Assembly (NCBI GenBank): GCA_004799435.1
Contig: SSMV01000012.1
Span: 1-35,217, forward strand
DNA: 35,217 nucleotides
Direction: 5' to 3'
DNA from: Bradyrhizobium sp.
Lineage (GTDB): Bacteria; Pseudomonadota; Alphaproteobacteria; Rhizobiales; Beijerinckiaceae
Shown here one piece after another: positions 1 to 35,217 of this stretch; the first letter of the stretch is position 1, and each line of letters opens with the position of its first letter. The position numbers were made by a program, and so were the translations under genes. Under the pieces are notes generated by a model, which had not been told where the DNA came from, searched no databases, and saw only the letters and a list, made by a program, of their open reading frames with translations.

Positions 1-385
1 TGACGGTCGAGCCGATGTAGCCAAAGCCGGCGCCGCGGGTCAGCAGGTCGATATCGACCCCATAGCGCGCCGCGTAATAGGCGATCGGCAGCCCGCAGGC
101 GAAGATGACAAGGCTGACGACGAAGATCGCCGCGGCGGCGTTGACGGTGCCGTAGTTCAACGTCACGGCGGCGCCGATCGCCTCCAGCGCCAGAAAGGAA
201 ATGGCGCCGAGAGCGGTGTTGGCGACGCGGGCGGCCGACCATCGGCGCGCGCTCTTGGCGGTGAAGCGGAGCGCGTAGTCTTCGAGCGTCTGGTTAGCAA
301 CCCATTGATTATATTGCCGTCTGACGCGGTCTATCCGCTGTCGTCCGACCACAAGAGCCTCCAGCCAGCGGCGAGGCCGCCGCAT
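1..385 (-). CDS. NCS1-type permease-like membrane protein, N-terminal part (cut by window start)
   Basis: Reading leftward from the ATG at 385, about 128 residues are open to the window edge. A basic N-terminal stretch rich in Arg is followed by NQTLEDYALRFTAKSARRWS and then hydrophobic segments separated by AYYAARYGVDIDLLTRGAGF. This resembles the start of the nucleobase:cation symporter-1 (purine/cytosine permease) family, where the first helices are preceded by a conserved polar segment. In some proteobacteria such a permease domain is fused to a histidine kinase; whether that is so here cannot be seen, because the C-terminal part lies outside the window. The gene is divergent from the amide transporter operon across 130 bp, so it could be a transporter or a sensor for the same nitrogen source. 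Family fairly sure; exact role open. Confidence 0.7.
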   Translation of the reverse strand, partial: MRRPRRWLEALVVGRQRIDRVRRQYNQWVANQTLEDYALRFTAKSARRWSAARVANTALGAISFLALEAIGAAVTLNYGTVNAAAAIFVVSLVIFACGLPIAYYAARYGVDIDLLTRGAGFGYIGSTV

Positions 386-515
386 TGAACCGCCAGGAAA
401 GCTACGTCGCTATTTTGCGATGCAACATACGCGATCCTGCGTATCGCTGCAGTGCAGAAATCGGGCCAGCTTCGAGGGGCCACACCCGGCCCGTTGCAAA
501 CCCAGCGAGTTCACC
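386..515. promoter_or_regulatory. Divergent promoter region with inverted repeats
   Basis: This 130-bp spacer separates the leftward NCS1-type gene from the rightward urt/fmd operon and must hold at least one promoter. It contains the inverted repeat ATACGC-N6-GCGTAT (427-444) and, just upstream, TTGC-GAT-GCAA (415-425). These are candidate regulator sites. I see no convincing sigma-54 element and no clear -35/-10 pair. Confidence 0.4.
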
Positions 516-1778
516 ATGACAGACGAAATCGACCGCGATCCGCCATCGCCGCTGCGGCGAAAACTGCTGATGGGCATGGCGGCGGCCCCCATGATGGGCA
601 TGTTGACGCGCGCCTCCTTTGCCGATGTCCCCGCGACTTCGGCGGTCAACACCACTGGGCTCGCCGTCACCGACACCGACGTGACGGTCGGCATTCTTCA
701 TTCGATCACCGGCACCATGGCGATCAGCGAGACGGGCTCGGTCGAAGCCGAGAAGCTGGCGATCTCCCAGATCAACGCCGCCGGCGGCGTGCTCGGCCGT
801 CAGATCAAATTCATTCAGGAAGACGGTGCCAGCGATTGGCCGACCTTCGCCGAAAAGGCGAAAAAACTGCTGGTCGAGAACAAATGCGCCGCAGTCTTTG
901 GCTGCTGGACCTCGGCCTCGCGCAAAGCCGTGCTGCCGGTCTTCGAGCAATATAACGGCATGCTCTATTACCCCACCTTCTACGAGGGTCTCGAGCAGTC
1001 GAAGAACGTCATCTACACCGGCCAGGAGGCGACGCAGCAGATTCTCGCCGGGCTCAACTGGATCAACACCACCAAGGACGCCAAGACCTTCTATCTGCTC
1101 GGCTCCGACTACATCTGGCCGCGCACCTCGAACAAGATCGCGCGCAAGCACATCGAGAATCATCTGACCGGCTGCAAAGTGGTCGGCGAGGAATATTTCC
1201 CGCTCGGCGACACCCAGTTCAACTCGGTCATCAATAAGATCAAGCTCACCAAGCCGGACGTGATCTATGCGATTATCGTCGGCGGCTCGAATGTCGCCTT
1301 CTACAAGCAGCTCAAGGCGGCCGGCATCGATCTATCGAAGCAGTTGCTGCTGACGATCTCGGTCACCGAGGACGAGATCGACGGCATCGGCGGCGAAAAC
1401 ATCGCTGGCGCCTATGCCTGCATGAAATATTTCCAGTCGCTCGACAATGCCAACAACAAGGCCTTCGTCCCAGCCTTCAAGGCGATGTGGGGCGAGAAGA
1501 CGGTCATCGGCGACGTCACCCAGGCCGCCTATCTCGGTCCCAATCTCTGGAAACTCACCGCCGAGAAAGCCGGCTCCTTCGACATCGACAAGATCGCGGC
1601 GGCCTCGCCCGGCGTCGAGTTCAAGGGCGCGCCTGAAGGCTACGTGCGCATTCACGAGAACCATCATCTCTGGTCGAGAACGCGCGTTGGGCGGGCCCGC
1701 GCCGACGGTCAATATGACGTGGTGTTTGAGACGCCCGATCTCGTCGAGCCGAACCCGTTCCCCAAGGGCTACCAGTAA
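516..1778 (+). CDS. urtA: Urea/short-chain amide ABC transporter, substrate-binding protein (UrtA type)
   Basis: A 420-residue periplasmic binding protein, branched-chain amino acid/urea class (Peripla_BP_5). It would capture urea or a short amide such as formamide and deliver it to the permeases encoded next. The N-terminus has a twin-arginine-like signal (Arg14-Arg15-Lys-Leu-Leu) followed by a hydrophobic Ala/Met-rich stretch ending near ASFA, suggesting Tat export. The mature part opens with VTVGILHSITGTMAISETG, a typical UrtA start. I chose the ATG at 516; an in-frame upstream ATG at 420 would add 32 unlikely residues ahead of the signal. It is the first gene of the operon urtABCDE-fmdA. 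Urea versus amide specificity cannot be read from sequence, but the formamidase gene downstream favours a short amide. Confidence 0.9.
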   Translation: MTDEIDRDPPSPLRRKLLMGMAAAPMMGMLTRASFADVPATSAVNTTGLAVTDTDVTVGILHSITGTMAISETGSVEAEKLAISQINAAGGVLGRQIKFIQEDGASDWPTFAEKAKKLLVENKCAAVFGCWTSASRKAVLPVFEQYNGMLYYPTFYEGLEQSKNVIYTGQEATQQILAGLNWINTTKDAKTFYLLGSDYIWPRTSNKIARKHIENHLTGCKVVGEEYFPLGDTQFNSVINKIKLTKPDVIYAIIVGGSNVAFYKQLKAAGIDLSKQLLLTISVTEDEIDGIGGENIAGAYACMKYFQSLDNANNKAFVPAFKAMWGEKTVIGDVTQAAYLGPNLWKLTAEKAGSFDIDKIAAASPGVEFKGAPEGYVRIHENHHLWSRTRVGRARADGQYDVVFETPDLVEPNPFPKGYQ

Positions 1779-1875
1779 CGATCCGCGTCACCCCGTTCGC
1801 GGATCGCTCACGCGACGACTTTGCAGCCGTCGCGAAGACCGAAGAGCCCGCATCGCGGCGTCGCCGCGATGCGGG
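1779..1875 (+). repeat. Three consecutive stem-loops between urtA and urtB
   Basis: The 120-bp spacer folds into three separate perfect inverted repeats. The first has 9-bp arms (1779-1787 and 1798-1806). The second has 7-bp arms (1811-1817 and 1828-1834). The third has 13-bp arms (1847-1859 and 1863-1875) around a 3-nt loop. None is followed by a T-run, so they look less like terminators than like mRNA-stabilising or processing structures that would raise binding-protein levels over the membrane components. That role is inference. Confidence 0.7.
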
Positions 1876-1898
1876 AGCGCAAAACAACGGAGATTCGA

Positions 1899-2825
1899 AT
1901 GTTCGGCGACTATTCGCTCAGCGACCTCGGCGCGATCTTCGCGATGCAGGGCTTCGCAGGCCTGATCCTCTTCTCGGTCTTTCTTTTGATGGCGCTCGGG
2001 CTTGCGATCATCTTCGGCCAGATGGGCGTGATCAACATGGCCCATGGCGAGTTCATGATCCTGGGCGCCTATGTCACCTGGCTGACCTCGAATTTCTTTC
2101 AGGCCCATCTGCCCGCGCTATTCGGCGGCTATTTTTTCGTCGCGATGGTCCTTGCCTTCTTCGCCTCCGGCGCGCTCGGCATGCTGGTCGAGTGGGGCCT
2201 GATCCGCCACCTCTACAAGCGTCCGCTCGACACGCTGCTGGCGACCTGGGGCCTGAGCCTGATCCTGCAGCAATGCTACCGCTCGATCTTCGGGGCGCGC
2301 GAAGTCGGCGTCGATCTGCCGCAATGGATGCTCGGTTCGTTTCAGGTGACCGACGCGATCCAGATTCCGATCAACGGCGTCTTCGTCATGGTTCTGACGA
2401 TCCTGATCACCTGCGCGGTCGCCTATATTCTCTATTGGTCGCGCTGGGGTCGTCAGGTTCGCGCCGTCGTGCAGAACCGCGTGATGGCCGGCGCGGTCGG
2501 CATCAACACCGAAAAGGTCGACCGCTACACTTTCGCGCTTGGCTGTGGCGTCGCCGGCGTCGCCGGCAGCGCCTTCACGATGATTGGTTCGACCGGACCG
2601 ACCTCCGGGCAGCTCTACATCGTCGACACGTTCCTGGTCGTCGTCTTCGGCGGCGCCGCAAGTCTCCTCGGCACCATCGCCTCGGCCTTCACGATTTCGC
2701 AGGCCCAGTCGACGCTCGAATTCTTCCTCTCGGGCTCGATGGCCAAAGTGATCACGCTGCTCGCGATCGTCGGCATCCTCATGTTGCGTCCGCAGGGCCT
2801 GTTCGCGCTCAAGGTTCGCAAGTGA
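1899..2825 (+). CDS. urtB: Urea/amide ABC transporter permease (UrtB type)
   Basis: A 308-residue inner-membrane permease of the LivH/UrtB class, one half of the channel. It is almost entirely hydrophobic helices, with the family motif GQMGVINMAHGEFMILGAY near residues 45-65 and a conserved C-terminal FGGAASLLGTIASAF segment. The start at 1899 is preceded by AACGGAG seven bases upstream. An in-frame ATG at 1869 lies inside the right arm of the third stem-loop and is less likely. It follows urtA after 120 bp and precedes urtC by 38 bp. It should pair with the urtC product and be driven by the two ATPases downstream. Confidence 0.92.
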   Translation: MFGDYSLSDLGAIFAMQGFAGLILFSVFLLMALGLAIIFGQMGVINMAHGEFMILGAYVTWLTSNFFQAHLPALFGGYFFVAMVLAFFASGALGMLVEWGLIRHLYKRPLDTLLATWGLSLILQQCYRSIFGAREVGVDLPQWMLGSFQVTDAIQIPINGVFVMVLTILITCAVAYILYWSRWGRQVRAVVQNRVMAGAVGINTEKVDRYTFALGCGVAGVAGSAFTMIGSTGPTSGQLYIVDTFLVVVFGGAASLLGTIASAFTISQAQSTLEFFLSGSMAKVITLLAIVGILMLRPQGLFALKVRK

Positions 2826-2827
2826 AG

Positions 2828-2857
2828 CGAGACATCGAAACGAGACATCGAAACGAG
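2828..2857 (+). repeat. Short 13-bp tandem repeat in urtB-urtC spacer
   Basis: The unit CGAGACATCGAAA occurs twice head to tail (2828-2840, 2841-2853), plus CGAG. It fills most of the 38-bp spacer ahead of the urtC start. Probably replication slippage; no function is apparent. Confidence 0.6.
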
Positions 2858-2863
2858 GCCGCC

Positions 2864-4003
2864 ATGTTCGACACTCCGCGCTTTGCCAACCGGTCGGAAC
2901 TGCTGGGGATCGCCGTTCTCGCTGTCCTTCTTCTGGTGATCCTGCCGCTCAGTCTCGATGTCTTTCGGCTCAATCTGGTGGCGAAATATCTCACCTATTC
3001 CTTCGTGGCGCTAGGCTTGGTGCTGTGCTGGGGCTGCGGCGGCATCCTGAGCCTCGGCCAAGGGGTGTTCTTTGGGCTCGGCGGCTATTGCATGGCGATG
3101 TTCCTCAAGCTCGAGGCGTCAAGCGCCGCCAACACCAAGATCCAGTCGACGCCCGGCATCCCCGACTTCATGGATTGGAATCAGCTCACCGAACTGCCCT
3201 TCTTCTGGAAGCCGTTTCACTCGCTGACCTTTGCCATCGTCGCGGTTCTGGTCATCCCGGCGATCTTCGCGCTGATTGTCGGCGCGGCGATGTTTAAGCG
3301 GCGGGTCGGCGGCGTCTATTTCGCCATCATCACCCAGGCGATCGCCGCCATTCTGACCATCCTGATCGTCGGCCAGCAGGGCTACACCGGCGGCATCAAC
3401 GGCATCACCGATCTGCGCACGCTGAAAGGTTGGGACATCCGCACCGACCACGCGAAATTCATTCTCTATTTCGTCGAGGTCGGGTGCCTCTTCGTCTGCA
3501 TCTTCGCCGCCCAATTCATCCGTCACTCGAAGCTCGGCCGCATCCTCGTCGCCATGCGCGACAAGGAGGACCGCGTGCGCTTCTCCGGCTATAGCGTCGC
3601 CAATTTCAAAATTTTCGCCTTCTGCGCGGCGGCGGTGCTCGCCTCCATCGGCGGCGCGCTGTTCACGCTCGAAGTCGGCTTTATGTCGCCGTCCTTCGTC
3701 GGCATCGTGCCCTCGATCGAGATGGTGATCTACACCGCGGTCGGCGGCCGGATGTCGATCCTCGGCGCGGTCTACGGCACGCTGATCGTCAACGCCGCCA
3801 AGACGAGCTTCTCCGAGTCTTTCCCGCAATTGTGGCTGCTCGGCCTCGGCGCGCTGTTCATCGCGGTCGTGCTCGCTTTCCCCAACGGGCTTGCCGGCAT
3901 CTGGCGCGATCTCATCCAGCCGCGGCTCGATCGCTTTTCGCGGTCACCGAAACCCGACGCGCAATGGAGCCAGCCGATGGCCGACAAGGCGCCAGCCGAG
4001 TGA
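2864..4003 (+). CDS. urtC: Urea/amide ABC transporter permease (UrtC type)
   Basis: A 379-residue permease of the LivM/UrtC class, the second half of the channel. About ten hydrophobic segments are visible. Motifs include GCGGILSLGQGVFFGLGGY near residues 60-80 and the cytoplasmic loop RHSKLGRILVAMRDKEDRVRFSGY that contacts the ATPases in this family. It is longer than LivM, as usual for UrtC, owing to a loop around IPDFMDWNQLTELPFFWKPF. The start at 2864 follows the 13-bp tandem repeat; the reading frame is also open upstream, but that part is out of frame with urtB and does not look like protein. The stop is 10 bp before the urtD start. Confidence 0.92.
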   Translation: MFDTPRFANRSELLGIAVLAVLLLVILPLSLDVFRLNLVAKYLTYSFVALGLVLCWGCGGILSLGQGVFFGLGGYCMAMFLKLEASSAANTKIQSTPGIPDFMDWNQLTELPFFWKPFHSLTFAIVAVLVIPAIFALIVGAAMFKRRVGGVYFAIITQAIAAILTILIVGQQGYTGGINGITDLRTLKGWDIRTDHAKFILYFVEVGCLFVCIFAAQFIRHSKLGRILVAMRDKEDRVRFSGYSVANFKIFAFCAAAVLASIGGALFTLEVGFMSPSFVGIVPSIEMVIYTAVGGRMSILGAVYGTLIVNAAKTSFSESFPQLWLLGLGALFIAVVLAFPNGLAGIWRDLIQPRLDRFSRSPKPDAQWSQPMADKAPAE

Positions 4004-4013
4004 GGGAGCAATC

Positions 4014-4769
4014 ATGCCAATCGGTCATCTGCAAAAGGACTTTCTGCTCGCGGTCGAAGGTCTCACGGTCTCCTTCGACGGCTTCAAGGCGGTCAACAAT
4101 CTCTCCTTCTATGTCGATGAGAACGAGATCCGCGTCATCATCGGCCCCAATGGCGCGGGCAAAACGACCGTGCTCGATCTCATCTGCGGCAAGACCAAAG
4201 CCAGCTCCGGCTCGATCCAGTTTCGCGGCAAGGAACTGACCAAACTCAAGGAAAACGACATCGTCCAGGCCGGCATCGGGCGCAAATTCCAGACGCCGTC
4301 GATCTATGACGATCTCACTGTCTTCGAGAATCTGGAGATTTCCTATCCGCGCGGCCGTTCGGTGTTCGGCGCGCTCACCTTCAATCGCGACAGCGCGGTG
4401 CGCGAGCGGGTCCAGGAAGTCGCCGAAATGGTGTTCCTCAAAGACCGGCTCGGCATGACGGCCGATCTGCTGAGCCATGGGCAGAAGCAATGGCTCGAGA
4501 TCGGCATGCTGCTGATCCAGGATCCCGATCTTCTCATGCTCGACGAGCCGGTCGCCGGCATGAGCGTCAGCGAGCGGGTCAAGACGGCCGAGCTGCTCAA
4601 TCGCATCATCAAGGGCCGCTCGGTCCTGGTGATCGAGCACGACATGAAATTCGTCGAGGACATCGCCCACAAGGTCACCGTGCTGCACCAGGGCCAGGTG
4701 CTTGCCGAGGGCTCGATGGAGTCGGTCAAGGCCAATCCCAAGGTCGTCGAAGTCTATCTCGGCCATTGA
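4014..4769 (+). CDS. urtD: Urea/amide ABC transporter ATPase (UrtD type)
   Basis: A 251-residue ATP-binding subunit of the LivG/UrtD class. Walker A GPNGAGKT is at residues 44-51, the signature LSHGQKQWLEIG begins at residue 153 (LSHGQ rather than LSGGQ is typical of UrtD), and Walker B LMLDEP is at 174-179. The H-loop appears as VLVIEHDM. The ATG at 4014 is preceded by GAGGGAG. It should form a heterodimer with UrtE on the UrtBC channel. It lies 11 bp upstream of urtE, in one operon. Confidence 0.93.
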   Translation: MPIGHLQKDFLLAVEGLTVSFDGFKAVNNLSFYVDENEIRVIIGPNGAGKTTVLDLICGKTKASSGSIQFRGKELTKLKENDIVQAGIGRKFQTPSIYDDLTVFENLEISYPRGRSVFGALTFNRDSAVRERVQEVAEMVFLKDRLGMTADLLSHGQKQWLEIGMLLIQDPDLLMLDEPVAGMSVSERVKTAELLNRIIKGRSVLVIEHDMKFVEDIAHKVTVLHQGQVLAEGSMESVKANPKVVEVYLGH

Positions 4770-4780
4770 GCGAGGACGTC

Positions 4781-5470
4781 ATGCTGCAAATCTCGGGACT
4801 GCATGTGGCCTATGGCCAGAGCGAAGTTCTGCATGGGCTCGATGTCGCGGTCGCCCCGGGCGAGATCGTCGCCATCATGGGCCGCAACGGCATGGGCAAG
4901 ACCACGCTGATGAAATCGCTGATGGGGATCGTCCCGACCAAGAGCGGTTCGGTTCGCATGGATGGGACCGAAGTCAGCGGGCTGAGAAGCTGGGAGCGCG
5001 TGGCGCACGGGCTCGCCTATGTGCCGCAGGGCCGCATGATTTTCTCGACCATGACGGTCGAGGAAAACATCGAGACCGGCCTCGTCGCCTCGGGCGACAA
5101 GGCGGTGTCGGACGATATTTACGAGCTGTTCCCGGTGCTGCTCGAGATGAAGAAGCGCCGCGGCGGCAATCTCTCGGGCGGCCAGCAGCAGCAGCTCGCC
5201 ATCGCCCGTGCGCTGGCGACCAAGCCGAAGGTCCTGCTGCTCGACGAACCGACCGAGGGCATCCAGCCCTCGATCATCCGCGAGATGGCGCGCACGCTCA
5301 AACGCATCCGCGACGAGCGCGCGCTGTCGATCGTCGTTTCCGAACAGGTGTTGAGCTTCGCGCTCGACGTCGCCGATCGCGTGCTGGTGATCGAGAATGG
5401 CGAGATCATTCGCGACGACGCGCGCGCCGGAATCAACGAGGCCGAGATCGCCAAGCACCTGTCGATTTGA
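4781..5470 (+). CDS. urtE: Urea/amide ABC transporter ATPase (UrtE type)
   Basis: A 229-residue ATP-binding subunit of the LivF/UrtE class. Walker A GRNGMGKT is at 34-41, the signature LSGGQQQQLA at 131-140, and Walker B LLLDEP at 152-157, followed by TEGIQPSII, which is characteristic of UrtE. It completes the five-component importer. The 65-bp spacer to fmdA contains degenerate repeats of GCCAAATC (5485-5492, 5500-5507, and a weaker copy at 5519), then the fmdA ribosome-binding site. Confidence 0.93.
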   Translation: MLQISGLHVAYGQSEVLHGLDVAVAPGEIVAIMGRNGMGKTTLMKSLMGIVPTKSGSVRMDGTEVSGLRSWERVAHGLAYVPQGRMIFSTMTVEENIETGLVASGDKAVSDDIYELFPVLLEMKKRRGGNLSGGQQQQLAIARALATKPKVLLLDEPTEGIQPSIIREMARTLKRIRDERALSIVVSEQVLSFALDVADRVLVIENGEIIRDDARAGINEAEIAKHLSI

Positions 5471-5535
5471 AATCTATTCGCCTTGCCAAATCTTCGTTCG
5501 CCAAATCCCCTTCGTCTTGCCAAGAGGAGCGCCTG

Positions 5536-6765
5536 ATGCCTGACACGCTGATTAAGGTCGACCTGACGAAATCGGCCTATGACAACGACATGATCCACAA
5601 TCGCTGGCACCCGGACGTGCCGATGGTGGCCAAGGTCAAGCCCGGCGACGATTTCATCATCGAGACCTATGACTGGACCGGCGGCTACATCAAGAACAAC
5701 GACTCCGCCAATGACGTGCGCGACATCGATCTGTCGACCGTCCATTTTCTCAGCGGTCCGATCGAGGTCGAGGGCGCGGAGCCAGGCGATCTGCTGGTCG
5801 TCGATCTGCTCGATGTCGGGCCGATGAAGGAAAGCCTCTGGGGCTTCAACGGCTTCTTCTCCAAGAAGAACGGCGGCGGCTTCCTTACCGAACATTTTCC
5901 GCTGGCGCAGAAGTCGATCTGGGACATCTCCGGCCTTTACACTCACTCGCGCCACGTCCCCGGCGTGCAATTCGCCGGCCTGATCCATCCTGGCCTCATC
6001 GGCTGTCTGCCCGACCAGAAGATGCTGGACATGTGGAACAAGCGCGAGGTCGATTTCATCGCGACCAATCCGACCCGCACGCCGCCGCTCGCCAATCCGC
6101 CCTTCGCCAAGACGACGCACGCCGGGCGCGCCAAGGGCGACGCCAAGGCGAAGATCGCAAGCGAGGGCGCGCGCACCGTGCCGCCGCGCGAACATGGCGG
6201 CAATTGCGACATCAAGGATCTGTCGCGCGGCTCGAAAATCTATTTCCCGGTCTATGTCAAAGGCGCCGGTCTCTCGATGGGCGATCTGCATTTCAGCCAG
6301 GGCGACGGAGAGATCACCTTCTGCGGCGCGATCGAAATGGCCGGCTGGCTGCATATCAAAGTCGGGTTGATCAAAGGCGGCGTCGCCAAATACGGGATCA
6401 AGAATCCGATCTTCCGACCCTCGCCGATCACGCCCAATTACAAAGACTATCTGATCTTCGAGGGCATCTCGGTCGATGAATACGGCAAGCAGCATTATCT
6501 CGACGTGCATGTCGCCTATCGTCAGGCCTGTCTGAACGCGATCGAATATCTCAAGAAATTCGGCTATTCCGGCGCGCAGGCCTATTCGATCCTCGGCGTC
6601 GCCCCGGTCCAAGGTCATATCAGCGGCGTCGTCGATATTCCCAACGCCTGCGCGACGCTCTATCTGCCGACCGAGATTTTCGATTTCGACATCATGCCGA
6701 GCGCGGCGGGTCCGACCAAGTTCATCAAGGGCGGCGTCGACATGCCGACTTCGCCCGACGTCTGA
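5536..6765 (+). CDS. fmdA: Formamidase/acetamidase (FmdA)
   Basis: A 409-residue member of the acetamidase/formamidase family (PF03069), which hydrolyses formamide or short amides to ammonia and the acid in the cytoplasm. The sequence is very close to what is expected of FmdA: HNRWHPDVPMVAKVKPGDDF near the start, HSRHVPGVQFAGLIHPGLIG, HGGNCDIKDLSRGSKIYFPV and GLSMGDLHFSQGDGEITFCG. Length is normal for the family. AAGAGGAG stands just upstream of the ATG at 5536. It directly follows the transporter genes, so imported amide is probably hydrolysed here to supply nitrogen (and formate). Formamide is the likely substrate from family knowledge; acetamide or another short amide is possible. Confidence 0.95.
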   Translation: MPDTLIKVDLTKSAYDNDMIHNRWHPDVPMVAKVKPGDDFIIETYDWTGGYIKNNDSANDVRDIDLSTVHFLSGPIEVEGAEPGDLLVVDLLDVGPMKESLWGFNGFFSKKNGGGFLTEHFPLAQKSIWDISGLYTHSRHVPGVQFAGLIHPGLIGCLPDQKMLDMWNKREVDFIATNPTRTPPLANPPFAKTTHAGRAKGDAKAKIASEGARTVPPREHGGNCDIKDLSRGSKIYFPVYVKGAGLSMGDLHFSQGDGEITFCGAIEMAGWLHIKVGLIKGGVAKYGIKNPIFRPSPITPNYKDYLIFEGISVDEYGKQHYLDVHVAYRQACLNAIEYLKKFGYSGAQAYSILGVAPVQGHISGVVDIPNACATLYLPTEIFDFDIMPSAAGPTKFIKGGVDMPTSPDV

Positions 6766-6772
6766 GGGGAGG

Positions 6773-6806
6773 GGCGCGGCGGCGGCGCGGCCGCCGCGCC
6801 GTTTTT
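6773..6806 (+). terminator. Intrinsic-type terminator after fmdA
   Basis: A perfect 10-bp GC-only stem (GGCGCGGCGG at 6773-6782, CCGCCGCGCC at 6791-6800) with an 8-nt loop is followed by GTTTTT. It begins 7 bp after the fmdA stop and lies before fmdB, so it could end or attenuate transcription between the two. Confidence 0.75.
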
Positions 6807-6827
6807 GCGGCGAGATAGGGGCGAGCG

Positions 6828-7166
6828 ATGCCGGTCTATGAATATGAATGCGGGACATGCGGCCCCTTCATCGAGATGCGGCCGATGGCGGAATATGCGG
6901 ACCCCCAGGATTGCCCGCTTTGCGCGCGCGCGGCGCCGCGCGTCATTCTCACTGCGCCGAATTTCGCCTGTATGCCGGCGGAGCGGCGCAAGGCGCGCGC
7001 GGTCAATGAGCGCAGCGCACACGCGCCGATGACCCTCGACCAATATAAGGCGGCGCATCGGCCCGGCTGCGGTTGCTGCGGCGGCAAGCCGTCGCGCCTC
7101 GTCGCCAAGACGAAAAGCGGCGCGAAGAGCTTTCCGACCGCAAGGCCCTGGATGATCAGCCACTAG
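6828..7166 (+). CDS. fmdB: FmdB-family zinc-ribbon regulatory protein
   Basis: A 112-residue protein beginning MPVYEYECGTCG, the hallmark of the FmdB/CxxC_CxxC_SSSS family. Cys8, Cys11, Cys29 and Cys32 form two CxxC pairs that should bind zinc. The C-terminal half is basic and carries an extra cysteine cluster (Cys81, Cys83, Cys84). In Methylophilus methylotrophus fmdB lies with formamidase genes and was proposed to regulate them; its biochemical action is not established. It follows fmdA by 62 bp, with a terminator between, and has AGGGGCGAG ahead of its ATG. Convergent with the next gene. Confidence 0.85.
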   Translation: MPVYEYECGTCGPFIEMRPMAEYADPQDCPLCARAAPRVILTAPNFACMPAERRKARAVNERSAHAPMTLDQYKAAHRPGCGCCGGKPSRLVAKTKSGAKSFPTARPWMISH

Positions 7167-7255
7167 CATCCGAGGCCGCGTGACGCGCGCATGCCGCCGC
7201 CACGATTACCGATCAACCGATCGAAAGTGACGACCGGAGGAGCGTCGGCCCTCGC

Positions 7256-7483
7256 TTAAAGCTTCCCGCGCAGGAACTCGACAATTGCATAACCGGCCAG
7301 GCTGGCGAGAAGTCCGATCGTAAAATTTGTGGCGGTGAAGATGTCGACCAGCGCGTCAACGAGGCTCTTTCCGCCCGCGCTGTTGCTGCGCTCAAATTCT
7401 CCCATCAGGAGATTTGAGTAGAAGAGGAACATGATAAACGCCACCTCGACGATGGCGCGCAGGCCCTTAGCGCCTCGGGGCAT
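7256..7483 (-). CDS. Small membrane protein, conserved-type hypothetical
   Basis: A 75-residue protein with two predicted membrane helices, one near residues 8-28 (IVEVAFIMFLFYSNLLMGEF) and one near 50-70 (NFTIGLLASLAGYAIVEFL). The short charged C-terminus is RGKL. No function is recognised. Its start overlaps the end of the upstream gene (7467-7697) by 17 bp, which suggests translational coupling and a two-gene unit of small membrane proteins. The protein-like composition and coupling argue that it is real. Confidence 0.65.
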   Translation of the reverse strand: MPRGAKGLRAIVEVAFIMFLFYSNLLMGEFERSNSAGGKSLVDALVDIFTATNFTIGLLASLAGYAIVEFLRGKL

Positions 7484-7697
7484 TCGACAACCTCATACGC
7501 CAACGGTTTGCGGCCATGGCCGCCCGCGCGGCTTCGACCAATCCAAAGGGCCACGCGCCCTGCAGGAAGCCGTAAGCCGATCTCAGTAGGCAGGCCCCGG
7601 CAAAGGCGAGAACGAACCAGGCGCTGCGACTTTCAAGGGCGTAGCATAGCAGCATCGCGGTGACCGCAAAAAGACCGAAGGGTGTCGGGCCGTCCAT
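7467..7697 (-). CDS. Small membrane protein, conserved-type hypothetical
   Basis: A 76-residue protein with two hydrophobic segments (FGLFAVTAMLLCYALE and WFVLAFAGACLLRSAYGFLQ) followed by GAWPFGLVEAARAAMAANRW. I recall similar small proteins from other alphaproteobacteria, often ending in a W-P-F-G-L-V-E-A motif, but no function is known to me. It is first in a leftward pair with the gene ending at 7256. Its ATG at 7697 stands alone, with no strong ribosome-binding site. Confidence 0.65.
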   Translation of the reverse strand: MDGPTPFGLFAVTAMLLCYALESRSAWFVLAFAGACLLRSAYGFLQGAWPFGLVEAARAAMAANRWRMRLSNAPRR

Positions 7698-7886
7698 CGC
7701 CTAACGGAAACGCGCCCGTCGCGGATCGTCAAGAGCGACGAATTTCAAACTCAGCGGCAGTCCGCTCTCGCCAAATGCGATCCGAGTTATCGACCCGGTC
7801 TTTATGGATCGCTTATTTCCCGCGCCCGTAATCCGTATCGCCTTTTTATCCGCACCCGCACTAGCATCGCAGTGCAGCGTATTGTG

Positions 7887-8168
7887 ATGGGGGCGACGGA
7901 GATCGCTTGCCGACAGCTCGCAGTGACGCACGGGTCGGACTGGGCTTGATCGCCCAGAATTGTCGACAACACCGAGTTCTGGCTCGATCGCATCGTGGCC
8001 AAGTGGGCTGACGACAGGAAGCGCGGCGTTGTCGAGGTTCGCAAGGAGATCGAAGCAATCTGTGAGAATAAGGCGAGCGCGAATAAGGACGACCTGATCG
8101 GCGAGATGATTGTCAACCTGTTCGAGGTCGATCTCGAACTGCACAGGCGTTACGGCGACCCGCCTTAA
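7887..8168 (+). pseudogene. Degraded or fragmentary small hypothetical gene
   Basis: From 7950 to the TAA at 8166-8168 the plus strand encodes a protein-like stretch including TEFWLDRIVAKWADDRKRG and DDLIGEMIVNLFEVDLELHR, which is amphipathic, acidic/basic and probably helical. An in-frame TGA at 7947-7949 separates it from a possible ATG at 7887. The only normal start inside is a GTG at 7995, which would give 57 residues and cut the protein-like N-terminal part. This looks like a gene broken by a stop or truncated at its 5' end, but a short functional protein from 7995 cannot be excluded. No family recognised. The 200 bp before it (7698-7886) hold no gene I can support. Confidence 0.35.
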
Positions 8169-8213
8169 ACAGACCGCCTTTCGTCGGGCAGACTCCGCTA
8201 TCCGACGAATACC

Positions 8214-8255
8214 GGGAGACGCGCGTGGGCTTGCCTCGCCCGGCGCGCGTCTCCC
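8214..8255. repeat. Large perfect palindrome (12-bp stem)
   Basis: GGGAGACGCGCG (8214-8225) pairs perfectly with CGCGCGTCTCCC (8244-8255). The 18-nt loop holds a further GGGC/GCCC pair. There is no T-run after it, so it is not a classical intrinsic terminator on this strand. It shares GAGACGCGCGT with the hairpin at 13111-13175. Confidence 0.7.
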
Positions 8256-8551
8256 TCCTCATATCCTGGATTTCGGTCGCGGCCTCGCCGCGGCGACTCG
8301 AGAGGCAGCGCAAAGGACGCGCCGAATCCTGCTGCCAGTGTCCGTGGGCCAAAGTCACGGCCTGGCTAGTGTGAGCGTTGCGTTTCGCGCGCCGGGGTTC
8401 TTCGCCGCCCGCGCCGCGCATCGGCGGGCCTAACACCGATGGTGCGGAAACTTACGGTCTCTTTATGCAAGTGACGCGAATTCCCTCTCGAATTCTTACG
8501 CCCAGAAGGCGCAGAGTCTCGATCGAAAGCAAAAATTGCGGGACGACGCCA
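8256..8551. other. Intergenic stretch without a supported gene
   Basis: About 300 bp between the palindrome and the next small gene. Short open frames exist on both strands but are Arg/Ser-rich and look like shadows. Two GAATTC hexamers 14 bp apart (start to start) occur near 8478-8500. It presumably holds the promoter for the 8552 gene; no clear element is visible. Confidence 0.4.
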
Positions 8552-8746
8552 ATGCGTAAATTCTCCGACTGGAGAGTCTTTAGCACGACCGGCGAAGGCG
8601 CCGACTGGCGGCGCTTATACGGTCGCAATAGAGAGCGAGACTATCCCACGCCGGCCGACGTCTTTCTTCCGATCGGTCTACTGGCGCTCGTTGTGCTGAG
8701 CTTTGCTTTGATCGGCGAAATTCTGATCGCCGCGCATGGCGGATGA
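8552..8746 (+). CDS. Small single-helix membrane protein, hypothetical
   Basis: A 64-residue protein from the ATG at 8552. The soluble N-terminal half (KFSDWRVFSTTGEGADWRRL) is followed by one strong hydrophobic helix, VFLPIGLLALVVLSFALIGE, and a short tail. The frame is open further upstream to 8378, but that part is Arg/Pro-rich and unlikely. The stop overlaps the start of the next gene by 11 bp. No function recognised. Confidence 0.5.
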   Translation: MRKFSDWRVFSTTGEGADWRRLYGRNRERDYPTPADVFLPIGLLALVVLSFALIGEILIAAHGG

Positions 8747-9128
8747 ACGGCGTAGCCTGGACAATCCGCAGACCGAAACGGCCCGACTTGGCGGAGCGAC
8801 ACGAATGAGTGACGAGCGCGGGGTATTGCGTGCGGATTCGGCGAGACTGTCGCGATTCATCGTCGGCCCCGATGGAGACGGGCATTGGGTGGTGAGGGAT
8901 CGTCGCGCGCTCTGCGGCGGACTCTTCGTCAATCGCGAAGATGCAGTCCGCTACGCGAAATTCGAGAGCGACGGAATAGCCGATCAAGTGACGCTTGCGG
9001 ATAAAGACGTTCACTTTGAGGTGACGCCTCGCACGGCGCTCGATAGCCTCGGTTCTTGCGCCGAGGGCGACGATACGGCGATTGACGGGCACGCCGGCCA
9101 AGCGTTTGCCCGGGGCAAAGCGGCGTGA
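8736..9128 (+). CDS. Small soluble hypothetical protein
   Basis: A 130-residue protein with a core FIVGPDGDGHWVVRDRRALC followed by GGLFVNREDAVRYAKFES. This has the look of small single-domain proteins in rhizobial genomes that display a short beta-hairpin followed by a helix (DUF2188-like layout). The identification is only by general resemblance. The start at 8736 overlaps the upstream gene by 11 bp and may be coupled to it; an alternative ATG at 8805 (MSDERG) would keep the whole core. The C-terminus ends close to, and convergent with, the leftward small ORF at 9163. Confidence 0.5.
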   Translation: MADERRSLDNPQTETARLGGATRMSDERGVLRADSARLSRFIVGPDGDGHWVVRDRRALCGGLFVNREDAVRYAKFESDGIADQVTLADKDVHFEVTPRTALDSLGSCAEGDDTAIDGHAGQAFARGKAA

Positions 9129-9162
9129 GTTCGCGGACCGTTCGTTCGAAATTCATTGCCGT

Positions 9163-9297
9163 CTAGCCGCTTCGCGACGTCGGCTGTTCGCACTCCTCTC
9201 GTTCAACGCGAAGCACGGCGCCTTCCGGGATGTCGCCAATGCGGAACGAATGAGATTGGGCCCCCTTCGCCCTTCGATCCGGCCGCCAAACATTCAT
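9163..9297 (-). CDS. Candidate 44-residue protein coupled to the ring-opening hydrolase gene
   Basis: The ATG (9297-9295) overlaps the TGA of the upstream hydrolase gene (9296-9294) in an ATGA arrangement, the usual sign of translational coupling. The product begins MNVWRPDRRAKG and contains SFRIGDIPEGAVLRVERE, which reads like genuine protein. It has no family that I recognise. It could be a small accessory subunit, or the start of a longer gene cut by a frameshift, since it ends abruptly at SRSG. Position at the end of the ykoEDC-hydrolase operon suggests a shared role. Confidence 0.45.
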   Translation of the reverse strand: MNVWRPDRRAKGAQSHSFRIGDIPEGAVLRVEREECEQPTSRSG

Positions 9298-10391
9298 GTC
9301 CGGCAACGCACGATCGCGGCAATCGGCGCTTCCCCCGGGGCGCATTGGTGCTCCGTTCCGCCTGAAACGAATATCGCCGGGTCGCCCGTCACCGAGGCGA
9401 TGACCGCGCCGAGCGCCGCGCGCGCGTGACGCTCGTAGTTGATGTCCGCGTCGGACAGCATTGTGTTGCGCCAGCCGCGCACGCGGCCGGTCGGGCTCGC
9501 TTCGGCCTTGGCGAAAACGGCGGCGATCTCGCCGGGCGCGGGCGGGCCGGCGGTCAGATCGAGCCCGGCGCTGGCCAGCGCCAATCGAACGCCCTCGGCG
9601 TCGATCACGTCCTTCAGCACGCCGTGACCGATGCGAAAATCGCTGTCCGCTCCCGGCGCATTGCCAAACAACAGGACTTCGCAGGTCTTCAATTCGCCCC
9701 CGCAGGACGTCGAGGCGACTGAGGAGTAGAGATCGAGCCGTCGGCCAATGACGCCGTCGCCAAGGTCGGCTTCGTTCACCTCGCCAAGCGCCAGCGCGAC
9801 GCCGAGACCCATGGCGCCGCGAGCGAAGACCTTCGAGCCGTTCGGATCGCGCGTGACGACATTGACGCTTCGCGCATCCGCATCGGCGATCGCCGCCGGG
9901 GTCAGCAGCGGCCCTTTGACCTGGACGTAATGGACGTCGCGCGAATTGGAAATGCCGGCCTGGAGGCGCGCGCGGGCGACGGCCGAAGCCGTTTCGCGCA
10001 CATGCGTCATGGTCCCAACCTCTTCGGGCGCGAGAACCCTTGTCTCCGCGATGCCGAGCGTCAGGCGCGGTTCGGTTCCGCCCCCCTGTCCGTCGCTGCG
10101 CGTAAATACGGTCGCGTGCGGCGAAAGAACGCCCTCGGTGCCGCCGGACCACACAAACGCAACACGGCGCGCGATCTCATCCAAGGTCACGCCGAGCTGG
10201 CTCGACAGCAGGAGTTTGAACGCCAGCGTCGCGTAACCTCGCGTGAAATCATTGGCGCCGCCGTTGCCTTCCGTTTTGCCGATCAGCGCGACGATCTTAT
10301 CGGCCGCGATCTCGCCACTGCTCAAAAGGCGCTGAAGCCCCGTCACATCGTCGGGCGCCGCCATCGCAATTTTGTGGATGCCGATCTTCAT
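9294..10391 (-). CDS. Ring-opening amidohydrolase, cyanuric acid hydrolase/barbiturase family
   Basis: A 365-residue member of the AtzD/TrzD/barbiturase family, enzymes that open cyclic ureide/imide rings by amide hydrolysis. The three internal repeats each show the expected Lys/Ser motif pair: GKTEGN (Lys39) with SGGTEGVLSPH (Ser82); VQVKGPLLTP with SSVASTSCGG; and VFAKAEASPTGRVRG with VSGGTEHQCAPG. All six motifs are intact, so it should be active. Known substrates of the family are cyanuric acid and barbituric acid; which, if either, applies here is not decidable by eye. It has GGAGG ahead of the ATG, follows the ECF transporter gene ykoC by 62 bp, and runs in the same operon. The import system plus ring opener suggests uptake of a heterocycle from outside. 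Confidence 0.9.
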   Translation of the reverse strand: MKIGIHKIAMAAPDDVTGLQRLLSSGEIAADKIVALIGKTEGNGGANDFTRGYATLAFKLLLSSQLGVTLDEIARRVAFVWSGGTEGVLSPHATVFTRSDGQGGGTEPRLTLGIAETRVLAPEEVGTMTHVRETASAVARARLQAGISNSRDVHYVQVKGPLLTPAAIADADARSVNVVTRDPNGSKVFARGAMGLGVALALGEVNEADLGDGVIGRRLDLYSSVASTSCGGELKTCEVLLFGNAPGADSDFRIGHGVLKDVIDAEGVRLALASAGLDLTAGPPAPGEIAAVFAKAEASPTGRVRGWRNTMLSDADINYERHARAALGAVIASVTGDPAIFVSGGTEHQCAPGEAPIAAIVRCRT

Positions 10392-10453
10392 GACGCCACC
10401 TCCACGCCGTTAAATGCGACGTCCGCGTCAATGGCGGCGTCGCCTCGTTCGCG

Positions 10454-11266
10454 TCACGCCGGTGCGAACACATAAATAGGATGAACGTAACCGAGCCCGA
10501 GCGCCGAGTACCAGGCGACGACGGCCACGATGGTCGAGATCGAAATCACGAGGCCCGAGGCTCTCATGCGCGGCGCATCGACGAACACGCGTTGCGGATA
10601 GGCGCCAAAGGCGCGCCCTTCCATCGACATCACCATCATCGAGGCGCGTCGCAGGCTGCCGACGAGGAGCGGTATGACGTAGCGCTGCATCTCGCCGATG
10701 CGACCGGTTATGCTGCGCTGGCGCGCAACGCCGCGCACCGCATGGGCGGCGCGGATGATCTTGATCTCTTCCTCGATCGTCGGAACGATGCGCAGCGCGA
10801 TGAAGAACGCGTAAGCGATGCGATAGGGAATATGAGCCTGCGTGACAAGCGCGATGGCGAGGTCGCGCGGATCGGTGGTCCTCACGAAAACCATCGAGGA
10901 CAAGATGATCGTATAGATGCGCAATGACGAGGCCAAGGCGTAGTCGGCGCTTTCGGCATAAATGGAGATGGAGAATACACGAAAGGCGATGGTGCTGCCC
11001 GGAAGCGTCACGCTCTGGATGACGAAGAAGCTGCTGCAAGCGGCGATGAACGGCCAGGTGCCTTTCAGGATCTCGGCGGGCGAGAGACGCGCAAGAAACA
11101 AGGCGGTCGCCAGGATCACGAACGAAATGACGATCTGGATCCAGGCGATATAGGCGCCGAAAGCCAGCAGCGACACGCCGAGCAGCCAGATCAGTTTCGA
11201 CATCGGATCCAGCCGATGGAAGACCGACTTTCCGGCGCGAAACTGGAAGACGTTGCCGCGCGTCAT
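10454..11266 (-). CDS. ykoC: ECF transporter T component (YkoC/EcfT type)
   Basis: A 270-residue transmembrane coupling protein of an energy-coupling-factor importer. After an N-terminal SVFHRLDPMSKLIWLL (typical of EcfT/CbiQ) come several membrane helices. The cytoplasmic part then carries the two coupling-helix motifs, here AHAVRG and SMEGRAFGA, that dock onto the ATPases. Its ATG overlaps the stop of the ATPase gene (ATGA at 11263-11266). It links the double ATPase to the YkoE-type substrate protein. Gene order ykoE-ykoD-ykoC matches that in Bacillus. Confidence 0.88.
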   Translation of the reverse strand: MTRGNVFQFRAGKSVFHRLDPMSKLIWLLGVSLLAFGAYIAWIQIVISFVILATALFLARLSPAEILKGTWPFIAACSSFFVIQSVTLPGSTIAFRVFSISIYAESADYALASSLRIYTIILSSMVFVRTTDPRDLAIALVTQAHIPYRIAYAFFIALRIVPTIEEEIKIIRAAHAVRGVARQRSITGRIGEMQRYVIPLLVGSLRRASMMVMSMEGRAFGAYPQRVFVDAPRMRASGLVISISTIVAVVAWYSALGLGYVHPIYVFAPA

Positions 11267-13086
11267 TTCATCGCCATCGCGCGCGAGGCCGCCAATTCCG
11301 AGACAAGGTCGCCCGACGACAGCACGGGTCGCAAGCCGCGTGCGGGATCTTGCGCGGCGAGCCGCCGGCTAAGTTCATGGATCGGCGGGGCGAGGAGCCC
11401 GGTCGAGCTTAACAGTCCATCGTCGGCAAAAAGATCGATCGGACGGCCGTCGAAAGCAATACGTCCCGATCGCAGCACCAACGCCCGATCCGCCCATTCT
11501 GCGACAAGCCGGACATCATGCGTGATCATCAAGATCGTCGTGCCGTAGCGCTTGCGAAGTCGGTCCATCAGCCCCATCAGGAGTTGCGCGCGTTCATGAT
11601 CCTGGCCGATTGTCGGTTCATCGAGAACCAGCACGCGTGGTTGCAAAACGAGCATGGTCGCTACGCTCAGACGGCGGCGCTCACCCAGGCTCAGGTTGTA
11701 GGGCGAGCGCGCCCGGTAACGATGGAGATCGACGATCTCCAGCACTTCGTCGACACGGGCGGCGATTTCCTCTTGGCCAAAGTCGCGCACTTTCAAACTA
11801 TAGGCGACCTCCTCGTCCACCCGGTCGGTAACGAATTGATGGTCGGGGTTCTGGAAGACATAGCCGATTTCGGACGCGATCTCGCGCGCGCTCAAGCGCG
11901 AAATATCTCGGCCTTCAAGTTTGATGGACCCGGCCGGCGCGCTGTTGATGCCGACTAGCATCCGGGCGAGCGTCGTTTTCCCCGAGCCGTTCCGCCCGAG
12001 CAGCGCGACGATCGCGTTGGACTGAATTTCGAGATCGACGCCGCGCAAGATCGGCGTGTTGCGGTCATAGCCGAAGCTCAAGGATTTGATCGACAGCAGC
12101 GGCGTCCCTTGCTGGCGCTCGTCGGGCTGTGGCTTGTTCTGTGCGGCGGCCGCTTCAGCGGGCATGCTCCAGTTTGAGGCGAGAGCAAAAGCTTCATCGA
12201 CGGATAGCGGAACCTGATCGACCGGAAGGTCGCAGCGGGAGGCCGCCGCAAGATCGATGGCGAATTCCGACACCTGTGGAAACCAGCTCGCGGTTGGGAC
12301 GACAACCGCCTCTTCCGAGTGCACGACTCGCCGCGATGAAAAGGCGGCGCGAGGCGCGCCGTCGAACACAATGGCGCCCCGATCCATCATCACAACGCGC
12401 GACACTTTGTCGGCGAGTTCATCGACCCGGTGCTCCACCATGATGATCGTCGTTCCATGCTCGCGGTTGAGGCGTTCGAGCACGGCAAAGATTTCGGCCA
12501 TGCCGGCCGGATCGAGATTGGCGGTCGGCTCGTCAAGAACCAGAAGTCGCGGCCGGGCGGCCAGCACCGCGGCGATGCTCACACGCTGCTTCTCGCCGCC
12601 CGACAGCTCAAAGATCGAGCGATCCCCGAACTCGGTAAGGCCGACGAGGCGCAGCGCTTCGGTCTGTCGCGCGACAATCTCGTTCACGGGCCGACACAGA
12701 TTCTCGAGGCCAAAGCAGACCTCGTCACGGACCCGCGTGTTGATGATCTGCGCCTCGGGGTCCTGGAAGACCATGCCGACGTCAGTCGCGAATTCCGCCA
12801 CCTTCGTCTCGGCGACGCTCTTGCCGCAAATCGTGGCGGCGCCTTCCAGCGCGCCGTTGAGGATGTGTGGGACCGACCCGTTGAGGAGATAGAGGAACGT
12901 GCTCTTCCCGCATCCGCTGGGTCCAAGGATGAGGACGAACTCACCGCTCGTCACCGTCAAGGCGATGTCGCGCAACACCGGAGCGGACTCGCCTTCGTAA
13001 GTGTAGGTCACGCCGGACAGAGCGACGACAACCCGGGCATCCTGTTCCGCTTGAAGCGAGTCGACTTCCGGGAGTGTCCGATTCAT
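11263..13086 (-). CDS. ykoD: ECF transporter double ATPase (YkoD type)
   Basis: A 607-residue protein made of two fused ABC ATPase domains, supplying both ATP sites of the ECF importer. Domain 1 has GPSGCGKST, signature LSGGEKQRVSIA and VLDEPTANLD. Domain 2 has GRNGSGKTT, signature LSLGERRRLSVA and VLDEPTIGQD. An interdomain linker of about 60 residues, rich in Ala/Gln/Pro, separates them. Both sites look competent, although domain 2 has LSLGE in place of LSGGE. Start at ATG 13086; the stop overlaps the ykoC start by 4 bp. Length is normal for fused EcfA proteins. Confidence 0.92.
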   Translation of the reverse strand: MNRTLPEVDSLQAEQDARVVVALSGVTYTYEGESAPVLRDIALTVTSGEFVLILGPSGCGKSTFLYLLNGSVPHILNGALEGAATICGKSVAETKVAEFATDVGMVFQDPEAQIINTRVRDEVCFGLENLCRPVNEIVARQTEALRLVGLTEFGDRSIFELSGGEKQRVSIAAVLAARPRLLVLDEPTANLDPAGMAEIFAVLERLNREHGTTIIMVEHRVDELADKVSRVVMMDRGAIVFDGAPRAAFSSRRVVHSEEAVVVPTASWFPQVSEFAIDLAAASRCDLPVDQVPLSVDEAFALASNWSMPAEAAAAQNKPQPDERQQGTPLLSIKSLSFGYDRNTPILRGVDLEIQSNAIVALLGRNGSGKTTLARMLVGINSAPAGSIKLEGRDISRLSAREIASEIGYVFQNPDHQFVTDRVDEEVAYSLKVRDFGQEEIAARVDEVLEIVDLHRYRARSPYNLSLGERRRLSVATMLVLQPRVLVLDEPTIGQDHERAQLLMGLMDRLRKRYGTTILMITHDVRLVAEWADRALVLRSGRIAFDGRPIDLFADDGLLSSTGLLAPPIHELSRRLAAQDPARGLRPVLSSGDLVSELAASRAMAMK

Positions 13087-13110
13087 ATGCGGTTCTCTGG
13101 GGCGAACAGG

Positions 13111-13175
13111 GCGCGTCTCATTCCGCGCCCGATGGAGAGGGGGCGCTTCTCCCTCGGGGGTGGAACGAGACGCGC
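13111..13175 (-). repeat. Long hairpin in the ykoE-ykoD spacer
   Basis: GCGCGTCTCATTCC (13111-13124) pairs with GGAACGAGACGCGC (13162-13175) with a single mismatch; further GC-rich pairing is possible inside. It occupies most of the 98-bp gap between ykoE and ykoD and may adjust the ratio of substrate protein to ATPase, or be a dispersed repeat. It shares GAGACGCGCGT with the palindrome at 8214. Confidence 0.65.
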
Positions 13176-13184
13176 GTCCGTCCT

Positions 13185-13895
13185 TTAGCCTTGCATCGCC
13201 TTGGGCTGGCTGCCGCTCGCGAGGCCGCCCGCCTCTTCCTTGGCGACCGCGGTGCCGCGCAACACGCCGGCCTTCACGAGAGCCATGGTAATCGGCTTGA
13301 CCAGGATGATGGCGTAGACGGCGCCGCTTATCATTCGGATCACCAATGCGAGCAGATTATACGAGATGCCCATGTCGCCGAAGCCGAAGAAATAGACCTC
13401 CGGAATCTGCTGCAGGAGCGGCGCCAAGGCGCCCGACAGGGCGAGAACCGACAGCGTCCAACGCTTATAGCCATAGATGGCGAAGCCGACGTCGGACATG
13501 AATCCTTGCAGGAAGCCGGCGGCCAGAACGGGCAAGCCGTTGGGATTGCCCGACAGCAATTGCGCGACGCCGTTCATGGTCTCGGCGATGGTCGCCGCTC
13601 CCGGCTTGCGAATGATGTAACCGCAGAGCGGGCCGGCGACGTAAAAGCCGCCGCAGATGGCTGCGAAGGCAAGGAATCCGTAGCTGCCCGAAAACGTCAT
13701 GAACAGACGGCCCATCATGGCGTTCGGCGTTCCGAGCACGCCGTTGATGGCGCCAATGACCGCCATGATGACGATCTCGATAAGCGTGAAGCCGATAAAA
13801 AACGCTCGTCCCGGCTCGCGGTTCACGAGGTAGAGGATAGCGGCGATTGCAATCGCGATGGCCGCCATCACAAGGTAGATAAAAGCTGCCGACAT
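13185..13895 (-). CDS. ykoE: ECF transporter substrate-specific component (YkoE type)
   Basis: A 236-residue, six-helix-type membrane protein clearly of the YkoE family. Matching landmarks are YIIRKPGAATIAETMNG, LLSGNPNGLPVLAAGFLQG, AIYGYKRW and LVIRMISGAVYAIIL. In Bacillus, YkoE serves thiamine or its hydroxymethylpyrimidine (HMP) moiety, so the substrate is plausibly a pyrimidine-like heterocycle. The ATG at 13895 has AGGGGGAG seven bases upstream; the in-frame ATG at 13901 is too close to that site. No thiamine pyrophosphate riboswitch motif is visible upstream, which argues against ordinary thiamine salvage. The protein is the first product of the leftward operon ending in the ring-opening hydrolase. 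Confidence 0.85.
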   Translation of the reverse strand: MSAAFIYLVMAAIAIAIAAILYLVNREPGRAFFIGFTLIEIVIMAVIGAINGVLGTPNAMMGRLFMTFSGSYGFLAFAAICGGFYVAGPLCGYIIRKPGAATIAETMNGVAQLLSGNPNGLPVLAAGFLQGFMSDVGFAIYGYKRWTLSVLALSGALAPLLQQIPEVYFFGFGDMGISYNLLALVIRMISGAVYAIILVKPITMALVKAGVLRGTAVAKEEAGGLASGSQPKAMQG

Positions 13896-14312
13896 TGTCA
13901 TTCTCCCCCTGGCTTAAGTGTAAGCGACAATCTCCGACGCGACCGCTTTCGCGACCCGCCGCCACCACTTCAAAATCTGACCCCCGTGCTCGGCCGCCCT
14001 TTGCGACGCCAGGCGACGCTTAGACAAGCGACGCTGAGATCGGCCCAATTTCGCAAGATCGCGATCTGTTTTAAGTCTGACGCGCGTGTCCTTTTGCTTG
14101 AAAGAGGTCGTTCGGCTCGCGGCGGCCCGTTTCGAAAGGCTCGGGCAGCCCCAACAAAATGAATTTTGCATTCAAAACGAACGGTCGCGCAAGGGTATAG
14201 ATTCGCCATACCCCTGTCATTTTAAGGCGCCCTGCTCAAAGAATCGGCGGCTCGGCCTAGACAACAGAACCTGTATGGATTTTTGCTTGTCGCGTTTTCG
14301 CCGCGTCGTTCT
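13896..14312. other. Intergenic leader of the ykoE operon
   Basis: About 410 bp with no gene I can support. It holds three GCGACGC repeats (14003, 14013, 14028), the palindromes at 14155-14177, and an inverted repeat GGGTAT-N9-ATACCC (14193-14213). On the minus strand ATGACA (14220-14215) and TATACC (14199-14194), 15 bp apart, are a weak promoter candidate lying just upstream of the palindromes. A long untranslated leader of up to 300 nt would follow. Confidence 0.4.
14155..14177. promoter_or_regulatory. Candidate GntR operator upstream of ykoE operon
   Basis: Two overlapping inverted repeats: CAAAAT-GA-ATTTTG (14155-14168) and TTTTG-CATT-CAAAA (14164-14177). Similar elements lie in the promoter regions of the aminotransferase gene and of the GntR gene itself. 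AT-rich TTTTGNATNCAAAA-like palindromes are common targets of FCD-type GntR repressors. Confidence 0.5.
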
Positions 14313-15506
14313 TCACTCCGCGGCGGCGCGCATCGGTCGCCTCTTTTGCGCAAAATAAGAAATGGCCTGGGACACGCCGCCGGCTTGCGCGGGGACGCCG
14401 CGCGACAACAGAGCCGACTCGATCGCGGCGAGTGCGCCAAGGATCGAAGCGTCGTTGAAGTCGCCCAGGTGGCCAATCCTGAACACACGATCGGCGAGAC
14501 GGCCCAGACCATTGCCGAGCGAGACGGAGGCCTGCCCCAGGATATCGGCGCGCAGGGCGTCGGCGGAATGCCCCTCAGGCATGCGAGCCGCCGTCAACGA
14601 ACTCGAGTAGTCGGCGGGTTCGTCGCACCAGATCTCCAGGCCCCAATGGCGAACGCAGCGTCGGGTCGCCTCGGCGGCGCGATCATGGCGCGCGAAGACC
14701 GCTGGCAGCCCTTCCTCGCGCAACAACTCAAGGGCCACTTTCAGGCCCTGAAGCAGGTTGGTGGCCGGCGTATAGGGAAAATAACCGTCCGCATTGGCGG
14801 CGAGCATATCCCCCCAGTCCCAGTAGGCGCGAGGCAGCCGCGCATCCCGAGACGCCGCCCGCGCCTTGTCCGAAATCGCGTTGAAAGCCAGGCCTGGCGG
14901 CAGCATCAGGCCTTTCTGCGAACCGCCGACGGTCACATCAACCTGCCATTCGTCGTGTCGGTAATCGATCGACGCAAGCGAGGAGATGGTGTCGACCATC
15001 AGCAGGGCGGGGTGGTGGGCGTCATCGAGGGCGCGGCGCACCCGAGCGATATTCGAAACCGCGCCAGTCGAGGTCTCGTTATGCACGACGGCGACCGCCT
15101 TGACACGGTGCGCGCGATCCTCGGCGAGATGGCTCTCTAACTCCGCAGCCACCGCGCCACGGCGCCAGTCCCCTGGTACGAACTCGACTTCCAATCCCAG
15201 GCGTCGGGCAATGTTTCGCCAAAGGGTGGCGAAATGGCCGGTCTCCGCCATCAGCACCTTGTCGCCGGGCGACAGGGTGTTGACGAGCGCCGCTTCCCAC
15301 GCCCCGGTGCCGGAAGACGGATAGATGACGACCGGAGATTGCGTCTTGAAGATCTCGGCGATGCCGCCGAGGACCTCCAGCGCCAGGTGGCGAAAGTCAG
15401 GACCGCGATGATCGATCGTGGGCTGCGCGATCGCCGCGAGAACCGAAAGCGGCACGTTTGTCGGGCCGGGAATCTGGAGGAAATGGCGCCCGGTGGAACG
15501 GCTCAT
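14313..15506 (-). CDS. Class V aminotransferase, serine/alanine-glyoxylate type (SgaA-like)
   Basis: A 397-residue PLP enzyme closely resembling methylotroph serine-glyoxylate aminotransferase. Features are FLQIPGPTNVPLSVLAAIAQ, YPSSGTGAWEAAL, VVHNETSTG, the PLP-lysine motif GGSQKGLMLPPG (Lys198), and VFRIGHLGDFND near the C-terminus. It should transfer an amino group to glyoxylate, giving glycine; related (S)-ureidoglycine-glyoxylate aminotransferases (PucG) belong to the same superfamily. In this setting, beside a ureidoglycolate lyase, it would recycle the glyoxylate released. It is divergent from the GntR gene, and a palindrome overlaps its candidate -10. It lies 418 bp from, and in the same direction as, the ykoE operon. 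Confidence 0.85.
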   Translation of the reverse strand: MSRSTGRHFLQIPGPTNVPLSVLAAIAQPTIDHRGPDFRHLALEVLGGIAEIFKTQSPVVIYPSSGTGAWEAALVNTLSPGDKVLMAETGHFATLWRNIARRLGLEVEFVPGDWRRGAVAAELESHLAEDRAHRVKAVAVVHNETSTGAVSNIARVRRALDDAHHPALLMVDTISSLASIDYRHDEWQVDVTVGGSQKGLMLPPGLAFNAISDKARAASRDARLPRAYWDWGDMLAANADGYFPYTPATNLLQGLKVALELLREEGLPAVFARHDRAAEATRRCVRHWGLEIWCDEPADYSSSLTAARMPEGHSADALRADILGQASVSLGNGLGRLADRVFRIGHLGDFNDASILGALAAIESALLSRGVPAQAGGVSQAISYFAQKRRPMRAAAE

Positions 15507-15588
15507 TGAAGGGACCTAGCGGACAAGAGGAGCGTCTGGACGAAGGGCGTAAGCGGACTCGGCGAGGCGTGGCGAGAAGTGTAGTTCT

Positions 15589-15601
15589 GCATTATGAATG
15601 C
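15589..15601. promoter_or_regulatory. Candidate GntR operator at the aminotransferase promoter
   Basis: GCATT-ATG-AATGC is a perfect 5-bp inverted repeat 83 bp upstream of the aminotransferase start. On the minus strand it contains CATAAT, a possible -10 hexamer, so a bound repressor would block the promoter. The half-site (TTCTGCATT with its flank) matches TTTTGCATT at 14164. Confidence 0.45.
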
Positions 15602-15704
15602 TATCCGCGCAACAGGTCTGTGGCGACCGCCCTTGTCTTCGGGCCGCACTGCTGGCAAAATGAGGGGGGAATCAAGCGAGAACTGCCGCAAAACCGCATG
15701 TTGT

Positions 15705-15756
15705 CGCCAATTGGCGCGCGGCGGCGCGCGATTTGAATACAAAATGTTTGATTTTG
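15705..15756. promoter_or_regulatory. Promoter/operator region of the GntR gene
   Basis: It contains the perfect palindrome CGCCAATTGGCG (15705-15716), TTTG-AATA-CAAA (15732-15743) and CAAAAT-N5-ATTTTG (15740-15756). The last two resemble the pair at 14155-14177. They sit 14-38 bp ahead of the GntR start, consistent with autoregulation. Confidence 0.45.
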
Positions 15757-15769
15757 GAGAGCCGGTTCG

Positions 15770-16489
15770 GTGAATACCTTTGCGCAACCCCAAAGCATTC
15801 TGCGCCGGTCGCTTCACCTCGAAGTTGTCCAAAGCCTTCGCGAGTTGATTCTCACCGGCGAATTCGAGCCGCGATCGCGGGTGAACGAAGTCGCCCTATG
15901 CGAGCGCTTTGGCATTTCCCGAACGCCGTTGCGCGAGGCGATCAAACTCCTGGCGGCCGAAGGACTCCTCGAACTGCGCCCCAATCGCGGCGCGCGCGTG
16001 GCCGCATTGTCCGAGGTGGAGGTTGCCGAAATCCTCCAGGTCATCGGCCCTCTGGAAGCGGCGGGCGCGGAACTTGCCTGCGGGCGGATCACCGAAGGCG
16101 AACTCGCCGCGATCGAAACTGCGCATCTCGACATGGTCGACGCCTGGAAAGCGAAAGACTACGACCGGTATTTCGCTCGCAACCGACAGATCCACGATGC
16201 GATCATGGCCGCCTCCGGCAATGGCGCGCTGCAATCGGTCTACCGGAGTCTCTCCGGTCGGGTCCAGCGGGCGCGTTTTTCCGCTCATAAGACCGACGAG
16301 CAATGGGCGCGGGCGATCGACGATCATAATCTCATGATCATCTTGCTGCGCCGCAGGGATGCGACCGCGCTCGCGCAATTGATGCGCGACCATATCAAGA
16401 GCAAGCGGATCATTATTTCAGCCGCCTATAGCGCCCCGGACGCCGCGAAGCGCGGCTCAGGGCGCCTTCGCGGCGCCGCTCCGTCGTGA
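15770..16489 (+). CDS. GntR-family transcriptional regulator (FCD type)
   Basis: A 239-residue regulator. The winged helix-turn-helix is at about residues 15-75 (VNEVALCERFGISRTPLREA, then GLLELRPNRGARVAAL). The C-terminal FCD ligand-binding domain includes FARNRQIHDAIMAASGN and a late RDHI segment that would hold metal-binding His residues. The start is the GTG at 15770 with GGAGA nine bases upstream. It is divergent from the aminotransferase gene and directly upstream of the amidase gene (19 bp), so it most likely senses an intermediate of the ring-degradation pathway and controls all three promoters with similar palindromes. Confidence 0.88.
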   Translation: MNTFAQPQSILRRSLHLEVVQSLRELILTGEFEPRSRVNEVALCERFGISRTPLREAIKLLAAEGLLELRPNRGARVAALSEVEVAEILQVIGPLEAAGAELACGRITEGELAAIETAHLDMVDAWKAKDYDRYFARNRQIHDAIMAASGNGALQSVYRSLSGRVQRARFSAHKTDEQWARAIDDHNLMIILLRRRDATALAQLMRDHIKSKRIIISAAYSAPDAAKRGSGRLRGAAPS

Positions 16490-16508
16490 CGGCGGAAAGG
16501 CGCCAGCT

Positions 16509-17867
16509 ATAAGCGAGCTTCACACCCTCGACGCCCATGACCTCGTCGCGCTGTTTCGCGCGCGTCGCGCCACGCCCGTCGACGTCTTCGAGGCGGCGTC
16601 AGCCCGTATCGCCGCGCTAGAGCCCCGCATTAACGCGATGACCTACATTGCCGCGACGGGTCGGGTCGAAGCCGAGGCCAGCGCGCGGCGCTGGCGGGAG
16701 GGCGCTGCGCGCGGGCCGCTCGACGGCGTTCCCGTCACGATCAAGGACAATCTTGCAGTCGCGGGGATGCCGGCGACTTTTGGCAGTCCTGCCTATCGTT
16801 CGTTTATTCCCGTCGAGGATGAACTTCCGGTGGCGCGGATTCGGCAAGCCGGCGCGGTCGTGCTCGGCAAGACGAACCTGCCTGAATTCGCGCTCGAAGG
16901 TTATACCGACAACGCGCTGTTCGGCGCGACGGGCAATCCGCTCGACCCCGCCCTGACAACAGGCGGATCGACGGGCGGCGGCGCGGCTTCAGTCGCGGCG
17001 CTCTATGCGCCGGTCGCGCTTGGCACCGACGGGGGCGGGTCGTTGCGCCGACCGGCCGCGCATTGCGGGCTCTTCGCGTTGAAGACGTCGATCGGTCGTA
17101 TCCCCAGACGGGGCGGGCTGCCGCAACTCCTGCTCGATTTCGAGGTGGCCGGCGCGCTCACCCGCACCCTTCGCGACACCAAAACCGTCTACGAAACGAT
17201 GGCGGCGACGGTGAGCGCATCGGCGCCAATCGCGCCGCCGGAGCCGCCGCTGCCGCGACCGCCGCTGCGCATCCTCGCGGTCGAGTTCTTTGGCGACGCG
17301 CCGCTCGATCCTGAGATCGGCCGGTCGTTCCAGGCATTCATCGACCGACTCGCGACGCACGGTCACGACGTGCGAGCCGGTTCGCTTCCGCTGGACGTCG
17401 AACCCTTGGCCGAGGTCTGGCCGGAGATCGGCCGCGCGCATCTGGCGAAGCTCTTCGCGGAACGTCCCGAAATTGGCGCCGCCGCCTCGCCCAAATACCG
17501 GGCGATGGCGGAAGAGGGCGCGCGCCTTCCAGCGACGCGCATGCTCGCCATTCTTGAACGCGTCGCCGTTCTGCGCGAGCAAGCGGCCCGCATGTATCAA
17601 GAGATCGATATCGTCGTCACGCCGTCGATTGCGGCTTTGGCCTGGCCGAAGACCCAAAGCCACCCCACTCAGATCAACGATCAGCCGGTCGGCCCGCGCG
17701 GACATGCCGTCTACACCGGCTGGGTCAACGCAGCCGGGCTGCCCGCCCTCGCGTGGCCAACCAATCCCGCGTCGGACGGCCGAACGATCGGGGTGCAGCT
17801 CGTCGCGGCATCTGGCGCCGACCGACTGCTGCTCGATTTCGAAGGGCGCTTGACGGCGAAGGATTGA
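16509..17867 (+). CDS. Amidase-signature family amidase, apparent ATA start
   Basis: The amidase-signature Ser-Ser-Lys triad is complete: Lys79 in VTIKDN, Ser154 in TTGGSTGGG and Ser178 in GTDGGGSLRRPA, with the 24-residue Ser-Ser spacing usual in the family. The first in-frame ATG is at 16638, but that would delete a typical N-terminus, ELHTLDAHDLVALFRAR, encoded from 16515. The only start-like codon at the proper place is ATA at 16509, eight bases after GGAAAGG. This gives 452 residues, a normal length. The substrate is probably a linear amide or ureide; in barbiturate and cyanurate pathways the ring opener is followed by an amidase of this family. It follows the GntR gene by 19 bp and precedes the AllA gene by 101 bp. 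Confidence 0.85.
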   Translation: MSELHTLDAHDLVALFRARRATPVDVFEAASARIAALEPRINAMTYIAATGRVEAEASARRWREGAARGPLDGVPVTIKDNLAVAGMPATFGSPAYRSFIPVEDELPVARIRQAGAVVLGKTNLPEFALEGYTDNALFGATGNPLDPALTTGGSTGGGAASVAALYAPVALGTDGGGSLRRPAAHCGLFALKTSIGRIPRRGGLPQLLLDFEVAGALTRTLRDTKTVYETMAATVSASAPIAPPEPPLPRPPLRILAVEFFGDAPLDPEIGRSFQAFIDRLATHGHDVRAGSLPLDVEPLAEVWPEIGRAHLAKLFAERPEIGAAASPKYRAMAEEGARLPATRMLAILERVAVLREQAARMYQEIDIVVTPSIAALAWPKTQSHPTQINDQPVGPRGHAVYTGWVNAAGLPALAWPTNPASDGRTIGVQLVAASGADRLLLDFEGRLTAKD

Positions 17868-17968
17868 GCAACGTGCAACGCCGGAGGCGTTCGCCATCAA
17901 TTCATCTCGGGCGCGGCGACAGGATCGTCAGCGCTTTCCGACCCATGATTTAAGGAGCCGCGCGCATC

Positions 17969-18445
17969 ATGAGGACTTTGACGTTACAGCCGATCACGGA
18001 AGCGGCGTTCGCGCCATTCGGCCATCTGTTGCGCGTGCCGGCCGTCGGGCTGCCGCGGCTCGACCTGATCGAGGACATGCAGAACCTGCGGCCGTCGGCG
18101 CGTCTGCGCCTGAGCCTGTCTTCGATCGCCGCGACCCAATTGCCCGTCACGATAGAGCAGATGGAGCGCCACGTTGCCTCTTCCCAGGCCTTCCTGCCGC
18201 TGGCGTGCGAAGGTTATCTCGTCGTCGTGGCGCCCCACGGACTTGAGGGAAAACCCGACCTGGAAGGCTTGCGCGCCTTCAGCGTTCCCGGAGACTGTTG
18301 CATCAACTATCGGGCGGACACCTGGCATCGTCCATTCACGGCCCTGCACGGACCAGCGCGCTTCGCCGTACTGACTTTCGTTGCGGGCGCTCCAGAAGAC
18401 GATCAGTTCGTGCCTCTGCCCGAGCCTGTTCGGATCGTGGCGTAG
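17969..18445 (+). CDS. allA: Ureidoglycolate lyase family protein (AllA type)
   Basis: A 158-residue protein of the AllA family, which splits ureidoglycolate into glyoxylate and urea at the end of allantoin degradation. Matching landmarks are LQPITEAAFAPFGHLL at the start, LPVTIEQMERHVASSQAFLP in the middle, and GLRAFSVPGDCCINYRADTW followed by HRP, the region that forms the active-site barrel. Length is normal. AAGGAG precedes the ATG by 11 bases. It is the last gene of the GntR-amidase-allA unit. No allantoinase, allantoicase or urate oxidase gene is in the window, so the ureido acid may come from a different ring. A short hairpin (17877-17891) lies in the spacer to the amidase gene. Confidence 0.85.
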   Translation: MRTLTLQPITEAAFAPFGHLLRVPAVGLPRLDLIEDMQNLRPSARLRLSLSSIAATQLPVTIEQMERHVASSQAFLPLACEGYLVVVAPHGLEGKPDLEGLRAFSVPGDCCINYRADTWHRPFTALHGPARFAVLTFVAGAPEDDQFVPLPEPVRIVA

Positions 18446-18499
18446 GATCGCTTGCGAAGGCTGGTTGCGCGGCGGCTCCGGGCTCGGTCGGCCCGCTCG

Positions 18500-19702
18500 C
18501 TAGTCGACGATCGCCTGATAGGCCAGCGCGCGAAGTTCGAGCTCGGGCGAGTCGAAGCTCAACATCGATTGCGTCATGAAGAGGCCGACGACCTGCTCAA
18601 CGGGATCGACCCAGTAGTGTGTCTTCGCGGCGCCCGACCAGCCAAATTCGCCGACCGATCCCGGCGCGCCCGTCTGCGCAACATCGAGCGCGACGCGGGA
18701 GCCGAGTCCAAAACCATAGCCGGGGATGAGCATGCCGCCGATCTCGAGCGGCAGGAGCTCGGGCGGCAGCACGTTTGCGTGCATGAATTCGACCGTCTTT
18801 CGGCCGAGGATCCGGGCGCCGTCGAGCTGGCCGCCGTTGCCGAGCATCTGGGCAAATCGAAAACAGTCGTTCGTCGTGCTAAACAGACCGTGGCCGCCGC
18901 GTTGGAATGTCGCCGGCATGTCGACGGGATAGGTCGCGGAGACGTCGCGCCGTTCGTTGACGCCCTCCTCCCATTGCTGGCGGCAGCTCACGACCGCATC
19001 AGGGGTTACAAGCAGGTCCGGCCGTCCATAGATCGCAGCGAGCCGGTCGCGCTTGTTTTCCGGCGCCTCGAAGGCGGTGTCGACCATCATGAGCGGCTCG
19101 AAAATGCGCTCTTTGAGGAAGTCCGCCAGACTACGCCGCGAGATCACCTCGATCAGGCGCGCCGCGACGTCTATGCCGACGCTGTAGAACCAGCGAGACC
19201 CCGGATGGCAAATGAGCGGAAATCGCGCCAAATCCGCGATCGCGTCGGCGAGCGACACCTTGGGGTCCCAAAGCTTCGCCCTCGCGTATTGGCGGCAGAC
19301 CGGGGAATCATCGACGAAATTATAGGCAAGGCCGCTCGTGTGCGCCAAAACATCCCGCACGGTCATTGGCTGCTTGGGGTTTGACAGCGGCCCGTCGGGT
19401 TCGCGGACTTTCGCGCGAGCGAAAGCCGGCAGGTAATTTGCGATCGGATCGGTGAGATGAAACTTGCCTTCCTCGAACAGCGTCATCAAGGCCGTGCAGA
19501 TAATCGGCTTTGTCATCGAATAGAGACGGCAGATTGTGTCTTCCGTCATCGGCAAACCGGCCTCAGTGTCGCGGAAGCCGTATTGTCCCCGATGGACGAT
19601 TTCGCCGCGCCGGGCGACGACGGTGCATATCCCGGCATAGACGCCGCGATCCACATAGGCCTGCATCGCCGGGTCGATCCGCGCCAGGCGCTCGGCGCTC
19701 AT
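18500..19702 (-). CDS. Beta-lactamase-fold serine hydrolase (class C-related, COG1680)
   Basis: A 400-residue serine hydrolase with SMTK (Ser62, Lys65), a Tyr at 173 in RWFYSVGID, HTSGL near 121, and WSGA in place of the KTG box. There is no signal peptide, so it is probably cytoplasmic, which argues for an esterase, lactonase or amide hydrolase rather than a true beta-lactamase. It lies 91 bp downstream of a GntR regulator gene in the same direction and convergent with allA. It could therefore belong to the sugar locus to the right, for example hydrolysing an ester or lactone of the substrate. The substrate is not inferable from sequence. Confidence 0.8.
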   Translation of the reverse strand: MSAERLARIDPAMQAYVDRGVYAGICTVVARRGEIVHRGQYGFRDTEAGLPMTEDTICRLYSMTKPIICTALMTLFEEGKFHLTDPIANYLPAFARAKVREPDGPLSNPKQPMTVRDVLAHTSGLAYNFVDDSPVCRQYARAKLWDPKVSLADAIADLARFPLICHPGSRWFYSVGIDVAARLIEVISRRSLADFLKERIFEPLMMVDTAFEAPENKRDRLAAIYGRPDLLVTPDAVVSCRQQWEEGVNERRDVSATYPVDMPATFQRGGHGLFSTTNDCFRFAQMLGNGGQLDGARILGRKTVEFMHANVLPPELLPLEIGGMLIPGYGFGLGSRVALDVAQTGAPGSVGEFGWSGAAKTHYWVDPVEQVVGLFMTQSMLSFDSPELELRALAYQAIVD

Positions 19703-19793
19703 TCCGCTGCGATCATCGCCTCGCCGCTTTCAAACTCTCCGGATGCTTGCCGCCGTTGCAATCGCGTGTCTCAGCGTTCGGCCAGATCGTCGC

Positions 19794-20561
19794 TTAACGA
19801 TCGTCGAGGCCGCGCGAAAATTCGCGCAGAACCGCGTTGAGGTGGCTCCGCATTTTGCGGCGGGCGGTCGCGCCGTCGCGTGCGGCGATCGCGTCGTAGA
19901 TCGCCCGGTGCTCTTTCATCGTTTTGGCCGGACGGTCGGGACCGATGAGTAATTCTTCGAACTTGCCGAAGAGCGGCTTCGATCGGTAGGCCCATAAGGC
20001 GCCGACAATCACCGCGAAGGCGGCGTTGCCGCTAGCGCGAGCAATCTCGACGTGGAATTGCATGTCGCCGTCACGGTACTTCGGCGAGGCGGCGGATTCG
20101 GCGCTGGCCTGCACGGTCATGGCCTGGCGCATACGCGCCAGGTTCGCGTCGCCGCGGGCGGAAGCGGCGAGTTCCGCGGTCCACGGCTCGACGTGAAGCC
20201 GCGCCTGCATGAGCTGGATGGGACCGATATCCGCGTCGTCGATGTCGGCGACATGACCGCTCTCGGTCGGGCGCGGCATGGCTTCGAGGATCTGCGCGCC
20301 GCGCCCGACCCGTATCGAGACCTTGCCCGCTTCCTCGAGCGCGATCAGCGCCTCGCGCACCGTGGTGCGGCTCACGCCAAGCTGCTGGGCGAGGTCGCGC
20401 TCGGCGGGCAACAGCGTGCCGATCGGGAAGACGCCCTGCTCAATTTTTTCGCCAAGCAACACGACAATTTGACGATAGAGCCGAACCGGCTCAACCTGCG
20501 GCAGCGCCGGCGCTGCGGCGCGTTCGGCTGACGCGGACCCTGATCCGTTCCGCTTTTCCAT
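19794..20561 (-). CDS. GntR-family transcriptional regulator (FadR/FCD type)
   Basis: A 255-residue regulator. The winged helix-turn-helix lies at about residues 28-95 (LLPAERDLAQQLGVSRTTVR, EEAGKVSIRVGRG), followed by an FCD effector domain with MQFHVEIARASGNAAFAVIV and a C-terminal EHRAIYDAIAARDGATARRK. An Ala/Pro-rich tail of about 25 residues precedes the DNA-binding domain. It is divergent from the sugar-catabolic genes starting at 20728 and shares their control region, which holds good inverted repeats. It probably represses those genes and its own unit until a sugar-acid effector binds. Confidence 0.88.
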   Translation of the reverse strand: MEKRNGSGSASAERAAAPALPQVEPVRLYRQIVVLLGEKIEQGVFPIGTLLPAERDLAQQLGVSRTTVREALIALEEAGKVSIRVGRGAQILEAMPRPTESGHVADIDDADIGPIQLMQARLHVEPWTAELAASARGDANLARMRQAMTVQASAESAASPKYRDGDMQFHVEIARASGNAAFAVIVGALWAYRSKPLFGKFEELLIGPDRPAKTMKEHRAIYDAIAARDGATARRKMRSHLNAVLREFSRGLDDR

Positions 20562-20628
20562 GTCGATTCAAACCTTTGCGGGCGCAGACCGTGGGAATCG
20601 CGTCTCGTCTTTGGCCACAATAGCGCCG

Positions 20629-20685
20629 TTGACAGCTCTTGCAAACCGGCCTAGTGGTCTTATCAACCAGTGGCTGGACCACTGG
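20629..20685 (+). promoter_or_regulatory. Promoter and operator for the sugar-acid operon
   Basis: TTGACA (20629-20634) is followed after 17 bp by TAGTGG. Overlapping and just after it are TGGT-N7-ACCA (20655-20669) and the perfect inverted repeat CCAGTGG-N5-CCACTGG (20667-20685). TGGT/ACCA half-sites are typical of FadR-like GntR repressors, so the divergent GntR protein is the likely ligand. Confidence 0.55.
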
Positions 20686-20727
20686 ACCTCTCTGTCGCCC
20701 CTCGGCGTTGGACATCGGGAGAACGTT

Positions 20728-21606
20728 ATGGAGGCTGCCGACCGCAAGCTTCGCATTCGCCTCCTGACAATTGCGGTCGAGGAGGACCTGTTCAAGGTGG
20801 TGCGGCGGGGCGCGGCGGACGCGGCGAACGCATTGGGCGTCGAGGCCGAACTGGACGGGACGCCCGATGTCTCCGCGCAGGCGGTCATCGCGCTGGCCCG
20901 CAAGGCGCTGGACGAAGGCGTCGACGGCCTTGCGCTCAACATATCCGAGTCGCGGGTATTCGCGCCCGTCATTGCCGAAGCGAAGGCTAGAGGCGTTCCT
21001 TGCGTCGCGTTCAACATCGACGCCGACAAGGGCGCAAGCGGCAATCTGAGCCGCATCGTCCAGGATTTCGCGCAGGCCGGGCGCGTGCTCGGCGATCGCG
21101 TCGTCTCCCGCATTCCTCGCGGCGCGAAGGTGCTGGTGACTGTGCATGACGATGGCGTCTCTGCGCTCGAAGAGCGTTTCGCAGCCGTTTGCGAGCCGCT
21201 GAAAGCGCATGGCGCGGATATCGCGCGTCTGCGCGTCGGACTGAACCCGGATCGGGGCGCATCGGTGATTCTGGAAGCTCTCGCCGCGCGTCCGGCGTCG
21301 GCGATTGTCGGCACCGGCCAGGCCGACACGGAGGCTGCGGGAATCGCCGCCAGGACGCTCGCCCCGAAGGCGCCTTATGTCGCGGGCTTCGACCTCTCGC
21401 CTGGTATCACGACCCTCATCGCCGACGGTCACATCGACGCGACGATCGATCAGCAGCCCTATCTGCAAGGCTTCTATCCCGTTGTGCAGTTGACGCTGTT
21501 CCTGCGCTTCGGGCTCGCGCCCTCTTCGATCGACGCCGGCGCCGCGCTGATCGATCGCGCCAATCTGGAGTCGATCCAACAATTGAGTCGTCAACATATT
21601 CGCTGA
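20728..21606 (+). CDS. Binding-protein-like (Peripla_BP_4) protein lacking a signal peptide
   Basis: A 292-residue protein with the fold of ribose-type binding proteins: RKLRIRLLTIAVEEDLFKVV, then ALDEGVDGLALNISESRVFA, VPCVAFNIDAD, and a C-terminal GHIDATIDQQPYLQGFYPVV that is a hallmark of sugar ABC binding proteins. The ATG at 20728 has GGGAG seven bases upstream and starts almost directly at the first beta-strand, with no export signal. The open frame upstream (from 20560) carries no signal either and overlaps the operator. It therefore seems to be cytoplasmic, perhaps a sugar sensor or carrier. A separate exported binding protein is encoded at 24567. First gene of the rightward sugar operon. 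Confidence 0.75.
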   Translation: MEAADRKLRIRLLTIAVEEDLFKVVRRGAADAANALGVEAELDGTPDVSAQAVIALARKALDEGVDGLALNISESRVFAPVIAEAKARGVPCVAFNIDADKGASGNLSRIVQDFAQAGRVLGDRVVSRIPRGAKVLVTVHDDGVSALEERFAAVCEPLKAHGADIARLRVGLNPDRGASVILEALAARPASAIVGTGQADTEAAGIAARTLAPKAPYVAGFDLSPGITTLIADGHIDATIDQQPYLQGFYPVVQLTLFLRFGLAPSSIDAGAALIDRANLESIQQLSRQHIR

Positions 21607-21630
21607 AACATTTCGTAACGAGTCAAACTT

Positions 21631-22746
21631 ATGAAGATCAAGTCGATCGAACCCTTCATTGTCCACGCGCCGCTTAACGTGGATTCGATCTCCGATTCGA
21701 CGAACACGATCACCCATTGGGGCATCGTCGGCGCGAGGATCGTGACCGAGGACGGCCTCGAAGGTTACGGCTACACCGGCACGCATGCGCATCTGGCCAC
21801 CGACCGGCTCGTTGCGCGCTGCATTTCCGACAGCTACGCCCCGCTGCTGATTGGCGAGGACGCGCAGGACGGCGACCGGCTCTGGCGCAAGCTTCTTTCC
21901 TATCCGCCGGTGCGCTGGGTGGGCCGCGCCGGCATCACCACCATCGCGGCGGGCGCGATTGACATCGCGCTGTGGGATTTGCGCGCCAAAGCCGCGAAGG
22001 TCCCGCTGTGGAAACTGCTCGGCGGCGCGACGGTCGATCGGTTGGAAGCTTACAATACCGACATCGGTTGGCTCTCGACGCCGCTGGCGAGGATGATCGA
22101 TTCCTGCAAGGCCGCCGTAGAGGTCGATGGCTTCCGGCGCTTAAAGCTCAAAGTCGGGCATAGCGATCCAACGATCGACATCGAGCGCGTCGCGGCGGTC
22201 CGCAAGGCTGTCGGGCCCGGCGTAACGATTGCAATCGATGGCAACGGCAAATGGGATCTTCCCACCTGCATGCGCTTCTGCGCGCGGGCGGAGCCGCTGG
22301 ATCTGTTCTGGTTCGAAGAACCGATGTGGTTCGACGACATCCGTGGACACGCCGAACTGGCGAACTCAACCTCCATTCCGATTGCGCTCGGCGAGCAGCT
22401 CTACAGCTTGCATGCCTTCAACGCCTTCATGGACGCCGGCGCCGTGCACTATGTTCAACCCGACGTGACGCGCCTGGCCGGAATCACCGAATATATCCAG
22501 GTCGCCCACGCTGCGCATGGTCGCGGGCTGCCTGTGACCGCTCATGTCGGCGACATGGGGCAAGTGCATGTGCATTTGTCGTTCTGGCATCCGGCGACGA
22601 CGATGCTCGAATACATCCCCTGGATCAAAGATTGTTTCGAGGAGCCGATCCGGGTTCGGGACGGCGCTTATCAGCGACCCGAAGCGCCGGGCGCTGGCAC
22701 AACGCTCACCAGACAAGCCATCGCAGCGCATTCCAGGCCCCTATAG
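21631..22746 (+). CDS. Enolase-superfamily sugar acid dehydratase (mandelate racemase subgroup)
   Basis: A 371-residue enzyme with all mandelate-racemase subgroup catalytic residues: Lys172 and Lys174 in LKLKVG, metal ligands Asp203 (AIDGNG), Glu229 (FEEPMW) and Glu255 (ALGEQLY), and the Asp278-His305 dyad ([18 protein letters not shown]). This set is typical of acid-sugar dehydratases, which remove water from an aldonate to give a 2-keto-3-deoxy acid. It lies 24 bp after the binding-protein-like gene. With the SDR and lactonase genes that follow it makes up a non-phosphorylated oxidation route (sugar to lactone to aldonate to keto-deoxy acid). The particular sugar is not identified. Confidence 0.88.
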
Positions 22747-22780
22747 CTGACGCGTCAAAACCAACCGACGAAGAGACGAC

Positions 22781-23581
22781 ATGATGCGACCGCCGCTCGA
22801 ACGTGAATTCGCTGGAAAGACCGCCTTCGTGTTGGGCGGCAGCTCAGGCATCGGCCGGGCCTCGGCAGAGCTATTCGCCGAACGCGGCGCGAGTGTCGTG
22901 GTCGTCGGCCACACGGATGACGCCTATGACGTCGCCCGCAAGATATCGGACAATGGCGGCAAGGCGCTCGGCCTCGTCGGCGACGCCAGCAAAGGCGACT
23001 TCGTCCGCGAAGCGATCGAACGCACGATCGCCGCATTCGAATCGCTCGACATTATGTTGTGTTCGGCGGCGATTCATCCGCTCGGCGACGTGGTCGAAAC
23101 CGACGAGGCGACCTGGGACCGCACCTTCGAGGTCAACGTCAAGTCGATGTATCTGTGCTGCCACTATGGCGTGCCGCATATGATCAAGCGGGGCGGCGGT
23201 TCGATTATCACGCTGTCCTCGGTGCAGGCGACGTCCAATACGCCCAATGTCTGCGCCTATGCCGCGACCAAGGGCGCGATCCTCACCTTCACCCACACGC
23301 TCGCCGTCGACCTGGCGAAATATAACATCCGCGCCAACACAATCTGTCCCGGCTCGATTATCACGCCGATGCAGGAACATTTCGCCAAGCTCAACGGCGC
23401 CGGCCGCAGCGTCGAAGAGATGTATGCGATCTTCGCTCGACCTGTGCCGCTGCAACGCCTCGGCCACGCCTGGGAGATCGCCGAACTCGCGGCGTTTCTC
23501 GCCAGCCCGCGCTCGGGGTTCTGCACCGGATCTCAATTTACGGCGGACGGCGGCCTGCTCGCCGGCCTGCGCATTTTCTGA
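22781..23581 (+). CDS. Short-chain dehydrogenase/reductase, probable sugar dehydrogenase
   Basis: A 266-residue classical SDR. The nucleotide motif GGSSGIG is at residues 19-25, Asn119 and the triad Ser147, Tyr160, Lys164 are all present, and the C-terminus FTADGGLLAG is typical. It would oxidise a sugar to the lactone, using NAD or NADP. The start is given as the first of two adjacent ATGs (22781, 22784). It lies between the dehydratase and lactonase genes, 34 and 25 bp from them, which supports the pathway role. Confidence 0.87.
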   Translation: MMRPPLEREFAGKTAFVLGGSSGIGRASAELFAERGASVVVVGHTDDAYDVARKISDNGGKALGLVGDASKGDFVREAIERTIAAFESLDIMLCSAAIHPLGDVVETDEATWDRTFEVNVKSMYLCCHYGVPHMIKRGGGSIITLSSVQATSNTPNVCAYAATKGAILTFTHTLAVDLAKYNIRANTICPGSIITPMQEHFAKLNGAGRSVEEMYAIFARPVPLQRLGHAWEIAELAAFLASPRSGFCTGSQFTADGGLLAGLRIF

Positions 23582-23606
23582 CCAGGCGACGGAAAGGCGG
23601 AACCCT

Positions 23607-24440
23607 ATGCATCGAATCGATTGCCATATGCACCATTGGACGCTCGCGTTGGAGCGCTACTACGGGCTGTGGATGACGCCGGCGCTGAAGAGCCTTTACG
23701 GCGATTTCGGCCCGCGCGACGCGGCGCCGGTCATGACGCAAAGCGGAATCGACGGCGTCGTGCTCGTCTCGGCCGCCAATTCGATTCACGAAACCGGCTA
23801 CCTGATGGGCGTCGCCGACTCGCAGGACTATGTGCGCGGCGTCGTCGCCTGGATCGACATGCTGGCCCCAGGCGCCGCCGACGACATCCGCTATTGGTCT
23901 CGTTTTCGTAAGCTGAAAGGTTTCAGGCCCTATCTGCAGGATCTTCCGGAAGACGATTGGGTGCTGAAGCCGCAGCTCGCGCCGGCGCTCCGCGCGATGG
24001 TCGAGTCCGGATTGTCTTTCGATATCCTGATCAAGCCGCGCCATGTCGCGCACGCCGTCGAATTCGTGAGGCGCAACCCGGATCTCATGGTGGTCGTCGA
24101 CCACATGGCGAAACCCGAGATTCGCAATTCCGGTTTCGAACCCTGGCGGCGCGAGATGGAGGCGTTTCGCGCGCTCAAACACGTTCATTGCAAAATATCC
24201 GGGATCCTCACGGAGGACGGCGACGCCTGGTCGCTCGAGCGCATCCGCCCCTACGTGGACGCGGTCATCGACATTTTCGGTCCCGACCGCCTGATGTTTG
24301 GCAGCGACTGGCCGGTCGTCAATCTGGTCGCCGATTATGGCCGCTGGGTCGACGCCGTCGAAACGTTGCTGGGCGATCTCACGCGCGCCGATCAGCAGAA
24401 AATCTGGGCCGACAATGGCGAGCGCTTTTATCGGCTCTGA
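23607..24440 (+). CDS. Amidohydrolase-fold sugar lactonase (COG3618 type)
   Basis: A 277-residue TIM-barrel hydrolase of the COG3618 family, which includes L-fuconolactonase and L-rhamnonolactonase. It begins HRIDCHMHHW (metal-type His motif near residues 7-10), and shows KLKGFRPYLQDLPEDDW, VVVDHMAKPEI, HCKISGILTE and the late Asp in FGSDWPVVN. Its job here is probably to open the lactone made by the SDR, giving the aldonate for the dehydratase. The true start is ATG 23607; the frame is open upstream within the SDR gene but that part is not protein-like. Confidence 0.85.
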   Translation: MHRIDCHMHHWTLALERYYGLWMTPALKSLYGDFGPRDAAPVMTQSGIDGVVLVSAANSIHETGYLMGVADSQDYVRGVVAWIDMLAPGAADDIRYWSRFRKLKGFRPYLQDLPEDDWVLKPQLAPALRAMVESGLSFDILIKPRHVAHAVEFVRRNPDLMVVVDHMAKPEIRNSGFEPWRREMEAFRALKHVHCKISGILTEDGDAWSLERIRPYVDAVIDIFGPDRLMFGSDWPVVNLVADYGRWVDAVETLLGDLTRADQQKIWADNGERFYRL

Positions 24441-24533
24441 GCGTGAGCGACGAAGCGACGCACAGGCGGAGAGTTCGAAACGTGAGACTGGTTCGCCGAT
24501 CAGAATGCGGCTTCCGGTTTCATCAAGAGCAGG

Positions 24534-24548
24534 GCGGGTGTGACCCGC
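24534..24548 (+). promoter_or_regulatory. Small hairpin in the leader of the sugar-binding-protein gene
   Basis: GCGGGT-GTG-ACCCGC forms a perfect 6-bp stem a few bases ahead of the AAGGGAG ribosome-binding site of the binding-protein gene, within a 126-bp spacer after the lactonase gene. It may mark an RNA end that protects the downstream message. Confidence 0.4.
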
Positions 24549-24566
24549 GTACAAAGGGAGAGAACG

Positions 24567-25601
24567 ATGAACAGCTACCCGAAGAGCGCCGTTGCGGCCG
24601 CGACTCTGTTTGCGCTGATGGCGCTTAGTTCCGGCGCGGCCCTGGCGTCGAGCAATAAGATCGCCCTCATGCCGGGCGGACCGCATCCCTATTTCGCGCC
24701 CTGGGAGCAAGCGGCGGCGGACGCAAAGAAGGATTTCGGCATTGGGGACGTCCAGTACAAAGTCCCAGCCGAGTGGAAACTCGATCTGCAAACCGAATTG
24801 ATGGAGAGTCTCGCGACCCAGGGCTATGTCGGCTTCGGCTTTTTCCCCGGCGATGCAGTGGGCATCAATTCGACGCTTCAGGAACTGTCCGCCAACGGCG
24901 GCGTCTCCGCGGCGCTTGCCGGATGCGCGCAGGATCCGACCAAGGCCGCTTTCTGCCTCGGCACTGACGTCTATAAGGCGGCCTATGTCGGCGCGCAGGC
25001 GCTCATCAAGGCGATGGGCGGCAAGGGCAGGATCGTTCATCTCGCGGGACTCGTCATCGACCCCAACACGAAGCTTCGCATGGCGGCGATCGAGAAGGCG
25101 GTCGGCGAGACGAATGGCGCGGTGACGCTCGTTCAGCACATCACCGATCTCGACGCGCAGGAGGCCGCCGACCAAAAGATCAACGCGTTGCTCGGCGCGC
25201 AGAAGGACCAGATCGACGGCCTGATCGCGACCGCCTATATTCCCTCGACAGTGGCCGCCAAAGCGCTGCGCAATCTCGGCGACAAGCGCATCAAGCTGAT
25301 CGGCATGGACGACGACAAAATCGTGCTTGACGGCATTCGCGACGGGTTTGTCGCCGGCACGATGGCGCAGAACGCCTATGGTCAGGGCTATATCGGCGCC
25401 TATGCGCTCGATCTGCTCGCCAGCGGCTGCAAGGTCAAGGACGACGCGCCCTTCCAGAAGACGCCGCAAACAGCCAAGTTCATCGACTCTGGCACGGTGC
25501 TGATCCAGAAGGCGAATGTCGATACTTATGCGGACGACCTCAAGAAGGTTACCGCAGAGATCCAGGGCGGGTTCAAGGCCAAGTTCCTCGCCTGCAAGTA
25601 A
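24567..25601 (+). CDS. Sugar ABC transporter substrate-binding protein (ribose type)
   Basis: A 344-residue periplasmic binding protein with a clear Sec signal (hydrophobic residues about 8-26, cleavage likely after Ala27 in GAALA-SS). The mature part shows KIALMPGGPHPYFAPWEQAA and FVAGTMAQNAYGQGYIGAYA, as in the Peripla_BP_4 sugar family. AAGGGAG stands seven bases ahead of the ATG at 24567; a further in-frame upstream start would spoil the signal. It is followed by two permease genes and the ATPase gene, forming a full importer. The probable ligand is the sugar or polyol degraded by the flanking enzymes. Confidence 0.9.
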   Translation: MNSYPKSAVAAATLFALMALSSGAALASSNKIALMPGGPHPYFAPWEQAAADAKKDFGIGDVQYKVPAEWKLDLQTELMESLATQGYVGFGFFPGDAVGINSTLQELSANGGVSAALAGCAQDPTKAAFCLGTDVYKAAYVGAQALIKAMGGKGRIVHLAGLVIDPNTKLRMAAIEKAVGETNGAVTLVQHITDLDAQEAADQKINALLGAQKDQIDGLIATAYIPSTVAAKALRNLGDKRIKLIGMDDDKIVLDGIRDGFVAGTMAQNAYGQGYIGAYALDLLASGCKVKDDAPFQKTPQTAKFIDSGTVLIQKANVDTYADDLKKVTAEIQGGFKAKFLACK

Positions 25602-25657
25602 GACGCGGCGCTTCGCCTCGAGAGACGCCTCGGATCATCTGAGAACCGGACGGGATA

Positions 25658-26659
25658 ATGACAGCCGACAAGCCCGCAACCGCCGGACGTCTCTCAATCC
25701 TTTCGCTCGCGAGCTCGAATCTTTTCGGGCTCGCGGCGATCGTCGCCGTGTTCTGGGCGATTTTCGTCAGCCTGACGCCTAACATTGCGTCGTCTTTCAG
25801 CCTGTTCGCGATTTCGCGCTCGCTTGGCATCGACATCGTCGTCGGATTTTCGACGATGGTCGTGCTGGCGACCGGCGGCATGAATCTTGCAATCGGCTCG
25901 ATCGGCGTTTGCGCCGTCATGTTCGCCGGCTACCTGATGCAGGAGCTCGGCGTTCCGTCGCCGCTCGCATTGCTTGCCGCATTGATGCTTGGGGCCGCAT
26001 CCGGCTGGGCGAATGGCGTTACCATTGTCACGACCGGCGCCAACGCCTTCGTCGTGACGCTGGCGAGCGCAAGCCTGTTCTTCGGCGCCATGCTGATAAC
26101 GACCCACGGCACGCCTTTCGAGGGCCTGCCGCCAGAACTGGCCGACTTCGGCCGAATGCGTTGGGGTTTCGTCTCGCCAATGCTGGCGCTCGCCCTGGCG
26201 ATCGGGGTCGCGCTGGCGATACTCTTTCACTTCACGGCGCTCGGACGCGAAATCCTGTCGGTCGGCGCGAACACCCGCGCGGCGCGCATGTCTGGCGTTC
26301 GCGTCGGCCGCGCGATTGTTGTTGCGCACACGCTGTCGGGGCTCCTCGCCGCGGTCGCCGGGCTCATGACCATGGCGAGGCTCGGCGCGGCGATTCCGGC
26401 GATCGGACGCGACTGGCTTTTGCCCTCCTTCCTCGCGCCGGTGCTCGGCGGCACATTGCTATCGGGCGGCGCGGTGTCGATCGGCGGGACGATTCTCGGC
26501 GCCTTGTTGATCGCAACCCTGCGTGCGGGAATCCTCACTTTGCAGGTTGCAAACTTCTGGTTGCAACTTTTTCTCGGACTCGTGCTGCTCTGTTCGGTCG
26601 CGCTTGACCGCTATCGCGGCGGTTACCTCGAGCGAAAGAGCGCGAGGGTTCGTGCATGA
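25658..26659 (+). CDS. Sugar ABC transporter permease (RbsC type)
   Basis: A 333-residue inner-membrane permease of the BPD_transp_2 family. Landmarks are TMVVLATGGMNLAIGSIGVC near residues 67-90, GWANGVTIVTTGANAFVVTLAS, and FTALGREILSVGANTRAARM followed by SGV, the cytoplasmic coupling loop. The stop overlaps the next permease gene by 4 bp (ATGA at 26656). It differs from the second permease, so the channel is a heterodimer. Confidence 0.9.
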   Translation: MTADKPATAGRLSILSLASSNLFGLAAIVAVFWAIFVSLTPNIASSFSLFAISRSLGIDIVVGFSTMVVLATGGMNLAIGSIGVCAVMFAGYLMQELGVPSPLALLAALMLGAASGWANGVTIVTTGANAFVVTLASASLFFGAMLITTHGTPFEGLPPELADFGRMRWGFVSPMLALALAIGVALAILFHFTALGREILSVGANTRAARMSGVRVGRAIVVAHTLSGLLAAVAGLMTMARLGAAIPAIGRDWLLPSFLAPVLGGTLLSGGAVSIGGTILGALLIATLRAGILTLQVANFWLQLFLGLVLLCSVALDRYRGGYLERKSARVRA

Positions 26660-27603
26660 ACACGCGCCTTTTGGAGAAGGAATGGCCGGCGCTCGCGGTC
26701 GCGATCGCTTTGGGCTTCGGCTTCCTCGCGGCGACTTCGCCCGCCTTCCTGACCGAGTTCAACATCTATGTCCTGCTGCGTTCGTTCTGCATCTCGCTGC
26801 TCGTCGCCTTCTCTCAAATGACGACGCTGGCGGTCGGGCAGCTCAACGTCTCGATCGGCGCGCTCGGCGGATTGGTGGCGATCGTCGCCGGCGGTCTGAT
26901 GGAGAAACTCGGCGTCCCGATCGGCGTCGCCTTGGCGGCCGGGCTCGCGCTCGGCGCGCTCTGTGGCTTCGTTAACGGCGTGCTGGTGACGCGCACCGGG
27001 ATTGACGGATTCATCGTTACGCTCGCGACCGCCTCGGTGTTCGATGGAATCAATCTGGGGATCACCAAGTCGATCCCCTTTTACAAAATGCCCGCGGCGC
27101 TGGTCGCCTTCGGGACGGCGCGCTTCCATGCGCTGCCCTATCTTCTGATCCCGCCTGTGCTGGCGGCGATCGCGCTGGCGATCTTTCTCGCCCGAACGTC
27201 GCTTGGCCGATATCTGCTTGCGGTCGGCGGCAACCCACAGGCGGCCGAACTTTCCGGCGTGCCGCGGGCTCGCATCATCGTGCTGGCGCATAGTCTGTCG
27301 GGCTTTCTTGCCGCCGGTGCGGCGCTTCTCGCCCTCGCGCAATTGGGCTCGGCGCAGCCGACCATTGGCTCCGACTGGCTGATCCTCTCTTTTGCCGCGC
27401 CGATCATCGGCGGCGCGGCGCTGGGCGGCGGCTATGTCTCGGTCCTCGCAACCGCGCTGGCGGTTGTGTTGTTGACGCTGATCCAAAACGGTCTGGTGCT
27501 CGAACAGGTCGATCCCTTCTGGGTGGAATTCCTGCTTGGCGGACTAATCCTCGCCGCGGTCGGATTCGACCGACTGCGCGCCGCCCGCGCCGGAGGCGGG
27601 TGA
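26656..27603 (+). CDS. Sugar ABC transporter permease (RbsC type), second
   Basis: A 315-residue permease paralogous to its neighbour. It shows FSQMTTLAVGQLNVSIGALG, CGFVNGVLVTRTGIDGFIVT and RTSLGRYLLAVGGNPQAAEL followed by SGV. It begins in an ATGA overlap with the first permease and ends overlapping the ATPase start (TGATG at 27601-27605), so the three are tightly coupled in translation. Confidence 0.9.
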   Translation: MNTRLLEKEWPALAVAIALGFGFLAATSPAFLTEFNIYVLLRSFCISLLVAFSQMTTLAVGQLNVSIGALGGLVAIVAGGLMEKLGVPIGVALAAGLALGALCGFVNGVLVTRTGIDGFIVTLATASVFDGINLGITKSIPFYKMPAALVAFGTARFHALPYLLIPPVLAAIALAIFLARTSLGRYLLAVGGNPQAAELSGVPRARIIVLAHSLSGFLAAGAALLALAQLGSAQPTIGSDWLILSFAAPIIGGAALGGGYVSVLATALAVVLLTLIQNGLVLEQVDPFWVEFLLGGLILAAVGFDRLRAARAGGG

Positions 27604-29099
27604 TGCGCCTTGCGGTCGAGAATGTCGGCAAGTCGTTTCCAGGCGTCGTCGCCCTCGACGGCGCGTCGCTTCGTCTGGAGCCGGGCGAAATCCACGCTTT
27701 GGTCGGCGAGAACGGCGCCGGCAAGTCGACCCTGATCAAGATACTCACCGGGATTTACCGTCCCGATCGCGGGCGGCTCACAATCGACGACAAGGAGGCG
27801 CGCTTCGCCTCCGCGCGCGACGCCATCGCTTCGGGCATCGGCGCGGTCCATCAGGAGCGCAACCTGGTGCCCCGTTTCACGGTGGGAGAGAATATCGCGC
27901 TCGAACAGTTGCCGATGCGCTTCGGCTTTGTCGATTTCGACGCGGTCCATAAGCGTGCGCGAAAGTTCCTCGACGCAATCGACTCCTCCATCGACACGCG
28001 CACGGAAGTGCGAAGGCTCTCGGTTGCGCAGATGCAGATCGTCGAGATCGCCAAGGCGCTTTCCCTCGATAGCGGCGTGCTGCTGCTCGACGAGCCGACG
28101 GCCTCGATCACCGGTCACGAGGCGGACGCCCTGTTTCTGATCCTCCGCCGCCTGAAGGCCCAGGGCAAGGCGATCGCTTTCGTTGGGCATCGATTGGAGG
28201 AAGTGCTCTCCATCTGCGATCGCATAACGGTGCTGCGCGACGGGAAAGTCATGCTCTCGGGCGAACCTGTCGCGAAGGTCGATCGCGCGCGCGTTGTCCG
28301 CGAGATGGTTGGGCGCGAGGAGCGAATTGCTGAGTTTGAGCGCGCCATCCCCCAGTCAGACACGCCAGCCATGGAAGCGCGCGAACTGGCGACGGCGCGC
28401 GGGCACGTCGGCATAGATTTCAAACTGATGAAGGGCGAAATCCTTGGCCTCTATGGTTTGGTTGGCGCTGGGCGCACCGAGCTCGCCCGCGCCCTGGTTG
28501 GCGACGAGCGGATCGTTGGCGGGCAACTGCTGATGGACGGCACGCCTGTCGCCTCGCGCAATGTCGCCGATGCGGTCCATCGGCAAAAAATCGGCTATGT
28601 TTCCGAGGATCGCAAGGGTGAAGGCCTGATCCTCGCCCATTCCGTCCGCGCCAATCTGGCCATCACGATTTGGCGGCGTATTGCGGATCGCCTCGGTCTG
28701 TTGCGGCGCAGCTCCGAGTTGCGCGTCGTCGCCCCGATCGCGGCCAGGCTCGATGTGCGCACAGGGTCGCTGGAGCGCGAAGTCATCAAGCTCTCCGGCG
28801 GCAACCAGCAAAAGGTGTCGATCGGGAAATGGCTCGCCGCCGAGGTGAAGGTGCTGCTGGTCGACGAGCCCACGGTTGGGGTGGACGTCAACGCCAAAGC
28901 GGCGATCCATGAAGCGATCGCCGGCGTCGCGCGCGAGGGTGTCGCTGTGTTGCTGATTTCGAGCGACTTGCCGGAAATGGTCGCGCTCGCCGATCGCGTG
29001 CTGGTCATGCGCGATTTCGCATTGATCGGCGAAGTCGAGAACGACCGCAATCTGGAGCGGGTCTCGCGCCTGATCATGGAATTGATCCAGAGCCGCTAA
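27603..29099 (+). CDS. Sugar ABC transporter double ATPase (RbsA type)
   Basis: A 498-residue protein with two ATPase domains. Domain 1 has GENGAGKS (35-42), signature-region LSVAQMQIVEIA and LLLDEPTASIT. Domain 2 has the usual degenerate Walker A GLVGAGRTELA, an intact signature LSGGNQQKVSIGKW and VDEPTVGVDV. This pattern is normal for RbsA/MglA/XylG proteins. The ATG at 27603 lies six bases after GGAGG; the GTG at 27600 is also in frame but too close to that site. It ends the importer operon. Confidence 0.92.
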   Translation: MRLAVENVGKSFPGVVALDGASLRLEPGEIHALVGENGAGKSTLIKILTGIYRPDRGRLTIDDKEARFASARDAIASGIGAVHQERNLVPRFTVGENIALEQLPMRFGFVDFDAVHKRARKFLDAIDSSIDTRTEVRRLSVAQMQIVEIAKALSLDSGVLLLDEPTASITGHEADALFLILRRLKAQGKAIAFVGHRLEEVLSICDRITVLRDGKVMLSGEPVAKVDRARVVREMVGREERIAEFERAIPQSDTPAMEARELATARGHVGIDFKLMKGEILGLYGLVGAGRTELARALVGDERIVGGQLLMDGTPVASRNVADAVHRQKIGYVSEDRKGEGLILAHSVRANLAITIWRRIADRLGLLRRSSELRVVAPIAARLDVRTGSLEREVIKLSGGNQQKVSIGKWLAAEVKVLLVDEPTVGVDVNAKAAIHEAIAGVAREGVAVLLISSDLPEMVALADRVLVMRDFALIGEVENDRNLERVSRLIMELIQSR

Positions 29100-29170
29100 T
29101 GGCCAAGCCTGCGCCTGATAGCGAGGGGCTCCCTTGCACCACCGCATCGCGGGAGGTTTTGGATTCGATA

Positions 29171-29215
29171 TTGACTCCGGCCGCCGCCGCGAATATGCGT
29201 TGGAATAACGTTTCA
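29171..29215 (+). promoter_or_regulatory. Promoter and LacI-type operator upstream of the lacI-family gene
   Basis: TTGACT (29171-29176) and TATGCG (29194-29199), 17 bp apart, form a plausible promoter. The motif TAACGTTTCA (29206-29215) follows directly and recurs twice at 30382-30417. CGCGAATATG (29188-29197) also recurs, inverted, at 30390-30399. Likely the autoregulatory site of the LacI protein. Confidence 0.5.
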
Positions 29216-29242
29216 TAATAGGCAATGCGAGCCGGGGGGGAC

Positions 29243-30274
29243 ATGCGCGGCAAGCCGACCATGATTGATGTCGCCGATGAGGGCGGGATTTCGCTCGGCA
29301 CAGTGTCCAAGGTCCTACGGGGCGACCCGACGGTCTCGTCGAAATTGCGCGAGCGCGTTCTCGCCGCCTGCCGGAAATTGAATTATCAGCGAAATTGGAT
29401 TGCCGCGAGCTTGCGAAGCCGGCAAACCAATACGGTCGGCATCATTATTCCGGACATCCTGAACACGTTCTACGCGACGCTCGTCGAGAAGCTGGAGAAT
29501 CTTGCGTCGGTCGGCGGCTATACGGTTGTGATCGTGACGACCGGTGAGGAGCCGCAGCGGGCTCTGCAACGCATCAATGTGGTCAAGGACAGGCTGGTCG
29601 ACGGGGTGATCGTCATCCCGTCACTGGGCAGCTCCGAGACGCTCGCATCTTCGGTGGGCGCCGACCTGCCCTGCGTGATTGTCGACCGCGTCGCCGCCGA
29701 CAATCCATTCCCAAGCGTCGCCACCGATAATTTCGACGCGGCGTATCAGGGCGCAAGATATCTGCTTTCGCTAGGCCATAGACACATCGCGATCGCCGCA
29801 AACTCGCCGCGACTCTGGAACACCCGCGAGCGAATTGCCGGCTTTGAGCGCGCGATGGCTGAGGGCAACGGGAGGGCGGACGTCAGGATAGTCGGGATGA
29901 CGGTCGAGGAGGCCCGAATCTCTCTTGAGGGCCTGTTGGGCGAGAGAGAGCGGCCTACCGCGCTCTTCACATCCAACAACCTTGTCACGCTGGGCGCCGT
30001 CGGCGCTTTGCGGAGCTGTGGCGTCAGCGTGCCTCACGAAATCTCCCTTTTGGCCTTTGACGATTTCGAGTGGCTGAGATTGTTGCGACCGGCGATCAGC
30101 GCAATCAACCAGCCCGCAGATCAGATCGCGGTGGAAGCCTGGCGCCTTCTCTCGCACCAGATGAGCGGGCGACCGGTGTCGAACCCGCATGTCCGCGCGG
30201 CGGGCCAACTGGTTATACGCGAGTCCACTGCACAGCATGGGCGGATCGGCAAAAGGGCGGGAGCGCGCGAGTAG
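29243..30274 (+). CDS. LacI-family transcriptional regulator
   Basis: A 343-residue repressor. The N-terminal helix-turn-helix and hinge read TMIDVADEGGISLGTVSKVL and LNYQRNWIAASLRSRQTNTV, and a ribose-type ligand-binding domain follows (GIIIPDILNTFYATLVEKLE; LLAFDDFEWLRLLRPAISAI). I chose ATG 29243; ATG 29225 would add six residues (MRAGGD), and both have G-rich leaders, so the start is uncertain. It lies between the importer operon and the PHP-kinase operon, and the repeats TAACGTTTCA upstream of it and of the PHP gene suggest it regulates both, with a sugar or sugar phosphate as effector. Confidence 0.9.
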   Translation: MRGKPTMIDVADEGGISLGTVSKVLRGDPTVSSKLRERVLAACRKLNYQRNWIAASLRSRQTNTVGIIIPDILNTFYATLVEKLENLASVGGYTVVIVTTGEEPQRALQRINVVKDRLVDGVIVIPSLGSSETLASSVGADLPCVIVDRVAADNPFPSVATDNFDAAYQGARYLLSLGHRHIAIAANSPRLWNTRERIAGFERAMAEGNGRADVRIVGMTVEEARISLEGLLGERERPTALFTSNNLVTLGAVGALRSCGVSVPHEISLLAFDDFEWLRLLRPAISAINQPADQIAVEAWRLLSHQMSGRPVSNPHVRAAGQLVIRESTAQHGRIGKRAGARE

Positions 30275-30381
30275 GTTTCGCTGGTGACGTCGCGTTTGTA
30301 GCAGGCGGCGGTCGTGCTGCCGATTTTGATCTCGGCCACCGTGTCGAAAGTTTGTGTCTCTAGGGAGTGAATCTTGTCGTA

Positions 30382-30417
30382 TAACGTTTCATATTCGCGC
30401 TCATATGTAACGTTTCA
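30382..30417 (+). promoter_or_regulatory. Tandem LacI-type operators upstream of the PHP-kinase operon
   Basis: Two copies of TAACGTTTCA (30382-30391 and 30408-30417), 26 bp start to start, lie about 150-185 bp ahead of the PHP gene. The rest of the 292-bp spacer (30275-30566) shows no gene I can support. Two sites in the same orientation near the promoter suggest co-operative repression. Confidence 0.55.
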
Positions 30418-30566
30418 CGACGGCGGGCAAAGCGTCTTCGTCGGGAGTTTTGGCGCGGCTCAATCGCATGCGCCCCGCCGCGGCGCGGCGGTCGCGAGGA
30501 TGCGGCGCACCGACGGACTTTGGTCACGGTCGAAGACGCGCCTTACCGCGCGTGGAGTGGGCGACG

Positions 30567-31862
30567 ATGGACGTTAAGGAACTGGAGCTTCAGCTCGACG
30601 ACTTTGATCGCGCCCGCCGGCAAGAGGCGCTGGCGATGCTTTGGCAGGCCGCGCTGCGTGGCGAAATCACGCTTCCGGCGCGGAGCGGCTCGGTCAACCT
30701 TCATGCGCATACGTTCTTTTCCTACAATGCCTACGGTTACTCGCCATCCAAGTTCGCCTGGCTGGCGCGCAAGGCCGGCCTGCTCGCCGCTGGAATTGTC
30801 GATTTTGACGTTCTCGACGGCGTCGACGAATTCCTCGAGGCGGGCGAACTGATCGGGCTCAGGACCTGCGCCAGCATCGAGTCGCGCGTCTACGTGCCGG
30901 AATTTGCGACGCTGGTGATCAATTCGCCCGGCGAACCCGGCGTCGCCTACCATATGGGCGTCGGTTTTCCGCGTGCGACGACCCATCCGTTTCTCTCGAA
31001 GATGCGCTCGGCGGCGCAGACCCGCACGCGGGGGATGATCAAGCGCGTCAATCGGTTTCTCGATCCCGTGCGCATCGATTTCGATCGCGATGTCGCGCCG
31101 CTGTCGCCGAACGGCAACGTCACCGAGCGTCACCTCTGCGAAGCCTATGAGCGTCAGGCGATCGCCGTGTTTGCCGACCCGGCGCGCCGCGCCAAATTCT
31201 GGAAAGAGCGGTTGGGGGACGCGCCCGATGACAGCGCGAAGCTGCGCGCGCTCATCCGCGCCAAGACGATGAAGAAGGGCGGCGTCGGCTATGTCGCGCC
31301 GGACAAAGGTTCGTTCCCGGAAATTGCGCAGATGAATCGCTTCGTTATCGAGGCGGGCGCAATCCCGACGATTGCCTGGCTCGACGGCTTGAGCGACGGC
31401 GAACGGCGGATGGATGAATATATCGACACCGCCATGGCCTCTGGGGCGGCGGCTTTAAACGTCATCCCCGATTGCAATTACACGCCCGGTTCGCCCAGCG
31501 ACAAGGCGAAGAATTTGCACGGCGTCGTAAGCCTCGCCGAGCGTCGCGGCTTTCCGGTCGTCGCCGGCACTGAAATGAACACCTATGGCCAGAAGTTCGT
31601 CGACTCATTTGACTCGACCGACCTGAAGCCTTTGGCGCCGACCTTCGCCCGCAGCGCATACATCGTCTATGCGCACACGGTTTTGCGACGAGAGCTCGGG
31701 GTTGGCTATCTCGGTCAATGGGCTGAGGCAAACTTCACTTCGGTCGCGACGAAGAATGACTTCTTCTTCGCAGTCGGACGCGCGTTGCAGCCCGGCAAAG
31801 ACATGCTCGTCGGCGCAGACGCTGACGCGTCGCCGCGACAGCTCTTGAACATGCTCGGTTAG
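30567..31862 (+). CDS. PHP-domain metal-dependent hydrolase
   Basis: A 431-residue protein with a PHP (polymerase and histidinol phosphatase) fold. The first metal motif HAH is at residues 46-48 (VNLHAHTFFSYNAYGYSPSK), then GIVDFDVLDGVDEFLEA, CASIESRVYVPEFA and a late GTEMNTYGQKFVD. PHP proteins are usually phosphoesterases, so it may dephosphorylate or cleave a phosphorylated intermediate of the neighbouring kinase pathway. The ATG at 30567 follows GGAG by nine bases; the frame is open upstream but Arg-rich and unlikely. It opens the second sugar operon, behind two LacI-type sites. The substrate is unknown. Confidence 0.8.
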   Translation: MDVKELELQLDDFDRARRQEALAMLWQAALRGEITLPARSGSVNLHAHTFFSYNAYGYSPSKFAWLARKAGLLAAGIVDFDVLDGVDEFLEAGELIGLRTCASIESRVYVPEFATLVINSPGEPGVAYHMGVGFPRATTHPFLSKMRSAAQTRTRGMIKRVNRFLDPVRIDFDRDVAPLSPNGNVTERHLCEAYERQAIAVFADPARRAKFWKERLGDAPDDSAKLRALIRAKTMKKGGVGYVAPDKGSFPEIAQMNRFVIEAGAIPTIAWLDGLSDGERRMDEYIDTAMASGAAALNVIPDCNYTPGSPSDKAKNLHGVVSLAERRGFPVVAGTEMNTYGQKFVDSFDSTDLKPLAPTFARSAYIVYAHTVLRRELGVGYLGQWAEANFTSVATKNDFFFAVGRALQPGKDMLVGADADASPRQLLNMLG

Positions 31863-31873
31863 GAGGAACACCC

Positions 31874-31921
31874 GTGAAGGCGGACTTGCGCATTGCTCGC
31901 TCATATAGGCCAAGGCGGTAA
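31874..31921 (+). CDS. Candidate 15-residue leader ORF ahead of the kinase gene
   Basis: A consensus AGGAGG (31861-31866) stands seven bases before a GTG that opens a 15-codon frame ending in TAA at 31919-31921, seven bases before the kinase ATG (31929). The peptide is basic (VKADLRIARSYRPRR). It may be a translated leader that couples the PHP and kinase genes, or a remnant of an older kinase start shifted out of frame. Confidence 0.35.
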   Translation: MKADLRIARSYRPRR

Positions 31922-31928
31922 GTCCGAC

Positions 31929-33353
31929 ATGACCGCGAGCGCTCCACGAGGCATAGCTGTCGTCGATATCGGCGCGACAACCAGCAAGGTTGTTCTCTTC
32001 GATTCCGAGCTCGGCGAAATCGACACGCGCAGGACAGAAACTGTCCACCGCGCCGCGCCGCCCTATCGCCACATCGATGCGCAGCGCGTTGTCGAATTCA
32101 CCGCTGGGGCAATCGGCGAGCTCGATCGCGTTCTGCCGATCGACGTGATCGTCGTCAGCGCTTGCGGCTCGACGCTCGGCTGCGTCGACGAGAACGGCGA
32201 GCTCGCGGCTCCCGTCATGGATTATCTCGCCGAGCCGCCGGCGGAGATCGTCGAGGGCTACACAAAAATTGCGCCGCGCTTCGCGGAGACGTTTTGTAAC
32301 ACATGGCCCGCAGCGCTTTCGCTCGGCATGCAGCTCTATTGGCTTGAAACCGCCTTTCCTGACGCATTCACCCGGATCCGGTCGATTATGACCTGGAGCC
32401 AATATCTCGCCTTCCGTCTTGGCGGGCGCCAGACATGCGAGATCTCTACACTGGGGGCCTTCTCGCAACTTCTCGACGTGGTGAAAGGCGACTTCTCCTC
32501 GCTCGTTCGGCAGCGCGGCTGGGTCGGGCGTTTCGCGCCGCTCACACGCGCCTGGGACGACATTGGCGAACTAAGCGGCGAATTTCGCCCCGCGATGTTT
32601 TCCGGCCGCGGGCGCATTGTCTGCGGCGTTCATGATTCCGACGCCAACTATCTGCGCTACCTCGCCGCGGGTTTCGATGAGCTGACGCTGCTTTCGACCG
32701 GCACTTTCATCGTCGTCTTCGAAAGTCAGGCGAATGTCTTCGGTCTCGATCCCGGCCGCGAGACCTTCTCGTTTACGAATGTGTTCGGACGGCCGGTCGG
32801 TTGTTGCGGATTCTTCGGCGGTCGCGAGTTTGACACTCTCCTTGCGCGCGCGGCGCCCTCCGAGGCGACGGCGGCCGAGATTCAGGCGATTATCGCCGAA
32901 GGCGTTTTCGCATTGCCATCATTCAGCGACGCCGGCGGCCCGGTTGCCGGCAGCGCCAATCGCGGCCGCATCGAGGGGCCCTTCACAGGAGTGCCCGCGC
33001 AGCGCGCTTCGCTCGCGACGATTTACACCGCGTTGATGACGTCCGAAGCGCTCGACGCAGTCGATTCGCGTTCGCCGATCGTCGTCGACGGCCCATTCTC
33101 GCGCAACAGTCTCTTCTGTTCGCTGGTCGCGGCGCTGCGCCCCGGCCAACGCGTCGCTTCCTCTCTGGCCCAGGAGGGAACCGCGGCCGGCGCCGCCGTG
33201 CTGGCTCTGATGAAGCCGGCCGGCGAGTTGCCGAAATTTGCCGTCGAGCTGAAGCCGCACGAGCCTGGAGCATTCCCGGGCCTCGCCGCCTATCAGCGGA
33301 CGTGGCGGGCGAAAGCCCGTTCCGACGCCTTGATGACTTCGGTGCTGTCATGA
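31929..33353 (+). CDS. FGGY-family carbohydrate kinase
   Basis: A 474-residue sugar kinase. The first phosphate-binding loop is in GIAVVDIGATTSKVVLFD (residues 8-25), the catalytic Asp is Asp236 in CGVHDSDAN, and the second ATP motifs are LLSTGTFIVVF and VVDGPFSRN. It should phosphorylate a ketose or polyol with ATP; sequence details such as WLETAFPDAFTRIRSIMTWS recall the fuculokinase/rhamnulokinase branch, but specificity is not certain. The ATG at 31929 is chosen because it begins just before the kinase fold; its own ribosome-binding site is modest (AGGCGGTAAG). It ends 68 bp before the dehydrogenase start chosen here. Confidence 0.88.
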   Translation: MTASAPRGIAVVDIGATTSKVVLFDSELGEIDTRRTETVHRAAPPYRHIDAQRVVEFTAGAIGELDRVLPIDVIVVSACGSTLGCVDENGELAAPVMDYLAEPPAEIVEGYTKIAPRFAETFCNTWPAALSLGMQLYWLETAFPDAFTRIRSIMTWSQYLAFRLGGRQTCEISTLGAFSQLLDVVKGDFSSLVRQRGWVGRFAPLTRAWDDIGELSGEFRPAMFSGRGRIVCGVHDSDANYLRYLAAGFDELTLLSTGTFIVVFESQANVFGLDPGRETFSFTNVFGRPVGCCGFFGGREFDTLLARAAPSEATAAEIQAIIAEGVFALPSFSDAGGPVAGSANRGRIEGPFTGVPAQRASLATIYTALMTSEALDAVDSRSPIVVDGPFSRNSLFCSLVAALRPGQRVASSLAQEGTAAGAAVLALMKPAGELPKFAVELKPHEPGAFPGLAAYQRTWRAKARSDALMTSVLS

Positions 33354-33421
33354 AGTCCGGGGTCGCTAATTTTCGAGGTCCACGCGTGCGCGCGCATTCG
33401 AAGACGGAACGGGACAATGCC

Positions 33422-34672
33422 GTGAGCGAGCCGTTGCCCAGCCACATGCTGGCCGCGCGGCTCCATGGCGTTGGATTCGAGAACCTCCATGTCGAGCGGG
33501 TGCCGGTTCCCCAGCCGAACGACGATCAACTGCTGGCGCGCGTCGACGCGGCCGGTGTATGCGCATCGAATCTGAAATTGATCGCGCAGGGCAGCGATCA
33601 CACCTTCCTGAATGGCTGGGATCTGGCGCGTTACCCAATCCAGTTGGGCGACGAGGGCTGCGTCACGGTGGTGGCGGTTGGAAAAAATCTCAGCAATCGC
33701 TTCGAGATCGGGCGTCGCTACTGCATCCAGCCCGCCGTCGACCATCCGCCGATCAATCATCGCGAGCGCTATCGCAACAATGGCGAGGGAATGTCGAAGG
33801 TTGCCGTCGGCTATACGCTGCCGGGACATTTGGCGCAGTATCTTCTGGTCAGCGAGGAGATCATCGCCGCCGGCTGCCTGTTGCCGGTCACCGATAGCGG
33901 CATGCCCTATTTCGCCGCCGCGCTCGCCGAGCCGATTTCCTGTGCGATCTCGGCGCAGGATCGGCATCTGCATATCCAGCAGAGCGGACCCGACGCCCCT
34001 CGCGAGCCGAAGCTCGGCCTGCTGCGAGGCGGGGTCACCATGGTGATCGGCGCCGGGCCAATGGGGCGCATGCACGCGGAGGCCGCGCTGCGCTATCGGC
34101 CGCGGCACCTGATTGTCGTCGACCTGATGCAGAGCCGGCTCCAATGGATTGAAGAAGCGCTTCCGGCGCGCGCGCGAGCGGTCGGTTGCGAGCTGCACGC
34201 GGTCGTGTCGGAGCAGGCTGTCGATTTGCTGCACAGGGTGAGCAAGGGACGCGGCGCCGACGACATCATTGTCGCAGTCGCGAGCCGCGCGGTGCAGACC
34301 CAGGCGCAGCAATGGCTCGCCAAGGGCGGCGTGTTGAACCTCTTCGGCGGTCTGAAGAAAGGCGATCACGTCATCGATCTCGATACGCTTCGCGTTCACT
34401 ACGACGAAATCAGAATCTGCGGTTCGAGCGGCGGGTCGCCAGCCGATATCGCGGAAACTTTGCGGATGGCTGCGGCGCGTGAACTCGATGTCGGTCGCCA
34501 CATGTCGATGGTGGGCAGTCTCGATCAGATCGGCCGGGCGCTCGAGATGGTCAGGAACACCGAAACCGACGGCAAGATCGTTCTCTATCCGCACCTACGA
34601 CATACGCCTCTCGAACAGGCGCGAAATTGGACGCTCGGCGATGAGCAGACGTTTGTGAAGTGTCATGCATAG
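33422..34672 (+). CDS. Medium-chain dehydrogenase, L-sorbose-1-phosphate reductase-like
   Basis: A 416-residue MDR-family oxidoreductase. The N-terminal GroES-like part has VPVPQPNDDQLLARVDAAGV, and the Rossmann motif is VIGAGPMG. The mid-region PYFAAALAEPISCAISAQDR recalls SorE (sorbose-1-phosphate reductase). Cys47 is present, but the usual GHE is GDE (Asp77), and the four-cysteine structural-zinc lobe is absent. The start is uncertain: GTG 33422 has a purine-rich stretch upstream, ATG 33350 overlaps the kinase stop (ATGA) but adds 24 unusual residues, and ATG 33446 is also in frame. It probably interconverts a ketose phosphate and a polyol phosphate with NAD(P)H. Confidence 0.82.
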   Translation: MSEPLPSHMLAARLHGVGFENLHVERVPVPQPNDDQLLARVDAAGVCASNLKLIAQGSDHTFLNGWDLARYPIQLGDEGCVTVVAVGKNLSNRFEIGRRYCIQPAVDHPPINHRERYRNNGEGMSKVAVGYTLPGHLAQYLLVSEEIIAAGCLLPVTDSGMPYFAAALAEPISCAISAQDRHLHIQQSGPDAPREPKLGLLRGGVTMVIGAGPMGRMHAEAALRYRPRHLIVVDLMQSRLQWIEEALPARARAVGCELHAVVSEQAVDLLHRVSKGRGADDIIVAVASRAVQTQAQQWLAKGGVLNLFGGLKKGDHVIDLDTLRVHYDEIRICGSSGGSPADIAETLRMAAARELDVGRHMSMVGSLDQIGRALEMVRNTETDGKIVLYPHLRHTPLEQARNWTLGDEQTFVKCHA

Positions 34673-35217
34673 AAAGACCTTCGTCGGATTCGGCTTCGGG
34701 GCGATCCAGGGTGGGTTGTTCCTCTATGAAGCGTTTCAATCCGGAAACTTCGATCGGCTCGTCGTGGCCGAGGTCTTGCCTGACGTGGTCAATGCGCTGC
34801 GACAGAGCAGCGGCTGCTATCGCGTCAATATCGCGACCCGATCGGGGCTCGAGATCCGGGAAGTCAGAGGCGTCGAGGCGCTTAACCCAAATGATCCCGC
34901 CGATCGTGCGGCGCTGATTTCCGCCGTGGCCGAGGCGCATGAAATGGCGACGGCTCTGCCGAGCGTCGAGTTCTATGATCACGGTCCGGCGTCGGTCGCG
35001 CGCATTCTGGCGGAAGGACTATCGCAACGCACGACGCCTGGCATACTGTACACGGCCGAGAATCATAACCACGCCGCCGAGATTTTGCAGGGCAAAGTCA
35101 AAGTGGGGGTGCGGCAATTCCAGTTCCTCAACACCGTGATCGGAAAGATGAGCGGGGTGATCCGCGAGGGATCGTCACGAGAATTTCTCGTCGAGGAGTT
35201 CAACCGCATTCTGATCT
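34665..35217 (+). CDS. Mannitol dehydrogenase-family protein, N-terminal part (cut by window end)
   Basis: From the ATG at 34665, 184 codons are open to the window edge. The start HRKTFVGFGFGAIQGGLFLY is an N-terminal Rossmann motif, and ILYTAENHNHAAEIL with QFLNTVIGKMSG matches mannitol-1-phosphate 5-dehydrogenase-like enzymes. It overlaps the preceding dehydrogenase gene by 8 bp, so it belongs to the same operon. With the kinase and the SorE-like enzyme it would oxidise a polyol phosphate to a ketose phosphate, completing an inversion of one carbon. Family sure; substrate inferred. Confidence 0.85.
   Translation, partial: MHRKTFVGFGFGAIQGGLFLYEAFQSGNFDRLVVAEVLPDVVNALRQSSGCYRVNIATRSGLEIREVRGVEALNPNDPADRAALISAVAEAHEMATALPSVEFYDHGPASVARILAEGLSQRTTPGILYTAENHNHAAEILQGKVKVGVRQFQFLNTVIGKMSGVIREGSSREFLVEEFNRILI

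Follow-up and report, generated by a model that had tools for sequence, protein, structure and literature searches.

Binding proteins are annotated by family and are taken to be periplasmic. Passages of a survey of 49 strains report that single-domain cytosolic proteins with other functions also match the families of binding proteins, for which the structure paper on AmiC-AmiR is cited, and that about 1% of the proteins retrieved automatically had a predicted cytosolic location (PMC9602780). Excerpts of a second paper describe NasS as a relative of NrtA that has no signal sequence, retains the ligand residues and separates from NasT when nitrate or nitrite is present, and state that nasS is possibly misannotated in a number of genomes, so subtle is its difference from the exported relatives (PMC3795266). 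Here we describe a leaderless binding protein of the sugar type, termed cSBP, which is encoded in a 35,217-nucleotide stretch of DNA from Bradyrhizobium sp. that was analysed as a whole (the window). Cytosolic binding proteins are already known; among the open PubMed Central papers listed for leaderless or cytosolic binding proteins, judged by titles and abstract openings, none was found on the cSBP lineage.

The cSBP protein and its start codon

The open reading frame of cSBP (20728-21606, forward strand) has correct coordinates and frame and encodes a complete single-domain protein of 292 amino acids. It matches the Pfam family PF13407 (Peripla_BP_4) with 123.1 bits against a cut-off of 35.1 (E 1.9e-35); Pfam finds no LacI domain in it and places Peripla_BP_1 under its cut-off, and the score for the NCBIfam rhizopine binding protein model NF052284 is 88.3 bits, below the cut-off of 420. 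The closest solved relatives by sequence are the sugar-binding proteins of ABC importers, 4ru1 (E 4.3e-20), 3rot and 2qvc/2h3h. An AlphaFold2 model, built from a 40-row alignment of the window protein and 39 of the best 80 loci in the scan of the species collection, has a mean pLDDT of 95.3. The model matches 2h3h with an E of 2.9e-19 in Foldseek and aligns with 3c6q over 283 residues in VIA-align (Z 33.9, rmsd 2.4). Residues 7-278 of the model correspond to chain residues 1-271 of the E. coli ribose-binding protein (RBP, 1drj; Z 28.2, rmsd 2.9), leaving six residues ahead of the position of the mature N-terminus of the exported RBP. Because the fold begins at residue 1 of mature RBP, there is no space for a signal peptide. 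The first-pass annotation had described a ribose-binding-type fold that starts directly at its first strand, and both the PF13407 match and the model aligned to 1drj bear this out. The N-terminal signal peptide or lipobox that marks exported CUT2-type proteins is found neither in cSBP nor in its nearest homologue, L009.

The cSBP frame is open upstream back to ATG 20560, and a start there would give a protein of 348 amino acids. cSBP could then be exported after all, either with a start at 20560 (or a later TTG) and the run LATIAPLTALA as a weak signal, or by a leader-independent route. This run is the one mildly hydrophobic run in 20560-20727, and its mean Kyte-Doolittle value of 1.83 is about that of the weakest exported paralogues of the same genome (1.34, 1.80 and 1.81 in L105, L106 and L113). 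However, the upstream stretch is non-coding in composition. With a codon-usage score trained on the other genes of the operon, 20560-20727 has -0.12 bits per codon, as compared with 0.38 to 0.58 in nine windows of cSBP. Its GC3 is 0.607, while the minimum over 256 coding windows of 56 codons from the operon genes, cSBP included, is 0.679. No purine-rich Shine-Dalgarno sequence was seen by eye at ATG 20560, TTG 20611 or TTG 20629. At ATG 20728, a Shine-Dalgarno-like GGGAG and a spacer precede the start codon (20717-20727, forward strand; CATCGGGAGAACGTT-ATG). ATG 20560 also overlaps the start codon of a divergent gene for a GntR regulator, and the intergenic region between the two genes (20562-20727), although open in the cSBP frame, contains operator-like repeats at 20648-20688. 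Furthermore, the nearest homologue is leaderless and has no room for a signal. Export by any of these routes is thus highly improbable. The two other upstream frames, both interrupted by stops, contained no convincing signal (best 11-mers of 1.59 and 1.06). A missed true start or an upstream frameshift, which the first-pass annotation had named as the alternative, was checked and rejected, given the codon score, the GC3, the ribosome site and the operator motif. cSBP is a real, intact and leaderless binding protein of the sugar type, and its N-terminus indicates that it is very probably cytosolic, that is, never exported.

The operon and its control region

The cSBP gene is the first of an operon on the forward strand. 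It is followed by genes for a sugar-acid dehydratase of the mandelate racemase/enolase type (21631-22746; PF13378, PF02746), a short-chain dehydrogenase (SDR; 22781-23581; PF13561), a sugar lactonase-like amidohydrolase (23607-24440, start ATG 23607; PF04909), the exported binding protein of an ABC importer (24567-25601, start ATG 24567; PF13407 with E 5.5e-36 when scanned from GTG 24540), two ABC permeases (25658-26659 and 26656-27603; PF02653 in both), a double ABC ATPase (27600-29099; two stretches of PF00005) and a LacI-type regulator (29225-30274; PF00356, PF13377). From cSBP onward, the gaps between the genes are 24, 34, 25, 126, 56, -4, -4 and 125 nt. The divergent GntR/FCD transcriptional regulator lies at 19794-20561 on the reverse strand (PF00392, PF07729). 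The nearest NCBIfam model of the dehydratase is L-talarate/galactarate dehydratase (261.6 bits, cut-off 500), and that of the amidohydrolase is L-fucono-1,5-lactonase (206.4 bits, cut-off 400). Neither protein reaches the cut-off of any listed NCBIfam model, nor does the SDR for the best 25 of 229 such models. Together, a dehydrogenase, a lactonase-like protein and a dehydratase point to the oxidative breakdown of a sugar or a sugar acid.

The exported binding protein carries a signal (MNSYPKSAVAAATLFALMALSSGAALA, best 11-mer 2.25) and adjoins the permeases, so that cSBP is not the sole binding protein of the neighbouring importer. In a single comparison, the two binding proteins are 25% identical over 224 columns (E 6e-05), as distant paralogues. 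cSBP as a duplicate of the exported protein is ruled out by this low identity over part of the length. The first-pass annotation was therefore right that the importer has a second, exported binding protein and that cSBP is not simply its duplicate.

Operator-like inverted repeats occupy 20648-20688 in front of cSBP, with 12-nt arms that are 83% complementary, 7-nt perfect arms and the core TGGCTGGACCACTGGAC at 20671-20687. When the core was searched as TGGYTGGACCACTGGAC with at most one mismatch, it was found in two of 11 genomes of the genus, once in each, namely the window genome and genome G002; it was absent from the other nine, and the reversed pattern, used as a control, had no match in the 11 genomes. 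These two genomes are also the two members of the genus in which the dehydratase ortholog was found. The match in G002 sits on the contig that bears the orthologous GntR and dehydratase genes, at 644-660 of the retrieved stretch L137. By our reading, it lies ahead of a cyclase-like gene whose true start is the ATG at about 707; the mechanical open reading frame of this gene also runs back through the core. Such a position is expected of a regulatory site. The repeats at 20648-20688 are likely the operator to which GntR would bind. The promoter scan found no sigma-70-like promoter in 19600-21700. In G002, the same GntR and dehydratase genes (L137, 1-9190) are followed by another importer, and the operator-like core stands before the cyclase-like gene at about 700.

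Other parts of the window also hold catabolic and transport genes. After the LacI-type regulator, a sugar kinase-like gene (by eye) and a Zn-dependent dehydrogenase occupy 31893-34672, possibly in the same sugar cluster. The genes at 9294-19702 resemble a cluster for ring-amide catabolism, which we read as one pathway: an AtzD/TrzD-type ring-opening amidohydrolase, a class V aminotransferase, an amidase, a ureidoglycolate lyase family protein and a beta-lactamase-family hydrolase, together with the parts of an ECF-type transporter (a CbiQ-like protein, a double ATPase and a membrane protein at 13185-13901 that was recognised by eye). An ABC importer of the branched-chain/urea-amide type lies at 420-5470; its Peripla_BP_5 binding protein has a twin-arginine-like leader, and its permease- and ATPase-like frames, like this leader, were recognised by eye.

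Leaders and lineage of the homologues

A scan of 84,980 species genomes with six short peptides returned at least 597 stretches with at least 537 relatives, from which the best 80 loci were used. Protein matches with E <= 1e-10 that covered more than 200 residues of the query were pooled, and 111 places gave 102 distinct relatives, window copies excluded. An 11-mer with a mean hydropathy of at least 1.7 precedes the fold in 95 of these relatives, and one of at least 2.0 in 76. This test alone is lenient, because the rejected extension of cSBP would pass it (1.83 against the threshold of 1.7), and the N-termini were therefore also read by eye. With hydropathy and eye combined, 98 of the 102 relatives have leader-like N-termini (Sec, lipobox or twin-arginine), three are unreadable and one, L009, has none. 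The 98 comprise 94 of the 95 hydropathy-positive relatives, three with lipobox-like ends (L025, L030, L074) and one with a twin-arginine-like leader (L044). The unreadable ones are L063 and L076, in which the upstream frames look interrupted, and L029, which follows another binding-protein domain and is truncated at the end of its contig. The first-pass annotation held that signal peptides on all homologues would mean a missed start; the check was run, and the nearest homologue is without one. In the genome of the window, 32 places match PF13407. Reading of 30 of them by eye found 23 exported proteins, four LacI-like proteins with helix-turn-helix-like N-termini, two places cut by contig ends, and cSBP itself.

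Two of the unreadable relatives, L063 (near 9404) and L076 (near 9718), are of the exported type, and their upstream frames look interrupted by sequencing errors or frameshifts; automatic start calls at such places could create false leaderless proteins. The third, L029 (1-1119), is from Chloroflexota and seemingly has two binding-protein domains in the one frame that the contig end cuts.

Among the matches listed, the nearest homologue of cSBP is L009 (9986-10846), with 42% identity over 273 columns and a PF13407 score of 130.9 bits. It comes from the Clostridiales Family XIII MAG Md513_bin44 (genome G480). Its ATG lies 10 nt past the stop of an upstream SDR gene, with GGAGGGG in between. Because the open frame ahead of the ATG spans just 12 residues, no signal is possible. 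All the other relatives among the 102 have at most 34.4% identity to cSBP.

In a tree of 103 rows, cSBP and L009 form a pair (support 100/99) whose stem measures 1.21 changes per column. The end branches of the pair are long (1.05 and 1.36), and the tree program cautions about long rows and about the amino-acid make-up of the window protein. The identities agree with the tree, at 42% for the pair against 34.4% or less for the others. Since the tree unites the two leaderless proteins, export was probably lost once, long ago, and a single loss of the leader probably accounts for both. The two proteins come from different phyla, so the loss is ancient unless the gene has moved.

cSBP and L009 are the two leaderless members found. 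Further members were sought on both sides of the pair. For the window genome, the draws covered 100 relatives (E <= 1e-30), 385 genomes of its class (E <= 1e-32) and 398 genomes of its phylum (E <= 1e-45), and in each the sole match was the window's own genome. For G480, the sole match in 391 genomes of its class (E <= 1e-45) and in 186 relatives (E <= 1e-32) was likewise G480 itself. In 398 genomes of its phylum (E <= 1e-40), 13 genomes besides G480 had matches, all with signal-like leaders; they comprise 11 N-termini at 28.5-33.3% identity plus L165 and L166. These draws overlapped and used strict E limits, and some first-look candidates were scored per genome (six in the big draws), so that weaker leaderless members could be missed. 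Viral contigs gave 81 pattern matches and no relative of cSBP. Among plasmids, 92 records matched with E <= 1e-20 and none reached 60% identity, the best being 34.4% identical and carrying a leader. Across the searched genomes, members of this lineage are rare. Such rarity, with one genome in 100, 385 and 398 that is each time the window's own, is what would be seen if cSBP were a decaying gene that is disappearing after the loss of its leader. However, the 292-codon frame is intact with native codon usage, the full fold is modelled confidently, and cSBP has 42% identity and invariant residues in common with a leaderless homologue in another phylum. We consider decay a very remote prospect.

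Ligand pocket, proposed role and known systems

The contact residues of RBP are given as N13, F15, F16, D89, R90, R141, N190, D215 and Q235 in a portion of one paper (PMC3676853), and F164 is taken from a table in another (PMC2630998). By the model alignment to RBP, N13, F15, F16, D89, R90 and R141 correspond to E19, L21, F22, N96, I97 and R150 of cSBP, and N190, D215, Q235 and F164 to G197, D222, Q242 and L172. We also take N64 to be a contact residue, and it corresponds to N71. Five of the 11 contact positions (F16, N64, R141, D215 and Q235) are identical in cSBP, L009 and RBP, and D89 is replaced by Asn in both leaderless proteins; the other five (13, 15, 90, 164 and 190) are unlike RBP in cSBP, L009 or both. 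All 40 rows of the alignment used for the model have N96, R150, D222, Q242 and a DQQPY run. Nine residues (V17, E18, E19, K59, E63, N71, F114, D141 and Q198) are common to the leaderless pair and occur in at most 3% of the exported rows. Of the nine, four are no more than one residue away from a contact position (p 0.045), five no more than two (p 0.053), and two coincide with one (p 0.13), a weak hint that the pair may have a particular ligand. Both leaderless proteins have lost 11 of the 51 positions that are conserved in the exported rows. One of these is glycine 111 (query position), present in 99% of the exported rows and next to the position of the RBP hinge residue Ser103. With this hinge-adjacent glycine lost in both, opening and closing may differ.

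Because cSBP is leaderless, is no duplicate and keeps several pocket residues, it is naturally read as a cytoplasmic sensor or carrier. This part of the first-pass annotation stands, while its further suggestion of a partnership with GntR is weakened, as described below. We propose, with a probability of roughly 50%, that cSBP is a cytosolic ligand-binding sensor on the principle of AmiC and NasS, by which a transporter-type binding protein would be reused as a cytosolic sensor. cSBP would be made as the first gene product of an oxidative sugar or sugar-acid operon with an ABC importer of its own, downstream of a promoter region in which the likely GntR operator lies. It would bind an intracellular compound of the pathway, such as the sugar taken up by the importer or the corresponding lactone or acid, and would close around the ligand, thereby altering its contact with a partner protein. 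The intact gene, the missing leader, the fold, several retained pocket residues, the leaderless homologue in another phylum and the operon context were all established by computation; the cytosolic location, the binding of a ligand, the ligand class and the control by GntR are inferred. If the sensor reading is true, this leaderless sugar-type lineage would offer a readout of a sugar pathway from inside the cell, easily purified and tested, and would be a case of a transport protein turned cytosolic receptor.

The locus of L009 bears on the choice of partner. Its gene order is an SDR, the leaderless protein, a xylose-isomerase-like TIM barrel and a Zn-dehydrogenase, followed on the other strand by a regulator and a kinase-like gene. 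The regulator is a response regulator with an AraC-type DNA-binding domain, and the kinase-like gene beside it was recognised by eye. The locus also has two binding proteins with leaders (by eye), an ATPase and a permease. Its SDR scores over the cut-off of the GolD/DthD dehydrogenases and is 33% identical to the SDR of the window; therefore the two probably do not catalyse the same step. In both loci, the leaderless protein stands with sugar oxidoreductases, and a separate importer has its own exported binding protein.

If GntR were the partner, ligand-bound cSBP would change the binding of GntR to its operator. The two genes are adjacent and divergent, the operator-like repeats lie in the region that they share, and in Bacillus AraR a GntR-type DNA-binding domain is joined to a LacI-type sugar domain. 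On the other hand, GntR has no match in the 20.8-kb L009 locus at E <= 1e-5, and the divergent GntR carries an FCD ligand domain (PF07729) of its own. Orthologues of the dehydratase with 61-74% identity were found in 10 further genomes of 120. In one of these, G002 of the same genus, GntR (61%) and the dehydratase (73%) are divergently oriented, and the roughly 180 nt that separate them contain no gene for a binding protein. In the G002 genome (85% complete), cSBP has no match at E <= 1e-30; farther down the same contig is a 27% relative of cSBP with a twin-arginine-like leader. Nor does cSBP have a match in the sequences of up to 19 kb retrieved from the nine remaining genomes. The GntR-dehydratase pair thus exists without cSBP in a sister species. 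GntR as the partner appears improbable; a contact between the two that is peculiar to the window genome is conceivable.

An ANTAR partner of cSBP was also considered and rejected. The window genome has two matches to the ANTAR family, on contigs C161 and C172 and not on the cSBP contig (C24), and G480 has none at E <= 0.001. Since neither an ANTAR gene nor GntR is a conserved neighbour, either the output would be unlike that of AmiC-AmiR and NasS-NasT or the gene of the partner lies elsewhere.

The main rival to the sensor reading is that cSBP acts as a cytosolic carrier or buffer and does no signalling. It would hold a labile intermediate, such as a sugar lactone or a keto-sugar, and either limit its loss and side reactions or feed it to the enzymes. 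The pocket is partly kept, and both loci embed the leaderless protein among sugar oxidoreductases with no common regulator; as their SDRs are just 33% alike, the shared theme is the catabolic context rather than one regulator. However, a single-ligand protein must be abundant to buffer a flux, and a carrier that feeds enzymes is not known among the binding proteins of this family. The carrier role is rather unlikely. For the sensor reading, we tentatively extend the proposal to the lineage as a whole: a sugar-type lineage could have lost its export signal once, before its alphaproteobacterial and clostridial carriers diverged or exchanged it, and could now act in sugar operons as an independent receptor for sugars inside the cell, its output based neither on ANTAR nor on GntR.

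Compared with the LacI-family regulators, which have a related sugar-binding fold and are cytosolic as cSBP is predicted to be, cSBP has no DNA-binding domain or N-terminal helix-turn-helix. The exported Peripla_BP_4 proteins (RbsB; 4ru1, 2h3h, 3rot) have the fold and several of the ligand-contact residues found in cSBP, which in contrast lacks the signal peptide and glycine 111, and whose neighbouring importer is served by a separate exported protein. AmiC, the amide sensor of the Pseudomonas aeruginosa AmiC-AmiR system, is a cytosolic single-domain protein with the binding-protein fold, encoded in a catabolic operon; unlike AmiC, with which it is compared here by description, cSBP is of the PF13407 sugar type and has no ANTAR neighbour. 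The nitrate sensor NasS is, like cSBP, a leaderless homologue of an exported ABC binding protein, and keeps its ligand residues according to a section of its description (PMC3795266). Likewise compared by description, NasS differs from cSBP in its ligand class and in being paired with the ANTAR protein NasT, a kind of neighbour that cSBP does not have. On contig C161 of the window genome (L170, 1004-2784), the end of a gene that we read as a NasT-like ANTAR gene overlaps the start of a leaderless NasS-like gene, whose product is probably a second cytosolic binding protein in this genome. With such a gene pair, the organism probably already uses the principle of AmiC and NasS.
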